Position numbers and translations under genes: made by a program. DNA of 64,000 nucleotides, taken from the NCBI GenBank assembly GCA_021405325.1, contig QWII01000001.1, positions 263,834 through 327,833 of the forward strand. Direction: 5' to 3'. Positions within the stretch are counted from its first letter, which is position 1, and every line of letters begins with the position of its first letter. The notes beneath the pieces are model-generated. The model had not been told where the DNA came from. It made no database searches and saw nothing but the letters and a program-made list of their open reading frames with translations. Of the stretch, positions 1 through 64,000 are shown piece by piece. This DNA comes from Caldilinea sp. CFX5. Its GTDB lineage: Bacteria > Chloroflexota > Anaerolineae > Caldilineales > Caldilineaceae.

Positions 1-2
1 CC

Positions 3-2882
3 GGTGACACCACTGTACGGAAAATTGACTTTGCCGGCCACATTGCCAAAGAGTGGGGTGGTTCCGGCAGCGGCAACGGGCAGTTCAACAAGGCTAGCGG
101 GCTTGCTTTTGACTTCACTCAGAATAGCACGACCGATGGCATCCTTTATGTTGTTGACAGTGGCAATCAGCGTGTCCAAAAATTCACCCTGGATGGCAGC
201 TTTCTCGGCCAATGGGGTAGCCAAGGCAACGGTGATGGGCAGTTCTCAAACCCGCAGGGCGTTGCAGTTGACAGTAATAAAGATGTCTATGTGGTTGACA
301 GCGGCAATCAACGCCTGCAAAAGTTTAACAATGCTGGTAGTTTTCTTGGGCGCTGGGGCGGTTTAAAGGATCCGACAACCATTGTAGGCAGCAACGGCAG
401 CGTATATGTGGCAGATACCGGCAACCATCGCATCCAGCAATTCACGCCGGATGGGCGCTTGCTAAACGCATGGGGGCGGTATAGTGTGTCTAGCTGCGCC
501 TTTAACCCATGGAGTATGGCGGTAAATAGCCAGGGCGTACTCAGTGTACTCAATGGCTACGATGTTTCCTCCCGACCCAATCGGTGTATTAGCCGGTTTC
601 AACATGGTGACAATCAACTCGAACCCTGGTCAATTCCAGAGATGTACAATACAATTACTACGGATGTCAACGATAATTTGTACGGCGTGCTTAGTATCCG
701 CGATGGGCTTTACCGGTTGCGTAAGTACAACAATAGTGGTGTCATTCAATTCACTGTAGAAATCTCTAACCATGTTGGTTTAGTCTCTGGCATTGCGGTT
801 GACGGCAACGGTACTATTTACGTTAGCGGAACGGGCGCAGGCGCTGCGCCATACCAAATTGACAAGTTAGATAGCACTGGCAAATGGCAGACCGCTTGGA
901 CAAACTATGGCGGCGTCAATTTTGATAGAATCAGTGATCTGGCTGTGGACAAGGCGAACAATCTTTATGTTGCCCAAGTGTACAAAAATATCCTAAAACT
1001 TGATAGCACTGGGGCCCTCAAAGGAACTTTTGCCAATGACGCAGAGTTTGCCTATATTCTCTCAATTTCAGTGGCCGCCAATAATCACCTCTTTGTCGTA
1101 GACACCGGTGGCACTTACCGCATCCAGGAATTGAATGAAACCGACCAACTCGTCAATAAGTGGAACCTTTCGGTTTATGAGCCTAATCACAGCGATATTT
1201 ATACTCCTACCGTCGTTCTGGTTGATGACACAAATAATAACGATCAGGTGTATGTGATCGGGAATGGCGGTGGCACCTTTTGGGACGATGGCATCCTGAA
1301 AGTGTATCGCCCGATGACCTTCACCTTACCCATTGCCACGTTTAACCACAGATCACACATTGACGTCGTTCCGCAAAACGAAACGTTGGTAGTAGATGGG
1401 ATGGGCGATGTCAGTGATGATACAGCGTATATTGATGCCTACCGCTGGGAATCAGACCTCAACGGTCTGTTAGGAACCGAAGCGATCCTGAAAAAACCGG
1501 CGAACCAGTTGGCAGCAGGTACACATCTCATTACTTTTTCCGTGCAGGATAACAAAGGCCGCTGGTCCATACCGATCAGCTTCCGTATTACGGTAACTTC
1601 AGCCACTGCGCCAACACCTGCGCCACCGGGTCAGGCCAATTGGACGATGCTGCTTTACCTGGATGGCGACTACAACGACGGTAATCAACTCTTTCTGCGC
1701 TTTACTCAGGTGATTGGGCGCTTAGAGAAGATGAGCCTACCAGCAAAAGTCAATATCGCCATTCAAGTAGATGGTCCTCACACTGGTGATACGCGGCGTA
1801 TCGCGATCACACACAACAACCAGGGTGGTACAACAAGCGAAACTTCGTATGTGAATCCCGAGAAAGAGTCAGCGATGGATCATCCTGACACATTGGCCGA
1901 CTTTGTCCACTGGGGGCAGAATCGCTTCCAGGATAGTCGGTACTATCTTGCGATTGCGGATCATGGTCAGGCCGTGCGTGGTATTGCCTGGGATGCGACA
2001 ACCGATATCAGCGACGGCGTGGCGGATCTGTCAGCCTATTTGACGGTCAAAGAGTTGGGTGAAGCATTACGCAAAACTGGGGTCAAGCCAGTTGACATCT
2101 TACACTTAGATGCTTGCTCCATGAACTTGTTAGAGACGGCTTACGAGTTAAAAGATGTTGCCAGCATTCTGATCTCCTCTCAGTATTTGGCCTGGGATTA
2201 TTTCAGCTATCCAAGCTATATCACCGACATTGGTGAAAATACACTACCGTCGGATCTAGCAATGCAGATCGTCAACAAGTATGCTAAGGTCGTGAGCGAT
2301 GATCAACATCCATACACAATTTCTGCGCTCAATTTACGACGGGTAGATGACGCTAACGCAGCCCTTTCCACGCTAATCACCGAGATTCAACAAAGTGCGC
2401 AAGTAACAACTCCTGTACTTACTGCGGTTCGCAACGCGACCCAAACCTTTGAAAGTGATGGCAATTATCAGAATACGCCCGCTGACCTCTATGTTGATTT
2501 AGTTCATTGGCTAGAGGAGTTGCATAAGCAGATTGAAGCTGCCACCGTTCTCACAAAGATCGATGAGTTACTAAGCATTCTCAAAGGCGCTAACCCGTTG
2601 ATCCTGGGCAGCCGCGCACAAACAAATAACCTCAATGGGGTGGAGGTGAAGTTGCAAAAAGCGAACGGCCTTTCCATCTTCTACCCCAATGATAAGAGCA
2701 ACGCAGCCTTCACCCAGTATACAGATAATCAACTATTCACCTTTACAAAGCATTCGCAATGGTCCACTTTTCTCATCAATCCTACAACGCTTGACCCCGG
2801 CGGAACGAACACGCCATTACCGGCGCCATCTACGATGCTAGACAGCGATAAACGTGTTTTCCTACCCCTGATTCAGCGTTAA
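3..2882 (+). CDS. NHL-repeat propeller / clostripain (C11) peptidase, 5' end outside window
   Basis: The reading frame is open from base 3, so the true start lies upstream of the window; an internal ATG at 291 only cuts into the repeats. The N-terminal 440 codons are NHL repeats (recurring VVDSGNQRVQKF-type blades), forming a beta-propeller. A PKD-like linker and a Pro-rich hinge follow. From about nt 1638 a clostripain-family (C11) cysteine protease begins (WTMLLYLDGDYN), with the catalytic His in the ADHGQ motif (nt 1962) and Cys in LDACSMNLLE (nt 2115). C11 enzymes cleave after basic residues; here the enzyme is presumably exported, with the propeller as binding or substrate-presenting domain. 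The protein ends in RVFLPLIQR, a tail shared with other exported proteins of this window. A strong terminator follows. Confidence 0.88.
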   Translation, partial: GDTTVRKIDFAGHIAKEWGGSGSGNGQFNKASGLAFDFTQNSTTDGILYVVDSGNQRVQKFTLDGSFLGQWGSQGNGDGQFSNPQGVAVDSNKDVYVVDSGNQRLQKFNNAGSFLGRWGGLKDPTTIVGSNGSVYVADTGNHRIQQFTPDGRLLNAWGRYSVSSCAFNPWSMAVNSQGVLSVLNGYDVSSRPNRCISRFQHGDNQLEPWSIPEMYNTITTDVNDNLYGVLSIRDGLYRLRKYNNSGVIQFTVEISNHVGLVSGIAVDGNGTIYVSGTGAGAAPYQIDKLDSTGKWQTAWTNYGGVNFDRISDLAVDKANNLYVAQVYKNILKLDSTGALKGTFANDAEFAYILSISVAANNHLFVVDTGGTYRIQELNETDQLVNKWNLSVYEPNHSDIYTPTVVLVDDTNNNDQVYVIGNGGGTFWDDGILKVYRPMTFTLPIATFNHRSHIDVVPQNETLVVDGMGDVSDDTAYIDAYRWESDLNGLLGTEAILKKPANQLAAGTHLITFSVQDNKGRWSIPISFRITVTSATAPTPAPPGQANWTMLLYLDGDYNDGNQLFLRFTQVIGRLEKMSLPAKVNIAIQVDGPHTGDTRRIAITHNNQGGTTSETSYVNPEKESAMDHPDTLADFVHWGQNRFQDSRYYLAIADHGQAVRGIAWDATTDISDGVADLSAYLTVKELGEALRKTGVKPVDILHLDACSMNLLETAYELKDVASILISSQYLAWDYFSYPSYITDIGENTLPSDLAMQIVNKYAKVVSDDQHPYTISALNLRRVDDANAALSTLITEIQQSAQVTTPVLTAVRNATQTFESDGNYQNTPADLYVDLVHWLEELHKQIEAATVLTKIDELLSILKGANPLILGSRAQTNNLNGVEVKLQKANGLSIFYPNDKSNAAFTQYTDNQLFTFTKHSQWSTFLINPTTLDPGGTNTPLPAPSTMLDSDKRVFLPLIQR

Positions 2883-2924
2883 CGTCCAATCTAGCAGTTA
2901 GTTCAACTCCAATCATAAGTTTGT

Positions 2925-2961
2925 AAAAAGGGAGACGCTAAATAATAGCGTCTCCCTTTTT
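2925..2961 (+). terminator. Rho-independent terminator
   Basis: Perfect 15-bp stem (AAAAAGGGAGACGCT and its complement) with a 7-nt loop and a run of T at the 3' side, 43 bases after the stop of the clostripain gene. The A-rich 5' flank could make it work in both directions, but no minus-strand gene ends here. Confidence 0.9.
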
Positions 2962-3113
2962 ATGCTTACTATCAAAACATAACCTCTTTTAAAAATTGCA
3001 TCCTCTCATGCCAGAAAAGAATACGGGCCGGCATTCCTATTAATAGAGCAAGAGATCAATCTCAAACTGCTCATCTCACCACCCTGCTCCATAAATTCTA
3101 AAGAGGTGCTCTC

Positions 3114-3617
3114 ATGTTATTTACCAAACAATTGTCTAGTAGTGTTGTCTTGTTTTGCACAATTGTGATCTGTTTCGGATCGATCAAAAGTGTCTATGCT
3201 GATAACCCAAGCCAAGGGACTACGACTGACGGACAAAGGTTGACGATCAACATTGCTGATATGCGCATTGATCACGTTGCTGCCGGCAGTTCCATTACAG
3301 TGACAGGGCAAGCTGTCATCAGCCCGGTAGCGTCATCATCTTACCCAACGGCAGTTTCGCCTGTCGCTATCGATTACGTAGAGGTGCGCATTGATTCGCT
3401 TATGCCGGTAACGGCGACCGTAGATGAACTCGGCAACTGGTCTGTGATCACCCAACTAAAAAACATTGGCGTTGGTCGGGCGATAGCCACAGCCATTGCA
3501 ACGGATGGAACCCGTGTAACTGCAGATCAGATCATGCCTTGCTATTGTGATCCAAATGCACCAGAACCATCAGCGCCAATGCGATTTATTTTTCTTCCCG
3601 TTGTTTTGGTCAAGTAG
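3114..3617 (+). CDS. Secreted Ig-like protein with FLPV tail
   Basis: 167 aa. The ATG follows an AAAGAGGTG ribosome site. Residues 1-30 are a signal peptide (hydrophobic VVLFCTIVICFGSI, cleavage near VYA-D). The mature part is about 130 residues of beta-strand-rich sequence with a repeated 'VEVRID...TATVDELGNWSV' pattern typical of bacterial Ig-like (Big) domains. It ends in FIFLPVVLVK, the same type of hydrophobic tail seen on the clostripain and beta-helix proteins. No enzymatic motif is visible. It sits alone between a terminator and the mini membrane protein genes. Function unknown; surface or secreted structural role inferred. Confidence 0.8.
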   Translation: MLFTKQLSSSVVLFCTIVICFGSIKSVYADNPSQGTTTDGQRLTINIADMRIDHVAAGSSITVTGQAVISPVASSSYPTAVSPVAIDYVEVRIDSLMPVTATVDELGNWSVITQLKNIGVGRAIATAIATDGTRVTADQIMPCYCDPNAPEPSAPMRFIFLPVVLVK

Positions 3618-3753
3618 AAAGGCGAAGGGGCATAGATCTACGACTTTCAAAAAGTCATTATCAATCATGCCAGAAAATAACCTCAACCTACATTTCTTAA
3701 AATAAGCGGTATATATCAAGCACAGAGTATTCAGATTCACCAGAGAGGGTATT

Positions 3754-3918
3754 ATGCAACACGCTGACGAATTCATCTATAGGCTCCCTCGCAGCCAGAG
3801 GCAGCTCCCATCACGCGGCATCGGCCTCTTGCTGAATATCATCCTCGCCTTGATTTTAATCGGCCTGGCTACCATCTTGGGCATTGGTGTGGCAATAGGA
3901 ATTTGGTTGATGTTGTAA
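3754..3918 (+). CDS. Mini membrane protein, copy 1 (54 aa)
   Basis: Small gene with a GAGAGGG ribosome site before the ATG. The product starts MQHADEFIYRLPRSQRQL, a charged or polar 22-residue head, then one long hydrophobic segment (GIGLLLNIILALILIGLATILGIG split over residues 22-45) to the C-terminus: a single-pass membrane peptide or holin-like helix. It has a clear paralogue at 4416 with the identical MQHADEF start, the same ILAL/ILTL-ILIGLATIL core and similar upstream DNA, which supports coding. It could be a regulatory membrane peptide or a subunit of an unknown complex; the family is not recognised. Confidence 0.6.
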   Translation: MQHADEFIYRLPRSQRQLPSRGIGLLLNIILALILIGLATILGIGVAIGIWLML

Positions 3919-4009
3919 AGCCTGCAAAGTTAGGCAACCATCATGATATGCTGATTGGTTTAGGCAAATTGACCTGGTTTAGCCAAGAACGATCTAGGGG
4001 TAAGGGAAA

Positions 4010-4273
4010 ATGAGTCTACTGAAATTGATCAATAACATTCTCGCCATTTTTGCCACCCAACGACGCTATGCACAAATGTTACAGAAAATGTCGGAAGGCG
4101 AAGAAGACGCGCAACGTTTCCTGCTCGAACAGAGAGGGAGCATGAGCGCCAGGGATTGGCAAATGTTTGCTTCAACCCTTTTGGCTTGGCGCTCCCTCGC
4201 GATGAAAGCAGGGGATTTCGCTAAAGTCAGATTTTACGGTTGGCTTGTGGAAGTGGCGGAGCGACTAGAGTAA
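4010..4273 (+). CDS. 87-aa helical protein between the two mini membrane proteins
   Basis: ATG preceded by AGGGGTAAGGG. The product is helix-rich and charged, with a short hydrophobic start (LLKLINNILAIF) then an amphipathic body (RRYAQMLQKMSEGEEDA) and a Trp-rich C-terminal part (DWQMFASTLLAWRSLAMK). There is no signal peptide or known motif. Its position between two paralogous membrane peptides suggests the three form one module, perhaps with this protein on the cytoplasmic side. Family not recognised. Confidence 0.6.
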   Translation: MSLLKLINNILAIFATQRRYAQMLQKMSEGEEDAQRFLLEQRGSMSARDWQMFASTLLAWRSLAMKAGDFAKVRFYGWLVEVAERLE

Positions 4274-4415
4274 GCGTTTAAAGGCGGCTATAGGTGATTT
4301 TCCCCTGAATCACTTATCTGCCAATCGATCACACTGTAACTGTCAGTTCAATTTCTAGAAGTGCCGGGTGCATTCATCAACCCGTCCAATATCCAAGTTC
4401 AATAGGGAGGTGCTT

Positions 4416-4556
4416 ATGCAACACGCTGACGAATTCTTGGTAAAGGCTCCCTCACAGCAAGAAGCAGATCCCTTTACACAGGGTTTCAGCTTTTTGCTAA
4501 ATATCCTCTTGACGTTGATTTTAGTCGGTCTAGCAACAATCTTGGTATCGGAGTGA
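4416..4556 (+). CDS. Mini membrane protein, copy 2, frameshifted near its 3' end
   Basis: ATG with AGGGAGGTG ribosome site. The product begins MQHADEFLVKAPSQQ and shares the membrane core (LLNILLTLILVGLATIL) with the copy at 3754. As read, it stops early after ATILVSE. If one G is restored in the GG at 4544-4545, the frame continues as GIGVMIGIMLVW to a TAA at 4580-4582, giving 55 aa that align end to end with the 54-aa copy 1. So this is either a recent one-base deletion or a sequencing error; the intact homologue nearby makes the lost tail obvious. Confidence 0.55.
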   Translation: MQHADEFLVKAPSQQEADPFTQGFSFLLNILLTLILVGLATILVSE

Positions 4557-4726
4557 TGATTGGAATTATGTTGGTGTGGTAAGGGAACAATGGCGACGGC
4601 AGGAAATGCAACCGCACCAGGATTATTTATGTACCAGTGTTCCATTGGTCTTTTGGATAAAGCGAATAACACACCTTTAACCTAACGGCCAATTCTCAAT
4701 CCATTTTTCATTTCAAAGGAGTTCCT

Positions 4727-7700
4727 ATGACAAAGTTTTTCAGACAGATGCTAGTGCCGGTCTTCCTGCTGGGCATTATGCTCATGCACACCATCACTGG
4801 CTATGCACAAACAACGAATGAGCCAGTCCAACCACAAAAGGTATACCTGCCCTTTGTGACTGCCAACACGAAACAAAGTCAGCAAGATAATACCGCCCGT
4901 CAATTGCGCTATCAGGTTGGTTACACCTACAGCTACCAGTGGGAGTTGACCGTTTTGACGCAAAGCAAGAGTAAAGATTCACAAGGCATTCGTGAAGATG
5001 GGAATATGACACGCATCAATGGGCAAGTGGATTTGCAAGTTCTTGCCCAGGACGCAGATGGAATCTACCAATTCAGCTTGGCTGTACGCAACCCAACTTT
5101 GGTGGCATCAGATCAAGATGAGCAAGCAACAACAGTAAACGACCCTGAGTTTGTCAGCGCGCTCAACACGCCGCTTTTGTTCAAACAGGCCAGCACTGGC
5201 GAAATCCGCGAAGTGCGCTATCCACAAGGCGCCCCCATGAGTGCCGTAGAGATGCAAAAAGGCATTGTCAATGCGCTACAAATGACGCTCAGGGCAGAGG
5301 CCACATACACAGTGGAAGAAGAAGGGGGACAAGGACGTTATCGGAGCCACTATACGGCAACCGAAGGGGTAAATAATGTCCAAATCTCTAAGCGGATCAG
5401 TGCGAATGATTTCTCGGAAATGGTGAGTGCTGGCGATGCTGGCGGGGCAATCCGATTAGAGAATCAGGTAGACATGGTGTTGGACACCCAGCAAGGTACA
5501 CCGCAGTCAATCCATGTGATTGAAGAGATCAGCGTCGGCGACCAAGTGGATATGCTGCCAGCAACCGCCATTATGACTTCCACCATTGCAGTTGAAACCA
5601 ACGTAATTTCTGACGGATGGCTACGGCTGAGTCAAGTGCAGAAAACAGAGAGCAATATTGCTGCGGCAGCAATTACCTACGTACAGGGTAGCTTACGCGC
5701 CATTCTAAGTAACACGATCCCGGCAGAGTCAGAAATCGATCTCAACACGGTACAGATTGACAGCGAACTTCAAAAGCTGACCCAAGACCCAACCAACCCG
5801 ACGAGCATCCAACGTATCGCTGAGTTGATTCGTCAGGATCAATCCCAAGAAACCCTCAAGGCCGTGCAAATGAGTTTAACCGGCACGAGCGACGAACAAA
5901 TTCTGAGTGGTTACGTTGGTGTGTTGAGCATGGCAGCAACCATGGAGGCGCAGGATGTTTTGATTGATAACATACTGACAGTTGATCAGATCAATGAGGC
6001 TTTGAAAACCAAAGCACTCACCGAATTGGCAGATCTAAAGCACGCTTCCCCACGTTTGGTTGACACTATTACCAAACTCAGCCAAAACGCAAAAGACGCT
6101 CTGTCATCCGTGGCATTACTGACCTTAGGTGGTTTAGCCAATTCACTCCAGCAAACTGATCCATCAACCGCAAACCGAATTACGGTTGACTTGGTTGCCC
6201 GACTAGAACAGACGCAAGTTCCGGCTGAACGTGAGGTGCTATTACTTGCTTTAGGGAATGCAGGGGCAACATCGACACAAAGCACAGTTGAGCGTTACCT
6301 ATCCGACAGCAATCCAACCATCCGCGGAGCGGCGGTGCTTGCGTTGCGTAAACTGCCGGTGGATACAGCCACTAGTCAGTTGACGGCAAGTCTAACCCTC
6401 GATCCGAGCAGTTACGTCCAGAAAATGGCTGCAACTGCCCTGGCGCAGCGTATGTTGAACCCAGCGCTAAGGACAGACGAGATAGAACAAGCTTTGCAAG
6501 CCTACGCTGCTGTGTCTGCTGCTACTATCGATGGTGTTTTCGCAAAGAACTGGACAAAAAGTTTTAGCGCAGGGCCACTCACCATTAATTTGCCGGGCGA
6601 TCTAACGGTTAAAAGCGCACCGGATGCGCCGACGTTAACATTAAACGCCAACCAATACGCCAATGGTAAAGTCATGGGCATCAATTTTAGCCTTTTTCAT
6701 GCGCAACTACTGAGCGATGCGCCGGCCGGCGCCCGTCGGGTTGGCGCCTATTTGTGGATCGGGAATAATACGCTCGTTTGGAAAGAGGAAGCGAACGTAC
6801 CCTGTAGCTTCGTCAAGAACCGCACATTATGGCAAGGTGACAAATCCTTTTTCAATTTTAACCAAAGTATCCCTGTTTATGTCGGTCTGGTCGTTACCTT
6901 ACAGGCGCAAGCCTCTGGTCGCGCTGCCATCACTTATGATTACCAACACCAACTTTGCAATGCCAATGCAGCTACGGTGTCAGGAACGATTACACCGCAA
7001 GTGATGGTTACAGCAAAAGGCAGTGCTTACCTGACTCTCTTACTCGTCCGAGGCGGGGTGACTTTACAGGCAGACATTTTGAAGGCGAGCTTGCCAGCGC
7101 GCGCAAGTGGCTCATTATCACAAAACGGAAGTACCTTGCCGACATTAGGTGCGTGTATCGATGCAAGAGCAAGCGTTGAGCCACTAAGTGGTTTCCTGGC
7201 AGCTAAGGCTGAGGTGTGGGTTCCCTGGCAATTTAAATGGAAAACAGTGGTCTCAAAGAATCTCTGGAGCTTTACGGTCAATAGCCAAAATTACACGCTG
7301 TGGGCGCAATGCTGGCCTGAAGCACCTGGCGCATTCAACAAAACCTATCCTAGCAGCAACGCAACCAATGTACCCGTTAGCATTAACTTAACCTGGAATG
7401 CTTCCGCTGGGGCCAGTTATTATCTGATCTGCGTCGATACGACTACTGATCTGCTCTGCAACGGGCTAGGCGATAACACTAACTTCACCCGAGTCAACGG
7501 CACCAGCTATTCCATCAATCTTGCCCCCGGTACAACTTACTCATGGCAGGTGCGCGCAGTGGGAGCGAATGGCGTTTGGACAGCCGCTGACGGCTCAGGA
7601 CAATGGGGGAGCTTCACCACGGGAAGTTGGCCCAGTCCTTTCAATAAAACCTATCCCGGCAATAACGCTACAGAGGTGCCAGCCAGTATCAACTTAACCT

Positions 7701-8239
7701 GGAGTCCATCCGCCGGCGCAAGTTATTACTTGGTTTGCATTGACACAACTGCCGACTTACTCTGCAATGGGTCAGGTGACAATACCAACTTCATCCGTGT
7801 TAACGGCACCAGCTACCCTGTCAACCTGGCGCTTGGCACAACCTACTCGTGGCAAGTGCGGGCTGTCGGGGCAAATGGTAACTGGACACCCGGCAATGGC
7901 TCAGGGGGATGGTGGACCTTCACGACGGGAAGTTACCCGGCGCCTTTCAACAAAACCTACCCCACGAATAACGCCACAAGCGTGCCAACCAGTATCAATT
8001 TGACGTGGAATGCTTCTGCTGGAGCCAGTTACTACTTGCTCTGTATCGACACAACAGCGGACTTACTCTGCAACGGAGCAGATAATCATGCCAACTTTAC
8101 ACGGGTTAATGGCACAAGCTATTACATTAATCTTGCCCCTGGTACGACCTACTCTTGGCAGGTGCGAGCGATGGGAGCGAATGGCAACTGGACACCCGGC
8201 AATGGCTCAGGGCAATGGTGGATCTTTAGGACTAGATAG
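4727..8239 (+). CDS. Large secreted protein with vitellogenin-like N-terminal module and three FN3/Ig-like repeats
   Basis: 1170 aa; AAAGGAG ribosome site. Residues 1-28 are a signal peptide, followed by QKVYLPFV, the exported-protein motif of this window. Residues ~58-330 resemble the N-terminal beta-barrel of vitellogenins/large lipid transfer proteins: YTYSYQWEL, TPLLFKQASTGEIREVRYP, EMQKGIVNALQM (residues ~177-188), then YTVEEEGGQGRYRSHY and an ISKRIS strand, in the same order as in animal vitellogenin. Residues ~360-600 are HEAT-like helical pairs with LLALGNAGA and AVLALRKLP, again matching the vitellogenin superhelix. Residues ~600-860 are beta-rich (possible lipid-cavity sheet). The C-terminus has three ~102-residue FNKTYP...GTTYSWQVRAVG repeats. 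A lipid- or polysaccharide-carrying exported role is inferred; the homology is by eye. Confidence 0.85.
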   Translation: MTKFFRQMLVPVFLLGIMLMHTITGYAQTTNEPVQPQKVYLPFVTANTKQSQQDNTARQLRYQVGYTYSYQWELTVLTQSKSKDSQGIREDGNMTRINGQVDLQVLAQDADGIYQFSLAVRNPTLVASDQDEQATTVNDPEFVSALNTPLLFKQASTGEIREVRYPQGAPMSAVEMQKGIVNALQMTLRAEATYTVEEEGGQGRYRSHYTATEGVNNVQISKRISANDFSEMVSAGDAGGAIRLENQVDMVLDTQQGTPQSIHVIEEISVGDQVDMLPATAIMTSTIAVETNVISDGWLRLSQVQKTESNIAAAAITYVQGSLRAILSNTIPAESEIDLNTVQIDSELQKLTQDPTNPTSIQRIAELIRQDQSQETLKAVQMSLTGTSDEQILSGYVGVLSMAATMEAQDVLIDNILTVDQINEALKTKALTELADLKHASPRLVDTITKLSQNAKDALSSVALLTLGGLANSLQQTDPSTANRITVDLVARLEQTQVPAEREVLLLALGNAGATSTQSTVERYLSDSNPTIRGAAVLALRKLPVDTATSQLTASLTLDPSSYVQKMAATALAQRMLNPALRTDEIEQALQAYAAVSAATIDGVFAKNWTKSFSAGPLTINLPGDLTVKSAPDAPTLTLNANQYANGKVMGINFSLFHAQLLSDAPAGARRVGAYLWIGNNTLVWKEEANVPCSFVKNRTLWQGDKSFFNFNQSIPVYVGLVVTLQAQASGRAAITYDYQHQLCNANAATVSGTITPQVMVTAKGSAYLTLLLVRGGVTLQADILKASLPARASGSLSQNGSTLPTLGACIDARASVEPLSGFLAAKAEVWVPWQFKWKTVVSKNLWSFTVNSQNYTLWAQCWPEAPGAFNKTYPSSNATNVPVSINLTWNASAGASYYLICVDTTTDLLCNGLGDNTNFTRVNGTSYSINLAPGTTYSWQVRAVGANGVWTAADGSGQWGSFTTGSWPSPFNKTYPGNNATEVPASINLTWSPSAGASYYLVCIDTTADLLCNGSGDNTNFIRVNGTSYPVNLALGTTYSWQVRAVGANGNWTPGNGSGGWWTFTTGSYPAPFNKTYPTNNATSVPTSINLTWNASAGASYYLLCIDTTADLLCNGADNHANFTRVNGTSYYINLAPGTTYSWQVRAMGANGNWTPGNGSGQWWIFRTR
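7325..8239 (+). repeat. Three tandem 306-bp coding repeats
   Basis: Units begin near 7325, 7631 and 7937 (the TTC of FNKTYP lies at 7334, 7640 and 7946, a constant 306 bp). Each encodes one fibronectin-III/Ig-like domain with paired Cys (VDTT..LLCNG). The copies are similar at both protein and DNA level, which points to recent duplication. Confidence 0.85.
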
Positions 8240-8254
8240 CCCAGGAGTTTAACA

Positions 8255-8299
8255 GGTTTGGCACACCTTTTCACCGAGCAATGCAAGGTGTGCCAAACC
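8255..8299 (+). terminator. Hairpin after the vitellogenin-like gene
   Basis: Perfect 15-bp inverted repeat (GGTTTGGCACACCTT / complement) with a 15-nt loop, starting 16 bases after the stop at 8239. It is followed by a T-rich but not pure T stretch, so it may be a terminator or an RNA-end stabiliser before the next gene. Confidence 0.6.
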
Positions 8300-8349
8300 C
8301 GTTTCTTACCCCTTCGCTCATCACGCTTGCTATACAAGGAGGCATCTAC

Positions 8350-10215
8350 ATGAACAACTTGGCTCATTTTATGTTGAAAGTAGCGCTGAGTCTTGCCATT
8401 GCGTTGCTTCTGCTATTCAACATCGGGCAGTGGCACCCAGTCAGTGCTGATGCAAATGATGTGAATTGCAATGCACCACCTGTTGTCTGCAAAAGCGGCG
8501 CGCTGACCAGCAACGAAACCTGGCAAGCCGGCAATATTTACGTGATCACCAGCGATTTGACCGTAGGGCCAGCCGCCACATTAACCATTCAGGCCGGCGC
8601 CATCGTCAAGTTTACCGATTATTGTTGTGACAAAAGAAACTTGTTTGTGGAAGGAACGCTCCGGGTGAATGGGACGGACGGGCAAAAGGTCTACTTTACC
8701 AGCATCTACGACGATGCGCTTGGTGGCGATACCAACAACGATAGCGGCAATAGCCAGCCCGTCGCCGGGAATTGGGACAATCTTGTTTTCAAAAATGGCA
8801 GTCATGGGGTGATCAACCATGCCGAAATTCGCTACGGCGATCATGGGCGCGGCGGGGCGATTCGGCTGGAAGGGAGTTCACCCACACTCGATCACGTTAC
8901 CGTCAAATATAGTCCGTGGGCGGCCATTAGCGCTTTGCCAACCGACACCCCCACGATCACAAACTTTGCGTCGCAGAGTGTCGGCGGCGGGATGGAAATT
9001 CGGGGCGGCGCGCTGACGACCAATGCCACTTGGGACCAAACCGGCATTGTCTATATTCTCACCAGCGATTTTACAGTGGGGACAGGCGCTACCCTGACGA
9101 TTGCCCCGGGGGTCATTCTCAAATTTGTCGATTTTTGTTGTGATAAACGGAATCTGTTTGTCGAAGGGACACTCAATGTCAACGGCACCGCTACGCAGAA
9201 AGTCTATTTCACCAGCATGAATGACGATGCCATCGGCGGTGACACCAATGCCGATGGCGGCAACAGCCAACCGCGCGCCGGCAACTGGGATAACATCGTT
9301 TTCAAGAATGGCAGTCATGGCGCCCTCAATCACGTCGAAATCCGCTACACGGGCGGCGGTGCGCTTACCTTAGATGGCAGTTCGCCGACCCTGGCGAACG
9401 TTACCATCAAGCATGGCGCATGGGTTGCCGTCAGCGCCTTGCCCACGGATAGGCCCACCATCACCAATCTTGCCACCGAAAATGTGGCCCTGGCCGGGAT
9501 GGAAATTCGGGGCGGCGCCCTGACGACCAATGCCACTTGGGATCAAACCGGCGTTGTTTATATTATCACCAACGATTTTACGGTGGGGACAGGCGCCACT
9601 CTGACGATTGCCCCAGGGGTCATTCTCAAATTTGTCGATTACTGTTGTGATAAACGGAATCTATTTATCGAAGGGGCGCTCAGTGTCAACGGGAACGCGG
9701 CGCAGAAAATCTATTTTACGAGCATTTACGATGATGCGATTGGTGGCGATACCAATAATGACAGCGGTAATTCCCAGGCCAGGGCCGGCGACTGGGGTGG
9801 CATTCGGTTTGTCGCCGGTAGCAATGGCAGTTTCATCCATGCTGTGATTCGTTATTCTGGTGTTTCACGCACGGCTGGCGCCTTGCATATCAAAGATGCC
9901 ACGGTCACCATTGCCAACTCCGTGATCAGCAACAATGTCATCGGTCTCTTTGCCGAAGGCCCCGCCGCCGAAGTAACGGCACAGATGACCAACGCACCGG
10001 CCAATGTCAGCCAATCCGGTTTATACAGCAATGGGGAGTACGATGTCTTTGCGCAGGCCGGCGCCAGCGTCGTGGCCGATAACAACTGGTGGGGCAGCAG
10101 CAATCCCCAGCCCAAAGTCAGCGGCAACGTGACTACCGCCAATCCTTGCACCAATGAAACTTGTACAGCCGGTGGTAAACCGGGCACGCTCTATCTACCG
10201 TTGATACGCCGATAG
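8350..10215 (+). CDS. Secreted triplicated beta-helix protein with YLPL tail
   Basis: The ATG at 8350 has an ideal AAGGAGG site; an earlier ATG at 8281 lies inside the preceding hairpin and is rejected. 621 aa. Residues 1-32 are a signal peptide (VALSLAIALLLLFNIG). The body is three ~170-residue units, each with TWDQTG..YI.TSDFTVG, a double-Cys CCDKRNLFVEG strand, YFTS..DDA.GGDTN.D.GNSQ and a GNWDN.VFKNGSHG turn, a pattern typical of right-handed parallel beta-helix proteins; the DD..GGDTN loop looks calcium-binding. It ends GTLYLPLIRR. Probably a surface or secreted adhesin or polysaccharide-binding scaffold; no catalytic residues are evident. Confidence 0.85.
   Translation: MNNLAHFMLKVALSLAIALLLLFNIGQWHPVSADANDVNCNAPPVVCKSGALTSNETWQAGNIYVITSDLTVGPAATLTIQAGAIVKFTDYCCDKRNLFVEGTLRVNGTDGQKVYFTSIYDDALGGDTNNDSGNSQPVAGNWDNLVFKNGSHGVINHAEIRYGDHGRGGAIRLEGSSPTLDHVTVKYSPWAAISALPTDTPTITNFASQSVGGGMEIRGGALTTNATWDQTGIVYILTSDFTVGTGATLTIAPGVILKFVDFCCDKRNLFVEGTLNVNGTATQKVYFTSMNDDAIGGDTNADGGNSQPRAGNWDNIVFKNGSHGALNHVEIRYTGGGALTLDGSSPTLANVTIKHGAWVAVSALPTDRPTITNLATENVALAGMEIRGGALTTNATWDQTGVVYIITNDFTVGTGATLTIAPGVILKFVDYCCDKRNLFIEGALSVNGNAAQKIYFTSIYDDAIGGDTNNDSGNSQARAGDWGGIRFVAGSNGSFIHAVIRYSGVSRTAGALHIKDATVTIANSVISNNVIGLFAEGPAAEVTAQMTNAPANVSQSGLYSNGEYDVFAQAGASVVADNNWWGSSNPQPKVSGNVTTANPCTNETCTAGGKPGTLYLPLIRR
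8496..9850 (+). repeat. Three ~510-bp coding repeats in the beta-helix gene
   Basis: The GGCGC..CTGAC landmark recurs near 8496, 9006 and 9513, spacing 510 and 507 bp. Units 2 and 3 are nearly identical over long stretches, indicating recent duplication. Confidence 0.8.
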
Positions 10216-10323
10216 GTAGATAGACCAGCTGAACAGACTAACTATGGCATTGGCTTTGCCCGTGTTCCTGGCAGCGATTATCAATATTACTGGGTTTTTA
10301 TCAGCGCCCGTCCTGGTCAGTAA
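10216..10323 (+). pseudogene. C-terminal remnant of a CAP/SCP-domain protein
   Basis: An open stretch without a start codon reads TNYGIGFARVPGSDYQYYWV followed by FISARPGQ and a stop at 10321. The 'GIGfa....YYWV' pattern is the final strand of CAP (SCP/PR1-like) domains. Only about 35 codons survive, directly after the beta-helix gene. Assignment by eye. Confidence 0.4.
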
Positions 10324-10455
10324 AGCGTCAGTGCTGTCCTTATAGGCTGGTTTGTTCAATAAATTCTGATGAGTGTTGATTGCTTCCCAATATCGCCGCA
10401 AATCCTGGGATTAGGGAATCACGGTTCAACCGGAGCTTAGGGAGTTGCCAACCAT

Positions 10456-10510
10456 CTTCCCGGAAGGTTTTACCAGACGATCCTGTCGGCAAGACCGACC
10501 TTCCGGGAAG
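10456..10510. repeat. Inverted repeat CTTCCCGGAAGGT
   Basis: Perfect 13-bp arms (10456-10468 and 10498-10510) around a 29-nt spacer. The arm core TTCCCGGAA is itself palindromic. It lies between the CAP remnant and the minus-strand genes; it could be a bidirectional terminator or a member of the intergenic hairpin set. Confidence 0.7.
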
Positions 10511-10564
10511 ATTGACTTGTCAACCCCTTGCAGGCGCCCCCAGGGCGTGGTTAAGCCTGAACGT

Positions 10565-10807
10565 CTAGACATAAGCCAGCGCCAGGTTTGCTACATCTTC
10601 GCCCGTGATCGGGTTGTGTAGAGAATAACCGCCGACGGCCCGCACTTCATCCAGTGACAAACCTGTAATCAAATTCAGTACCTGGCTCAAAATCGTCTCC
10701 GGCAATTGCCGGAGATCTACAATCTTATCCGACAAGCATGATTTGTCGCCTGTCGCCGTGTCGAGGATTCCCATAACCAGGTGGGACGATTCATCAAGGA
10801 AGCCCAC
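10565..10807 (-). CDS. 80-aa hypothetical, possibly a fragment
   Basis: Minus-strand frame 20 bases downstream of the cellulase gene. The sequence begins MGFLDESSHLVMGILDTATG and continues with a helical middle and a GYSLHNPITGEDVANLALAYV-like end (last part split here). There is no signal peptide or recognised motif, and no good ribosome site. It may be the tail of a larger degraded gene. Kept because the composition is protein-like and the frame spans the gap. Confidence 0.35.
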   Translation of the reverse strand: MGFLDESSHLVMGILDTATGDKSCLSDKIVDLRQLPETILSQVLNLITGLSLDEVRAVGGYSLHNPITGEDVANLALAYV

Positions 10808-10826
10808 TGGACAAAGCTTATTCTTT

Positions 10827-12698
10827 CTACTGCCGTACGCCTTTACTCAAAACGGTGGCTAACGTTTTATCAAGTTTATTGCCATGATATAAGCCAAAGG
10901 TAGGCGGGGTGGCGGCCGACATGCGGAAGGTCCACAATGACCAATGCACGTCGGCCGCGTTCATCAAGCTAATCTTGTCGCCCAACAACGTAGCGCGTGA
11001 CTTGCCAGGTGCATTTGGTGTGGCGCCAAATTCGCCTACGTACAGTGGCACATTGTTACGTGCGGCCCAATCCAGGGCTGGTTGCATGTACCCTTGGAGA
11101 CGCTTGCGGTCATAGGTTACATAAGTACCCTGCCAATAGTCGAGCGTCACACCGGCGCCGCCCTGGTTTTCGGGTGTACGCACCCAGCCATGTACTTGGA
11201 AGGTGTCACGGGCTTTGACCGGGAGGAGAGGCGCTGTAAAGAACTCATAATTTTGCAGCCAGATGCCATAGTCATTGGTCGAGCCGGTGATTTGCAGGCT
11301 GCGGCTGCCCGTGCGTGCGACGTTGCTCCATGCGCCGGTGAAGTTACCCGCGCCATGAAAACGCCAGTAACGGGGGCGCGTGGCGTCAAACGGGGCGACC
11401 TCTTCCATGCCAGCGTTGCGCATTGGCATAGGTGCGCCGTTCTTGCGTATCCCCAGGTCGTCGAACCAGACAGCGCCGGCATTGCCCCAAGCATACGTTT
11501 TCACGCCGACCCATTCGGCGCCGGCGGGTGGTCGGATCGCACTGCTCTCGACATAGCGCCACTCGTTCGCCTGATTGCTCAAATGCGCGGCATCGCCGGC
11601 CGAGCCGAGCCACTTGAGACCGGTCAGTACGCGTCCTGGGTAGGCATAGGCGCTGGGCACCGGTGCGTCGTGCCCCCAATCCATCCCGGCATGGGTGACA
11701 ATAAAGGGATCGTAATCGTGATAGGAGTAGACAACATTGGTATCGTCGATCAACGCAAAAACCACTTCCGGCCAGGTTGGCGTCTCTACAATAACGATGT
11801 GATTTGGATCCACTGTACGAATGGCGTCAGCAACCCGGTTTGCTAAAGCCCACCACTGGGCCGGATCTGGTGGGCGTGGCTCATTGTAGATATCGTAGCC
11901 GGCCACGCTGGTGCGGTCCCGATACCGTTGTGCGATTGCGCTCCACAGCGTGACGAACTGCTGTTGCGCAGCAGCGTTATGCCAGATCCGCTCCTGACCG
12001 AAATCGTCGTCGGGAGGAACAACGTGCATATCTAAAATGACATAGATGCCCGCCGCTTCGCACCAGGCAAGGTATTGATCAATCAGGCGATACCCCAAAT
12101 CGGAGTCGAAATATTTCCAGTGTAAGGCCAGGCGGATAACGGTGACGCCCAGTTTATCGAGATACTGGATATCGCTCTGATTGGCATACCAATTCAACTG
12201 CGCATCAGGCCAGGTGGCTGCATCATAGTAGTAATAGGTATCCATGTTGATACCGCGCAGTTTAACCGCGCGGCCGCTGCCATCGACGATCTGCCGCCCC
12301 TGTGTCCGCAGGAAACCGGCGTTGACTGTGAGAGCCGGTGTTATATCCGTCGTCGCCGCCGTGCTAATGAGAACTTCATCCGTTGCCTCGGTGTCAAGCG
12401 CCGTAAGCACCGCCGGTAAGTAGAGAGAATGGGCCAACAGCGTCTCTGCCTGCACCTGGGATAAATCGTTGCTGCTGTCTACCCCAACAGAGAGCGTGTC
12501 TACCGCTACCTCGCCATCAGGCAATCGGCTCACCGGCTGGGCGGCAAGCGGGTTATGCATGATCGGCAAATAGCTAGAATGAGCAGGGGACTGCCCTTCA
12601 CGCTCTTGTGCATTCATGTTTGGCGACCCAGCCCAGAGCAGTACACCTATCAGCAAAGCGGTTACTAACGCGAACGTTATCCAATACGAACGACGCAT
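10827..12698 (-). CDS. Secreted GH5 cellulase-like glycoside hydrolase with inserted carbohydrate-binding-like domain
   Basis: The ATG at 12698 (GAAAGGAAT site, signal peptide from MRRSYWITFALV) is preferred over 12779, which would overlap the upstream gene. After the signal come two copies of the exported motif (SSYLPIM, HSLYLPAV). The TIM barrel starts at GINMDTYYYYDAA; the acid/base Glu is in YDIYNEP (Glu273) and the nucleophile in YVGEFGA (Glu556), as in GH5. Between the later strands (~365-530) sits an inserted beta-rich block (WRYVESSAIRPPAGAEWVGV..WFDDLGI) resembling a family-4/9-type CBM. Expected to cut beta-glucan or related polymers outside the cell. Cotranscribed with the regulator upstream (31-bp gap). 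Confidence 0.88.
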   Translation of the reverse strand: MRRSYWITFALVTALLIGVLLWAGSPNMNAQEREGQSPAHSSYLPIMHNPLAAQPVSRLPDGEVAVDTLSVGVDSSNDLSQVQAETLLAHSLYLPAVLTALDTEATDEVLISTAATTDITPALTVNAGFLRTQGRQIVDGSGRAVKLRGINMDTYYYYDAATWPDAQLNWYANQSDIQYLDKLGVTVIRLALHWKYFDSDLGYRLIDQYLAWCEAAGIYVILDMHVVPPDDDFGQERIWHNAAAQQQFVTLWSAIAQRYRDRTSVAGYDIYNEPRPPDPAQWWALANRVADAIRTVDPNHIVIVETPTWPEVVFALIDDTNVVYSYHDYDPFIVTHAGMDWGHDAPVPSAYAYPGRVLTGLKWLGSAGDAAHLSNQANEWRYVESSAIRPPAGAEWVGVKTYAWGNAGAVWFDDLGIRKNGAPMPMRNAGMEEVAPFDATRPRYWRFHGAGNFTGAWSNVARTGSRSLQITGSTNDYGIWLQNYEFFTAPLLPVKARDTFQVHGWVRTPENQGGAGVTLDYWQGTYVTYDRKRLQGYMQPALDWAARNNVPLYVGEFGATPNAPGKSRATLLGDKISLMNAADVHWSLWTFRMSAATPPTFGLYHGNKLDKTLATVLSKGVRQ

Positions 12699-12729
12699 AC
12701 AACAACTATTCCTTTCATGGACAACAGTG

Positions 12730-13902
12730 CTACAGATATTGCACACACAGATTATCGACGGCGGCATGAAAGACACCACCCTGGTGTGCCCATAGACTGA
12801 TTTTTACGCCGGTTATCGGTTGCTGCTGGGTGGCGGGTTCCACCTGTAGAACGTCATCCAGGTAAACCTGCGCTTGCGCCTGCGCCCAAACGATCCGCAT
12901 GGGAACGGCAACCCCGACCGGAAATTGCACTTCCTTGAGCAGGGTGTAGCTTTCTGCCGCGCCACACGGGGGCGCGGCACAAATTTTATATAGATACCGG
13001 CGCTGAACTCCACTCAAGTCAAGCTCCAGACTCACCTCCTGCCCATCGGCAAGTAAGACGGCGACATCAGCACCGGCGCTACTCTGGTTGCCCGCATCAG
13101 CAAGCAAGGTCATTTGGAAAGCGACTTCTTTGATGGGACGATTCAAAGAGGTCGCGGCCTGATAGGCCCACACGCCGGTCTTTTGGGTTTGGGCGGCGGT
13201 TGCGCGCAGGTTCAAGAGGCCATCTTGTTCATAAATCAGTTCGCCCGCGATGGGGGTGGCTGGGATCTGCGCAAAGTTTTCCGGCGGTTGCCATAGGTGC
13301 GCATCACGTTGACCATCGGCAAAATCATCACACCACGCCTGCGCTGCCGTTGGCGCTGTCAGTTTGCCAGCCACCCACGCCACGCCGAGAAGCGCGATAG
13401 CCAAAGCGACGCCGATAGCCCATTGCCGGGGATTTAGAGTGATAAACCAGATGGCAGCGCGCTTCGTCGGCGCCACAACCGCCGTTGGGATCGACGGCGC
13501 TGCTTCAGCCACAGCCGTGGCTTGCGCTTCGTTTCCCACCACCCCAAAGATAAGCGTGCGCTCATGCTCACTGAGGGCGGCATATTCGAGATAGGTCAAT
13601 AAATTGTTTGCCGCTTCCAGGTTGATGACGCCCTTCTGGTTAAAATAAACAATGAAGAGCAGCACACGGCTACGGGCCGGTTTGGTCTTGCCATTTTCGT
13701 ACTTGCTCACATCGGTTTTACTAAAAGTGGTCGCGGCTTCTTCACACTCTTTGCGCGCAAGCAAGTCGGTTAACGGGCTGTCCGGTTGGTCGGCGGCTTC
13801 GTGGAGCAAATAGGCAAGCCCATTGAGGAAACCATCCTGCGATACCTGCGCCGCTTGCCGCAATGCTTTGAGCAGTTCCCCAAATTTCTTTCGTTCTTCC
13901 AT
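12730..13902 (-). CDS. Membrane-anchored HTH regulator with LamG-like outer domain
   Basis: Start at the ATG at 13902 (AGGTG seven bases upstream); a GTG three codons earlier is possible. Residues ~5-100 are an XRE-like helix-turn-helix region (FGELLKALRQAAQVSQ ... TDVSKYENGKTKPARSRV) with a ~35-residue insertion. A single transmembrane helix follows (WAIGVALAIALLGVAWVAG, ~165-185). The C-terminal ~200 residues are a jelly-roll/concanavalin-like domain (WCDDFADGQRD ... VYLDDVLQVEPA ... VDNLCVQYL). This is the layout of a one-component transmembrane sensor: sugar- or ligand-binding outside, DNA-binding inside. Its neighbour is a secreted cellulase, so polysaccharide sensing is a reasonable inference. 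Confidence 0.8.
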   Translation of the reverse strand: MEERKKFGELLKALRQAAQVSQDGFLNGLAYLLHEAADQPDSPLTDLLARKECEEAATTFSKTDVSKYENGKTKPARSRVLLFIVYFNQKGVINLEAANNLLTYLEYAALSEHERTLIFGVVGNEAQATAVAEAAPSIPTAVVAPTKRAAIWFITLNPRQWAIGVALAIALLGVAWVAGKLTAPTAAQAWCDDFADGQRDAHLWQPPENFAQIPATPIAGELIYEQDGLLNLRATAAQTQKTGVWAYQAATSLNRPIKEVAFQMTLLADAGNQSSAGADVAVLLADGQEVSLELDLSGVQRRYLYKICAAPPCGAAESYTLLKEVQFPVGVAVPMRIVWAQAQAQVYLDDVLQVEPATQQQPITGVKISLWAHQGGVFHAAVDNLCVQYL

Positions 13903-13937
13903 GAATTTCACCTGTTGCTTAGCGAAGCAACCCCCAT

Positions 13938-13978
13938 GTTGCCTGGGCAGGCAACACTTTTTTCCGCTGTTGCCTGGC
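13938..13978. promoter_or_regulatory. Palindrome GTTGCCTG-GG-CAGGCAAC, candidate operator
   Basis: A perfect 8-bp inverted repeat (13938-13955) is followed by T-rich DNA and a second half-like copy GTTGCCTGGCCA at about 13969. It lies 36 bases upstream of the start of the membrane HTH gene, where an autoregulatory operator or a 5' leader hairpin would be expected. Function inferred only from position. Confidence 0.4.
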
Positions 13979-14141
13979 CAAGCGACGACGGCGACGGCTT
14001 GTTTATGCTATGGTTGCGGCAGCACACGGCGTTGCCAGCAAAAATTCGCCGTGCATCGAACATCAACGGCGGTGGGCCGCCCGGTTAGCAAGGTAATGAC
14101 GAAAACGCCTTATAACAGATTATAACAAAGCAATCCTGCTT

Positions 14142-14378
14142 GTGACAATCCTATCAGGTTTTCGTAAGACAATTGTCTTTCACCAATTATTAACTGACGG
14201 CTCATCACAACAGAAACAAAGGAACTTATGGCAACCCTTTACCGGCGAAATCGATGTCAGCCAGATGGGTAATGAAGTCGCTTACCTCTATGTGCGTGAT
14301 GGCGCCGGCAATGTTTCCGCCGCGGCGCAGATCGATTTGGCTGGCCAGCAACTTTTTTTACCGCTTGTCACCAAATAG
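14142..14378 (+). pseudogene. C-terminal remnant of an exported protein with FLPLV tail
   Basis: The 78-codon frame has no signal peptide and no ribosome site, but ends NEVAYLYVRDGAGNVSAAA...QLFLPLVTK. The 'YVRDGAGNVS' strand is typical of bacterial Ig-like domains, and the tail is the same as on intact exported proteins here. It is best read as the surviving 3' end of a deleted gene. Confidence 0.5.
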
Positions 14379-14414
14379 AGAGGCAACTACTACCCTCTCT
14401 CGCGCACCGCAATT

Positions 14415-14435
14415 CCTCCCCTTATCAGGGGGAGG
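14415..14435. repeat. C/G-rich hairpin, partial copy of the CCCTCC family
   Basis: CCTCCCC...GGGGAGG stem with a 7-nt spacer, followed by TTGGGAGGGGGTGGC. The same words occur in the larger palindromes at 17679, 50231 and 63907, so this is a short or decayed member of that family. Confidence 0.6.
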
Positions 14436-14497
14436 TTGGGAGGGGGTGGCTTGGCAGTTATATAGCGAGATAATTTTGGTTCAACTAGAAGGAGTAC

Positions 14498-16186
14498 ATG
14501 ATGCGCAAATCGTTCTTCCCGTTGCTGGTCACAGCGCTCTTGCCGCTGTTCCTGTTGCTTTTCTGGCAGGGGCGACAGCCAGTAGCCTTTGCCCATAACA
14601 GAGGGCAAGCCGACTTCGCTCAGGACGATGAGAGTGACCCTATCACCACAACAATCGTCACAGGCCCCTACCAACTCTATCTTCCCCTGATCGAAAATGC
14701 CGATAGCGAAAGTGCGGATAGCGAAAATACGGATAGCGAAAATACGGACACGGAAGAGATCATCGGCGAAGGAGGAGTACGCCCTACACGCACTCCCAAA
14801 CCGACGCGTACACCAACGCCCACCCGCACCCCCAAACCCACGCGCACGCCGAAAGTCACCCCCACCCCGACGCCAACGCCCACAGCCACTTCAGCAGTGG
14901 CGCAAAATCCCTTTGACGCCCTCTACCCAAGCAACTTCCGGCTCCGTGCGCTCAGCGCCGATGCCATTCCGCTGGTCAGCAAGCCGGCGCGCAAGGCGAC
15001 GGGGTTGACTGCCCCCAGTTTCATCGATCCAGTTTATGAGACGCGCCTCTATCAAGTGACAGCCGCGACCGATTTTACCGGCGCCTCCTTTGTGCGTCAC
15101 GATTACAGCCGGCGCCAGGCCTTTAATGCCGACAATTCGCGTTTCATCGCCACCACCAGCAATGGCTTCTGGGTGCTGTACGATGCCAATACCTTCCAGC
15201 GGTTGCCGCGCGCCGGTTATAACGGCGCCTTGCAAGGGCTGGCCGGCGATTGTGAAGCGATCTGGCATCCCAGCGACCCCAAAAAACTTTGGTACACGGT
15301 TCATGACGGCCGTTTGCGCTGGTATGAGAAGAATGTGGAGACCGACACCGACACGGTGCTGGTCGATTTCACCGGTCGGTTGCCCTGGCCGCAAGCGCGC
15401 TCAGTCTGGACAAAGGCCGAGGGGACGCCGTCGGCGGATGGGCGCTATTGGGCGTTCATGGCGACGACCTATGATGATGTTCAGCAGACCAATACAATCT
15501 ATGGTTTGTTCACCTGGGATCGCCAACTGAACCAAATCCTGGGGACTTATGATGCCAGCAATTTCGGTGGCCACTTTCCAGATTACATCAGCATCGCTCC
15601 CAGCGGGAAGTACGCAGTAGCGTCTTGGGCCTATAACCGGGCGCTGGGGACGCGCGCCTATCCCGTCGATTTTTCATCATCGCGCCAACTCGCCCCCGAT
15701 ACGGAACACAGCGATTTGGCGATTGGCCCGAATGGCGAGGATTATTATGTGGCGGCAAACTATGACAGCAGCGGCACCATCAGCGCAATCAACATTGCTA
15801 CGGGCGAAGCGTTTGACCTGCTGCCGCTCTATCCGGTCTCCGGGGAAGGGTATGCCGTGCATATTTCCGGCAAGGCGTTCAACCGACCGGGGTGGGTGGT
15901 CATTAGCACCTATGCCGACGGCGCCGATTACGGCAATGTCCGCCCAGCCCCAACCGTGCGCCCCATGTATCGCAAGATCATGCTGGTGGAACTCAAACCG
16001 GGCGGTCGTCAATACAATGTCGCCCATACGCGCGCCGGCGCCAACTACGGCGGCTACTGGGGCGAACACCACGCCACTGTCAGCCGCGACGGGTCACGCA
16101 TCCTCTTTGCCACCAATTTTGATGACGGCGGCCCACCGCAAGATTACTTGATCGGCCTGCCGTCTTGGGTTTATCAGCAACCCTAA
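14498..16186 (+). CDS. Secreted beta-propeller protein with Thr-Pro linker
   Basis: ATGATG start pair with AGAAGGAG just upstream; the second ATG (14501) has the better spacing. 562 aa: signal peptide (LLVTALLPLFLLLFWQG), then YQLYLPLIEN (exported motif), an acidic DSEN/DSES repeat, a TRTPKPTRTPTPTRT-type linker (~nt 14781-14890), and a ~430-residue domain with recurring SPDG/SADG-like blades (TPSADGRYWAFMA, SIAPSGKYAVASW, HHATVSRDGSRILFAT) typical of a TolB/WD40-like propeller. The HHATVSRDG strand resembles those of oligogalacturonate lyase-like propellers, but catalytic residues could not be confirmed. Likely cell-surface or secreted. Confidence 0.82.
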   Translation: MMRKSFFPLLVTALLPLFLLLFWQGRQPVAFAHNRGQADFAQDDESDPITTTIVTGPYQLYLPLIENADSESADSENTDSENTDTEEIIGEGGVRPTRTPKPTRTPTPTRTPKPTRTPKVTPTPTPTPTATSAVAQNPFDALYPSNFRLRALSADAIPLVSKPARKATGLTAPSFIDPVYETRLYQVTAATDFTGASFVRHDYSRRQAFNADNSRFIATTSNGFWVLYDANTFQRLPRAGYNGALQGLAGDCEAIWHPSDPKKLWYTVHDGRLRWYEKNVETDTDTVLVDFTGRLPWPQARSVWTKAEGTPSADGRYWAFMATTYDDVQQTNTIYGLFTWDRQLNQILGTYDASNFGGHFPDYISIAPSGKYAVASWAYNRALGTRAYPVDFSSSRQLAPDTEHSDLAIGPNGEDYYVAANYDSSGTISAINIATGEAFDLLPLYPVSGEGYAVHISGKAFNRPGWVVISTYADGADYGNVRPAPTVRPMYRKIMLVELKPGGRQYNVAHTRAGANYGGYWGEHHATVSRDGSRILFATNFDDGGPPQDYLIGLPSWVYQQP

Positions 16187-16214
16187 CTCACGGCTTCGTA
16201 CCGTTTGCTAAAAA

Positions 16215-16264
16215 GAGATTGAGAGATTGGGAGATTACCGCTCAGGCAACAATCTCTCAATCTC
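16215..16264. repeat. Inverted repeat GAGATTGAGAGATT
   Basis: Perfect 14-bp arms (16215-16228, 16251-16264), 29 bases after the propeller gene. The arms are built from the short word GAGATT. Possible terminator. Confidence 0.7.
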
Positions 16265-16268
16265 TCAT

Positions 16269-16502
16269 CAGGCCACATGAATCGGGGGCACCGCAAACAA
16301 TGAAAATCAGCTTTTGCTCAAAGATTACGCAGATTGCACAGATTTTTTGTTCTTTCATCTGCGTAATCTTTGATGATTTACAGAACAGGCCACATGTCTT
16401 GGCGACACCACAAACGATGAAAATGCAACAAGGATTTCACCGATTTCACAGATTTTTCTATTTGTGAATCGGCATAATCGGTGAAATCCCTGTTATTTTC
16501 AC
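16269..16502. repeat. Two tandem copies of a GATT-rich hairpin element
   Basis: Each copy begins CAGGCCACATG, then an ACC.CAAAC.ATGAAAAT word (16269-16306 and 16387-16424), followed by a hairpin: arms 16318-16334/16357-16373 (17 bp, TCAAAGATTACGCAGAT) in copy 1 and 16432-16445/16476-16489 (14 bp, GGATTTCACCGATT) in copy 2. A third relative with 26-bp arms is at 21148. The shared flank and differing stems mark a dispersed element family rather than a simple terminator. Confidence 0.75.
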
Positions 16503-16578
16503 ATCAGTTGGCCGTAATGTACCAGGAATCGTATAGAGTGACTTTGGACTACGCGACCAGATGACTGCGGACTACCAC

Positions 16579-17637
16579 TTATCCTTTCCACGTCGCCCGC
16601 AACACCCGCACCCAATTCTCATGGGCAATCTTCGCCAGCGCGCTTTTGTCGAAGCCGTGGGCTTTGAGCGCTTTCATCAATTTGGGCAGACCGGCGGCGT
16701 CTTTGAGATCCTGGGGCATGGTCGCGCCGTCAAAGTCGGAGCCGAGCGCCACATGGTCGATGCCAATGCGGTCGGCGATGTAGGCGGCGTGGCGCACAAT
16801 CTCGGTGAGCGAGGTTTCGGCGTCGGAGCGGCCATCTGCGCGCAGGAAGCCAATGTGGAAATTGATGCCGACCACGCCATTCGACGCCTTGACCGCATCC
16901 AACTGCTTGTCGGTGAGGTTGCGCGGGGTGGCAGCCAGGACATGGGCATTGGAATGGGTCGCGACGAGAGGCGCCGTACTCAAAGCGGCGACATCCCAGA
17001 AGCCCTTTTCATTGAGATGAGAGAGATCGAGCATCACGCCCAGTTCGTTGCAAGTTTTGACCAGCGCTTTGCCGGCATCGGTTAAACCGGGGCCAGTATC
17101 GGGCGAGGCGGGGAAGCTAAAGGGGACGCCATGACCAAAGGCGTTGGGCCGACTCCAGGTGATGCCAACGGAGCGCAGACCGGCTTGGTAGAAAACGTGC
17201 AAACAATCTAGATCGGTGTCGAGCGCTTCCACCCCTTCAAAATGCAGAATCATGGCAAAGGTGCCTTGCGCCAAGCAGGTTGCTAGTTCATCAGCGGTGC
17301 GTACAATCTTGACCTTGCCTGCCGACGCGGCTTCCAGATCAAACAAGCGGCGGAGTGCGCGGGTGGTAAAGTCCAGGGCATAGCGGTGTTCCAACGGGTC
17401 CGGCAACGGCACATAATAGCCGCCACTGGCGTCGCGCTGCATACCGGGAAAGCTCTTCATCGGTTTCGTACTCGGCACAAAGATGGCAAAAAAGCCGCCA
17501 CCCAAGCCGCCGGCTTTCGCCCGTGGTAGGTCAATATGCCCTTTGTCACTCTGGTCAAAAAAAGAGCGCCCGCGCAGCATCTCCAGGATGGTGTCGTTGT
17601 GACCATCAAATACAAGCGGATAAGTCGTCTTAGCCAT
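16579..17637 (-). CDS. Membrane dipeptidase family (M19) metallopeptidase
   Basis: The ATG at 17637 with AGGA six bases upstream is chosen over a GTG at 17649. 352 aa. The family's zinc ligands are in place: His-x-Asp in FDGHND near the N-terminus, Glu in LHFEGVEAL, His in DLSHLNEKGFWD and THSNAH, and Asp in LGSDFDGA. M19 enzymes (renal dipeptidase-like) hydrolyse dipeptides, including D-residue-containing ones, and some beta-lactams. No signal peptide is seen, so a cytoplasmic location is likely. Stand-alone gene, flanked on both sides by hairpin repeats. Confidence 0.92.
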   Translation of the reverse strand: MAKTTYPLVFDGHNDTILEMLRGRSFFDQSDKGHIDLPRAKAGGLGGGFFAIFVPSTKPMKSFPGMQRDASGGYYVPLPDPLEHRYALDFTTRALRRLFDLEAASAGKVKIVRTADELATCLAQGTFAMILHFEGVEALDTDLDCLHVFYQAGLRSVGITWSRPNAFGHGVPFSFPASPDTGPGLTDAGKALVKTCNELGVMLDLSHLNEKGFWDVAALSTAPLVATHSNAHVLAATPRNLTDKQLDAVKASNGVVGINFHIGFLRADGRSDAETSLTEIVRHAAYIADRIGIDHVALGSDFDGATMPQDLKDAAGLPKLMKALKAHGFDKSALAKIAHENWVRVLRATWKG

Positions 17638-17678
17638 GTCTTTCCTCACAAACGGTTGCGTTGAAGATTAAATCAACC

Positions 17679-17768
17679 CACCCCCTCCTAACCTCCCCCA
17701 GATCGGGGGAGGAACGGTCAAGCGGTTAACAGTTCCCTCCCTTATCAGGGGAGGGTTAGGGAGGGGTG
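17679..17768. repeat. C/G-rich nested inverted repeat (CCCCTCCTAACCTCCCC family)
   Basis: Outer arms CACCCCCTCCTAACCTCCCC and GGGGAGGGTTAGGGAGGGGTG pair with one bulge; each half also folds on itself (CCTCCCCCAGATCGGGGGAGG-like, two small stems), so a cruciform is possible. Very similar elements are at 50231 and 63907. Confidence 0.75.
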
Positions 17769-17905
17769 AATCTTTAAAAAGAATGCAACCTATTCTATCA
17801 TGCTCTTTGCCGTTTTACGATTCCGCTAAATTCGCATATAATCTTATTTCAACCACCCTTGACCGCTTGTTTCGCCCAATGTGTTCATTCATTTACGGAC
17901 CAACC

Positions 17906-18595
17906 ATGCAACAACCACCGCGTCTTGAGACCACAGTACGGTTTGCTGTCGTCAACAGCTTTACGGCAGCCAGTTTGATCCTGGGCTTTGCCTCGTTAAT
18001 ATTGACGATGGCCGGTATGTTAACCGAGGCAGCCTTTTGCCTCCTGGCCAGCGTGGCCCTCGACGGCTGCGACGGCAACCTGGCGCGCCATTGGAAGGTG
18101 TCCAGTTCCTTTGGCGCCCAACTCGATTCCATGGCCGATCTGACCGCCTTTAGTATTGGTGCGGCAGCATTGGCTTATTACTGGTTGATGGAGAAGGAAC
18201 CATCGCATCTGTTCATGGCCGCTGCCGTCAGCACCCTGGTGGCGTTGACCGGCGCCATCCGTCTGGCGCGCTTTAATACGGCGCCGAAAAATGACGCCTA
18301 TTTTCAGGGCATTCCCACCACCTTTGCCGGCGCGGTGATTGCCCTGCTCTATCTGGCGGCGCCCGATTTGGCGCTGGTGTGGGGCTTGGCCTTGGTGGCG
18401 CTGCTGGCGGTCCTCATGGTCAGCGCCTTTCCCTATATGAAGCTAACCCAATTGCGCCGCCTGCCCAAGTGGGTTTGGCTGCTGGCCGTTGGCAGCATGA
18501 TCGTTAACCCGCCTGCCGGCGCGTTGACCTGCGCTTCGGTCTATCTGTGTAGCGGGCCGGTTTTGTGGTTGAAACAGAAGCGGACAAGACAATAG
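17906..18595 (+). CDS. pssA: CDP-diacylglycerol-serine O-phosphatidyltransferase
   Basis: Makes phosphatidylserine from CDP-diacylglycerol and serine in the membrane. The full CDP-alcohol phosphotransferase signature is present and exactly spaced: D53..DG..AR61, G70, D74, D78 (DGCDGNLAR ... GAQLDSMAD). 229 aa with about six hydrophobic helices, normal for PssA. The start at 17906 (MQQPPRLE) is chosen because the longer frame adds 41 residues without membrane or family character; the ribosome site is weak. It converges on the fused decarboxylase/methyltransferase gene, which would use its product. Confidence 0.85.
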   Translation: MQQPPRLETTVRFAVVNSFTAASLILGFASLILTMAGMLTEAAFCLLASVALDGCDGNLARHWKVSSSFGAQLDSMADLTAFSIGAAALAYYWLMEKEPSHLFMAAAVSTLVALTGAIRLARFNTAPKNDAYFQGIPTTFAGAVIALLYLAAPDLALVWGLALVALLAVLMVSAFPYMKLTQLRRLPKWVWLLAVGSMIVNPPAGALTCASVYLCSGPVLWLKQKRTRQ

Positions 18596-18657
18596 AGACA
18601 CGGATTCGGGAAGCGCGGATTTTTTCCGTGTGGTTCGCAAGACTCTATATACTGGCT

Positions 18658-18713
18658 TGTCATTCTGAAAGAATCTCTAGTCACAATACCGCAGAGATTC
18701 TTTCAGAATGACA
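18658..18713. terminator. Bidirectional hairpin between pssA and the Psd fusion
   Basis: Perfect 21-bp arms (18658-18678 / 18693-18713; TGTCATTCTGAAAGAATCTCT) with a 14-nt loop, placed between two convergent genes. An extra AAC interrupts a further pairing GCTTGT/ACAAGC. Likely terminates both transcripts. Confidence 0.7.
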
Positions 18714-18776
18714 AACAAGCCTGCTGTTTCTCCCAAACCCTTAGCTTGATATAGATGGCGTCTGTTGTCAGCAGCG

Positions 18777-20105
18777 CTACCCCTTCACCTGCGCCAGTGG
18801 CGTGACACCACCGACCACCCGATCCCCAACCTTCACTAACGCCGTAAAGCGCTGCGCCGGCAAGTAAACATCGGTGCGCGAGCCAAAGCGGATCAGCCCC
18901 ATCTTTTCCCCCTGCGTCACCAGGGCGCCGGGACGCAGCCGATTGACAATCCGCCGGGCGATCAAGCCGACCCGCTGGGCGACAATACAGCGCCCTTCCA
19001 CCCCTTCAATGACCGTATAGAGGGCGTTGTTATGTTCAGCCGCCGGTAAACTGGCGGCCGCAAAGCCGCCGCTGCTTGCCACAATTTCGGTCACGCGCCC
19101 GGCCACCGGCGCGTAGTTGACATGCACATCCAGCAGCGACAAAAAGACGGCTATGCGCAGCCACGGCCCTTCGCCAAAGCGGTCATCGGTCAACTCTTCC
19201 ACGGCCAACACCACCCCATCACTCGCCGCATAAGCAATGCGCTGCTCCCGTAACTTTGGCCGTTTCGGGTCGCGAAAGAAGGCGGCCAGCAGCGGCAACA
19301 AGATGGCCGGCGCCCACCAGGTGCGACGCCGTGGCGCCACTTTGTAGAGCAAAGCTGCCGCAGCACTCGCCAATGCTAGAAAGGGCAACACAGCGCTGTC
19401 CATCACAAAATCACCAATCGTCACACGATGGTTGCGGCGAGGGGGCGCCAGCTTAAGAGCCGCCGCAGCCTGTGCCGGTTGAAAGCGCAGGTAATGAATC
19501 CAGGCCGGCGGCGCATTGCGCAGCACCAGGTCGCGCCGAAACGCATAGGGGGTCAGGAGGCGATTGTAGACAGCAGCCCGCTCCGCCTGTTGCGGATCAA
19601 GACCGCTGACCCGCTTCAGGGTCTGCCCACCAACATATTCGATATAACTGAGAACACCCCCCGGTTTAAGCAGGCGCTGGTAATGGGCCAAGACCGCTTC
19701 AATAAAAGCGGGCGGACAGTTGTTAAAGGGCAATGTTGAGACAATAAAATCAAATTGCGGTTCAGCCGGCAGATCGAGAATACTACCGCCGATAAAACGG
19801 GTCTGCGGCAAGACGCGACGAAAGGTCGCTTCCTCAGCAAAGCGCTTTTGTAACAGCGTCATAAAGGTGGGGTTGATTTCACAAACCACCAGTTCATCTT
19901 GTGCGCTGATGTAGTGTATCAGTTGAGAGGTGATCGCGCCGGTGCCGGCGCCCACCTCCAAGACCCGTTTCGGCCCTTTGACCCTGGCGACTTCGGCGGC
20001 CAGGGCATCGGCAGCGGTAGCCGAGGTTGGCAAGACTGCGCCAATTTCAGCAATATGGCTGAAAAATTCTTTGAGAAATTGCAGGTTTTCGGTAAGTATT
20101 GGCAT
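18777..20105 (-). CDS. Fusion: phospholipid N-methyltransferase + phosphatidylserine decarboxylase
   Basis: The start is the ATG at 20105 (a TTG five codons earlier is less likely). 442 aa. Residues ~1-215 are a Rossmann methyltransferase: VLEVGAGTGAIT (48-59), VVCEINPTF, then FDFIVSTLPFNNCPPAFIEA and LKPGGVLSYIEYVGG, as in PmtA-like phospholipid methyltransferases. Residues ~235-442 are a phosphatidylserine decarboxylase: two hydrophobic helices, FFRDPKR, ASDGVVLAVEE, FLSLLDVHVNYAPVAG, AEHNNA and the self-cleavage site RFG-SRTDVYLP (Gly408-Ser409), where the pyruvoyl group forms. One chain thus combines the step making phosphatidylethanolamine and the step methylating it. Faces pssA. Alternative: the methyltransferase could act on another substrate. 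Confidence 0.85.
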   Translation of the reverse strand: MPILTENLQFLKEFFSHIAEIGAVLPTSATAADALAAEVARVKGPKRVLEVGAGTGAITSQLIHYISAQDELVVCEINPTFMTLLQKRFAEEATFRRVLPQTRFIGGSILDLPAEPQFDFIVSTLPFNNCPPAFIEAVLAHYQRLLKPGGVLSYIEYVGGQTLKRVSGLDPQQAERAAVYNRLLTPYAFRRDLVLRNAPPAWIHYLRFQPAQAAAALKLAPPRRNHRVTIGDFVMDSAVLPFLALASAAAALLYKVAPRRRTWWAPAILLPLLAAFFRDPKRPKLREQRIAYAASDGVVLAVEELTDDRFGEGPWLRIAVFLSLLDVHVNYAPVAGRVTEIVASSGGFAAASLPAAEHNNALYTVIEGVEGRCIVAQRVGLIARRIVNRLRPGALVTQGEKMGLIRFGSRTDVYLPAQRFTALVKVGDRVVGGVTPLAQVKG

Positions 20106-20128
20106 GGTTGAGTTGAGCAAAGCTAGGG

Positions 20129-21016
20129 TTAGATGGTCTTGATGCGTTGATGCAGCAAGCCTTTCACCACGAAAAGCGCAATAAAGGAAATCGTGAGTAA
20201 AATCACCGCCAGCGTCAGGGCCACAGTTAGATCGAGTTCAAAGCCGATGTAAATCGCCAGCGGCATGGTTTGGGTGCGACCGGGGAAGTTGCCGGCAAAG
20301 ATAATGGTGGCGCCAAATTCACCCAGGGCGCGCGCCCAGGTCATCACCGCGCCACCAAAGAGGGTGGGCCAGGCCAGGGGAATGGTGATATAGCGCAGGA
20401 TCGCCCAGCGATTGGCGCCGTCGAGCGCCGCGGCTTGTTCCAATTCTTGTTCAACGGCGCTAAAGCCGGCGGTGGCCGCTTTGACGTAAAAGGGCGCACC
20501 AACAAAAAGTTGCGCTAGGATGACGGCTAGCGGGGTAAAGGCAATTGTGATTCCCAGATCCGCCAGATAGGCGCCCACCAGTCCACGCCGGCCAAAGGTC
20601 AGGAGCAACGCAATACCGGCGACCGACGGCGGCAACACCATCGGTAGATCCAACAGCGTGTCAATGGTCGCGCGCCCGCGGAATTGGCGCCGGGCCAACA
20701 GGTAAGCGAGGGGGGTGCCAAAGAGCAGCGCAAGCCAGGTGCTAACGCCGGTTGTGAGCAAACTCAAACTGACCGCTTGTTGTACCTGGGGGTTGACCAG
20801 ATTGGTGGGTAACGCCACCGGATCAACGCGCAGGATGAGCGCCACCAAGGGCAACAAGAGAAAAAGCAGTAGCGGCAGGGCAAAGAGCCATAGCACACCG
20901 GTTGTTTGCCGCTGCGCCCGTTGCCTTGTGTTGGCAACAGCTTGCGGCGCCGACACCGATGCAGGTGCTGTTGTTTTCTCCGGCGATATGGGTCGCTCTG
21001 TCACTTGGCTTAACAT
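20129..21016 (-). CDS. modB: Molybdate/tungstate-type ABC transporter permease
   Basis: 295 aa with an N-terminal Pro/Ala-rich cytoplasmic tail and six hydrophobic helices. The EAA loop is EQAAALDGANRWAILRYITI, and WARALGEFGATIIFAGN is the signature of ModB/NifC-type permeases. It would transport molybdate or a related oxyanion with a ModA binding protein and a ModC ATPase, but neither gene is beside it, so it is an orphan here. Ends 23 bases before the Psd fusion on the same strand, so they may be cotranscribed. The start ATG at 21016 has a weak ribosome site. Confidence 0.85.
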   Translation of the reverse strand: MLSQVTERPISPEKTTAPASVSAPQAVANTRQRAQRQTTGVLWLFALPLLLFLLLPLVALILRVDPVALPTNLVNPQVQQAVSLSLLTTGVSTWLALLFGTPLAYLLARRQFRGRATIDTLLDLPMVLPPSVAGIALLLTFGRRGLVGAYLADLGITIAFTPLAVILAQLFVGAPFYVKAATAGFSAVEQELEQAAALDGANRWAILRYITIPLAWPTLFGGAVMTWARALGEFGATIIFAGNFPGRTQTMPLAIYIGFELDLTVALTLAVILLTISFIALFVVKGLLHQRIKTI

Positions 21017-21056
21017 CTATTCTACAGAGATTACAACGATTTGGGCTAGGCTACCC

Positions 21057-21117
21057 CTTCCTGGAAGAGGCAGGAACCGTTTTAGATGACAAAACACTAG
21101 TCGCCTCTTCCAGGAAG
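21057..21117. repeat. Inverted repeat CTTCCTGGAAGAGGC
   Basis: Perfect 15-bp arms (21057-21071 / 21103-21117) just upstream of the modB start; GCTAC/GTAGC extends the pairing outside. The core TTCCnGGAA resembles the arms at 10456. It sits in the modB leader, so a regulatory or processing role is possible. Confidence 0.7.
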
Positions 21118-21147
21118 TAGCTATGCACCCTTGTGCGCCACAGCCAA

Positions 21148-21230
21148 TGAAAACAACAGGGATTTCGCAGATTACACAGATTAACTTGCAATATAAATCT
21201 TTGAAATCTGCGAAATCCCTGTTGTTTTCA
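21148..21230. repeat. Perfect 26-bp inverted repeat (GATT-rich family)
   Basis: Arms 21148-21173 and 21205-21230 (TGAAAACAACAGGGATTTCG... and complement) with a 31-nt spacer that repeats GATT-type words. It shares ATGAAAA and the GATTTCGCAGATT-type stem with the two copies at 16269-16502. Lies 70 bases downstream of gyrB; may terminate it. Confidence 0.8.
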
Positions 21231-21299
21231 GGGCAAGGTAGCCCGCCAACAAAATACGGGTGCAAGTTTGCACCCGTATTCAGTGGTTCTACGGTTGAG

Positions 21300-23246
21300 T
21301 TAAATGTCCAACCGCGCCTGGTTGGCATGAGTCGTGATAAAGCGGCGGCGGGGAGCCACTTCACTGCCCATGAGCATGTCAAAGGTGCGGTCGGCTTCGG
21401 CGGCGTCTTCGATGCTCACCTTGAGGATGGTGCGATTCTCCGGGTTCATGGTCGTCTCCCAGAGCTGTTCATTGTTCATTTCGCCCAACCCTTTGTAGCG
21501 CTGTTCGATCCGCACGTTAACCTCACCCAGTTCCTTGCGCATTGCGTCCAACGCGTTGTCATCATAGACATATTCGCTGGTGCGCTTGGCCTTGCCATTC
21601 TCCTGCCGCGTCACCCCTACGCGATAGAGCGGCGGTTGAGCGATATAGAGATGACCACCGGAGACCAGCGACTCCATATAGCGGAAGAAGAAGGTCAGCA
21701 GTAGGGTTCTGATGTGCGCTCCGTCAACGTCAGCGTCGGTCATCAAAACGACCCTGTAATATCGTAAGCCTTCCAACGAGAAATTTTCACCGATGTTCGT
21801 ACCCAAGGCTGTGATGAGCGCTTGAATCTCTTTGTTTGCCAGCGCTTTGTCCAGGCTGGTCTTTTCGATGTTGAGAATCTTACCGCGCAGGGGCAGAATC
21901 GCCTGGAAGCGACGGTCGCGGCCTTGTTTGGCGGTGCCACCGGCGCTGTCACCTTCGACGATATAGAGTTCGCACTCTTCCGGTTTGCGGCTGGAGCAAT
22001 CGGCCAGCTTGCCGGGCAGGGTCAAGCTTTCCAGCGCGCTCTTGCGCATGACCAGATCACGCGCTTTGCGGGCCGCTTCACGGGCGCGGAAGGACATACG
22101 ACACTTTTCGATGATTTGGCGGGCATCGCGCGGGTTCTCTTCCAGCCATTTGCCCATGGCGTCGGCAATCGCCGTTTCGACATGATAGCGCACTTCGTTG
22201 TTGAGCAGCTTCAGTTTGTTCTGCCCTTCAAACTGCGGGTCCAGCACGCGTACACTGACAATGGCGGTCATGCCCTGGCGGGTGTCATCGCCGGTGAAGT
22301 TTTCGTCGTTGCCCTTGATAAAACCCTGTTTGCGGGCATAATCATTGATCAAACGCGTGACCGCCGCCCGCAACCCGGTCAGGTGGGTGCCGCCGTCGGG
22401 CGTGTTAATCGTATTGGCAAAGGCAAAGATAGCGTCCGAATAGCCGTCAGTGTATTGCAACGCCACCTCGACATGGCTCTCTTCCACATCCACATCGGCA
22501 TAGATCGGGACGTGCAGCACCGTGCGGTTGCGATTCAGATAGCGCACAAAGGACTTGACGCCCCCTTCAAAGTAGAAGTTGGTTTCGCGTGGCAGTTCCG
22601 GACGTTCATCAATAAAACAGAGATTGATGCCACGGGTCAGAAAGGCCATCTCCCGGAAGCGGGTGACCAAGGTCTCCCACTGGAAATCGAGCGTTTGGAT
22701 GATCGTATCATCGGCCAGGAAGGTCTGAATGGTACCCGTTTCATTGAGCGGACATTCACCGATAACCTCGACATTGGTGACGGGAACGCCCCGTTCAAAG
22801 CGCTGACGGTGAATCTTGCCGTCGCGCTTCACCACCGTTTCCATCCAGGCGCTGAGGGCGTTGACCGCGCTCACGCCGACGCCATGCAGACCGCCGGAAA
22901 CCTTATAGCCGCCGCCGCCAAATTTACCGCCGGCGCCGAGCTTGGTCATCACAACGGTGACAGCCGGCAAGCCGGTCTGCTTTTGAATGTCCACCGGGAT
23001 GCCGGCGCCATTGTCTTCCACCGTCACACTGTGGTCTTTATGGATGATGATGCGGATCTGATCACAGCGGCCCTGCATCGCTTCATCGATCGAGTTATCC
23101 ACCACTTCGATGACCATGTGGTGGAGCGCCTTAATATCGGTGCCGCCGATATACATGCCAGGGCGCTTGCGGACATGCTCCAGCCCTTCCAGCACCTGGA
23201 TCTGATCAGCGCCATAAACATAATTCGTATTGCGTTCGTTCGCCAC
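21300..23246 (-). CDS. gyrB: DNA gyrase subunit B
   Basis: ATPase subunit of the type II topoisomerase that introduces negative supercoils. Order of motifs: GHKL ATP site [10 protein letters not shown] and [18 protein letters not shown], transducer region, Toprim [23 protein letters not shown]-like [17 protein letters not shown], and C-terminal RYKGLGEMN...MNPENR. 648 aa, the normal length for short-type GyrB. GTG start at 23246 with GGAGG five bases upstream; the TTG at 23258 overlaps that site and is rejected. Divergent from murA across a 358-bp gap with recognisable promoters for both. Confidence 0.97.
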
Positions 23247-23343
23247 AAATTCCTCCAAAGGCTAGCTAATCATTAATTGTTAATGGAGAACAATTAATTA
23301 TTCGGGGTTATGATTGTCTTTTCATCTCATTCTCATGACATAA

Positions 23344-23372
23344 AGTATACCATAAAAACAAAGAAAAGTGAA
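23344..23372 (-). promoter_or_regulatory. Predicted gyrB promoter
   Basis: On the minus strand: -35 TTCACT (23372-23367), 17-bp spacer, -10 TATACT (23349-23344), about 100 bases before the gyrB GTG. Four of six and five of six matches to the sigma-70 consensus. The region is A/T-rich. Confidence 0.5.
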
Positions 23373-23390
23373 TTTTACAAACCCCTGAAA

Positions 23391-23406
23391 TCGAACACGT
23401 GTTCGA
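23391..23406. promoter_or_regulatory. LexA/SOS-box-like palindrome TCGAACACGTGTTCGA
   Basis: Perfect 16-bp palindrome. It matches the actinobacterial form TCGAAC-N4-GTTCGA and the core GAACRNRYGTTC of the Firmicutes LexA box. It lies between the predicted gyrB and murA promoters, about 20 bp from each -35. lexA itself is in this window. LexA binding is inferred; other palindromic regulators could use it. Confidence 0.55.
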
Positions 23407-23426
23407 GCAATCACCCATTATCTTAA

Positions 23427-23456
23427 TTGACCGAATTGTGTTACTCTCTGTACAAT
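23427..23456 (+). promoter_or_regulatory. Predicted murA promoter
   Basis: -35 TTGACC (23427-23432), 18-bp spacer, -10 TACAAT (23451-23456). The transcript would carry a ~140-base leader containing the 23-bp hairpin at 23492-23554. Confidence 0.5.
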
Positions 23457-23491
23457 CGTTGCCAGTTTTGCGCTTGCTCCCCAAGTGAGGC

Positions 23492-23554
23492 GAGGTACGA
23501 GGTACGAATTACGAATTACGGATTGCGTAACTCGTAATTCGTACCTCGTACCTC
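23492..23554. repeat. Perfect 23-bp inverted repeat in the murA leader
   Basis: Arms 23492-23514 and 23532-23554, built from the words GAGGTAC and GAATTAC, with a 17-nt loop. It lies between the predicted murA promoter and its ribosome site (GAGG at 23593), so it would form in the mRNA leader. Confidence 0.8.
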
Positions 23555-23604
23555 ATAGCACTCGACCAACCACCCACCCGGGTTTATTTATAGAGGAATC
23601 GAAG

Positions 23605-24918
23605 ATGACATCATTTATTATCGAAGGCGGTCATCGCATTGCAGGGACCGTCAAACCGATTGGTAATAAAAATGCGGCGTTGCCCTTACTGGCCGCTTGT
23701 TTGCTGACCGATGAACCGGTCACGTTACATAACATCCCCCAGATTGGCGATGTGCAGACCATGTTACAGTTGCTGGGCGGTTTGGGCGTCAGCATTAACC
23801 AGCAGGGCGGTAGCATTACCCTCTGCGCCCGTGATGTCGATAGCACCACGCCGGATGCTAAACTGTTTAGCCAGATTCGCGGTTCGTTGACAACGATGGG
23901 GCCACTGGTGACGCGCTTTCAGCACTTTGGCGTGTTGGCTTCGGCAGGGGGCGACGATATTGGGCGGCGGCGGATTGATACACATTTGCAAGTCTTTGAA
24001 GCGCTGGGCGCGCAGCTCTTTCATAATGGCAAATTTGAGTTGCGCGCCAACGGCCGCTTGCAAGGCAAAGATATTCTGCTCGATGAAGCCTCGGTCACGG
24101 CCACGGAGAATGGCATCATGGCAGCGGCTTTGGCGAGTGGAACAACCATCTTGCGCAACGCGGCCAGCGAACCGCATGTCCAAGATGTCTGCCGGCTGCT
24201 GGTGGCGATGGGCTGCCCGATTGAAGGGATCGGCACCAACACCCTCATTATTCATGGACAGGATTCATTGAAGGGGGCCGAGTTCACCGTCAGCCCTGAC
24301 TTTGTTGAAATTGGCAGCTACATCGGCCTGGGTGCGATTACCCCTGGCGAGTTGCGGATCGCCGGCGTCATTCCCAATCATCTGCGGATGGTACGCATGA
24401 TCTTCGAGCAGCGGTTGGGGGTGCGGATGCACCTGGAGGAAAATCCGCTGGCGCCCCACCATGAACGCTATACGCTGGTGATTGAAGACAATCAGGAACT
24501 GACCGTCAAAGCTGATTTTGGTGGCGCCGTCCCCAAGATCGACGATGGTCCCTGGCCCCACTTCCCGCCTGATGTGATGAGCATTGCCGTCGTCACGGCC
24601 ACCCAGGCGCGCGGCACGATTTTGATTCACGAGAAGATGTTTGAAAGCCGGCTCTATTTTGTGGACAAGTTGACGGCCATGGGCGCGCAGATCATCCTCT
24701 GTGACCCCCATCGCGCCGTGGTGGTAGGCCCCAGCCGCCTGGTCGGGCAGCAGGTGAGCAGCCCGGATATTCGCGCCGGCATGGCGTTGGTGCTGGCGGC
24801 GCTGGCGGCCAACGGCACGACCACCATCGGCAATGTGCGCCAGATCGACCGCGGCTATGAAGCGATTGATGAGAAGCTCCGCCGCCTGGGCGCACACATT
24901 GAACGAGTCGAACGATAA
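23605..24918 (+). CDS. murA: UDP-N-acetylglucosamine 1-carboxyvinyltransferase
   Basis: First committed step of peptidoglycan synthesis: transfers enolpyruvate from PEP to UDP-GlcNAc. 437 aa after choosing the ATG at 23605 (TAGAGGAATC site); the longer frame upstream runs through the hairpin. Conserved [27 protein letters not shown] and [16 protein letters not shown] segments are present. At the active-site loop the usual catalytic Cys (Cys115 in E. coli, GGCxIG) is Asp117 (GGDDIG), the natural variant known from mycobacteria and chlamydiae that is insensitive to fosfomycin. The glycosyltransferase gene starts two bases after its stop. Confidence 0.95.
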
Positions 24919-24919
24919 G

Positions 24920-26914
24920 ATGGCGCTGCGGAAATGGTTGACCGGCCCCCTGCCGTTTTGGGCCGTCTTATTTGTCGCGCTCATTGCCCGGCTCTGGCGA
25001 CTCGACTATCATAGCGTCTGGTTTGATGAGGCGGTCAGCTTGCAGTGGGCCGGCGCTGATCCCGCCTTTATCTGGCAGAAGACCTTTCCCCTGGTGGAGG
25101 AAAAACATCCGCCGGTCTACTACCTGGGACTGCACTATTGGCAGACCATGTTGGGGTGGGTGGGTCTGTCCCAAAACGATGTAGCGCTGCGTCTCTTTGG
25201 CAGCTTGCTGGGTGTGCTGACGGTCTGGGGCATCATCCTGCTGGCCCAACGGCTGAGCGGCAGAAGCACCGGCTTGTTGACCGGCCTGCTGGTCGCCCTG
25301 GCGCCGGTGCTGGTTTGGTATAGCCAGGAGTTGCGCATGTTCCAACCGGCGGCCACCGGGCTGGTCTGGGGCGGCTACTGCCTCTGGCGCGCTTGGGAAG
25401 CGCCAACCCATCAACGATCCCTTGGCTGGTGGCTGGGTATGATCCTGGCTTTTACCGCCGCGCTCTATAGCTATCTCTTCAGCGCCTTTCTCATGCCTGC
25501 CGCCGGGTTGACACTGGTGGGATTGCTCTTTTTAGCGAAACGACCGGATCGCTGGGGGCGCTTTGTCATTGGTGCGCTCACCCTTGCCGTCACCGGCGCC
25601 CTCTTCCTGCCCCTGGCCTATAACGCCTGGATTGTCAACAGCAGTGAAGGCGCGCCCGGCCAAGCCTTTGCCAACGTCGGCCCCACGCTCTGGCATCTCT
25701 TGCGCGTCTTCACCCTCTGGCGCGTCGACTGGTCGCCCCCGTTAGCCACAGGCAGCTTACTATTCATTACCATCTTTTTCCTGATCGGTCTTCTATCACC
25801 CCGTCACCTTGTCACCTTGTCACCTTGTCACCTTGTCACCCCTGCCCGCCTCTACCTCCTCCTCTGGCTCGGCATCCCCTTGCTCATCGGCAATTTGTTA
25901 CTGAGCCGCAGCGATTCAGTCTTTGGCGAAGATCGCTACTTTATCTTTCTAGCACCCTTTCTGCTGTGGGCCGTGGCGCGGGGGATTGTGATCATCGGAG
26001 AGCGGCTATCGTGGGCCGGTGTGATAGGTGGGGTATTGGTGATTGGGGTATTGGGCGCGGCGTTGCCACGGCTCTGGACGCCAGCCCTGTATCGCGAAAA
26101 CTGGCGGGCGGCAAGTGAATACATGGCCGCCTATCATGCCGCCAGCCCCGGTCTACCGGATACCGTAGTGGCCCATGTCGATTATACACGGTTGCCGTTG
26201 GAGTGGTATCTGCGCCAACAGTTCACGTTTGAGGAACTGCCAATCTATTTTCCCTATGGCGGCCAGTTGACGCCGGAACAGATAGAGACAGTAATTGCAC
26301 CGCCGTTGGAAGGCATTGTCAAAACCGATGCGGCCACCCTCTGGTTGAGCCAGAGTCATCTCGATGGGGTGGATGAGCAGCGGTTGGTGGAAAGCTGGCT
26401 CAATGAACGCTTTCCGCTGGTGACAGAGTTGTATCCCAGTGGCATCAAATTGAGCGGGTACGCCTTGCAAAGCCGCTTTACCGCCCTGCCGAAGCTGAGC
26501 GATGCGGCCATTTACCCCGCAGTTGAATTGGTTCCAGGTTTGGAACTGGCGGCCTGTGAAGTGTTAACACCCCAAGTCGCCGCCCAGGATGAGCAGATGC
26601 ACCCACCTAGTGGCTGGGTTCATGTCCGCCTCTGGTGGCGGGCGACGGGGCCGATCAGCGATAACTACATCGCCACCGCTGACGTGGTGGGGCCGGAGGG
26701 GGCGTGGGGCGTGCGGCTCTATCGCGACAACGAAGCCCTCCGCCGCTGGCCGACGAGTACGTGGCAAATTGGCGATATTGTGCGCGATGAAGTGGATATT
26801 AACCTGAACCCGGTGACGCCAGCGCAGGACTACCCGGTTGTGATCGGCGTAATGGATGGCACTGGGCAAGCATTGGGAGAGCATGTCCAATGCAGCCAAG
26901 TGAGGGTGAAGTAA
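24920..26914 (+). CDS. GT39/ArnT-like membrane glycosyltransferase
   Basis: ATG at 24920, immediately after the murA stop, so the two are translationally coupled. 664 aa with about ten transmembrane helices. DYHSVWFDEAVS carries the acidic pair of the first periplasmic loop of GT-C (PMT/ArnT) enzymes, and EEKHPPVYYLGLHYW is the matching H-P-P motif. Such enzymes move a sugar from a polyprenyl-phosphate carrier to protein or cell-envelope lipid. The C-terminal ~250 residues are a soluble beta-rich domain. An 8-bp tandem repeat lies inside the coding region (25803-25840), encoding RHLVTLSPCHLVTP in the loop before a transmembrane helix. Confidence 0.85.
   Translation: MALRKWLTGPLPFWAVLFVALIARLWRLDYHSVWFDEAVSLQWAGADPAFIWQKTFPLVEEKHPPVYYLGLHYWQTMLGWVGLSQNDVALRLFGSLLGVLTVWGIILLAQRLSGRSTGLLTGLLVALAPVLVWYSQELRMFQPAATGLVWGGYCLWRAWEAPTHQRSLGWWLGMILAFTAALYSYLFSAFLMPAAGLTLVGLLFLAKRPDRWGRFVIGALTLAVTGALFLPLAYNAWIVNSSEGAPGQAFANVGPTLWHLLRVFTLWRVDWSPPLATGSLLFITIFFLIGLLSPRHLVTLSPCHLVTPARLYLLLWLGIPLLIGNLLLSRSDSVFGEDRYFIFLAPFLLWAVARGIVIIGERLSWAGVIGGVLVIGVLGAALPRLWTPALYRENWRAASEYMAAYHAASPGLPDTVVAHVDYTRLPLEWYLRQQFTFEELPIYFPYGGQLTPEQIETVIAPPLEGIVKTDAATLWLSQSHLDGVDEQRLVESWLNERFPLVTELYPSGIKLSGYALQSRFTALPKLSDAAIYPAVELVPGLELAACEVLTPQVAAQDEQMHPPSGWVHVRLWWRATGPISDNYIATADVVGPEGAWGVRLYRDNEALRRWPTSTWQIGDIVRDEVDINLNPVTPAQDYPVVIGVMDGTGQALGEHVQCSQVRVK
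25803..25840 (+). repeat. Octanucleotide tandem repeat (GTCACCTT)4 inside a gene
   Basis: Four perfect GTCACCTT units at 25803-25834, then GTCACC and a degenerate unit before. The unit length is not a multiple of three, so gain or loss of one unit would shift the glycosyltransferase frame. Confidence 0.9.
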
Positions 26915-26934
26915 GCTAACGATACCGCCATCAT

Positions 26935-27438
26935 TTACTGAGCGTTATGAATGCTCAAGACGATGCGGACGTCATCTCCGGCTAATAACAGTTGGTTGTC
27001 CTGAATTTCATATTGTGTTGTGATTTTTAGAGCGTCGAGGACACGAGCAAATTGCTTATTTCTCAGTTCACCACAATCCTGAGGCGCAACCTCTCCTTTG
27101 GTTAATCTATAACGATGTTCGTTCTCAAAGAAGATAAGAAAGGCCCCACCGGCACAAGTGGCGGAGGAAAAATTTAAAGTTCCGGCTTGGTCAAACCACA
27201 GTTCGAAGGGTTGTAAAATATCTAATTGGGTGGGTTCATTACGAAAGGTGACCTCGTCTATCAGCCAACGCTTCCCAGTAAGTAGCAATTCAAAATCAGG
27301 ACTTAAGGGACTTGGCGACTGGGTAACTGTACTTCCGGCAACACAGGCATTCGTAATGATCATCATTGCCATCAATAAGCAGAACAATGAAATGTTTCGC
27401 TGCCGCTTTCTGAAGTTTATTCTCCCTTTAATGAGCAT
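26935..27438 (-). CDS. META/HslJ-like lipoprotein
   Basis: 167 aa. N-terminal signal with a lipobox-like ITNAC (Cys at ~32). The mature part has the META-domain pattern: LLTGKRWLIDEVTF, a substrate-loop Cys pair (ATCAGGAF ... PQDCGEL) and an LLLAGDDVRIVL final strand. META-domain proteins such as HslJ are envelope proteins of unclear role. It resembles the N-terminal part of the next lipoprotein gene (DCxE/DCREPWN, LTLRGDDVQIDL), suggesting a duplication. Converges with the glycosyltransferase gene. Confidence 0.7.
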   Translation of the reverse strand: MLIKGRINFRKRQRNISLFCLLMAMMIITNACVAGSTVTQSPSPLSPDFELLLTGKRWLIDEVTFRNEPTQLDILQPFELWFDQAGTLNFSSATCAGGAFLIFFENEHRYRLTKGEVAPQDCGELRNKQFARVLDALKITTQYEIQDNQLLLAGDDVRIVLSIHNAQ

Positions 27439-27558
27439 AATCTCTCCTCTCCTAAAAACGTTATACTCGACTATTCTCAGCAGAACGCAGTATCAATTAT
27501 ATCGGGGGGGATCGGGTGACTTAGCTCCAGGCGCAACATCAGCGGCAGTTGTTCTTGC

Positions 27559-28584
27559 CTATTGTGATGCTGGTACACCTGGTGCCTCATAGATGTATTC
27601 AATCATACCGAGGTAGGGCTGAATACTCGCATCAGCTTCGACTTGTTGACGCAGTTCTTCAGGATAGAGCGTGTAAAAGGTTACTTTGGCTTGTGGAATA
27701 TTTGTCCCCGATGCAAAGGGAATGCCGGTCTTAAAAGCAACTTGCCGGACTTGTTCCGTAATTGTAAAAAGCTCATCCAGTGTATAAGGCATCTGTTTGA
27801 TACGCACTAGATCAGCCCAGGAAATACCTACAAGATACTTTTGAATCAGTTTTTCACCATCAGGCGATGCAAAGCCAACCACAAGACCAAACTCCGGTTG
27901 GTGTTCCATCCATGATCCAGCATAGGTAGGTTCACCAGCGATTACCTTGCTCTCTAATAAACTCATCTCCACTTGCAATTCTAGACGACGTTGCGCTTCT
28001 GCATAGGTGAGACCGAAAGTTTCGGCATACATGGTGATCATCGGGTTAGCTTCTTCCGCCATAACTTGTGTACAGTCTGAATGCCGCCGTGAGGAAAAGG
28101 GGGAATTGTCGATGGCGAGGTCGATTTGCACATCATCGCCACGCAACGTCAACACTGTTCCACGAATTTCGTAGGCAGTTGTTGCACTAAAGAGTTCTTT
28201 GAGTTGGGCATATTCTCTGTTCCAAGGTTCCCGACAATCGAGCGGAGTTGAGGGCGCAGGCGCTAATTGATAGTGACCATTGCCCGCGCCAATCGTCTGA
28301 TAAGCAATGCCAGTATCGTTGCTGACGTTTACGCCAAAGGAGCCAAAGGGATCGATTGAGATGAAAATCGGTTCCAACGCAGGAAATGTTATGTTTACCC
28401 CTTTGGCTGTCATTGCAGTAACACGCCATTGGTTTTGAACTAACGTGCCAAAATCGTAGGTGACCAAAGGACTCTCCGGCTGAAGGATGACCGGTGGCTG
28501 TGCAACAGGGCGGGCGATAGGCATCAGGCAACCCGCTCCGATCAGCGTAACAGCAAGCAACCACAGCGGCATTCGTGTTGACAT
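27559..28584 (-). CDS. Lipoprotein: META-like domain plus protease-propeptide-like domain
   Basis: ATG at 28584 with AAGGAGG five bases upstream. Lipobox IGAGC near residue 18. Residues ~40-175 resemble the META-like neighbour (QNQWRVTAM, DCREPWNREYAQL, LTLRGDDVQIDLAI). Residues ~190-341 start YAETFGLTYAEAQRRLELQ and contain GEPTYAGSWMEHQPEFGLVV, the pattern of streptogrisin/alpha-lytic-type protease propeptides, but no protease domain follows. Possibly a membrane-tethered inhibitor or chaperone-like propeptide. The domain readings are by eye. Confidence 0.7.
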   Translation of the reverse strand: MSTRMPLWLLAVTLIGAGCLMPIARPVAQPPVILQPESPLVTYDFGTLVQNQWRVTAMTAKGVNITFPALEPIFISIDPFGSFGVNVSNDTGIAYQTIGAGNGHYQLAPAPSTPLDCREPWNREYAQLKELFSATTAYEIRGTVLTLRGDDVQIDLAIDNSPFSSRRHSDCTQVMAEEANPMITMYAETFGLTYAEAQRRLELQVEMSLLESKVIAGEPTYAGSWMEHQPEFGLVVGFASPDGEKLIQKYLVGISWADLVRIKQMPYTLDELFTITEQVRQVAFKTGIPFASGTNIPQAKVTFYTLYPEELRQQVEADASIQPYLGMIEYIYEAPGVPASQ

Positions 28585-28750
28585 GACAGCCTCCTTGATC
28601 AACAGCCAAAATAGTAGAGCGTAAAGTGGGGTAGTGAGCTAACACGATAGTTGGTTCATCACGTTGTCATAGTGTAGAGACGGTTGTGTTACCGTGCAAG
28701 TTGCAAAAGTGTACCATTGATGTTTGTCCCTGTTGCAAATCATGGTACAC

Positions 28751-28790
28751 AAAAAGGAGCAACATTGTCTAGGTCGTACAACGTTGCTCC
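28751..28790 (-). terminator. Terminator of the M50 protease gene
   Basis: Stem GGAGCAACATTGT / ACAACGTTGCTCC (one mismatch, 9-nt loop). Read on the minus strand it is followed by CTTTTTGTG, a U-run, 54 bases after the stop of the gene ending at 28844. Confidence 0.65.
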
Positions 28791-28843
28791 GATCTACTGG
28801 CTGTTTGCAATTGTGAACAAGAAAAGTGTTGAGTGGCGTTGTT

Positions 28844-29956
28844 TCAAATCCCCAACTCGGCCCGCGTTTGCAGCACCCGCAACAGATCCTCGCGCATTAC
28901 CGTCCCCACCAGCCGTTGATCCTCCACCACCGGCATCTGGTTGACATCTTCGGCCACCATGCGTTCCAGCACCTTTGCCAGATCATCGCTGGGGGTGACG
29001 CTGTGGGCTTTGGTGGCGGGAGTCATGGCTTCGCCGGCATAGGTGGTTGACCACTCGGTGCGCGGGACGGTGCGAATGTTTTGCAGGGTGATAACGCCCC
29101 CCATGCGTCCATCGTCGGCGACAAAGAAGCAACGTTTGCCCTGGCCCAAGACCTGTTCATTGACCAACGCCTCCAGGGTGATATTGGCCGGAATCCGGGC
29201 GCACTCCTGCTGCATAACCTGGGCGACGGGAATATCACGCAGGGTGTCGCGCACCATCACCTGTTGCCATGACTCAGACGCGGCATTTTGCAGGAACCAA
29301 CCGATAAAGGCGATCCAGAGGCCATTGAAAAATTGACCGCCAAACATCTGGAAGACGCCAAAGATGATAAAGAGGAATGCGATGCCCTGGCCGACACGGG
29401 CGGCAATGCGAGTGGCGTTGCGAAAGTCGCGGCCATAGGCCCAAAGCGCGGCCCGCAACATGCGCCCGCCATCGAGCGGAAAGCCGGGGATCAGGTTAAA
29501 GCCAAAGAGCAACAGGTTGATCCGCCCCAGGTAGAGGGCAATAGCGCCTAAGGCCGTATCGCCACCCAGGTTGCCCAGCCCATTCAACCCCAACCCCAGC
29601 AGCAGACTGACCAGCGGACCGGCGGCGGCAATGCGGAATTCAGCGCCGGCGGTCGGCGGTTCGCGTCCGATCTGCGCCACGCCGCCAAAGATAAAGAGGG
29701 TGATGCTACGCACCGGCACCCCCTCGCGCAGCGCCACGGCGGCATGACCCAACTCATGGGCCAGGACGGAGCCAAAGAAGAGCAGACTGGTCGCCAACCC
29801 CACCAGCCAGTAGGTGGCCGTACTCCACCCAGGATAGCCGCTGGGAAAATAGCCGGCGGCCAACGACCAGGTGACCAGCACAAAGATAATCAACCAACTC
29901 GAATGAGCGCCAATCGGAATGCCCAGGATGCGACCAAAGTTCAGCGATGCACGCAT
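28844..29956 (-). CDS. Site-2-protease-type M50 metalloprotease with CBS domains
   Basis: ATG at 29956 (GGAAAGAAG upstream) chosen over 30031, which adds a non-membrane tail. 370 aa. Zinc site HELGH at residues 67-71 and the second motif NLIPGFPLDGGRML; four to six transmembrane helices. The C-terminal ~130 residues hold a CBS pair (VAQVMQQECARIPANITLEAL ... YAGEAMTPATKAHSVTPSDDL, split motifs). M50 enzymes cut membrane-embedded substrates; CBS domains would let an adenine nucleotide regulate it. No obvious substrate gene is adjacent. Confidence 0.92.
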   Translation of the reverse strand: MRASLNFGRILGIPIGAHSSWLIIFVLVTWSLAAGYFPSGYPGWSTATYWLVGLATSLLFFGSVLAHELGHAAVALREGVPVRSITLFIFGGVAQIGREPPTAGAEFRIAAAGPLVSLLLGLGLNGLGNLGGDTALGAIALYLGRINLLLFGFNLIPGFPLDGGRMLRAALWAYGRDFRNATRIAARVGQGIAFLFIIFGVFQMFGGQFFNGLWIAFIGWFLQNAASESWQQVMVRDTLRDIPVAQVMQQECARIPANITLEALVNEQVLGQGKRCFFVADDGRMGGVITLQNIRTVPRTEWSTTYAGEAMTPATKAHSVTPSDDLAKVLERMVAEDVNQMPVVEDQRLVGTVMREDLLRVLQTRAELGI

Positions 29957-30162
29957 AGCGTTTCTTCTTTCCAGCGCAACCTTGCTCACCAGGGGCAATG
30001 CCGGCCGCGCTGCCAGTTCGACGGCAATCAAGAGAATCCTCCGCCGGCTGAACGTAAACCGCGTTGATTCCCCCTATACCTTACCTGGGTTTAGACCGTA
30101 GACGAAGTGAGGCTTTACACAATTGGGGCGCGCTGCTGGGATCATCCGGTCACTGCTTTCGC

Positions 30163-30237
30163 TTCCGTGTTCGTTCTATCTGTGTTTAGTCTTTGGGCAA
30201 CCATAACAGACTAAACACAGATAGAACGAACACGGAA
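30163..30237. repeat. Perfect 30-bp inverted repeat, family shared with 33394
   Basis: Arms 30163-30192 and 30208-30237 (TTCCGTGTTCGTTCTATCTG... and complement) with the 15-nt loop TTGGGCAACCATAAC. It ends nine bases before the stop of the SARP gene. A near-copy (27-bp arms, loop TGTGCAACCAAAA) lies upstream of the same gene. Confidence 0.85.
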
Positions 30238-30246
30238 TGGTGGGGA

Positions 30247-33174
30247 TCACTCGGTTGGCGTAGCGGTCATGGCGCCGAACAGAGCGGTGAAGTTGGTCTG
30301 TTCCTGGGCCAGCCGTTGACCTTTGCGCCAGGCGGTGGTAAAGCGTTCTTCTCCCAACGCGGCGTGCGCCTGCTGCACCAACTGCTCAAAAATTTGCCCA
30401 TCATGGGGCGACAGGGGCGAATTGTGGCGCGTGCGTAGGGTGTGGGCAATGCTGAACATGGGTACGGCTTGCTCATGTGCGCCGGTTGCCACCGCGACTT
30501 CCCCCAGACATTCCAGCATCCACGCCACACCGATAATGCTGCCCATCTCCTGGCGGATCTGCAACGCCTCCTGAAAAATGCCTTCGGCGGCCTGTGGTTT
30601 GCCGTTGAGGAGCAAGACGCGTCCCAGTTTGCCCAAAGCCCAGGCGCGCATCCCGGTGCGCCGCTCATCTAAGGCGAGACTTTCGGTCAGATAGCTTTCG
30701 GCTCCTTGCAGATCCTGCCGACGCGTGGCAAGTTCTCCCAAGAGGATCAGGCTGCCGGCCATGGTTCCCCGCGCATCAAGCCGACGGGCAATGGTTAGGC
30801 TTTCCTGGGCGAACTGTTCCGCCCGGATCAGATCGTGGGCGCCATCCATCATTTGCGTGGTTAAGCGTTGGAGGACAGAAGCGATCCCGCGCTCCTCACC
30901 AAGCTGTCGAAAGGTGGCCAGCGCCTTAAACAGTAAGGCGTCACAGACAGCGTTATCCCCTTGGTGATACTCAGAGCGAGCCAGGTGAAAGAGCGTCCAG
31001 GCACATTCGCTTGCGTTGCCAAGCTTTTCAAAAATGCGCAAACTCTCTTGATAGGCCTGGCTGGCACGGTGGCCCTCGGCTGTCAAACCAAGCAACAAGC
31101 CCCATTCATTCAACACCGTTGCCCGTAACGCCAAGGTCTCGTCCGTTGACGGTAGCGCTAATGCCAGATCTTGCCAGGTGAGTCCCTCCTGCACGTTGCT
31201 GGCAATGTACCAATAATCGCGCAGCACTGCCACCAATTCTAGGCCCAACCGCCCTTCGCCTTCGGCAAAACACCAATGAAGGGCAGCCTGCACATTTTCA
31301 TACTCCCGGGCGATGGTTGCCATGCCAGGGCGAGCGCCCAAATAACGGCTTGGGGCGTCGATCTGTCGGATCATTGCCAGCATGGCTGCGGCATGGCGAC
31401 GCTGACCGGTCTGTAATTGGCTGGTCGCCGCTAGTTGTTCGGCAGCAAACTGGCGGATCAGTTCGTGCAACTGGTAACGCCCGGTCGCCGAACGGCTGAC
31501 CAGTGACTTATCAACCAACGCCTGGAGCAACGCCGGGCTGGCATCGGCCACCGCCAGCGCCAGTTCTGCCGTAAAGCCGCCGCGAAAGACGGCCAGTCGC
31601 GGAAAGATCTGCTGCTCGGTCGGCGTCAGCAGCCGCCACGAGGTCTGAAAGACGGCGCGCAGACTGCGTTGACGTAGGGGCAGATCGGGGGCGTTGGTGG
31701 TGAGGAAGTCGAGATTGTGGGCCAGTTCGGCGGCAATGGCGGCAGGAGAAAGGTCACTACTCCACGCTGCGGCCAGTTCCAGCGCCAGCGGCAGCCCTTG
31801 CACCTGCTGCCCGATGGTGACGAGGGCCGGCAGATCGGCAGCGGTCAACTGGTAATTCGGCTGGTGGCGGCGCACTGTTTCCAGCCAGAGGTGAAGACCA
31901 CTAAAGGCTGTGGCGGCGGCAGGGGTGAGGGTGGACGCTTCTTGCGGCGTCGGCACCGGCAAGCCCTGTAGCCAGTAAAGCTGTTCCGTATGTAACCCCA
32001 ACCGGGTGCGCGAGGTGATAAGCAGTTTGACCTCCGGCGCCTGTTCCAGCACCTGCACCAGCAAGGCCAGCGTCTGCTCATTGAGCAGTTGCTCCACGTT
32101 GTCCAACACCAGGAGCAGTTCTTTGTCGTGCAGATGGGTGAGGACTTGGGCAGCGGGTGGCTCCTTGCCTTGCAAACTCAGCCCCAACGCCTGGGCCATT
32201 GCCATCGTCATCTGCGCTGTGGTATCGACGCCGGCCAGCGCCACAAAGACAACGCCATGCAAGAAGAGGCGCTTCTGGTCAGCAGCCACCTGCTGCGCGG
32301 TCTCCAGCACCAGCCGCGTCTTGCCGATGCCGCCAACGCCCGACACCGTGAGCAGGCGCGAACGCCCCGCCAGCAGCCGCACCAGTTCGCCGACCTCCTC
32401 GCTGCGTCCGATCAAGGGGGTGACGGTGGGCGGCAGGTTGTGGAGCGGACGTTGGGCCGCCGCTTGTAGACGGGCATAGAGCGCCTGGGTGCGTTGCCCC
32501 GGCTCGACGGCCAGTTCCGCCCAAAGCACGCGACGACAGACGCCATAGTGAGCCAATGCCGCGCTGATCTGCCCGGTGCGCGCCAGCAAGAGCATCACCT
32601 GATAGTGGACTTCCTCGCGCCACGGCTCCAGCGCCACCAGACGGCGGGCATAGCGCAGGGCGTCGTGATAGGCGGCGGAGGCGGTATGCCGAGCGATCAA
32701 GCGGTCGAGGAGGGCGATCATCTGCTGTTGCCATTGCTCCTGCTCACGCAAGAGCCAGCTTTCCAGGTCAGGCGCTTCGTCGAGATAGACGCCTTCGAGC
32801 AAGGGCGCGCGATAGAGGTCAACAGCTTGCGCCCAGGCGGCGGGGTCCTCTTGCGCCACCAGTCGCGCAAAGGTGCGTACATCAATGGTCACGGGCGTTA
32901 CCGGCTGAAAGTGGACAGTGCGGCGATCCACCACGAGGCAGTCAGGCAGCTTACTGGTCAAATCATGCAGCGTGCGGCGCAGCAGGCCCAACGCCTGGCT
33001 CTGCTCCACCTCCGGCCAGGCCAGCCCCGCCAGATGTTCGCGCGTCACGGGTCGATCGATACAGATCAAATAGGCCAGCAAGGCGAGCGCCTTCTGGGAA
33101 CGAAAGTCGGTGAGTAGCGCATCCTGGTGGCGAATCTCCATCGCCCCAAAGAGGCGGATGTCGAGCGTGCTCAT
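30247..33174 (-). CDS. SARP/BTAD regulator with NB-ARC ATPase and TPR repeats
   Basis: 975 aa. Residues ~1-95 are a winged-helix DNA-binding domain (RLFGAMEIRHQ ... LGLLRRTLHDLTSKL), ~100-245 a bacterial transcriptional activation (BTAD) domain, ~255-600 an NB-ARC-type STAND ATPase (Walker A VGGIGKTRL, Walker B LLLVLDNVEQLL, ITSRTRLGL sensor, GLPLALELAA), then TPR-like repeats (DLQGAESYLTESLAL). Such proteins are signal-gated transcription activators: ligand or protein binding to the repeats releases the ATPase switch. Target genes are not evident. Two near-identical hairpins bracket the gene. Confidence 0.9.
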   Translation of the reverse strand: MSTLDIRLFGAMEIRHQDALLTDFRSQKALALLAYLICIDRPVTREHLAGLAWPEVEQSQALGLLRRTLHDLTSKLPDCLVVDRRTVHFQPVTPVTIDVRTFARLVAQEDPAAWAQAVDLYRAPLLEGVYLDEAPDLESWLLREQEQWQQQMIALLDRLIARHTASAAYHDALRYARRLVALEPWREEVHYQVMLLLARTGQISAALAHYGVCRRVLWAELAVEPGQRTQALYARLQAAAQRPLHNLPPTVTPLIGRSEEVGELVRLLAGRSRLLTVSGVGGIGKTRLVLETAQQVAADQKRLFLHGVVFVALAGVDTTAQMTMAMAQALGLSLQGKEPPAAQVLTHLHDKELLLVLDNVEQLLNEQTLALLVQVLEQAPEVKLLITSRTRLGLHTEQLYWLQGLPVPTPQEASTLTPAAATAFSGLHLWLETVRRHQPNYQLTAADLPALVTIGQQVQGLPLALELAAAWSSDLSPAAIAAELAHNLDFLTTNAPDLPLRQRSLRAVFQTSWRLLTPTEQQIFPRLAVFRGGFTAELALAVADASPALLQALVDKSLVSRSATGRYQLHELIRQFAAEQLAATSQLQTGQRRHAAAMLAMIRQIDAPSRYLGARPGMATIAREYENVQAALHWCFAEGEGRLGLELVAVLRDYWYIASNVQEGLTWQDLALALPSTDETLALRATVLNEWGLLLGLTAEGHRASQAYQESLRIFEKLGNASECAWTLFHLARSEYHQGDNAVCDALLFKALATFRQLGEERGIASVLQRLTTQMMDGAHDLIRAEQFAQESLTIARRLDARGTMAGSLILLGELATRRQDLQGAESYLTESLALDERRTGMRAWALGKLGRVLLLNGKPQAAEGIFQEALQIRQEMGSIIGVAWMLECLGEVAVATGAHEQAVPMFSIAHTLRTRHNSPLSPHDGQIFEQLVQQAHAALGEERFTTAWRKGQRLAQEQTNFTALFGAMTATPTE

Positions 33175-33393
33175 CGGCTATTTTCCTTTTTGCCTTACAG
33201 GAAGGATTGACAGACAGCTTCAACAGACCGAGCCGTCAGCTTGGGAGGACGACGGTCTGCGCCTCTCTATCGCCACACCAGCGAGAGGACGTTGAGAGGA
33301 CGATTGTATTGTAATCTATAGCTGAAGGATTGGCAAACGTTGTTTTTCCTACCTATCGATTGAAGCTTCGCCGTAAACTGAGGAATCACCTCT

Positions 33394-33460
33394 GTGTTCC
33401 TTCTATCCGTGTTTAGTCTTTGTGCAACCAAAAAAGACTAAACACGGATAGAAGGAACAC
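33394..33460. repeat. Perfect 27-bp inverted repeat, family shared with 30163
   Basis: Arms 33394-33420 and 33434-33460 (GTGTTCCTTCTATCCGTGTT... and complement), loop TGTGCAACCAAAA. Arms and loop match the element at 30163 except for a few paired changes, for example CTATCTG/CTATCCG with the complementary arm changed too. Confidence 0.85.
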
Positions 33461-33526
33461 GGGGGAGAACCGGTAAAACTTGCTCTGTTAGCGAACGCTT
33501 CCCGTCTTTTGCGAGGAGCCATACCC

Positions 33527-33940
33527 ATGTCTACCCAAAACAAACTCATCCTACGCCGTTTCTTTGAAGAACTTTTCAACCAGGGCAACCTGGCCGCTGC
33601 TGACGAGATTGTGAGTGAATCTTACATCAATCACAATGCTGTTCCCGGGGAAGCGCCGGGGCGGGCCGGCTTGACCCACTTTGTCGCCTACGTTCGTTCC
33701 GCCTTTCGCGATCTCAATTTCACAATTGCCGACCAGATTGCCGAGGGCGACAAGGTGACCACCCGCTGGACCGCCACCGGCATCCACCAGGGCGACTTTG
33801 CCGGCGTTCCCGCTACCGGCAAAGCAGTGGCGATCACCGCCATCAACATCCATCGTGTCACCAATGGGCAAATCCAGGAAGGTTGGCTCAATTGGGATGC
33901 CCTGGGCTTTTTGCAGCAGGTAGGCGCCATCCCCGTTTAA
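33527..33940 (+). CDS. SnoaL-like (NTF2-fold) protein
   Basis: ATG at 33527 with GAGGAG upstream. 137 aa. N-terminal helix NKLILRRFFEELFNQGNLAAADE, then INHNAVPGEAPGRAGL, a central VTTRWTATGIHQGDFAGVPA strand and a final INIHRVTNGQIQEGW strand: the polyketide-cyclase-like SnoaL family of cone-fold proteins. Members are small-molecule cyclases, hydroxylases or binding proteins; the substrate cannot be told. Two relatives occur in this window (45092 intact, 52507 truncated). Confidence 0.85.
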   Translation: MSTQNKLILRRFFEELFNQGNLAAADEIVSESYINHNAVPGEAPGRAGLTHFVAYVRSAFRDLNFTIADQIAEGDKVTTRWTATGIHQGDFAGVPATGKAVAITAINIHRVTNGQIQEGWLNWDALGFLQQVGAIPV

Positions 33941-33971
33941 TCGCGTAGGTGCGTTTAGCGGCGGATTGTTA

Positions 33972-34072
33972 GTCAGTGGGACAGTAGGTCAGTGGGACAG
34001 TAAATCAGTAGGACAGTGAGACAGGTACTGACAGACCGTCCCACTGACCCACTGACCTACTGTCCCACTGAC
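33972..34072. repeat. Inverted repeat built of CAGTGGGAC words
   Basis: Perfect 25-bp arms (33972-33996 / 34048-34072); the words GTCAGTGGGACA and AGTAGGTC repeat in tandem within each arm. Fills the gap between the SnoaL gene and the second SARP gene, overlapping the latter's promoter region. Confidence 0.8.
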
Positions 34073-34106
34073 CAGGCTTTTGACAGGGACGAGGTAGATC
34101 GACATC

Positions 34107-37100
34107 ATGAGCAACGGTGCGTATCCTAACCAACGCATTGATCAGGCGCCGATTTCTGTGACCGCTGCACCGGCGGCAATGGCCGGCGCAAACCCAACTA
34201 CCTGCTTGCGCGTGCAGCTTCTGGGGACGCCGGCCCTTGCATGGGCTGGGCAGGCGGTCGATCTGACGCGGCGGCAGACGCGCGCCCTCTTCTACCGGCT
34301 GGCAGCAGAGGTGGAACCGCTCACACGCGACCACCTCTGTTTTCTCTTCTGGCCCGATCAGCCCGATACGGTGGCGCGCCGTAACTTGACCAAAGTGTTG
34401 ACCCATCTGCGGCGCGCCCTGCCCCGGCCCGATCTGCTTGTAGTGTCGAGCGCCGATGTGCGGCTCGACCGGGCGCGGGTCTGGTCCGATGCCGCAGCCT
34501 TTGTTGAGCAATGCAGCCAGCCGCCGACGATGACGACGCTCCAGGAAGCGGTGACGCTCTACCGGGGCGCCTTTTTAGAAGGCTTTACCCTGGGCGACGC
34601 TCCTGAGTTTGAACTGTGGGCCGAACAGCAGCGGCGTTTCTTTGAACAGCACTATTTTCAGGCCCTGGCGCATCTGGTCGATCAGGCGGCGGCCGGCCAA
34701 GATTATCCAACGGCCATTGCCTACGCCCAGCGCTATCTGGCCCATGATGAGTTGGCCGAAACCATGCACCGCCGCTTGATCGAATGTTACGCTGCCGGCG
34801 GGGATCGGGGTGCGGCCTTACGTCAATACGAAACGTGCGTCACCATTTTGGAGCGGGAATTAGGGGTCGATCCGCTGCCGGAGACTTATGCCGCGTACAT
34901 GGCAGCGTTGGCCTACCGCCCCCTGCCAACCCGTCAGCCCCCACCGCCGTTGCTCTGGACGACGTTGCCGGGGTTGGCGGCGCCCCTGGTCGGGCGCGCC
35001 CCGGTACTCGACCAACTGGCGCAACACTTTACCAGGGCCAGCCAGGGCCAGGGACGCGTTGTGCTGCTCGTGGGGGAGGCCGGCATCGGCAAGTCGCGCC
35101 TGCTCCAGGAGTTTGCCCAACGGCTGGGAGAGAACGCCCTGGTGCTGGCCGGCGCCGCCCAACCGGGCGAGCAGAGTCTGCCCTACGCCGCCATTACCCA
35201 GGCGCTGCGCCGCGGCATCCACCTCACCGACGCCATGCTCACCGTTGAACCGATCTGGCTGGCCGAGGCATCCCTGTTGCTGCCCGAACTGCGCACGCTC
35301 TATCCTGACCTTGCGCCGCCCTTGCAGACCGACCCGACCCAGGCGCGCACACGGCTCTTTGAAGCGCTCTGTCGGCTGCTGTTGGCACTGGCGACTGACG
35401 ACCCGCCGCTGCTGCTCTGTCTGGATGATCTGCACTGGGCCGACAGCGCCACCCTCGATTGGATCGCCTACCTGGGGCAACGGTTGCGTGGTCAGCGTGT
35501 CTTGCTGGTTGGAACCTACCGCAGCGAGGAGCCGGATCGGCTCTTGGAGCTACGCCGGGTCTGCCGCCGTCTTGGCCTGCTCACCGAAATCGAACTGACC
35601 GGCCTGGCCCCACCGGCGATTGGCGATCTTCTGCGCCAGATCGACGGGAGCGCTCATGACCAGGAGCGCTTGACCCACCGGCTGCACCAGGCGACCGGCG
35701 GCAATGTCTTCTTTCTGCTCGAAATCCTCCAGACGCTCCTGGAAGCCGGCCAGTCGCCGGCAACCTTGACGGAAGAGGGGGAGCTGCCCCTGTCGCCCAC
35801 CGTCAACGAAACCGTGCTGCACCGCTTTCACCGCCTCAGCCCGGTGGCGCAACAGGTGTTGGAGGCGAGCGCTGTGCTGGGGCTGACCTTTCGCTATGCC
35901 CTGGTCAACCATACGGCGGGGCGCGACGAATTGGAAACAATGGACGGCCTGGATGAGGTGGTCAAGCGCCGGCTGTTGGCGGAAGAGGAGGACGGCTACC
36001 GCTTCCACCATGACATTACGCGCCGGGTGATCTACCAGCATCTCAGCCACGGTCGCCGCCGCTTGTTGCACCGCCGGGCCGCCGAGACGTTGGCAACGTT
36101 GCATTCGGCCACGGTCGATGACGTCAGTGGGCAGATTGCCGCCCATTATGAAGCTGGTGGTCTGCCGGCTCAGGCGTTGACCTTTTATCAACGAGCGGCG
36201 ACGGTGGCGCGCCGGCTCTTTGCCCACCAGGATGCACTGAATCACCTGGAACACGCCCTGGCGCTGACGCTGCTGGTCAAGGTAGAGCCGGCGTTATTGA
36301 ACCAACTTCAGGAAACGCGCGCCGATCTGCTGGCGCTGTTGGGGCGGCATGGCGAAGCGCGCACCATCTATGAAAGCCTGCTCGGCCTGGCGTCAACGCC
36401 GGCGGGGCTGTCCGATGCGCTCCCAAATGCGATCAGGCAAGCCCAGTTGCAAACCAAGCTGGCAAAAAGTTGGGGCGCCGGCCAGGCATACACCCAGGCG
36501 CTCGCCCTCTATGAGGCAGCCGAGGCGGCGTTGGACGCGGCGCCGGCCCCCACCGATCCGGCCTGGTGGCAGGCGTGGTTTGCCATTCAATTTGCCCGCA
36601 GCGATGTCTACTATTTTCAGGCGCGCCTGACTGAACTGGCCGCGCTGTTGGACCGTTTGCAGCCGCCGCTCGCCCAGCATGGCTCACCGGTACAGCAGAT
36701 GGACTACTATCATGTGCGGGCGCAGTTGCGCAACCGCCAGGAGCGCTTCTGCACCTCGGTGGAAACCCTGGCGCTGGTTCAACGCATGTTCCAACTGGCG
36801 CAGCAGATGGACGATCCGCTGCTCTATGCCGAAAAACAGTTTAGCTACGGCTTTTATCTGCTCTGGCATGGCGCCGTTGCCAGGGGCATTGACGAGTTAC
36901 AGGCAGCCTTGCAACGGGCAGAGGCGCTGGGGGTCATCAGTCTACAAAATCGCTGTCTGGCCTATCTGACCATCGGCTACCGTCTGCAAGGGGAGCGCGA
37001 ACAGGTGCGGCGCTATAACGAACGCAACCGGCGGGTGGCGGCGCTTGAACAACGCCCCGTCTATCTGGGGACGACGAGCGCCAATGAAGCCTGGCTACAC

Positions 37101-37412
37101 TGGTGCGCCGGCGCCTGGGAAGCCGCGCAGCAGGCAGGACAGGCCGCGCTGACCGCCTGGCAGACGATGGTCTATCCCATGCAGTGGCTGGCGCGTTGGC
37201 CCTTGCTGGCGGTCGCCTTGCAACAAACGCGCTGGGCGGATGCCATGGAACAGGCGCAGGCCATGCTCCACCCTGAACAGCAACAGTTGCCGGCGCCGTT
37301 GACCGCCGCCCTCCAGAGCGCCCTGGCCGCCTGGGCAGCGGAGCAACCAGCGGTCGCCGCGCACCACCTGAAAGCGGCGCTAAACCTGGCCCATGCCCAC
37401 GGTCAGCTTTAA
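34107..37412 (+). CDS. SARP/BTAD regulator with AAA_16 ATPase and repeats
   Basis: 1101 aa. Residues ~30-125 winged-helix (VQLLGTPALAWAGQAVDLTRRQ ... NLTKVLTHLRRAL, split), ~130-275 BTAD with AMHRRLIECYA-like helices, ~290-620 AAA_16 STAND ATPase (Walker A VGEAGIGKSRLL, Walker B LLLCLDDLHWADSATL), then a long helical repeat region. Unlike the SARP at 30247, its ATPase is of the LuxR/adenylate-cyclase-associated type. Likely a signal-responsive activator. Start at 34107 is the first ATG; the ribosome site (GAGG) is distant. Its stop is followed at once by a strong GC-rich hairpin. Confidence 0.9.
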   Translation: MSNGAYPNQRIDQAPISVTAAPAAMAGANPTTCLRVQLLGTPALAWAGQAVDLTRRQTRALFYRLAAEVEPLTRDHLCFLFWPDQPDTVARRNLTKVLTHLRRALPRPDLLVVSSADVRLDRARVWSDAAAFVEQCSQPPTMTTLQEAVTLYRGAFLEGFTLGDAPEFELWAEQQRRFFEQHYFQALAHLVDQAAAGQDYPTAIAYAQRYLAHDELAETMHRRLIECYAAGGDRGAALRQYETCVTILERELGVDPLPETYAAYMAALAYRPLPTRQPPPPLLWTTLPGLAAPLVGRAPVLDQLAQHFTRASQGQGRVVLLVGEAGIGKSRLLQEFAQRLGENALVLAGAAQPGEQSLPYAAITQALRRGIHLTDAMLTVEPIWLAEASLLLPELRTLYPDLAPPLQTDPTQARTRLFEALCRLLLALATDDPPLLLCLDDLHWADSATLDWIAYLGQRLRGQRVLLVGTYRSEEPDRLLELRRVCRRLGLLTEIELTGLAPPAIGDLLRQIDGSAHDQERLTHRLHQATGGNVFFLLEILQTLLEAGQSPATLTEEGELPLSPTVNETVLHRFHRLSPVAQQVLEASAVLGLTFRYALVNHTAGRDELETMDGLDEVVKRRLLAEEEDGYRFHHDITRRVIYQHLSHGRRRLLHRRAAETLATLHSATVDDVSGQIAAHYEAGGLPAQALTFYQRAATVARRLFAHQDALNHLEHALALTLLVKVEPALLNQLQETRADLLALLGRHGEARTIYESLLGLASTPAGLSDALPNAIRQAQLQTKLAKSWGAGQAYTQALALYEAAEAALDAAPAPTDPAWWQAWFAIQFARSDVYYFQARLTELAALLDRLQPPLAQHGSPVQQMDYYHVRAQLRNRQERFCTSVETLALVQRMFQLAQQMDDPLLYAEKQFSYGFYLLWHGAVARGIDELQAALQRAEALGVISLQNRCLAYLTIGYRLQGEREQVRRYNERNRRVAALEQRPVYLGTTSANEAWLHWCAGAWEAAQQAGQAALTAWQTMVYPMQWLARWPLLAVALQQTRWADAMEQAQAMLHPEQQQLPAPLTAALQSALAAWAAEQPAVAAHHLKAALNLAHAHGQL

Positions 37413-37418
37413 AGCACC

Positions 37419-37473
37419 GGGAGCGCCGCCATCCTGGCGGCCAGCAGGTTGCCGCCAGGATGGCGGCGCTCCC
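37419..37473 (+). terminator. 22-bp GC-rich hairpin after the SARP gene
   Basis: Perfect arms GGGAGCGCCGCCATCCTGGC(GG) and complement (37419-37440 / 37452-37473), 11-nt loop, seven bases after the stop, followed by GAGTTTA. A related but distinct hairpin (CCCGG..GCCGGC..GCCGGC..CCGGG) occurs at 37646-37680. Terminator role inferred from position; no U-run. Confidence 0.6.
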
Positions 37474-37483
37474 GAGTTTACCC

Positions 37484-37503
37484 TTGTAGACACTTTGTAG
37501 ACA
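37484..37503 (+). repeat. 20-bp direct repeat TTGTAGACACTTTGTAGACA, copy 1
   Basis: An identical 20-mer is at 42559-42578. It contains the internal duplication TTGTAGACA-CTTTGTAGACA. Both copies lie upstream of an NmrA-like gene, and copy 2 marks the break point of a hydrolase remnant. Confidence 0.85.
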
Positions 37504-37718
37504 AGGCCAGCGGAAACTGTCAGGCCAGGGAGGAATCCTTTTTTTCGGATCAGTTTGTGGGAATCGACTGCACATGGCCCTGGCTCTCCCCGCCACTGCG
37601 CATGCGGAGGCGATCAGATGCGAATGGGGGGTACACACTTGGGGACCCGGCGTTGCCGGCAGGATGCCGGCGTTCCCGGGCAATGGTGTCACCCCTAGCC
37701 GATAAGCGCGAGGGTGGA

Positions 37719-37946
37719 ATGGATGAGATCATCATTTATGCATCATTTTTGATTCGGCTTTCAGCCACCAGGGCGAAGGTTGGCCCTGTGGTGGATGATT
37801 GGCAAGGCGAGTTGCAACATATCCAAAGCGGCCAACGGTGGCGCTTTGCTACGTTGGACGACCTGTTGGCGTTTCTGCGGCTTTACACAGCGGAGTGTAG
37901 CGCCGCTGAATCCCCGGGGCAAGCGCAAGAAGGAGAGGAAGCATGA
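37719..37946 (+). CDS. 75-aa protein translationally coupled to an NmrA-like gene
   Basis: ATG at 37719 after AGGGTGG; its stop overlaps the next start (ATGA at 37943). The product begins MDEIIIYASFLIRLSATRAK and then GELQHIQSGQRWRFATLDDLLAFL, a pattern seen in small proteins of unknown function found near regulators. The overlap supports that it is real and coexpressed with the oxidoreductase. Confidence 0.6.
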   Translation: MDEIIIYASFLIRLSATRAKVGPVVDDWQGELQHIQSGQRWRFATLDDLLAFLRLYTAECSAAESPGQAQEGEEA

Positions 37947-38839
37947 TTCTTGTTGTTGGGGCAACCGGCCGCCTTGGCGGCGCCATTGCGCACCTCCTGT
38001 TACAGCAAGGGCGCGCCGTGCGCATTCTCTGCCGCGCCGACTCGCCCTCGGTGGCGCTGGCGCAACAGGGGCTGGCAACCCCCGCCCAGCGCCTGATTGC
38101 GGCCGGCGCCCAACCGGTTGCGGGGGATCTAAAGGAGCAGGCGTCGCTGGTGGCGGCCTGCACTGCCGTTGACACCGTTATCACCACCGCCAACGCCGCC
38201 ATGCGTGGGGGCGCGGATACCTTTGACAGCGTGGATCGCGCCGGGACAAAGCATCTGATCGACGCCGCGAGGGCTGCCGGGGTGCGCCACCTGATCTATC
38301 TCTCGGCCTTTGGCAGCAGCGCCGACCATGCGCATCCGCTCTTACAGGCCAAAGGGCAAAGTGAAGCCGCCCTCCAGGCCAGTGGCTTGACCTATACGAT
38401 CCTCAAGCCGGGTCCCTTTATGGAAGGCTGGCTGGGCGCCATTATCGGTAGACCACTGGCCGCCGGTCAGCCGGTGACGTTGGTGGGCGCCGGTGCGCAG
38501 AAACAAGCTTTTGTGACCCTGCGCGATGTGGCGGCTTACGCAGTGGCCACAGTGGAGCGGCCGGCGGCCTACAACCGGGCGATCCCCCTGGCGGCGTCCC
38601 CGCTTTGTTCCTGGACAGAAGCGGTGGCGGCGGTGGAACGGGTCATTGGCCGGTCGATCCCTGTGCGCTATGTGCAACCGGGCGAAGCGATTCCCCTCGT
38701 TCCCCCGACCATGAGCGCGCTGCTAACCGCCCTGGAAATGACGGCGGCGGTCATTGATACCGCGCCGGCTGCCGCCATTTATGCCATTACGCCGACGAGT
38801 GTAGACGACTTTGCCCGCCAATTTTTCGGCAAGCAATAA
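37943..38839 (+). CDS. NmrA-like NAD(P)-binding oxidoreductase or sensor
   Basis: 298 aa. Rossmann start ILVVGATGRLGGAIAHLL (GxxGxxG), then RHLIYLSAFGSSADH and LKPGPFMEGWLG, typical of the atypical short-chain dehydrogenase/NmrA family; the usual catalytic Tyr-Lys pair is not evident, so it could be a redox-sensing or isoflavone-reductase-like protein. It ends ITPTSVDDFARQFFGKQ, a tail also preserved in the remnant at 52311. Followed 85 bases later by an AraC-type regulator on the same strand. Confidence 0.85.
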   Translation: MILVVGATGRLGGAIAHLLLQQGRAVRILCRADSPSVALAQQGLATPAQRLIAAGAQPVAGDLKEQASLVAACTAVDTVITTANAAMRGGADTFDSVDRAGTKHLIDAARAAGVRHLIYLSAFGSSADHAHPLLQAKGQSEAALQASGLTYTILKPGPFMEGWLGAIIGRPLAAGQPVTLVGAGAQKQAFVTLRDVAAYAVATVERPAAYNRAIPLAASPLCSWTEAVAAVERVIGRSIPVRYVQPGEAIPLVPPTMSALLTALEMTAAVIDTAPAAAIYAITPTSVDDFARQFFGKQ

Positions 38840-38924
38840 GTGGGTGATCCCAGAGCGATAGAATTTTTACAATCCAACCGATCTCTTAGCTACGACATGG
38901 AAGGTATGAACGAAAGGAGACCCG

Positions 38925-39608
38925 ATGGTTCCGCCCCCTACCGGAACTTTATGTTCATTTGAAGATCAGATGGCCCCTTCGGTGGCGCCGGCTTTTATAG
39001 AAAATCTACGGCTTGTAAGGCTGCCGGTGGCCTTGACCCAAAAGGCTGCGCTACAAACTACCGATGGCGATCCCACTCGGCTGGCATTGATGTCGTGCCT
39101 AGACCACACTGATCCCCTGGTCCACGCCATTGGTCAGGCAATCTTGGGTGAATTGCAGACGGATGGGTTGGTTGATGCGCTCTACCTGGAAAGCCTCTTC
39201 CGCGCCCTGACGATCCACCTGGTGCGGAACCATGCGGTCTCTACCGAAACACCGACACCGGTCAACGGCAAATTACCGCCGGAAGCCTTACAGCGCGTGC
39301 GCGATTATATCCATGACCACCTAAGCGAGGAGATTACGCTGGAAACGCTGGCGGCGCTGGTGCATCTCAGCCCCTATCACTTTGCCCGCAAGTTCAAAGC
39401 GGCGACCGGTCTGCCGCCCTATCAATATGTGCTGCAATGTCGGGTGGAGCAGGCCAAGAGCTTACTGGTTGCCGGACAACAGTCGATTAGCGCGGTGGCG
39501 CAAGCAGTGGGTTTTGCCAGCCAGAGTCACTTGACGCGCCATATCAAACATGCCTTTGGCGTGACGCCTGGTGCGTTGATGCCAGTGGGCAAGAATCGAC
39601 AAAAGTAA
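38925..39608 (+). CDS. AraC-family transcriptional regulator
   Basis: AAAGGAG site before the ATG. 227 aa. The C-terminal ~100 residues contain the double helix-turn-helix: ITLETLAALVHLSPYHFARKF and ISAVAQAVGFASQSHLTRHIK (each slightly over the motif), with FGVTPGALM at the end. The N-terminal part is short and lacks a cupin-type arm, as in some AraC proteins of this size. May control the preceding NmrA-like gene. Confidence 0.9.
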   Translation: MVPPPTGTLCSFEDQMAPSVAPAFIENLRLVRLPVALTQKAALQTTDGDPTRLALMSCLDHTDPLVHAIGQAILGELQTDGLVDALYLESLFRALTIHLVRNHAVSTETPTPVNGKLPPEALQRVRDYIHDHLSEEITLETLAALVHLSPYHFARKFKAATGLPPYQYVLQCRVEQAKSLLVAGQQSISAVAQAVGFASQSHLTRHIKHAFGVTPGALMPVGKNRQK

Positions 39609-39610
39609 TA

Positions 39611-39678
39611 GGACTTACGCAAGACGGTTCGTAGGGGCATGATAGTTCATGCCCCTACGAACCGTCTTGCGTAAGTCC
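39611..39678. repeat. Perfect 32-bp inverted repeat with 4-nt loop
   Basis: Arms 39611-39642 and 39647-39678 (GGACTTACGCAAGACGGTTC... and complement). It starts two bases after the AraC stop and ends eight bases before the stop of the truncated ATPase gene on the other strand. The outer word ACTTACGCA resembles GTTACGCAGTT in the element at 52604. Confidence 0.9.
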
Positions 39679-39686
39679 TGAGTAAG

Positions 39687-40625
39687 TTAGGTGGAGAATA
39701 CACTTGCCACCATGTCAGCGTCATAAATGGGGATGTCGGTCGTTGTGCGAAAGGGATGGTGGTTATACCGCTCACGCAGCAGGAGCAGACTCTCCTCAAC
39801 ATTATGCGGAAAGGCGCCGCCATTGCGATAGTAGGTCAACATGGCGCGCACTTCTTCTTCGGTAAAGCCAAACATCTCACGAAAACGCGTATCCAACGTA
39901 ATATTGGTGCTGATGTTAAAACCGCTGCTGATCAGCTCACTGAGTAGGGTAGGGGAAACACCGGTAATGAACAAGCGGGTTAAACTGCCGACACGCCCAG
40001 TCGTTGCCCCTTTCAGCAAGTTAAAGAAGTAGCAGAGAAAACTGGCAGCACTGGTTAATTCCCGGGAAGCCTGTTCACCCTCCTGTTGCCGAATGGTGAG
40101 GGCAAAGTGGTCGTAATTATCGATCAATCCATACAGTTTTACCCTTTTTTCAGCACCATAAGCAAAGAGCTTTAACAGTTTCTGCTCGGCACGTTGCGCT
40201 GTTGCAAGGTCACGTTGTTCAGTCACGCTAAAGCGTTCACCATAACGCTTTACAAATTTTTCAATGGCAGCATGAAGATGTTCTTGAAAAAGTTGCTCTA
40301 CATTTGCGCTAGTCGGGTTCACAAAGGCAAAGTCGAAGTTCAAAATCAAGTAAGCGTTGCGGTCAGCCGTCGGGTGTTGTCCAATATAAGTATCGCCAAA
40401 GAGGGCGTCAAAATTCTCGTTCTCGTTCACATCATAATAATAGTCCAGCAGCGTTAACCAGAGCGTCTTACCAAAACGGCGCGGGCGAATACAAAAGAGA
40501 TAATAAGGCGCAGCTTCGATCAATGGAATAAAGCGCGTCTTATCCACATAATAAGCATTATCTTCCCGCATTCGCCGGTAGTCGGCCAAAGCGTAGGGGA
40601 TGCGTTTGCGCGGTTGTGTGGTCAT
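39687..40625 (-). CDS. AAA-ATPase-like protein (PF09820 type), C-terminally truncated
   Basis: ATG at 40625 with AGGTG nearby. 312 aa. The family's hallmarks are present: KRIPYALADYRRMREDN, YYVDKTRFIPLIE and the P-loop-like RPRRFGKTLWLTLLDYYYD, then LFITGVSPTLLSEL and FGFTEEEVRAML. Proteins of this family are usually 500 or more residues and end in a PD-(D/E)XK nuclease-like domain, absent here: the gene stops at DADMVASVFST, right beside the 32-bp palindrome. The role of the family is unclear (mobile or defence-related suspected). Confidence 0.8.
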   Translation of the reverse strand: MTTQPRKRIPYALADYRRMREDNAYYVDKTRFIPLIEAAPYYLFCIRPRRFGKTLWLTLLDYYYDVNENENFDALFGDTYIGQHPTADRNAYLILNFDFAFVNPTSANVEQLFQEHLHAAIEKFVKRYGERFSVTEQRDLATAQRAEQKLLKLFAYGAEKRVKLYGLIDNYDHFALTIRQQEGEQASRELTSAASFLCYFFNLLKGATTGRVGSLTRLFITGVSPTLLSELISSGFNISTNITLDTRFREMFGFTEEEVRAMLTYYRNGGAFPHNVEESLLLLRERYNHHPFRTTTDIPIYDADMVASVFST

Positions 40626-40713
40626 GGCGGCACCTGCAAAACGGACAGTCATCGAACGACAAACAATCATGGCGTTGCATTGATTATAGCACAGTTTGCC
40701 GTTGTTCCTCTAG

Positions 40714-40941
40714 TTTGCCCTGAACCTTTTTCCAGTCGCCGCTCTCTTTATCCTAGACCTGGCGCTGCACATCGACGGGACTTATGCCCTGGCCTATGGC
40801 TATCGCGGGCTGGCTTATCAGATGCTGGGTGCGCGGGAAGCGGCAATCGCTGATTACAACAAAACCTTGACCCTGTTGGAAAACGCCGGGCAGCGACGCT
40901 GGGTGCAAGAAAAGCTGAACATTCTGCTAGAGACGGCGTAA
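40714..40941 (+). pseudogene. C-terminal remnant of a TPR protein
   Basis: Open frame without a start: ALHIDGTYALAYGYRGLAYQ then MLGAREAAIADYNKTLTLLE and a stop at 40939. One complete tetratricopeptide repeat and part of another are readable. Probably the 3' end of a deleted gene. Confidence 0.5.
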
Positions 40942-41059
40942 ACCTGCCAGGCATAGGGTGCGCAAGAATAGACAAAGGTAGCGCAATAATGTGGAAGACA
41001 GCACCAACTGGATGCGCTACCCTGTAAGCTCATCAAAGAAATCAGAATGGAGGCAAAAA

Positions 41060-42247
41060 ATGGGATTGTTAGATATGAGCTGGGGAAGTCCTAAGTTTGA
41101 GACTATAATCAACAACGGGAATCCCCACAAGCGACTTGACATTGCGATCATAGGTGATGGGTATACTTCATCACAGCAGGCTCAATTCCGGCAAGATGTC
41201 AATAAGATCATTGATGCCTTTCGCAATACTGAGCCTATACAAACATACTTCAACCATTTTAATTTTCACCGGATCAACGTGTTCTCCGCTGAATCAGGCA
41301 CTGATGATTCCTATGCTACCCCGCCTATCACCAGGAAAACTGCTTTGGATACCGGCTTTTCACCTGTAGAGGGGATCATTCAAGGATCGGGCGTGCGTGC
41401 CAGAAGGCTGGTAGGGCCAAGTGCATGGGTCATGAGCGTTGCGACCTTATCTGGCGCGCCATGGGATTATATTATCGTCGTGGTCAATTACCCAGTGTAC
41501 GGAGGGGCAAGCGACCCGCTGATGCTAGTCGCTTATACAAGCAATGGGCCAACAAATTTTCCGCAAATAGCTGTCCATGAAGCAGGCCACTCTATCGCCA
41601 AACTAATGGACGAGTATACTGGTGATCTACCGGACATTGATTTTGTCCAGGGCTGGACGTTGCCAAGTATCCTACCCTGGCCAAATGTGGATACTAATGG
41701 AGCCAACCCCAAGTGGCGACCCTGGATCTCTGCCGGCACTCCGCTTCCGACACCTGCCATAGCGGCTAACGCCGACCGGATAGGCGCTTTTGAAGGTGCA
41801 GCCAACATGACGAACGGAGTGTACCGCCCCAAGCAGCAATGCCTGATGCGGAATTCCAACCACCAATTTTGTGAGGTATGCACAGAACAGTGGATCAAGG
41901 TCATTTACCAAAAGTCAAATATTGTTGACTCTTTTACACCAGCTTTCAACCCGCCAATTCCGCTTATGTTCAGCGGAACACAAAATATAACTTTCAGGGC
42001 TAGGGTAGTTCGTCCTAACAATATCCACACTACCTGGCGAACGAAAAAATTGGAGGACACACGTTGGCAGACACGTCAACGCACCGACAACTATGCCAAC
42101 TTCCAGGTAGCCCTACCCGCTAGTAATGTACTGGGTACCTACTGGCTTGTCGAGGTTGCACTTGAAGATCGGTCGCCGATGATCCGAACAAATGCAATTA
42201 AAGCACAAGCAAAACAGACTTATACCTGGCATGTTATCACGAATTGA
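41060..42247 (+). CDS. M64 (IgA-peptidase-like) metallopeptidase
   Basis: ATG at 41060 with GGAGG six bases upstream; the longer frame lacks a ribosome site. 395 aa. It opens RLDIAIIGDGYTSSQQAQF, the conserved start of the M64 domain, and has the zinc motif HEAGHSIAKLMDEY (His173, Glu174, His177, Asp184). A conserved Cys-rich stretch CLMRN...FCEVC follows, then a beta-rich C-terminal domain of about 100 residues. Most M64 proteins are secreted, but no signal peptide is seen here. Substrate unknown. Confidence 0.88.
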   Translation: MGLLDMSWGSPKFETIINNGNPHKRLDIAIIGDGYTSSQQAQFRQDVNKIIDAFRNTEPIQTYFNHFNFHRINVFSAESGTDDSYATPPITRKTALDTGFSPVEGIIQGSGVRARRLVGPSAWVMSVATLSGAPWDYIIVVVNYPVYGGASDPLMLVAYTSNGPTNFPQIAVHEAGHSIAKLMDEYTGDLPDIDFVQGWTLPSILPWPNVDTNGANPKWRPWISAGTPLPTPAIAANADRIGAFEGAANMTNGVYRPKQQCLMRNSNHQFCEVCTEQWIKVIYQKSNIVDSFTPAFNPPIPLMFSGTQNITFRARVVRPNNIHTTWRTKKLEDTRWQTRQRTDNYANFQVALPASNVLGTYWLVEVALEDRSPMIRTNAIKAQAKQTYTWHVITN

Positions 42248-42426
42248 ATGAGGCCGTGATGTCCTTGGTGTTGGATGGGCTGGCGATAGATGGGGCATCT
42301 TCAACAAGAGACTGGCGCACCTCCTCGCCATGCAGGGAATGATAGTAGGCAGCCAAGTGATTAGCGTTTCCGAGGAGCGGTGTACCCAGTCATCAACACA
42401 CAGCGTGCAGAGGAGGAAAGTCAACC

Positions 42427-42575
42427 ATGTCTGACCTGAATGCTATATCGGTACTGGCGAAAAGCGGTTACGCGAAGTCAACGGCACAAACCTCTATTAC
42501 GAAATGGCCGGCGCCGGTGATCCGGTGGTCTTGCTGCATGGCTTGGGTTGGGATCAATTTGTAGACACTTTGTAG
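42427..42575 (+). pseudogene. N-terminal remnant of an alpha/beta hydrolase
   Basis: A GAGGAGG site and ATG at 42427 start a frame (MSDLNAISVLA) that is shifted relative to the following REVNGTNLYYEMAGAG / DPVVLLHGLGWD, the unmistakable start of an alpha/beta hydrolase (HG oxyanion motif). The sequence breaks off at the 20-bp repeat TTGTAGACA... at 42559. The DNA from 42248 to 42426 also has an open but unrecognised frame. Confidence 0.65.
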
Positions 42576-42578
42576 ACA
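42559..42578 (+). repeat. 20-bp direct repeat TTGTAGACACTTTGTAGACA, copy 2
   Basis: Identical to 37484-37503. Sits exactly at the point where the hydrolase remnant loses its homology, about 90 bases upstream of the second NmrA-like gene. Confidence 0.85.
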
Positions 42579-42670
42579 GCGCCACGGTTAACTGACCCTA
42601 GCGAGCAATCCAGTCCCGCCGGCGACACACCATTTGCCGGCAGGGACGTATGACTTGAGGAGGAACCACT

Positions 42671-43645
42671 ATGATCCTGGTTGTCGGCGCCACCGGCCAA
42701 CTCGGTACGGCGATTACACGAAAACTTGTTGCAACCCAACAACCGGTGCGCGCCTTTGTCCGACGCACTGCGGAGTATCGCCATCTACAAGCGCTGGGGG
42801 TTGAGCTGGCGTTTGGCGATCTGCGCGAACCGGCCACCGTCCATGCAGCCTGCCAGGGCGTCACCACCATCATCACCACGGCCAACGGCGTCATCCAGCG
42901 CAAAGGCGACAGCATCAAAGCGATTGATGGGGATGGCAACGCCAATCTGATAGCCGCCGCCAAAGGAGCGAATGTGCAACAGTTCATCTACGCCTCGGTG
43001 CCGGTGACGCCCTTTGATCAAGCCGTGCCGGCGCTGAAGTACAAGCGGCTCACTGAAGAGCGGTTGCAGGCGAGCGGGCTGAACTACACCATTGTGCGCC
43101 TCTCGGTCTTTATGGATGTCTGGCTGGCGCTCTTGGGCAGCCATGTCCCCACCCGTGGCGCCGAGCAGCCGACGGTGAAGCGCCCCTTCTGGTTTTCGCA
43201 ACTCTTTATGGCCGGCGTCGGCGGCATGGTGGAGGGGCGAGGATTGGCGTTGGTGCCGGGCAATGGCAAAGCGCGTCATGCCTTTATTACGGTGGACGAT
43301 GCGGCGCGGGTACTGGTCGCCTGTGTTGGTCATCCCGCAGCCCAACACGCCATCTTCCATGTCGGCGGCCCGGAAGTCTTGTCCTGGGATGAAACCGTGG
43401 CGCGCTTTGGGCAAGCCGTGGGGCGGAAGGTGCGCCCGATCCATCTACCGATTGCGGTGGCGCGGGTCAACCAGGCGCTGCTCAGTCCCCTCGGTGATGG
43501 CCCGGCCAACATCATGGGCATGATCCGCATGACCGGCGCCGCCGATTCCGCCTACCCCACCACCGACACCGACCGGCTGCTCAGCGGGCCGCTGACGACC
43601 ATGCAGGAGTTTCTGGCGCAGAAGATCAGCACAGCAGACGCCTAA
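42671..43645 (+). CDS. NmrA-like NAD(P)-binding protein
   Basis: GAGGAGGAACC ribosome site. 324 aa. Same family as the gene at 37943: ILVVGATGQLGTAITRKL, then QQFIYASVPVTP and YTIVRLSVFMDVW. It has an extra insertion (~155-195) and ends with an NmrA/SDR substrate-domain pattern (FHVGGPEVLSWDE). Likely a quinone or flavin-type reductase or a redox sensor. A factor-independent terminator overlaps its stop. Confidence 0.85.
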   Translation: MILVVGATGQLGTAITRKLVATQQPVRAFVRRTAEYRHLQALGVELAFGDLREPATVHAACQGVTTIITTANGVIQRKGDSIKAIDGDGNANLIAAAKGANVQQFIYASVPVTPFDQAVPALKYKRLTEERLQASGLNYTIVRLSVFMDVWLALLGSHVPTRGAEQPTVKRPFWFSQLFMAGVGGMVEGRGLALVPGNGKARHAFITVDDAARVLVACVGHPAAQHAIFHVGGPEVLSWDETVARFGQAVGRKVRPIHLPIAVARVNQALLSPLGDGPANIMGMIRMTGAADSAYPTTDTDRLLSGPLTTMQEFLAQKISTADA

Positions 43646-43678
43646 ACCCCCGTCCCATCGGGACGCTTGAGTTTAGGC
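43640..43678 (+). terminator. Terminator overlapping the NmrA-like stop
   Basis: GCCTAAAC ... GTTTAGGC outer stem with an inner GTCCC-ATC-GGGAC stem, then TTTTGG. The left arm contains the TAA stop of the preceding gene. Confidence 0.6.
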
Positions 43679-43704
43679 TTTTGGATCAGAAAGGAAATAG
43701 CATT

Positions 43705-44136
43705 ATGTTTGCCCAACCCATGCAAACAACGCTTTGTCGATTTCTGCTGGCGCTCATCGTCATTAGCTGTTGTGTAACGGGGAGTTTCACTCTCGCCGCG
43801 ATTCCTGTGCAGGCGGCTGACTTTGTGCCATTAAAAGGCCGTTTTGCCGGCGTCGGCGCTGATTTTTCCGGCAACTTTACCCACATCGGCAACTTTCAAG
43901 GGGTGGCCGATCTGGAAGCCCGAACCGCTGTCTGGACCGCCGCCAATGGCGATACCATCACCAACCAGACCACGTCCTTTGTGCTGTTCGAGGAAGTCAC
44001 CCCCGGTGTTTTCCGCTATGAGCAGACGCTCGTCATCACCGGCGGCAGCGCCACGGCGGCGGGGTTGATCAATCTGGTGACGGGTGCATATGATGGGGTG
44101 TTGACGGGGACAATTTCGCGACCAAACAATAATTAA
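43705..44136 (+). CDS. Small exported protein
   Basis: ATG at 43705 after AAAGGAA. 143 aa. Signal peptide (FLLALIVISCCVTGSFTLAAIPVQA, cleaved before ADF), then a ~115-residue beta-rich domain with GADFSGNFTHIGNFQGVADLE-type strands, glycine-rich turns and an SGGSATAAGLINL-like end. It resembles small exported proteins of unknown function that often sit beside RidA-like genes. Ten bases before the RidA gene, so probably one operon. Confidence 0.7.
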   Translation: MFAQPMQTTLCRFLLALIVISCCVTGSFTLAAIPVQAADFVPLKGRFAGVGADFSGNFTHIGNFQGVADLEARTAVWTAANGDTITNQTTSFVLFEEVTPGVFRYEQTLVITGGSATAAGLINLVTGAYDGVLTGTISRPNNN

Positions 44137-44146
44137 GGAGAACCAA

Positions 44147-44542
44147 ATGGAACGACGCATTACCAACCCGTGGACCTGGCAAGAACCCTTTGGTTTTGTC
44201 CACGCCCATGAAGTCAAAGCCGCGCAGTATATACTCTACTGTGCCGGTCAACTCTCTACCGGTGATGACGGCCACCCCGTCCATATCGGCGATTTGCGCG
44301 CCCAGGTGAGTCAAGCCTTTGACAACCTGGAACGGGTCTTGCAGGAGGCCGGCTACACCCTGGCCGATGTGACGCGGCTCAACTACTACACCACCGATGT
44401 CGATGGCTTGCTGGCGAATTGGGATGTGATTGTCAACCGGCTTACGGCGGCTGGTTGCCGGTGTAGTAGCACACTCTTAGGCGTCGCCCGCCTCGCCTAC
44501 CCGGAGATGATGATCGAGATCGAAGCGACGGCGGCGAAGTAA
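44147..44542 (+). CDS. RidA/YjgF-family protein
   Basis: AAGGAG site. 131 aa. Contains the family features YILYCAGQLSTGDDG, DLRAQVSQAFDNLERVL, and CRCSSTLLGVARLAYPEMMIEIE. RidA proteins hydrolyse reactive enamine/imine intermediates from PLP enzymes. The conserved active-site Arg of the RidA signature (usually R-x-x-V-x-V near the middle) is not clear here (SSTLLGVARL), so it may belong to a non-deaminase subgroup. Confidence 0.88.
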   Translation: MERRITNPWTWQEPFGFVHAHEVKAAQYILYCAGQLSTGDDGHPVHIGDLRAQVSQAFDNLERVLQEAGYTLADVTRLNYYTTDVDGLLANWDVIVNRLTAAGCRCSSTLLGVARLAYPEMMIEIEATAAK

Positions 44543-44613
44543 GCCGCACTGCGCTTCTGTCTGCGGGAACACAACAACGGGGCCCAGCGGGCGCCCCGGA
44601 AGTAACGGATTTA

Positions 44614-44765
44614 TTTGCGCAGGCCAGCATGCACATTTCCGAAATAATGCCGATATCGTAGGTGCGGTTTGCAACCGCACGTTTCTCCGGGAGCCGTGCG
44701 ATTGCAAACCGCACCTACGGCTATACCCGTGCTAATTTGTTAATGTGCATGCTGGCCTGCGCAAA
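44614..44765. repeat. Nested inverted repeat, 24-bp outer and 18-bp inner arms
   Basis: Outer arms 44614-44637 / 44742-44765 (TTTGCGCAGGCCAGCATGCA...); inner arms 44657-44674 / 44702-44719 (CGTAGGTGCGGTTTGCAA) with a further short CCGCACG/CGTGCG stem inside. The nested layout suggests one palindrome inserted into the loop of another. Confidence 0.85.
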
Positions 44766-44885
44766 ATCAGTTCCCGCCCTTATCCGCTGTAGTGTTACTG
44801 CCTGCATCAACCGTAATAATTCGGATGTTCTACAGTTAGGGCTAACTAATCGTAGAAAGTATGAAAAGCGCAAGGAGAAAACAGC

Positions 44886-45099
44886 ATGACTATCATCAAC
44901 CGCCGAACTTTCCTGGCGCAACAAGGCAAGTTCCGGGAAGCGATTGCCCTGTTGTGTACAGCCACCAAAGGCAGTCCGTACAAATACCGCATCGCCAGCC
45001 GCCTTTATGACCCAGTGGTATGAAGTCACCCAAGCCGGTGGTGCGAATGAAGTTTGGATCTTGGAAGCAGCAAGTGAAAAGGAGGAAGGCAATGGATAG
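44886..45099 (+). pseudogene. Remnant of a ~100-aa monooxygenase/NIPSNAP-like protein, middle deleted
   Basis: An AAGGAG site and ATG at 44886 open MTIINRRTFLAQQGKFREAI..., the normal start of a small dimeric alpha/beta-barrel protein. The frame stops after YDPVV. The family's end is found in another frame from 45007: TQWYEVTQAGGANEVWILEA, stopping at 45097-45099. Both ends survive; about half the length is missing and the frame is broken. Overlaps the start of the next gene. Confidence 0.65.
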
Positions 45100-45487
45100 C
45101 GTAGCATTGGTCAAACAACTCTATCAAGAATTCGCGGCGAGGAATATTCCCGCCATTCTGACCGTCTTTGATCCGGCGATTGAATGGCACGAATGTAAAG
45201 GCTTGCCCTTTGTCGAGGGTGATGGCCTCTTTGTTGGTCCGCAAGCCGTGTTACAAAATGTCTTTGCACGGATTGGTGATTACTTTGATAACTTCCACAT
45301 TGATGTACAAGAACTCATCAGCAACAGCGACGGCAGCAAGGTCGTGATGGCCGGCTATTACAAAGGCATCTGGAAACCCACGGGCAAGGAATTTACCGCC
45401 AATGCCACCCACGTCTGGACATTGGCGGACGGGAAATTGATCCGTTTTTTCCAGGCGGTTGACAGCGCTGCGATGATCAAGCCCTAA
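45092..45487 (+). CDS. SnoaL-like/ketosteroid-isomerase-like protein
   Basis: ATG at 45092 with AAGGAGG six to eight bases upstream (inside the remnant). 131 aa. SVALVKQLYQEFAARNIPAI, IEWHECKGLPFVEGDGLF and VVMAGYYKGIWKPTGKEF show the NTF2-like cone fold. Small-molecule binding or isomerase-type role; substrate not deducible. Confidence 0.85.
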   Translation: MDSVALVKQLYQEFAARNIPAILTVFDPAIEWHECKGLPFVEGDGLFVGPQAVLQNVFARIGDYFDNFHIDVQELISNSDGSKVVMAGYYKGIWKPTGKEFTANATHVWTLADGKLIRFFQAVDSAAMIKP

Positions 45488-45751
45488 GGCGAACGCGCCG
45501 AGCCACTGGCATAACCGGCAAGGGCCGTAGTCGGCACTACATGCAGAACCAAAACCGAATTTTTCCCGTTTGCCACTACCTCACTTTGCGCCGGAGTAGC
45601 GGCATGGCCTGACGGTCAAAAACTCGGTTCTTACAATAAACACAATAATCATCAGTAGACCGCAACGCAACTGAGATCGCCACAGCCCGACTTCAGACCA
45701 TACGACGACACGACTGCGGACGACTGAGTACGGAGGAACCAAGAAATCGCA

Positions 45752-46912
45752 ATGAAAATGAAATTTGGCATCTTCATGGCCCCCTTTCATGCACCCCACC
45801 ACAACCCAACGTTGTCTCTGGAGCAAGACCTCAGCCTGCTTGAGCATTTAGACCGGTTAGGCTTTGACGAAGCCTGGATCGGGGAACATCATTCGGCCGG
45901 CAGCGAAATTATTGCCTCACCGGAGATCTTCATCATGGCGGCAGCCGCCCGCACCCGACAGATTAAGTTAGGCACCGGTGTCGTCTCACTGCCTTATCAT
46001 AATCCGTTGTGGGTGGCGGAGCGCATGGTGTTGCTGGACCATTTGACGCGTGGACGGGTGATGTTGGGCGTTGGGCCGGGCGCCTTGCCGACCGATGCCG
46101 CGATGTTGGGGTTGGAACCGACGCAGATGCGTCCATTGCTGGAAGAGTACATGGCGATCTTGGTACATCTGCTCACCAGTGAGGAACCGATTAGCTATCA
46201 GTCCGACCGTCTCACCCTGAAAGATGCTCGTTTACATTTGCGCCCTTACTCCGATCCGCTCTTTGATCTGGCGGTGGCTGCCGTGGCTTCCCCTTCCGGC
46301 GCCAAATTGGCCGGACGCTATGGAGCGGGTCTGCTCTCTTTGGGCGCAACCGTTGCCGTGGGGATGGATGTGCTGGCGCACCATTGGCGCATTCAGGAAG
46401 CGCAGGCTGCCCAGTATGGTCAAGTGGCGGACCGCAACAAGTGGCGTTTGGTCGGCCTTATGCACCTGGCAGAGAGCGAAGAACAGGCTCGCGCCGACAT
46501 GCGCTATGGCATGGAGCAGTGGTTCCGCTACTTCCAAGATGTTGCCGCCTTCCCACAAATGGCAGTGTTGGGCGGCAAATTGGAGGAGATGATCGACTTT
46601 GTGAACAATGGGTTGGGGGTGGTGGGCACCCCGGATCGCATGGTGGCGCAGATTAAGAATTTGCTTGAACAATCGAATGGTGGCTTTGGCGCCTACCTGA
46701 CCCTGGCGCATAACTGGGCGAATCCGGCGGCGACCAAACGGAGCTTTGAACTCTTTGCCCATGAAGTCATGCCCCACTTTCAATCCTCCGGCAGCGGGTT
46801 GCAGGCCCACGCCGACCGTGCGCAAGCGACGCGCGCCGGTCTGGCCGAGTTACAAATGAAAGCCGTGGCCGAAGCTGCCGAACGCTATGAGAAGGAGCAA
46901 AACCGCGTATAA
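45752..46912 (+). CDS. Luciferase-like (LLM) flavin-dependent monooxygenase
   Basis: 386 aa. MKMKFGIFMAPFHAPHHNPT, RLGFDEAWIGEHHSAGSE and GTGVVSLPYHNPLWVAERM are diagnostic of the bacterial luciferase-like family. LDHLTRGRVMLGVGPG is the FMN/F420-binding strand. GGG...HHS residues place it near limonene- or alkane-type monooxygenases. ATG at 45752 has GGAGG 15 bases upstream, rather far. An imperfect 11-bp inverted repeat precedes it (45554-45628). Confidence 0.88.
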   Translation: MKMKFGIFMAPFHAPHHNPTLSLEQDLSLLEHLDRLGFDEAWIGEHHSAGSEIIASPEIFIMAAAARTRQIKLGTGVVSLPYHNPLWVAERMVLLDHLTRGRVMLGVGPGALPTDAAMLGLEPTQMRPLLEEYMAILVHLLTSEEPISYQSDRLTLKDARLHLRPYSDPLFDLAVAAVASPSGAKLAGRYGAGLLSLGATVAVGMDVLAHHWRIQEAQAAQYGQVADRNKWRLVGLMHLAESEEQARADMRYGMEQWFRYFQDVAAFPQMAVLGGKLEEMIDFVNNGLGVVGTPDRMVAQIKNLLEQSNGGFGAYLTLAHNWANPAATKRSFELFAHEVMPHFQSSGSGLQAHADRAQATRAGLAELQMKAVAEAAERYEKEQNRV

Positions 46913-46966
46913 GACGATGCCGTTTGGTAGCGTGCTTCAGCGCAATCCTGCTTGAGGAGGTGTGAA

Positions 46967-48103
46967 ATGACCCTACGCGCAGTCGTAATCGGCGCCGGCT
47001 GGGCCGGCCAAGGCCATGTGAAAGCCTTGCGGTTTGCGGACGTGGAGGTGGTCGCCATCTGTGCGCGCGATCGGGAAGTGACCCAAGCGGTGGCCGACCG
47101 TTTGGGCGTGCCGCTGGCCTCGACCGATTGGCGACAAACCTTGGAAGCGGTGAAGCCGGAGATTGTGACGATAGCCACCCCGGCTTCTCTACGGCGTGAG
47201 GTGGTTGAAGTCGCCACGGCGCTCGGTTGTCATCTACTCTGTGACAAACCGCTGGCGGCCACGGCGGCTGAAGCCCGGGACCTCTATACGCTGGTCGAGC
47301 AGGCCGGGGTCAAACATGCGTATGCGGCGACGCTCTACTACGATCCAAGCATCGCCTGGGTTGCTGAGTTGCTGCGCGAAGGGGCCATCGGCGCTCTGCA
47401 GGAGATCGCTGTGATGTTCCGGCTGCCGGCGTGGACGCCATTACGCCCCTGGACGTGGGTTGATGTGCTGGCGATGGGGGGTGGTGTGCTGAACAATGGA
47501 CAAACCCACTTCTTCGCCATGCTCGAAGCGATGCTGGGCAGCAAGGTGCTGCGTGTCACCGGCGAGGCGCGTCTGCTGCGCCAACAGGCGCCGGTTGTCA
47601 CGGCTATTCATGATCTCCGGCGGATCAATGACCATGAACCGACCGCCGAAGCAGCCGCCCACTATGAGTGGCGCGCCTGTGATGCCGACGGCGCTTTTTC
47701 GGCCCTGCTGCGCTTTGCGCCGCCCCATCCCCACCAACCGGAAGTCCCGGTCGCCATCCAGGTGAATATGGGCGTTCATGCCCTGTCGCCCACCAATGGC
47801 TGGTACTTCTACGGGGAAGGCGGCATCCTGCAGGCACAGGGGGTCTTTTCGCTGACCGTTTCCCGTTTCAATGGGCCTGAGACCGCGCCAACACCCCTCC
47901 CTGTCCCCCAGCGTCTGCGCGACGCCCTGCCGGCCATTGGCGAAGATACGGAAAACAAATGGGCCGTGTTGGCCCGCGACTTTGCGGCCGATATACGCGG
48001 CGAAGCACACCGGCCCTATCTCACCTTTCATGATGGCTGGCGCTATCAAGTGGCAATCGATGCCATTCGGGCGGGGCAGGGGTGGTGCAATTTACCGGAG
48101 TGA
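46967..48103 (+). CDS. Gfo/Idh/MocA-family oxidoreductase
   Basis: ATG at 46967 with AGGAGG. 378 aa. N-terminal Rossmann domain (AVVIGAGWAGQGHVKAL, CDKPLAATAAEARDLY with the conserved Lys) and C-terminal substrate domain with GGGVLNNGQTHFF, where the His is the usual catalytic residue. NAD(P)-dependent sugar or cyclitol dehydrogenase type. Next to an LLM gene but probably independently expressed. Confidence 0.9.
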   Translation: MTLRAVVIGAGWAGQGHVKALRFADVEVVAICARDREVTQAVADRLGVPLASTDWRQTLEAVKPEIVTIATPASLRREVVEVATALGCHLLCDKPLAATAAEARDLYTLVEQAGVKHAYAATLYYDPSIAWVAELLREGAIGALQEIAVMFRLPAWTPLRPWTWVDVLAMGGGVLNNGQTHFFAMLEAMLGSKVLRVTGEARLLRQQAPVVTAIHDLRRINDHEPTAEAAAHYEWRACDADGAFSALLRFAPPHPHQPEVPVAIQVNMGVHALSPTNGWYFYGEGGILQAQGVFSLTVSRFNGPETAPTPLPVPQRLRDALPAIGEDTENKWAVLARDFAADIRGEAHRPYLTFHDGWRYQVAIDAIRAGQGWCNLPE

Positions 48104-48109
48104 AGTTCA

Positions 48110-48454
48110 GTGTTCATTACGAAAAAGGGGATTCCCAACGTGCTAACGTACTTTGCAACCGTTCGCGCCTTCAGCCGCGATGCGCGCCTGCTCTTAGCGA
48201 CGCAAGCCCTGGCCTCCATCAGTACCCAAGAAATGACCCCCAAGCACTGGCGCGCCATCATGGCCCGCGCTGCGACGATGGCGAGTGGCGTTGGGCAGGC
48301 GGTGATGTCGATGGGCGGCGGCTACTTGATCGCCGGGGTCGGCTATGGTGCGTTTTATTGGTTGGGCGCGCTGTTGGGTGCGTTCAGCGCGCTCTTCTTT
48401 GCCGGTTATCTCTATCGTTCGGCCAGGCAGTCACGTGGGTCGGTGTTTGTTTAG
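48110..48454 (+). pseudogene. MFS transporter remnant, middle deleted in frame
   Basis: The 114-codon frame reads as the start of a major facilitator (VRAFSRDARLLLATQAL) joined to the end of one (QEMTPKHWRAIMARAATMAS, then GGGYLIAGVGYGAFYWLGA). A normal transporter is about 400 residues with 12 helices; only the first cytoplasmic segment and the last two or three helices remain. It could still be translated but not function as a transporter. Confidence 0.65.
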
Positions 48455-48615
48455 TCACCTGCCAAATCGCACCGACAAATGAGCTTCATACTCAGATCAG
48501 CGTATGGCACGAATTGTCTGCACCTGTCCGTCCCGTTCATAGTAGCGGATCAACGTTGCCTGGACGCGAATAATTTTGCCCATGCGTGATGCTTGGGTTC
48601 TGAAGGGTGGTAACT

Positions 48616-48936
48616 TTAAACCGCAAGGGGTTCGGTGATTTGTGGTGATGTGATAAAGGCGCTATTTGCCAGTGTCATTGCTTCTTGAATGGCAGCACGC
48701 GTCAAATGGGGGTCGGCATAGGCATCGACAATGTAGTCAATCGATTTCCCCTGCGCAATCCGCCTGAGAATAAAGCTAACTTCAATACGTGTATACTTAA
48801 AGGTTGGCCGCCCACCACAAACGCCTGGCGCTCTTACGACATAGTTGCCCAGAGGAAGGTAAATATATGGTTCGCCATCAACCATCTCTTGGATCATGTG
48901 ATTCGTGTCAATGACGACGCGTAAAAGCTCAAACAC
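48616..48936 (-). CDS. DUF433-domain protein with a PIN-like N-terminal stub
   Basis: 106 aa, GTG start overlapping the previous gene's stop by 8 bases. The body (MIQEMVDGEPYIYLPLGNYV, VRAPGVCGGRPTFKYTRIEV, FILRRIAQGKSIDYIVDAY) is a DUF433 protein, a family of small antitoxin-like DNA-binding proteins. The first ~12 residues (FELLRVVIDTN) instead look like the start of a PIN-domain RNase toxin. This suggests an in-frame join of a truncated toxin gene and a DUF433 gene. Confidence 0.7.
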   Translation of the reverse strand: MFELLRVVIDTNHMIQEMVDGEPYIYLPLGNYVVRAPGVCGGRPTFKYTRIEVSFILRRIAQGKSIDYIVDAYADPHLTRAAIQEAMTLANSAFITSPQITEPLAV

Positions 48937-49183
48937 GATTTGTTGCTACCTGGGCGCGATGCTGTTTGATCGCAACGTTGATTTGTTTTTCGGTTATACC
49001 ACCTTGTTGGCGGACTGCATTGCGAATCGCAGCAACGTCTTGTCGCAACTGTTCTTTCCTGCCATACTTTTCATGTAAGGCGAGGAATGCGGAAATGGCG
49101 GCTTGTAAATCGCCGTGATAGCTCTCTTGAACGACCGTTGTCAAGCGCTTTTCCAGAACTAGCGATAAATCAATTGATACCAT
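48929..49183 (-). CDS. Antitoxin-like protein upstream of the PIN stub
   Basis: 84 aa. Helical and charged: SLVLEKRLTTVVQESYHGD, LQAAISAFLALHEKYGRKEQ and AIRNAVRQQGGITEKQINVA. Layout (small gene overlapping a PIN-start gene by 8 bp) is that of a VapB-like antitoxin with its VapC. The partner is eroded, so its current role is uncertain. GGGGGA upstream of the ATG. Confidence 0.6.
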   Translation of the reverse strand: MVSIDLSLVLEKRLTTVVQESYHGDLQAAISAFLALHEKYGRKEQLRQDVAAIRNAVRQQGGITEKQINVAIKQHRAQVATNRV

Positions 49184-49273
49184 AAGTCCCCCTATTGCTA
49201 GCTCCTATCCTAAATTGCTTAAATTAACAACAAGTTACGGTTGAGTATCAATAGTATACCAAGAAGGGAAAGA

Positions 49274-50197
49274 ATGATGAAAATTGCTGTTGTCGGTGTC
49301 GGTGGGCTGGGTGGCTATATCGGCGGTCGCCTAGCGCATAGCGGGCATGATGTGACCTTTCTCGCTCGTGGTCAACGTCTGGCGGCGCTGCGTCAAAACG
49401 GGTTGCAGGTGCGCAATCCGGATGGCGAATTTGTCATCCAGCCTATACAAGCGACTGACAATCCGGCGGAAGTGGGGCCGGTCGATCTGATTCTCTTTTG
49501 TGTCAAGACCTATGATGTGGTGACGGCAGCCGAATCATTACTGCCGCTGGTAGGGCCGGGGACGGCGCTGTTGCCGGTGCAGAATGGCATTGCCCACCTG
49601 GACCAATTGCGTGCGATCCTGGGCAAGGCGGTGGTGTTGGGCGGCATGGCAATGATCAACGCGCATAGCCCGGCCCCCGGCGTCATTGAACGACCGGGCG
49701 GTCCCCATCACCTGGAATTTGGCGAACTGGACGGCGAACCTTTGGCCCGTTGCACAGCCATTGCCCAGGCCATCAAGGCGGCGGGGATTGAAGCGATAGT
49801 CGCACCCAGGATTGCCGAGCGTATGTGGTGGAAGCTGGTCGGGGTCTGTGCGGCTGGGGTGCTTTGTTTGATGCGCGGCAGCAAGGGGCAAGTGTGGGAC
49901 TACCCCGAAACCCGCAATCTGATGCACCAGACCATTGGCGAAGGCGTGGCGGTGGCCCAAGCCCACGGCGTTGCCCTGCCGCCCACCCTGCCTGACGATC
50001 TGCTCAAAGCCTTCGACTCCTTCCCGCCGCCTTACAAACCCTCGCTGTTGGTCGATCTGGAACATGGCCGCCGGCTGGAGATCGAGGCGTGGAATGGCGC
50101 GTTGGTACGCTATGGCAAGGCCGCCGGCGTGCCGACACCGGTCAATGGGGTGATTTACGCCTGTTTGAAACCGTATGCGAACGGGGCGCTGGCGTAG
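49274..50197 (+). CDS. panE: 2-dehydropantoate 2-reductase
   Basis: Reduces ketopantoate to pantoate with NADPH (coenzyme A synthesis). Start at 49274 (AAGGG five bases upstream). 307 aa: KIAVVGVGGLGGYIGGRLA, LILFCVKTYDVVTAAESL, LLPVQNGIAHLDQL, then AERMWWKLVGVCAAG with the catalytic Lys, and EIEAWNGALVRYGKAAGVPTP in two motifs. The 'N' of VQNG and 'K' of WWKL are in place. Isolated in an accessory region, so it could be a paralogue acting on another ketoacid. Confidence 0.85.
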   Translation: MMKIAVVGVGGLGGYIGGRLAHSGHDVTFLARGQRLAALRQNGLQVRNPDGEFVIQPIQATDNPAEVGPVDLILFCVKTYDVVTAAESLLPLVGPGTALLPVQNGIAHLDQLRAILGKAVVLGGMAMINAHSPAPGVIERPGGPHHLEFGELDGEPLARCTAIAQAIKAAGIEAIVAPRIAERMWWKLVGVCAAGVLCLMRGSKGQVWDYPETRNLMHQTIGEGVAVAQAHGVALPPTLPDDLLKAFDSFPPPYKPSLLVDLEHGRRLEIEAWNGALVRYGKAAGVPTPVNGVIYACLKPYANGALA

Positions 50198-50230
50198 GTA
50201 AAGGGCCTTACGCAACGTAAAACAACTGTA

Positions 50231-50338
50231 ACTACTAAGCCACCCCCTCCTAACCTCCCCCAGATTGGGGGAGGAACTGTCTTGCAGTCAATCGTTCCCT
50301 CCCTTTTTCAGGGGAGGGTTAGGGAGGGGTTAGTAGTG
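50231..50338. repeat. C/G-rich nested inverted repeat (CCCCTCCTAACCTCCCC family)
   Basis: Left ACTACTAAGCCACCCCCTCC... and right GGGGAGGGTTAGGGAGGGGTTAGTAGT pair with small bulges. Each half also folds (CCTCCCCCAGATTGGGGGAGG-like). Closest relatives at 17679 and 63907. Confidence 0.75.
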
Positions 50339-50370
50339 ACAAACAACTTGAAGGAACGGAGAGAAACGAT

Positions 50371-51042
50371 ATGAAACCATTTGTTCTTGTGCATGGCGCG
50401 TGGGTCGGCGGCTGGTACTTGCGCGATATTGCCAGGCTACTGCGCGCCGCCGGTTATGAAGTGTTTACGCCAACCCTCACTGGTCTGGGCGAACGGGTGC
50501 ATTTGGGCCATCGGGCGGTTGGCCTGGATACCCATGTGCAGGATATTGTCAACGTGTTGGTTTACGAAGATTTGTGGGAGGTGACCTTGGTCGGTCACAG
50601 CTATGGCGGCATGGTGATTACCGGCGTGGCCGAAGCCGTACCCGAACGGATCGGCCAACTGATCTACTTGGATGCCTTTGTGCCACAGAACGGCCAGTCA
50701 CTTGGTGATCTAGTCCCCGCCCTTGTCCCCTATCTAGAAGGGGTCGCGGCCCAATTTGGTGACGGGTGGCAAGTGCCGCATGACCCGCCCCAACCGCGCA
50801 AATTGCCTCATCCGCTCAAGAGCTTGCAACAGCCGCTGGCGATTACCAATCCTGCCGCTGCGCAGTTGCCACGCACTTATGTCCTCTTTACCCAGAATTC
50901 GTTCCCGTTTGCGCCGGTCTTCGCCGCCCTTGCCCAGAACGCACAAGCCGAAGGGTGGCGCTATCGCGAACTCGCCGTCGATCACATTGCACCGGAAACC
51001 GACCCACAGGCATTGGCCGCGTTACTGCTTACGCTGGCGTAG
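50371..51042 (+). CDS. Alpha/beta hydrolase (EstC/salicylate-esterase-like)
   Basis: 223 aa. FVLVHGAWVGGWYLRDIARL (oxyanion HGAW), GLGERVHLGHRAVGLDTHVQD and the nucleophile elbow LVGHSYGGMV (Ser77); Asp in IYLDAFVPQNG and the catalytic His in AVDHIAPETDP. This is the family of plant methylesterase-like and bacterial EstC-like hydrolases. GGAACGGAGAG precedes the ATG. Substrate unknown. Confidence 0.9.
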   Translation: MKPFVLVHGAWVGGWYLRDIARLLRAAGYEVFTPTLTGLGERVHLGHRAVGLDTHVQDIVNVLVYEDLWEVTLVGHSYGGMVITGVAEAVPERIGQLIYLDAFVPQNGQSLGDLVPALVPYLEGVAAQFGDGWQVPHDPPQPRKLPHPLKSLQQPLAITNPAAAQLPRTYVLFTQNSFPFAPVFAALAQNAQAEGWRYRELAVDHIAPETDPQALAALLLTLA

Positions 51043-51134
51043 CAGAACGGCGTGTTAACGGGAGGACGTTTTGAGGACGTGGCTGCTGTACCCTGCCATC
51101 ATGGGCAATTCAAAATAATTAGTTCGAGTAGCTG

Positions 51135-51198
51135 CGTAGTCGTTTAGTCGCGTGGTCATACCGTCCAGATGAAGCGACCACGCGACTAAACGACTACG
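51135..51198. repeat. Perfect 23-bp inverted repeat (CGTAGTCGTTTAGTCG)
   Basis: Arms 51135-51157 / 51176-51198, 18-nt loop, built of GTAGTCG/TTAGTCG words; another CGACTACGCGAC follows at 51207. The same words form the long tandem array at 56046. Confidence 0.85.
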
Positions 51199-51237
51199 TG
51201 ACCCCACGACTACGCGACGATTTACAGGAGTAGACAG

Positions 51238-52215
51238 ATGCTTCAATTCTCTGTTTCCATTGAAGGCACCCACGGCTTGACCTGGTCGCTCTGGCGGCAG
51301 TTGATGAATGCGGTCGAGGAACTGGGCTTTGCCGGGTTGTATTTGACCGATCACTTTCCGCATGGGCAAGCAGAAGTGGAACTGATCGTCGGGTTGACCT
51401 ACCTGGCGACGCAGACCAAACGGCTGCACTTCAGTCCACTGGTCTCGCCGCTCTCTATTCGTGATCCGCGAATTCTAGTACGCCAGGCTATCGCCCTCCA
51501 TGAGTTGAGCGGCGGACGGATGATTTTAGGGCTGGGTACTGGTTGGACCGAACAAGAGCATCAGCGCTGGGGCTACGAACTAGGCAGTAAGGCCACTCGT
51601 GCGGCGCGCTTTGCAGAGGGCTTGCAGGTGATCACCAGCCTACTGCGCAGTGAGGAACCGGTGACCTTTGCCGGTCGCTTTTTTCAGCTACAGAATGCGC
51701 AACTGCCGCAACGAACGGCCAGTCTCCCCATTCTCATCGGCGGCAACGGCCCGCAACGCGTGATGCCGCTGGTGGCGCGCTATGCCGATATTTGGAATGC
51801 CAACAATCTCTCGGCGGCGACCATCAAAGAACGCTCAGCCCTGTTGGATGATCTCTTGCGTCAGGCGGGTCGCCGGCCCAGTGATGTCAAACGGACGGCG
51901 TTTCTGCCGGTGCTTTGTGGCCGTAATGAGGACGAGATCAAGCAGCGGCTCGGCGGTGTTTACAAAAGTTTACCCCACCTGGCAACCCTACCCCTCCAGG
52001 AACAACTTTCCCAGATGGAGCAAATCTTTACCCCCATTTTTGAACGAGCCGGCGCGTCGTATAGCGTCATTGTCGGCACGCCGGAGGAAGCGATTGCGCG
52101 CCTTCGTCCCTACGCCGACGCCGGTGTCGAAGAGTTGATTATCCAATGGAACAATGCAAATGACCTTGAGGGCCTGCGGGTGATCGCCCAGGAAGTCATG
52201 CCACACTTCCAGTAG
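51238..52215 (+). CDS. Luciferase-like (LLM), probably F420-dependent oxidoreductase
   Basis: 325 aa; CAGGAG site eight bases before the ATG. QFSVSIEGTHGLTWSLWRQL, LGFAGLYLTDHFPHGQAEVE, SPLSIRDPRILVRQAIALH and LGLGTGWTEQEHQRWGYELG identify the F420-type LLM subfamily (the GWxxxEH motif). It ends AQEVMPHFQ, like the LLM gene at 45752 (AHEVMPHFQ). Substrate unknown. Confidence 0.88.
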   Translation: MLQFSVSIEGTHGLTWSLWRQLMNAVEELGFAGLYLTDHFPHGQAEVELIVGLTYLATQTKRLHFSPLVSPLSIRDPRILVRQAIALHELSGGRMILGLGTGWTEQEHQRWGYELGSKATRAARFAEGLQVITSLLRSEEPVTFAGRFFQLQNAQLPQRTASLPILIGGNGPQRVMPLVARYADIWNANNLSAATIKERSALLDDLLRQAGRRPSDVKRTAFLPVLCGRNEDEIKQRLGGVYKSLPHLATLPLQEQLSQMEQIFTPIFERAGASYSVIVGTPEEAIARLRPYADAGVEELIIQWNNANDLEGLRVIAQEVMPHFQ

Positions 52216-52246
52216 TCAAGAGTGCCGCAGATATAGAGGCCAGACC

Positions 52247-52269
52247 CTAAGGGTTTGCGAAACCCTTAG
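52247..52269 (+). terminator. Small perfect hairpin after the LLM gene
   Basis: CTAAGGGTTT-GCG-AAACCCTTAG, 10-bp arms, 32 bases after the stop. The GCG loop flanked by TTT/AAA also occurs in the inner palindrome at 52626-52658. Confidence 0.6.
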
Positions 52270-52310
52270 AAACTGTTTGAAGAGTAGACAACTAGCAAGA
52301 GTACCGGGGA

Positions 52311-52428
52311 AGGGCCGGAGATCGTTCACAATGACCAGATTGTTTCTGGCCCGAAGATTGCGTCAACCTACGGTATTGCGCCGACTTCGGTGGATGCCTT
52401 TGCCCAGCAGTTTTTTGGCACGCGGTGA
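52311..52428 (+). pseudogene. C-terminal remnant of an NmrA-like gene
   Basis: A frame without a start reads STYGIAPTSVDAFAQQFFGTR and a stop at 52426 (shown here as its key part); it matches the tail ITPTSVDDFARQFFGKQ of the intact gene at 37943. The upstream ~70 bases are no longer recognisable. Confidence 0.6.
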
Positions 52429-52506
52429 GGTCACGATGCAGGAGCAACGCAAAGGACGAGCTGAGGACGTATCTACGCTATTCTGCGAAGGCAAGGAGAG
52501 AAACCA

Positions 52507-52665
52507 ATGTCAATACAACAAAACAAAACCATTGTCCGCCGATTGTGGGAAGAAGTTTGGAACCAGAACAAGCTTGCCGTCTGTGACGAAATCTTTGATG
52601 AGATTAGGAGTTACGCAGTTGGACAAGACCTGTCAGGTTTGCGAAACCTGACAGGTCTCTGGTAG
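52507..52665 (+). pseudogene. SnoaL-like gene truncated by an inverted repeat
   Basis: AAGGAG site and ATG at 52507. The first 32 codons (SIQQNKTIVRRLWEEVWNQN, KLAVCDEIFDE) are a normal SnoaL start, close to 33527. At 52604 the homology ends exactly where the nested palindrome begins, and the frame runs through it to a TAG at 52663. Confidence 0.7.
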
Positions 52666-52690
52666 CGCCCGTCAACTGCGTAACTCCTAA
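52604..52690. repeat. Nested palindrome, 18-bp outer and 15-bp inner arms
   Basis: Outer arms 52604-52621 / 52673-52690 (TTAGGAGTTACGCAGTTG); inner 52626-52640 / 52644-52658 (AGACCTGTCAGGTTT) around GCG. It ends the SnoaL remnant reading frame, which suggests it is mobile or a recombination product. Confidence 0.85.
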
Positions 52691-52723
52691 CCATAATATC
52701 TCTGTAATCCGTAACAGCAACAA

Positions 52724-52755
52724 AAAAAGCCGCAGCACAAACGCTGCGGCTTTTT
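52724..52755 (-). terminator. Rho-independent terminator of pnp
   Basis: AAAAAGCCGCAGC ... GCTGCGGCTTTTT, 13-bp perfect stem and 6-nt loop. Read on the minus strand it ends in a run of seven T, 20 bases after the pnp stop. Confidence 0.92.
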
Positions 52756-52775
52756 ATCCTATTTTTACTTAAAAC

Positions 52776-55094
52776 TTACCGGCGGCCACCCCGGTCGCCA
52801 CCGCGCCGGTCACCACGGTCGCCGCCACGGCCACCGCGATCGCCGCCACGATCACCACCGCCGCCACCGCGTCCGCCACGATCACCGCCGCGCCGGTCAC
52901 CACCACCATTGCGCCGATCCCCACGGTCACCACCGCGATCACCACCACCACCGCGACCACCGCGGTCACGGCTTTGCGCTTCTTCCACGCTCCAGCCTTC
53001 GAGGACGGCCTGGCGGCTCATGCGCACCTTACCGCCTTCGACGTCGATGACCATGGCCGTCAGTTCATCGCCCAGGTTGGCAATGTCTTCGACTTTGTCA
53101 ACGCGATAATCGGCCAGTTGGCTGATATGCACCATGCCATCGATGCCGGGCAGGATGTTGATAAAGGCGCCATAGGGTTCAACGCGCACCACCGTGCCGG
53201 TGTAGATCTTGCCGACTTCCACCTCTTCGGTCATGTTGGCGACCTGTTCCAACGCCTGTTCGGCCTTGGTGCCTTCGCCGGAGATATAGACAGTGCCATC
53301 TTCTTCAATGTCGATCTTGACGCCATATTGCTCTTGCAGGCCACGCACCACCTTGCCGCCGGGGCCGATCAGCTTGCCGATCTTCTCCGGGTCGATGTTG
53401 ATGGTGAGGATGCGCGGGGCAAATTCGCTCATCTGCTGGCGCGGCTCCGGCAGGACATCCATCATCTTGCCGAGAATGAACATACGACCTTCGCGCGCTT
53501 GCGACAGCGCCTGGCGCAGAATTTCAAAGTCCAACCCCTTGATCTTGAGATCCATTTGCAGGGCGGTAATGCCATGCTCGGTGCCGGCGACCTTGAAGTC
53601 CATATCACCCAGGGCGTCTTCTAAGCCTTGAATGTCACTCAAAACTTTGTATTCGCCGCTCTCCTGGTCTTGCACCAGCCCCATCGCAATGCCGGAGACG
53701 GGCGCCGTAATCGGCACGCCGGCATCCATCAGCGCCAAGGTGCTGCCACAGACCGACCCCATGCTGGTTGAACCGTTGCTGCTGACAACTTCGCTCACCA
53801 CACGCAAGGTATAGGGGAAATCATCGGGGATCACCGCGATCAAGGCCCGTTCGGCCAGGGCGCCGTGACCGATCTCGCGACGGCGGGGGCCGCGTACGGG
53901 ATAGGCTTCACCGGTGCTGAAGGGCGGGAAGTTGTAATGATGCATATAGCGCTTTTCCTCGCCGGGTTGCAAGGTGTCCAGCCGTTGGGCGTCACCGGGC
54001 GTACCCAGCGTGGCAACGCTCAAGACATGGGTTTCGCCACGCATAAAGAGACCGGAACCATGCACGCGCGGTAACTTGCCGACCTGCACACGGATCGGGC
54101 GAATTTCTGTTGTGGTACGACCATCGGGGCGCGTACCTGTGACCAAGATGCGGCGGCGGGTCGCTTCTTTGACAACGGCATCAAACGCATCACCAACGTA
54201 GGGTGTCGGCGCGACGCCGGCTTCCACCTGTGCCGCAAAATGCGCTTTCACCTCGGCTTGAACCGCATTGAGTGCATCTTTCAAGCCATGCTTGTCAAGC
54301 CCCGCCGCCAAGGCTTCACTGACCCGTGTGGCGGCTAATTCTTTGACTGTGGTCAAGGTTTCTTCGCTGGGCAGGGCAACGGCATAGTCGGTGACTTTGG
54401 CTTTACCGACCTGTGCCTGCATGGCGTTAATGGTCTCGATCACCGGCAGCATCGATTCATGCGCCAGTTTGAGCGCATCGAGCATCAGGTCTTCGGGAAT
54501 CTCACGGGCGCCCGCTTCCACCATCAAAATGTTGTCATGAGTGCCGGCCACCGTGAGGTCGAGACTGCTATGCTCCATATTGGTGGCTGTGGGGTTGACG
54601 ACAAATTCGCCATCGACAAAACCGATAGTTGAGCCGCCGATGGGGCCATTCCAGGGAATATCGCTAATATGGAGCGCAGCCGAAGCGGCAATAATTGCCA
54701 GCGGCCCCATGAGGTTTTCATTGTCCGAAGCAAGAACGGTAATGATGATCTGCACTTCGTTGACAAAGCCCTTCGGGAAAAGGGGGCGTAGCGGGCGATC
54801 CACCAGGCGCGACAGAAGAATCGACTCGTCACCGGGGCGACCTTCGCGGCGTTGGAAACTGCCGGGGATGCGACCGGCGGCGTAGAGCCGTTCTTCAAAC
54901 TCGACCGTCAGCGGGAAAAAATTAATGTCCGGCCTGACTTCGCGACTCATGGTCGCCGTTGCTAAGAGAACCGTGTCGCCATAGCGCACGGTGACGGCGC
55001 CGCCGGCTTGGGCAGCCAGCACGCCCGTTTCGATGCTCAGGGTACGCCCACCCATCTCGGTGGTAAATACCTGTGCGCCATCAAATAGTTGCAT
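52776..55094 (-). CDS. pnp: Polyribonucleotide nucleotidyltransferase with RGG-rich tail
   Basis: 3'-5' phosphorolytic RNA degradation and RNA quality control. ATG at 55094 with AAAGGAG; the longer frame is rejected. 772 aa: two RNase PH-like cores (first with [16 protein letters not shown], second with [15 protein letters not shown], and [20 protein letters not shown]), KH domain ([19 protein letters not shown]) and S1 domain ([20 protein letters not shown]). The last ~64 residues are almost only Arg, Gly and Asp ([16 protein letters not shown] repeats), beyond the usual ~700-residue enzyme. Downstream of rpsO, the common bacterial order. Confidence 0.96.
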
Positions 55095-55265
55095 AGAGAA
55101 AACTCCTTTGTGTATTTTTTGTGTACGCGCGAAAAACTCATCCCCCACTTTCCAGGGCATGAAGGGTGTGGATATGCAGAGGAGGGTATTTCACGCGTAA
55201 CACAAACCTTATCGCAAGGCAGCGCAAAGGATCTCAGGCGGAGCATAAGGGCCGAGGTACGGAAC

Positions 55266-55396
55266 TGGAGAGTGACACCAAATTTTGGATTTTGGATTTT
55301 GGATTTTGGATTTTGGATTACCGGAGATTTAGTTGCCCTGACAATCTAAAATCTAAAATCTAAAATCTAAAATGCTATCCTTAGTGTCACTCTCCA
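55266..55396. repeat. Inverted repeat with heptamer-repeat arms between rpsO and pnp
   Basis: Outer arms TGGAGAGTGACAC / GTGTCACTCTCCA (55266-55278, 55384-55396). Inside, about five TTTTGGA heptamers (55282-55319) face about five ATCTAAA heptamers (55343-55373), which pair with G-U wobbles in one transcript orientation. It falls in the pnp leader region of a likely rpsO-pnp transcript. Confidence 0.75.
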
Positions 55397-55495
55397 ATGC
55401 CGAACCCCGACAAACGCAATTGAACCGAGGTCCGCTTGAGCCTCTTTGAACAGCCTAAAAAACTAACCTGTACGCATTATAAGGCGAAAGATAAC

Positions 55496-55543
55496 AAACA
55501 AGGGGCGAGAATCATTCCAATCTGATCTGCTCGCCCCTTGTTT
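55496..55543 (-). terminator. Terminator of rpsO
   Basis: AAACAAGGGGCGAG ... CTCGCCCCTTGTTT, 14-bp perfect stem, 20-nt loop, nine bases after the rpsO stop. On the minus strand it is followed by GTTATC rather than a pure T-run, so read-through into pnp may be partial. Confidence 0.75.
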
Positions 55544-55551
55544 ATTATCAT

Positions 55552-55821
55552 TTAGCGACGTAAGCCTAAGCGTTGAATCAATTCCTGGTACCGATTGGTA
55601 TCCTTCTGGCGTAAGTAGGCCAAATGACGCCTGCGTTGACCAACGAGTTTCAGCAACCCTCGACGTGAACCTTCATCGTGCTTGTGGGAATTGAGATGAT
55701 CGACGAGGGCATTGATGCGGGAGGTGAGCAAGGCCACTTGCACTTCCGGCGAACCGGTGTCACCCGGTGTTAGCTGATACTCACGGATCAAGTCAGCTTT
55801 TTGGACCTTCGATATAGCCAT
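55552..55821 (-). CDS. rpsO: 30S ribosomal protein S15
   Basis: 89 aa, normal length. Contains the S15 signature: [18 protein letters not shown] then [20 protein letters not shown] and [12 protein letters not shown]. It binds 16S rRNA at the central domain. AGGAG site before the ATG. Upstream of pnp, separated by a terminator and the heptamer hairpin. Confidence 0.97.
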
Positions 55822-56045
55822 CTGGTACTCCTATTCTAGTGAGAAAACCCTGACGTTGCGGGAATAAAAAAGGTTGAGTGCGACTGCCAACTGCAACCAT
55901 AACGGAACACTTACCTCCTATCGCCGGATCACCGCTGTACCGGGCGCGTGATCTAGCACAATAGTTCGATCAGTGTAGCATAGTTTTGACAAAATGTAAA
56001 ATTCGTTGCAGCCGCGGGTGCGTTATCAGTCGTCCATAGTCCAAA

Positions 56046-56174
56046 GTCGCGTAGTCGCGTAGTCGCGTAGTCGCGTAGTCGTGTAGTCGTGTAGTCGTGT
56101 AGTCGTGTAGTCGTGTAGTCGTGTAGTCGTGTAGTCGTGTAGTCGTGTAGCGTGTAGTCGTGTAGTCGTGTAGT
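56046..56174. repeat. ~16-unit octanucleotide tandem array (GTCGCGTA/GTCGTGTA)
   Basis: Four GTCGCGTA units, then about eight GTCGTGTA units, one shortened GCGTGTA unit and two more, about 129 bp. No spacers, so it is not a CRISPR. It lies between lexA (32 bp downstream of its stop) and rpsO. The rest of the 384-bp gap holds nothing else recognisable. Confidence 0.9.
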
Positions 56175-56205
56175 CCGGTGGCTGGCTGGATGGGTGGCGC
56201 GTTCA

Positions 56206-56817
56206 TTACGCCATCTGGCGGATTACGGAAACAACTTTGCCCAAAATCTGCACATCATGGACGAGGATGGGCGCCATCTTTGCATTGGCCGGCTGCAACC
56301 GCACATGATCCTTTTCTTTGTAAAAGCGCTTGACCGTTGCTTCATTGTCAAGCAAGGCAGCGGCGATCTCGCCATTCTCCACTAGGGGTTGTTGACGCAC
56401 GATTACATAATCACCGGATAGAATACCGGCATCGATCATGCTTTCGCCTTTGACGCGCAAGGCGAAAAATGTTCCCCCTTTGGCAAGGACTTCGGCATCA
56501 ACGGCGTTGAGATAACCTTCAATATTTTCTTCGGCCAAAAGGGGGCCGCCGGCGGCAATCTCCCCTACAATGGGAATCAGCAACGGTTCATCCAGTTTGG
56601 CAAGCGGTTTGATCACCTGGATTACACGCGCTTTACCCACCGAGCGGCGAATATAGCCCTGGCGCTCCAGCGCGTCCAAATGTTTTTGCACCGCCGCGCT
56701 CGATTTTAACCCCATTGCTTCGCCAATTTCGCGCACGGAAGGCGTCCAACCTTCTTGTTGTTTTTCGCTGATAAAACACAAGATATGCTGTTGCCGTTCA
56801 CTCAGTCCGCGCCCCAT
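56206..56817 (-). CDS. lexA: LexA repressor, SOS response
   Basis: 203 aa. N-terminal winged helix-turn-helix (SVREIGEAMGLKSSAAVQKHLDALERQGYI over ~27-56) and C-terminal S24 self-cleavage domain: cleavage site Ala89-Gly90 (GEIAAGGPL), Ser126 in KGESMID and Lys163 in EATVKRFY form the catalytic dyad. It represses DNA-repair genes until RecA-ssDNA triggers its self-cleavage. AGGAGGAAGGT precedes the ATG. A LexA-like box lies in front of the divergent HerA operon, and another between gyrB and murA. Confidence 0.96.
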   Translation of the reverse strand: MGRGLSERQQHILCFISEKQQEGWTPSVREIGEAMGLKSSAAVQKHLDALERQGYIRRSVGKARVIQVIKPLAKLDEPLLIPIVGEIAAGGPLLAEENIEGYLNAVDAEVLAKGGTFFALRVKGESMIDAGILSGDYVIVRQQPLVENGEIAAALLDNEATVKRFYKEKDHVRLQPANAKMAPILVHDVQILGKVVSVIRQMA

Positions 56818-56977
56818 ACCTTCCTCCTCAGTTGATGGTGTTTCCCACTTATTTTACTACAGATGGCGTCCTTTGAAAACTAAACCCAGTTACCAGTCAT
56901 CGTTGCCCGGCAACCCATTTTTGCGGCCTAGATGTAGGAAGAGTATGGGATATGAATACTAGATATTGTATAGGGGG

Positions 56978-57006
56978 TTGACAAGCGCGCAAAGTTCCTA
57001 TATAAT
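56978..57006 (+). promoter_or_regulatory. Consensus sigma-70 promoter of the HerA operon
   Basis: TTGACA (56978-56983), exactly 17 bp, TATAAT (57001-57006): a perfect match in all three features. Sixty bases upstream of the first gene's ATG. Confidence 0.9.
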
Positions 57007-57013
57007 GCCGAAG

Positions 57014-57029
57014 GTAAACAAATGTTCAC
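57014..57029 (+). promoter_or_regulatory. LexA-box-like operator after the -10
   Basis: GTAAAC-AAAT-GTTCAC. It matches 11 of 12 positions of the core GAACRNRYGTTC and begins eight bases after TATAAT, covering the expected transcription start. A very strong promoter with an operator at +1 is the classic layout of an SOS gene. Confidence 0.6.
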
Positions 57030-57066
57030 CTATGGGCAAGTTGCAACTGGGGGAGGCAGGTGTTTC

Positions 57067-57384
57067 ATGAATGTGCAGATCAGGCAGATCAAGGGCGACA
57101 TTATTGAACTCGTCTTTAATCCCAAAGAGGAGGACTTGCGCGTAGGCGAAAATCTCTCCATGCGCGAGAAGGGCGGCAACCGTGGCTTGATCGTGCAGGT
57201 GATTGAACTGCGCACCGTCACCTACCCTTCGCTACTGCTGGAGATGCTCGAACTGGTGGTGGAAGATCCGCGCACACGCACAGAGGGCGCCCGCCTTGAG
57301 CTGAGCCAACTGAGCGAGGAAGGTTTGCCGGAGATGAGCAACCTCAAGCTGGCAATTGCCAAGATCAGAAAGGTGGTTGCATGA
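57067..57384 (+). CDS. Stand-alone HAS-barrel-like protein, partner of HerA
   Basis: ATG at 57067 with GGCAGG upstream; the in-frame ATG at 57022 lies within the operator and is unlikely. 105 aa. The sequence (VQIRQIKGDIIELVFNPKEE, RVGENLSMREKGG, GLIVQVIELRTVTYPSLLLE) is beta-rich and resembles the HAS-barrel that normally forms the N-terminus of HerA. Here it is a separate gene whose stop overlaps the HerA-like start by four bases (ATGA). It may be a detached HAS barrel that assembles with the ATPase ring. No other family is recognised. Confidence 0.6.
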   Translation: MNVQIRQIKGDIIELVFNPKEEDLRVGENLSMREKGGNRGLIVQVIELRTVTYPSLLLEMLELVVEDPRTRTEGARLELSQLSEEGLPEMSNLKLAIAKIRKVVA

Positions 57385-58649
57385 GTGAAACAGCACCTGC
57401 TGGCGCGCCGCATGGCGTAACATTCAACCGCTGGGAGGCATGGGATGGCTGGATTCCTACCCGCGATGTGATTGTCGAGCGCACCTCGGATGAAGAAATT
57501 TTCGCCAACGTGACGCACGATCTAGGCAATCGGCTGCTCTTGGGGCGGATGCTCTCTGGGCGTGATTTCTACGTCGAAGGCCAGGCGCTGGAAAAGGTCA
57601 ATGTCATCACCGGCGTAAAGGGGGGTGGCAAATCGCATCTCTCGAAGGTGATCTTGCTGCGGTTGATTGAACAAGGCGCGCCCTGTATTGTCTTTGACAT
57701 TAACAAAGAGTACATCCACCTGCCCCCGGTTGAAACTGACCCAGCCACCGGCGAGGTGCGCCGCCGGGGAATCATTCACCTGGAAGCCGGCGGCAACTTT
57801 CGTCTCGGCGTGCGCCAGTTTGGTCTGGCCCCCTTGATGACACTCATGCAACGCTTTGGCTTACCGGAGGTGTCGGCGCTCCATTTTGAGAACCGGTTGA
57901 TGCAACTGTGGGCCGAAGCCGAGGAGATGGAACATGCACGCGGGCGGGCGCCCTATATCGGTCTGGAGCAACTGATGCAAATGGCCGAGGAGAATGAATT
58001 TGGCAGCGGCTCGAACGCGGTGATCGTCAACCGCGCCATTCGTTCGCGACTGGAGGCGGTGCGCAACACCAACATCTTTGCCCGTACGCCCCAGGAGGCG
58101 GCTTCGCTCGGTGTGCAGTACCGCATCATTCGCAACGGCGGCGCCCTGGTGATCGACATCTCCGCCCTTTCCAACCTGGCGCGTGAGGGCTTTGTCCAGG
58201 CCATCATCGAACTGGTAAAAGACCTCTGCCTCTGGGAGATCCGCCACGCGAGCCACCGCTTTCCCTTTATCTTCTTTGAGGAAGCGCACCTCTACGTCGC
58301 CCGCCAGAGCATTGACTACATTGTCACGCGCGCCCGCCACCTGGGCATCACCAGCTTTTTCGTCACCAACATGATCCACGGTCTGGATGAGACAATTCTG
58401 CGCCAGGCCGACAATCTCTTTATTTTGCGCATCCCCTTTGAAGATGATGTGCGCCATGTTTCGCGTGGCGTGGCGACCGACTACGAAACCATGGCCGCCT
58501 TTGTCCGACGCCTGCGCCAACACCACGCTCTCGCTATCGGCAACGTCACTGGGCAATACCCGCTCATCTTTCGCGTCGATCCGTTGGAAGGGATCAATAC
58601 GGCGGGAGAGACGCGTTATTTCTTTCAAAGAATGAGGGATGAAGGATGA
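57381..58649 (+). CDS. herA: HerA-like DNA-translocating ATPase
   Basis: 422 aa. Walker A TGVKGGGKSHLSK (78-88), a FDINKEYIHLPP strand, Walker B FPFIFFEEAHLY (~293-304) with the catalytic Glu, and the arginine/sensor region ILRQADNLFILRIPFEDD. This is the HerA/FtsK-type hexameric pump fold. In archaea HerA drives DNA end resection with the NurA nuclease; here the third gene of the operon encodes a nuclease of the RecB/Cas4 type. The N-terminal barrel is short or absent, consistent with the separate small gene before it. LexA-type control is predicted. Confidence 0.85.
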   Translation: MSETAPAGAPHGVTFNRWEAWDGWIPTRDVIVERTSDEEIFANVTHDLGNRLLLGRMLSGRDFYVEGQALEKVNVITGVKGGGKSHLSKVILLRLIEQGAPCIVFDINKEYIHLPPVETDPATGEVRRRGIIHLEAGGNFRLGVRQFGLAPLMTLMQRFGLPEVSALHFENRLMQLWAEAEEMEHARGRAPYIGLEQLMQMAEENEFGSGSNAVIVNRAIRSRLEAVRNTNIFARTPQEAASLGVQYRIIRNGGALVIDISALSNLAREGFVQAIIELVKDLCLWEIRHASHRFPFIFFEEAHLYVARQSIDYIVTRARHLGITSFFVTNMIHGLDETILRQADNLFILRIPFEDDVRHVSRGVATDYETMAAFVRRLRQHHALAIGNVTGQYPLIFRVDPLEGINTAGETRYFFQRMRDEG

Positions 58650-58721
58650 AGGATGAGGGATGAGGGATGAAATAAGGAGCAGGAAGAAGCGTTGTCGGCT
58701 CCTTTCTTCATCCTTCATCCT
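58643..58721. repeat. Inverted repeat of GGATGA words between HerA and nuclease
   Basis: Arms AGGATGAAGGATGA / TCATCCTTCATCCT (58643-58656, 58708-58721), inner AAGGAGC / GCTCCTT. The tandem GGGATGA words run over the herA-like stop codon at 58647-58649. Ends 21 bases before the nuclease ATG. Confidence 0.75.
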
Positions 58722-58742
58722 GCTATAGATCGGAGGTACAGA

Positions 58743-59624
58743 ATGGCAAAAAAGCGGAAAGGGGCGGCTGGGTACGCTATTGATTGGCTGGAGGCGGCCC
58801 AGCAACGGGGGGAGAAGAAGGCGCCGTATATTAAACCGTCTTCGTTGGCGAAGGGGTGTTTTCTGTATGTGGCGTTTGAGTTGTTGGAGAAGCCGAAGCC
58901 CGCTTTTGATGCGCGGGTGGATCGGATTCTGTCGGTCGGCACCGATAGTCATCGACGGTTGCAACGAGGGTTGGCGCGGGCCTGTCTGGCGCAGGAGGTC
59001 TTTTTTGAGGTCAACGAATACCGCATCCACGGTTTCTGCGATGGGATCCTCTACATTCCGCCGGACAAGGCCGATGATCCTTTGGCCACCGGCTTTTGGG
59101 CGTTGGAGTTCAAAACGACTGCCGGCAGCGAGTTTGATAAGCTCAAAGCGGCCAAACAGCCCAAGGAAGAACACATTCGCCAGGCGCAAATTTACCTCTG
59201 GGGCATCAAGGCGCACTATGGCAACACCATTCCCCTCAAGGGCGCCATCATCTACTACGAGAACCGCGATACCCTGGAGCATCTGGCTTACGAAGTGCTG
59301 CCCGACCCGCCCATGATGGCCGATTTGCTGGTGCGCATCAAGCGCATGTTGGCGGCGCTGGAGGAAGGGCGTCTGCCGGAGGAGGATGTACTGCCGCTCG
59401 ATCATCATGCCCACACTTACTGTCCATATCTGGACATTTGTGAGCCGGGCAAACGGGCCAAAGAATGGCAGGAGAAACAACCCAAAACCCTGCCGGACAA
59501 GGTAATGGCCGACATCATCGCCAAGCGCATTGTCGCCAAACAGGGCGCCGAGAAGATGGGGAGCAAAAAGAAAAACGGCCAGCGTTCGTTGACGGATTTG
59601 ATGGACGAGCTAGAGTGGGAGTGA
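58743..59624 (+). CDS. PD-(D/E)XK nuclease, RecB/Cas4-like
   Basis: ATG at 58743 (GGAGG six bases upstream). 293 aa. Core motifs in order: GTDSHRRL (His70), IHGFCDGIL (Asp100), WALEFKTT (Glu122-x-Lys124) and QAQIY (Gln147, Tyr151), the RecB/Cas4 pattern. Cys39 and the pair in YCPYLDIC near 227-233 resemble an iron-sulfur arrangement with one Cys missing. No cas genes or CRISPR are in the window, so a repair role beside HerA is favoured. C-terminal ~60 residues are Lys-rich. Confidence 0.85.
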   Translation: MAKKRKGAAGYAIDWLEAAQQRGEKKAPYIKPSSLAKGCFLYVAFELLEKPKPAFDARVDRILSVGTDSHRRLQRGLARACLAQEVFFEVNEYRIHGFCDGILYIPPDKADDPLATGFWALEFKTTAGSEFDKLKAAKQPKEEHIRQAQIYLWGIKAHYGNTIPLKGAIIYYENRDTLEHLAYEVLPDPPMMADLLVRIKRMLAALEEGRLPEEDVLPLDHHAHTYCPYLDICEPGKRAKEWQEKQPKTLPDKVMADIIAKRIVAKQGAEKMGSKKKNGQRSLTDLMDELEWE

Positions 59625-59785
59625 ATTGACCCTCTGCCGCAAGGAGCGTGCGTGGCACTGACCTAGACGACTCGCTTTTTGACAGGGAGTTCATTACATT
59701 TTGGCAAGCCGCGCGGACGTTAGGGCGCTGTGGAAGGTAGCCACAGGGGCAGGAAGACCGGCGTAGCAAGAAAGGAGTAAGAAAA

Positions 59786-59857
59786 ATGAGGGTAGACAGA
59801 CTGCTCAATCAGCGCGATAATGAGGCCACGATTTCGGCGCGCTTGGGTGATGCTTGA
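59786..59857 (+). CDS. Possible 23-aa leader-type ORF
   Basis: AAAGGAG seven bases before ATG; encodes MRVDRLLNQRDNEATISARL-GDA and stops 11 bases before the next ATG. The two good ribosome sites in a row suggest translation. It could be the start of a degraded gene. No homology judged. Confidence 0.3.
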   Translation: MRVDRLLNQRDNEATISARLGDA

Positions 59858-59868
59858 TAAGGAGGTCC

Positions 59869-60120
59869 ATGATGCACAAGCTACAAATTTTGGGCCGGGA
59901 CGGCCACCGGGAGTTGGTTTGGGAGCCGGAGCAAGTGGCGACGGAAGATGCGGAGGCGCTGGCGGTCATTGCGGAAGCGGAACAGATTGTTGAAGCTGCC
60001 CTGGCGCGCGGCCAGGCCGTGTTTGTTGTCGAGGCGCCCGATCAGCCGGCCAAGCGAATCGAACGCTTTGATCAGAACGCGCCGCAAACCCTCATTATCC
60101 CCCGTCTGGTGGGCGGTTGA
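59869..60120 (+). CDS. 83-aa hypothetical, coupled to the next gene
   Basis: AAGGAGG before an ATGATG start pair (59869 or 59872). The product is acidic: HKLQILGRDGHRELVWEPEQ, an Ala/Glu-rich helix (AEALAVIAEAEQIVEAALA) and a RIERFDQNAPQTLIIPRLVG end. Overlaps the following start by four bases (TTGA), implying a two-gene unit. Family not recognised; the beta-alpha-beta look suggests a small nucleotide- or protein-binding adaptor. Confidence 0.55.
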   Translation: MMHKLQILGRDGHRELVWEPEQVATEDAEALAVIAEAEQIVEAALARGQAVFVVEAPDQPAKRIERFDQNAPQTLIIPRLVGG

Positions 60121-60707
60121 GGCGCCTTGTGGACGCAACATCGTTATCCCCATGGCAAACGAGCGAGTGGCTCGCTGCGCCGTTCACTGACCAAGGACAG
60201 CTCGCCTTGGTCCAACCGACGACCGAGCGTGAAACGCCGACCCTGTCGGCTGGAGCCTTCTTCCTCATTGTGCTGCTGCTATTGGCGGCAGGTTTGTGGT
60301 TGTGTTATCGCTATCGGCGGTTGGGGATCAGCGCAACCCGGCGCTCGCGTTGGGATGTACACCAGATGGCGGAAGAACGCGCCGCCAGCTTGCTCCGGGA
60401 ACATTTAAGTGAGCGGCAATATCGGCAATTCCGCCGCGATGGCTATCTGGAAATCCCCAGCCAGGTGCAGCCGGGCTGGAGTTATCGGCTTCCTGCGCGG
60501 CCGGGGCGGGTCACGGTCTATGAAGATGGTGCGCCGATCGGTCAACTGTGTGTTATTGCCAGCGAGCCGGTTCCCCATGCCGACTTGATCTTGGCCCAAA
60601 AGTGGTTGATTGAAGCGGATGAGCCGGCCTATCTGGCCCTGGCCAACTGGGTTAGCGGCTCACCCCATAATCGGACAAGGCGGGAACTTGAACTTTTGCA
60701 CACCTGA
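60117..60707 (+). CDS. Single-pass membrane protein with conserved C-terminal domain of unknown function
   Basis: TTG start at 60117 (or GTG at 60129). 196 aa. One transmembrane helix (AGAFFLIVLLLLAAGLWLCY, ~45-65), then an Arg-rich stretch and a domain with REHLSERQYRQFRRDGYLEI, WSYRLPARPGRVTVYEDG and LCVIASEPVPHADLILAQKW. The last part resembles a small domain seen in uncharacterised phage and bacterial proteins that process or cap structures. Coupled to the acidic 83-aa protein. Confidence 0.6.
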   Translation: MRRLVDATSLSPWQTSEWLAAPFTDQGQLALVQPTTERETPTLSAGAFFLIVLLLLAAGLWLCYRYRRLGISATRRSRWDVHQMAEERAASLLREHLSERQYRQFRRDGYLEIPSQVQPGWSYRLPARPGRVTVYEDGAPIGQLCVIASEPVPHADLILAQKWLIEADEPAYLALANWVSGSPHNRTRRELELLHT

Positions 60708-60843
60708 CAGGGTTGGGGGCAAGCTTGCAAACAGCGTGTCCCCGTGATAAGGCGTAGGTAGGCCAAGCGCGCACGAAATACGTTGTTCGGTGTAGCAAAG
60801 GAACATTTCCGGCTGTTTCTACCCGAAGACAGGCATGGGTGAG

Positions 60844-60902
60844 GGTAAGTTGGTTGGTTAGTTGGTGTCAAATTCTCGAACCAACTAACCAACCAACTTA
60901 CC
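60844..60902. repeat. Perfect 23-bp inverted repeat of TTGGTTGGTTAG words
   Basis: Arms 60844-60866 / 60880-60902 (GGTAAGTTGGTTGGTTAG...), 13-nt loop. It lies between the membrane-protein gene and the beta-lactamase-like remnant, where a bidirectional terminator would be expected. Confidence 0.85.
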
Positions 60903-60936
60903 TATGATCCTGTAGCCGAAAGTTCAGGAAAGTCGC

Positions 60937-61231
60937 TTATTCCGCTAGCGCCGTATACGCCAGCGTGGTAAAGATGGGATTGATCAACACTGGACTGAAC
61001 ATGTCCAACTGCTGCATGATCAGGCAGATCAGATCCGCTTTGGGGTCCACTTGAAAGGAAGTGCTCAAAATACCGGACCAGCCAAAAGCGCCCGCAGAAC
61101 TGAGAAGACCAGCCTGGGCTTGGTTGATCAGCACATTCACCCCCAAGCCGAAGCCCGATCCGCGCATGGGAAAGAGGCTGCCAAACCAGAGCAGAAGATA
61201 AGCCAACAGCTTCCGGTGCGATCGCGTTCAT
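60937..61231 (-). pseudogene. Beta-lactamase-family serine hydrolase remnant, middle deleted
   Basis: An AAGGAG site and ATG at 61231 open MNAIAPEAVGLSSALVW, the usual start of class C-like serine hydrolases. The frame then shifts and the C-terminal part is read from another frame: GSGFGLGVNVLINQAQAG, GAFGWSGILSTSFQVDPKAD and LICLIMQQLDMF, stopping at 60937. The ~300 residues with the SxxK and YxN motifs are gone. Confidence 0.7.
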
Positions 61232-61338
61232 AAAATTCTCCTTATGGCATGGGATAGCCAAATGGTACATACGCAGCCAACCTACTCATCGCTGGCTGAC
61301 CAGGGGAAATCAGTCAGGATACCGGTCCATTGTCGAAC

Positions 61339-62790
61339 TTACAGCCCGCGCTCCGTGCGCGGCGTCGGTTTGATATTCTGATTCAGCCGGAAAAGATTGG
61401 TAGGGTCGTACTTGTTCTTGAGCGCGACGAGCCGTTCATGGTTGGCGCCAAAGGTAGTGCGTACCAAGGCATCGCCTTCCTCCAGCAGACCGGGAAAGTT
61501 GAAGTAGGTCTTGCCTGAGGAATAGGGCTGCAATGCTGACCAAAAGGCGCGTGTCCAGGCGATATTGACAGCAGCGTCCTCTGGCTCTTGCCAGGTTGAG
61601 TCGATACTGACCAGGAAAGGCGCGCTGCGGTCGCCAAAGGCGGTGGCCACACTGGCAACGCGGCGGATGGCGCCGCCGAGATGGCGAATCGGAATCAAGG
61701 TGCGCGCAGAGGGGCGCGTCTGATATTGCGCAAAAATTAGATCGATGGCGCTATCGTCGAGCCGGTCCAGATAGAGTGACTTCCAATAATGGGCGAACTC
61801 GCCTTTCGGGAAAAAGGGAGCGAAGGCTTGCTGCACCTGAAGGTAGGGCCAACGTCCGCTCAGGTCGAGAAGCGGTTCGCCCAACCGGCGCAGCGGTTCA
61901 ATCAAGGCTTCGCCGGCCTCCAGCGCACCGCAGTAGACACCGGCGATCAGAATAATATCCTTGCCCCACACTTCAGGTGAAAAGTTGGGATGAGCCGGTA
62001 ACGTCCACAGACCGGCGTCGCAGGAAAACTCATCGGGCGCCGTGGCCATGAAGTCACGCCAAACGCGATAGATACGCGGGGCGTCTGCCGCCGGATAAAT
62101 AGGGGCGCAGAGCACCACCTGCGGTCCGGCCGGGTAGAGCTGAAATTCAAACGACGTTACAATGCCAAAGTTGCCGCCACCGCCTTGAATCCCCCAGAAG
62201 AGGTCGGCGTGGCGCTCCGGGCTGGCGGTCAGCAATTGCCCATCCGCCGTGACAATATCAACCGAACGCAAACAATCACAGGTTAGACCATATTTACTGC
62301 GCAACCAACCATAGCCACCGCCGAGGGTATAGCCCGCCACTCCCGTGGTCGAAACCACGCCACCGGGCACAGCCAGGCCAAAGGCTTGCGTCTCATAGTC
62401 GACATCGCGCCAGACCGCACCCCCCTGAACACGGGCCGTACGCGCAACCGGATCAACCCACACCCCGCGCATGGGCGATAAGTCGATCATGAGACCGCCT
62501 TCACAGACCGCCAAGCCGGCGACATTGTGTCCGCCGCCACGCACGGCTACCAGCAGGTTGTGGGCACGAGCAAAGTTGACGGCGGCGATCACATCAGCCG
62601 CACCGTGACAGCGCGCAATCAGCGCCGGTCGCTTGTCGATCATGCCGTTCCAAACCTGGCGCACAGCGTCGTAGTCGGCATCGCCGGCGCCAAGCAATTC
62701 ACCACGTAGACTATGCTGCAAAGTGTCTACGGCGTCTTGCGCCATCTTGATGATTTCGCCGGTTCCGGTCGTGATAGGGCATTCAGTCAT
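61339..62790 (-). CDS. Bicovalent FAD-dependent oxidase (berberine-bridge-enzyme family)
   Basis: 483 aa; AAAGGAGG six bases before the ATG. FAD-binding VAVRGGGHNVAG with His88 and SKYGLTCDCLRSV with Cys171 are the two residues that bind FAD covalently in this family. C-terminal KYDPTNLFRLNQNI is the substrate/BBE domain end. Such enzymes oxidise sugars or secondary metabolites with O2. Follows the methyltransferase gene on the same strand (27-bp gap), so a small-molecule pathway is possible. Confidence 0.93.
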   Translation of the reverse strand: MTECPITTGTGEIIKMAQDAVDTLQHSLRGELLGAGDADYDAVRQVWNGMIDKRPALIARCHGAADVIAAVNFARAHNLLVAVRGGGHNVAGLAVCEGGLMIDLSPMRGVWVDPVARTARVQGGAVWRDVDYETQAFGLAVPGGVVSTTGVAGYTLGGGYGWLRSKYGLTCDCLRSVDIVTADGQLLTASPERHADLFWGIQGGGGNFGIVTSFEFQLYPAGPQVVLCAPIYPAADAPRIYRVWRDFMATAPDEFSCDAGLWTLPAHPNFSPEVWGKDIILIAGVYCGALEAGEALIEPLRRLGEPLLDLSGRWPYLQVQQAFAPFFPKGEFAHYWKSLYLDRLDDSAIDLIFAQYQTRPSARTLIPIRHLGGAIRRVASVATAFGDRSAPFLVSIDSTWQEPEDAAVNIAWTRAFWSALQPYSSGKTYFNFPGLLEEGDALVRTTFGANHERLVALKNKYDPTNLFRLNQNIKPTPRTERGL

Positions 62791-62816
62791 GATCTTCCTC
62801 CTTTGCCCTCATTCCT

Positions 62817-63869
62817 TTATGGTCGCGCCTCAAGAATCAAGTTAAACGGTGTGGCCGCCGCTTGGCGAAAGTGGCGGAACCCACCGGCAGTCACCACTTC
62901 CTGCAGACGCGTTACCCCGGCTTGCGCCCCCAACGCCAACCCAACTTCCTGGCTCAACGAGGAAGGCACACAAATGGTGGTGGAAAAGCCATAGTAGACG
63001 CGGCCAACCGGATTCAGATTTTGTGCCAGCGTGTCGTAGGCAAAGGGTTCGACAATTAACCAGGCGCCAGCCGGATCCAGGGTTTGGCGGATATAGGCTG
63101 CCGTGCCAACGGGGTCCCCCATGTCGTGCAACGAGTCAAAGCAGGCCACCAGGTCATAGGGTGCGCCGGGGTAGGCTTTGGCCGTCGCCACCGCAAAGGT
63201 GACATTCTTGACCCCGGCTTCGTGGGCCAACACCCGCGCCCGCTCGATTGACGGGGCATGGTAATCAAAGCCAAAGAACTGGGAATGGGGATAGGCTTGG
63301 GCCATGAGAATGGTCGAAACGCCATGGCCGCAACCGATGTCTGCCACCTTGGCGCCTTGAGCGAGTTTGGCCGTTACCCCATTCAGGGCAGGCAACCATT
63401 CCGCCACTAAATTGGCCCGATAGCCAGGGCGGAAGAATTTTTCCGTGCCACAGAAAAGACAGTTACAATGATCGCCCCACGCCACGCCTTTGCCGGTGCG
63501 GAACGCTTCGGTGAGCTGCGGTTCTTTGGCAAAGACGGCTTCAAGGCTATAAAAACCGCCGGTCATAAAGGCTGGACTCGCCTCATCGGCAAAGACGGCA
63601 ATTTGCTCCGGTGACATAGAGAATTGCTGCGCTGCGGCGTCATAGTTGATATACCCGGAGGCCGCTTGCGCGGCCAACCATTCACGCACATAGCGTTCGG
63701 CGGTGCCTGTCCGTTCAGCCAGTTGGTGTGCGGTGACAGGACCGGCAGCCAGTGCTTGATAGAGGCCAAGCTTATCGCCGATAATGACCAAGGCGCCGGT
63801 CACCGCTGCGCCCAAGTCGCCGACCATTTTGCCTAAAAGTTCATTGAGCTTAACGCTATCCATTGCCAT
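62817..63869 (-). CDS. SAM-dependent methyltransferase with N-terminal winged-helix
   Basis: 350 aa; AGGAGG before the ATG. Residues ~10-105 form a dimerisation/winged-helix domain (LVIIGDKLGLYQALAAG, AERTGTAERYVREWLAAQA) as in O-methyltransferases. Motif I is KVADIGCGHGVSTILMAQAY, followed by FFGFDYHAPSIERARVLA and YDLVACFDSLHDMGDP. The N-terminus and a Cys-rich CNCLFCGTEKFF loop point to small-molecule methylation. Probably cotranscribed with the FAD oxidase. Confidence 0.88.
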   Translation of the reverse strand: MAMDSVKLNELLGKMVGDLGAAVTGALVIIGDKLGLYQALAAGPVTAHQLAERTGTAERYVREWLAAQAASGYINYDAAAQQFSMSPEQIAVFADEASPAFMTGGFYSLEAVFAKEPQLTEAFRTGKGVAWGDHCNCLFCGTEKFFRPGYRANLVAEWLPALNGVTAKLAQGAKVADIGCGHGVSTILMAQAYPHSQFFGFDYHAPSIERARVLAHEAGVKNVTFAVATAKAYPGAPYDLVACFDSLHDMGDPVGTAAYIRQTLDPAGAWLIVEPFAYDTLAQNLNPVGRVYYGFSTTICVPSSLSQEVGLALGAQAGVTRLQEVVTAGGFRHFRQAAATPFNLILEARP

Positions 63870-63906
63870 AATTTGCCTCCTATTTGATTGTTCAGGGGTA
63901 ACTACT

Positions 63907-63979
63907 ACCCCCTCCTACCCTCCCCCTGGTAAGGGGAGGAACAGTTCCTCCCCTTACCAGGGGGAGGGTAGGAGGGGGT
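63907..63979. repeat. Perfect 36-bp palindrome, C/G-rich family
   Basis: Arms 63907-63942 and 63944-63979 (ACCCCCTCCTACCCTCCCCC... and complement) with a single central base; GTAACTAC / GTAGTTAC extends the outer pairing. It is upstream of the methyltransferase start and is the longest and cleanest member of the family at 14415, 17679 and 50231. Confidence 0.9.
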
Positions 63980-64000
63980 GGCTTGGTAGTTACGTTCAGA

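Follow-up and report, generated by a model that had tools for sequence, protein, structure and literature searches.

A bacterial, exported-looking protein matches animal large lipid transfer proteins in sequence and predicted shape

A gene of Caldilinea sp. CFX5 (Chloroflexota) encodes a protein that resembles vitellogenin, apoB, and MTP, the loaders and carriers of fat in animals, both in sequence and in predicted shape, which supports its membership in the fold family of the large lipid transfer proteins (LLTPs). We refer to the whole stretch of 64,000 nucleotides that was analyzed as the window, and to this product as the window protein. Its barrel and horseshoe are homologous to those of the animal proteins, its model matches them along the whole length, and its gene lies in a bacterial genome. 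We consider it likely that this bacterial LLTP, with the whole MTP/lipovitellin core, is exported, carries lipid, and is tethered through its tail. Since a bacterial protein matches the animal LLTPs, the family is not confined to animals. Bacterial members are already labelled by domain in database annotation, and we found no description of bacterial LLTPs in the open PMC literature (titles and beginnings of abstracts). The available part of PMC1783640 deals with LLTPs of animals only, and the strings 'bacteria', 'prokaryot', and 'eukaryot' are absent from it.

Organization of the gene and its product

The open reading frame (4727..8239, + strand, like all features described in this section) encodes 1170 amino acids of an exported-looking LLTP-like protein. 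Direct reading of the sequence places a Shine-Dalgarno-like AAAGGAG at 4715..4721, upstream of the ATG at 4727. Residues 1-28 (4727..4810), read by eye and with no predictor, resemble a Sec-type signal peptide that ends in GYAQ, with no lipobox seen. Of all 15-residue segments of the protein, the one beginning at residue 9 is the most hydrophobic, and the N-termini of the homologues are likewise signal-like. A linker of low confidence follows (residues 29-58, 4811..4900; in model 1 its pLDDT blocks are 20-44), which contains KVYLPFV. The N-terminal beta-barrel of LLTP type, with an inserted helix, spans residues 59-310 (4901..5656) according to the barrel-only profile and to model 2, where its pLDDT blocks are mostly 80-94 and its loops 46-75.

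The HEAT-like alpha-superhelix, or horseshoe, occupies residues 343-600 (5753..6526); the best stretch of Pfam Vitellogenin_N covers 342-544 and helices are predicted in both models. Within it, LLLALGNAGA (residues 505-514, 6239..6268) is matched to LKALGNAG of lipovitellin in the profile alignment, and A508, G510, N511, and G513 are invariant in 18/18 rows of the Chloroflexota family alignment (A3). The next part is a C-terminal beta-sheet domain (residues 604-863, 6536..7315), delimited by the strands of model 2 and by the whole-length alignment to MTP 21-880. It is a candidate lipid cavity, comparable to sheets A and C in MTP, and its Cys693 and Cys744 are invariant in all 18 rows of the same alignment. 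The protein ends with three tandem Fn3-type repeats (7334..8236, starting at 7334, 7640, and 7946), identified by Pfam fn3 and by repeat analysis. Their start-to-start distance is 306 nt, i.e., 102 amino acids, and they correspond to the three sticky domains mentioned in the earlier note on this DNA.

A repeat search revealed an inverted repeat 3' of the stop codon (8251..8303, arms 8251-8269 and 8285-8303), in which 18 of 19 positions pair, the inner 15 bp perfectly, around a loop of 15 nt. Judging from its sequence, it is possibly a terminator; it is absent from our terminator scan, which allows loops of 3-8 nt only. This repeat contains the start that was called for the next ORF (8281-10215). 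A later ATG, that of MNNLAHFM, which has AAGGAGG upstream (window 8281-8350), is its likely true start.

Sequence similarity covers barrel and horseshoe

The earlier note had proposed a vitellogenin/LLTP layout, with a barrel followed by a HEAT-like superhelix, and quoted the strings TPLLFK..GEIREVRYP, MQKGIVNALQM, YTVEEEGGQGRYRSHY, ISKRIS, LLALGNAGA, and AVLALRKLP. All of these are found in the ORF where the note had located them, and HMMER alignments pair the quoted strings with VPVRFDYSAGRIGDIYAPP, NIVRGILNLFQLSL, ELQETGVEGICQTTY, and LKALGNAG of lipovitellin. The layout itself is borne out by the match of the barrel-only profile described below and by Pfam Vitellogenin_N (PF01347), which scores 78.7 bits on the window protein (E 5e-22, two stretches; the curated cut-off is 24 bits). 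HEAT_2 and fn3 were likewise matched, and no family was found in NCBIfam. Vitellogenin_N also matches 18/18 rows of the Chloroflexota alignment at E<=0.01, the window protein included.

When searched as a single sequence against solved structures, the window protein matched lipovitellin weakly (E 0.013, residues 140-219, in the barrel), and designed HEAT repeats ranked ahead of it. With a profile built from six close relatives (residues 55-600), lipovitellin was matched at 1.7e-7, in one stretch spanning the barrel and the helices. The whole-length profile of 18 Chloroflexota proteins gave 1.3e-27 for lipovitellin (chain 3-505, barrel and horseshoe) and 4.1e-14 for human MTP (chain 24-542); as expected, it also scores designed HEAT repeats. 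A profile of the N-barrel only (13 sequences) gave E < 0.1 for three of the 177,635 distinct PDB sequences, namely lipovitellin (2.4e-10) and two entries of MTP (1.9e-6), which is more than chance would produce. Its next matches were an augmin subunit (0.19) and honey-bee vitellogenin (1.1), with none further up to E 10. Extending this profile to the first helices gave matches at 1.3e-9 and 3.1e-7, followed by a designed helical construct at 0.0099. As both profiles indicate, the similarity to LLTPs extends beyond the helical repeats, and the outcome against which the earlier note had warned, i.e., matches to generic HEAT repeats with none of the barrel, did not occur.

The predicted structure extends the match to the C-terminal sheets

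The predicted models show the N-barrel and the helical horseshoe that the earlier note had suggested looking for. The structures that rank best in Foldseek for both models are those of MTP, lipovitellin, honey-bee vitellogenin, and apoB. The same four are again best in VIA with the better model (model 2), while with the first, weaker model some LLTPs tie with HEAT designs. Whole-model VIA alignments of model 2 start at residues 2-11, and so include the barrel. Its horseshoe helices lie at 290-544, and the profile match spans barrel and horseshoe in one stretch. The C-terminal sheets are predicted and aligned whole-length with MTP and lipovitellin, although with pLDDT of only 58-77, and the VIA rmsd across the whole core is 6.0-6.9 A. 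The LLTP-like part is predicted to reach to about residue 865, and not to end near residue 600 as first thought. By sequence, residues 604-863 have no PDB match up to E 10, no Pfam match above the cut-off, and no match to the LLTP lipid domains; DUF7223 matches weakly in the C-terminal domain of 5/13 members (best E 0.02).

The MTP large subunit (PDB 6i7s, 8eoj) has the barrel, the horseshoe, and the C-terminal beta-sheets in the same order and extent, and is of similar length (811 modelled residues, compared with 862). VIA aligns 730 residues of the two and Foldseek gives TM scores of 0.67/0.63, at an identity of 12-13% and with no sequence match in the lipid-sheet domain. MTP proper forms a complex with protein disulfide isomerase; the window protein differs in being bacterial and exported-looking, in carrying Fn3 repeats at its C-terminus, and in having no such partner known. 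Lipovitellin/vitellogenin (PDB 1lsh, 9enr) gives the best sequence match (1.3e-27, see above) and the highest VIA Z (31.5), and shares the ALGNAG motif. In vitellogenin proper, further domains (DUF1943, VWD) lie behind the N-terminal module, whereas Pfam, at E up to 1, finds none of the other vitellogenin domains in the window protein. The sheet part counts about 260 residues, as against about 500 in lipovitellin (remainder of the 1lsh chain, from its residue numbering). The resemblance to apoB concerns its beta/alpha1 region (PDB 9bd1, 9bd8); 9bd1 as a whole superposes poorly (18.1 A), and nothing in the much shorter window protein corresponds to the rest of apoB.

Relatives and their distribution

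Close homologues of the window protein (P0002-P0006, of which P0002 comes from a Caldilineaceae MAG) are 44-68% identical to it over the searched region, and the relatives beyond this group, in two phyla, are 19-31% identical. The window also codes for gyrB, EPSP synthase, PNPase, and LexA, and the ten best relatives of this EPSP synthase, among the best 80 listed, are all Caldilineaceae (66-69% identity). The distribution of the family is patchy. Vitellogenin_N exceeded its cut-off in 4/46 genomes of Caldilineales (all four with a barrel match), in 11/400 genomes of the phylum draw of an Anaerolineales genome (6 with a barrel match, 5 with the helical end only), in 11/158 genomes of the class of Herpetosiphon (barrel match in the same 6), and in 13/282 genomes of the Myxococcota draw. 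It also did so in 7/247 Acidobacteriota, 9/200 Gemmatimonadota, and 2/246 Actinomycetota, where the matches listed cover the helical part only (profile 302-590), and in none of the 20 genomes reached through loci nor of 10 further genomes. The phyla of these draws are as suggested for the loci used as centres. The 14 control genomes gave zero matches in every survey, and hence provide no positive control. One candidate of the Chloroflexota draw (L148) was dropped as a HEAT-only NACHT-HEAT protein.

The finished genome of Herpetosiphon aurantiacus DSM 785 (6,346,587 + 339,639 bases) has three diverged copies. Its replicon sizes accord with the available part of PMC3368417, in which 'vitellogenin' is absent and 'lipid' occurs twice, for cell lipids and for a COG category. 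The plasmid copy is 99.9% identical to Haur_5045 (ABX07675.1) of pHAU01 (CP000876), which is annotated 'Lipid transport protein domain'. This member of the family (L137 in A3) is 22% identical to the window protein and lacks the Fn3 tail. The pHAU01 copy is flanked on either side, though not immediately, by integrase and transposase genes (L149 5028-16207), and is therefore possibly mobile. A search of 72,556 plasmid records with it returned one, the Herpetosiphon one. No match was found among 50,697 phage records (tblastn, E 1e-5), and a phage origin was rejected on this ground. Scanning genome contigs with alignment A1 gave 85 pattern matches and no relatives. In the genome paper of Herpetosiphon llansteffanense (PMC6210107), lipid transport, vitellogenin, lipoprotein, and HEAT repeat are all absent.

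The seven Myxococcota proteins that we studied (L141-L147) are short forms of 627-763 amino acids (mechanical start), with no C-terminal sheets. Their barrel alone (7 sequences) had no LLTP match in the PDB by sequence, and their N-terminal part aligns with the Chloroflexota barrel with an hhalign probability of 98.7 (E 1.8e-16). This short form, made of barrel and horseshoe, might act as a periplasmic or membrane-anchored adaptor.

Function, alternatives, and origin

We infer a lipid-carrying function for the window protein. It would be exported by Sec and fold outside the membrane, where a lipid (phospholipid, wax, or neutral lipid) would sit in a hydrophobic cleft bounded by the horseshoe on one side and the C-terminal sheets on the other, while the N-barrel would dock a partner or an acceptor membrane. 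Its C-terminal modules, which are exchangeable (Fn3 in the window protein, ricin-B lectin or RTX in relatives, and no module in Herpetosiphon), may anchor it at the surface of the cell or in the matrix. In this way it could capture extracellular lipid, whether that of prey, of debris, or of neighbours, or carry lipid through the cell envelope. Several observations weigh against this: the lower pLDDT of the C-terminal domain (58-77) and its lack of sequence match to the LLTP lipid domains, the rmsd of 6.0-6.9 A over the whole core, amphipathic strands that an ordinary beta-sandwich would show as well, the lack of a lipid-metabolism neighbour common to the loci, and the patchiness of the family. 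An alternative is a protein whose LLTP fold is real but which has lost lipid transfer and is now an exported structural, adhesive, or matrix protein, its C-terminal sheets being a plain sandwich and its Fn3, lectin, or RTX tails the working parts. The adhesive modules, the neighbourhoods, and the less confident sheets all suit such a role, and crustacean clotting proteins, animal relatives of LLTPs, have one (the crustacean clotting protein is termed Vtg-related protein in the available part of PMC1783640). Nevertheless, Herpetosiphon and others (e.g., L133-L139) retain barrel, horseshoe, and sheets but lack a tail of this kind, so that the core is the conserved part, and the match to MTP runs over the whole length. 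We regard this alternative as improbable, and the exported lipid carrier as the better account.

The reading as a generic HEAT-repeat protein, whose N-terminal beta domain would be unrelated to LLTPs and whose vitellogenin name would be owed to its HEAT repeats only, is very hard to sustain. Several Vitellogenin_N matches in other genomes do cover the helical part only, and designed HEAT repeats come just behind lipovitellin with the 18-protein profile and tie with some LLTPs in VIA with the first model. However, the barrel match holds without the HEAT region, and on this basis we rejected the generic reading. We give equally little credence to eukaryotic contamination or a recent transfer from an animal. 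The gene has 50.8% G+C (GC3 53.0%) versus 57.8% (GC3 65.8%) in the other 33 window ORFs counted, but it lies inside an 11-kb stretch of 46-55% G+C and is thus locally unremarkable. Its 1170 codons are open, with no stop, the chromosome around it is bacterial (gyrB, PNPase, LexA), and the relatives outside the close group are strongly diverged and spread over two phyla. Contamination itself was rejected on the gene content of the window and on the three diverged copies in the finished Herpetosiphon genome.

We also built a tree of 27 rows, comprising 26 bacterial proteins (among them 5 of the 7 of Myxococcota) and one animal protein, lipovitellin; P0007 and P0010 were found but left out of alignment A4. 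Lipovitellin is placed beside the Caldilineales group (support 88/84) on a very long branch (3.04 changes per column), and a tree that keeps the Chloroflexota together in a single clade is not rejected (p-AU 0.173). With a single animal sequence and this p-AU value, the tree does not settle the direction of transfer. It is conceivable, though we hold it rather doubtful, that a bacterial exported lipid carrier like that of Chloroflexota, lipid sheets included, is the ancestor of animal MTP, apoB, and vitellogenin, its gene having been transferred into the stem lineage of animals or into a still earlier eukaryote. With an apparently complete MTP-like core in bacteria, it becomes possible to test how animal fat transport and lipoprotein assembly arose, and a full-length bacterial relative provides an outgroup for the whole LLTP superfamily. 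The protein is also a small model of MTP, possibly easier to express, and suggests a route by which bacteria without an LPS outer membrane could capture or move extracellular lipid. The study of bacterial LLTPs is possible in H. aurantiacus, a cultured and fully sequenced predator with three copies.

Tails, gene neighbourhoods, and other observations

Among the 18 Chloroflexota proteins of A3, the tail comprises fn3 in 3, ricin-B lectin in 2, RTX in 2, and none of them in the rest. To judge from these sequences, it is the core (barrel, horseshoe, and sheets) and not the tail that is constant in the family. P0004, P0005, P0006, and L132 have ricin-B lectin or RTX calcium-binding repeats where the window protein has Fn3.

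BLASTP comparisons covered the neighbouring genes called in 12 homologous loci, together with six neighbours in the window. Gene order is common to close relatives only (L134/L136/L138/L139 and L130/L131), and the LLTP-like gene therefore probably works without a fixed operon. No conserved operon was found among the 12 loci and the window, the six window neighbours have no match among the neighbours of the 12 loci, and no lipid-metabolism gene is a common neighbour in these loci. In three Caldilineales loci (L130 10301-13453, L131 10466-13756, L132 9676-12966), the LLTP-like gene has a large BTAD-type transcriptional regulator next to it, which hints weakly at how it may be regulated. Two regulators of this type are encoded in the window (30247-33174 and 34107-37412), neither adjoining the gene.

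Six window proteins have a YLPLI-like motif (291-2882, 3114-3617, 4727-8239, 8281-10215, 10827-12779, and 14498-16186). In three of them it lies at the very C-terminus, with 2-3 residues to the end, and in the other three it is found in the first 125 residues. The 34 ORFs contain 7 occurrences, compared with a mean of 0.44 and a maximum of 4 in 500 shuffles, for a pattern that was defined after the motif was seen. Similar strings occur in the N-termini of P0002-P0006, L129-L131, and L140, and the motif may be a sorting or anchoring signal of Chloroflexota. Finally, the ORF at 18777-20120 (- strand) joins a methyltransferase domain to a phosphatidylserine decarboxylase, near a CDP-alcohol phosphatidyltransferase gene (17783-18595), and is a possible phospholipid-head-group fusion.
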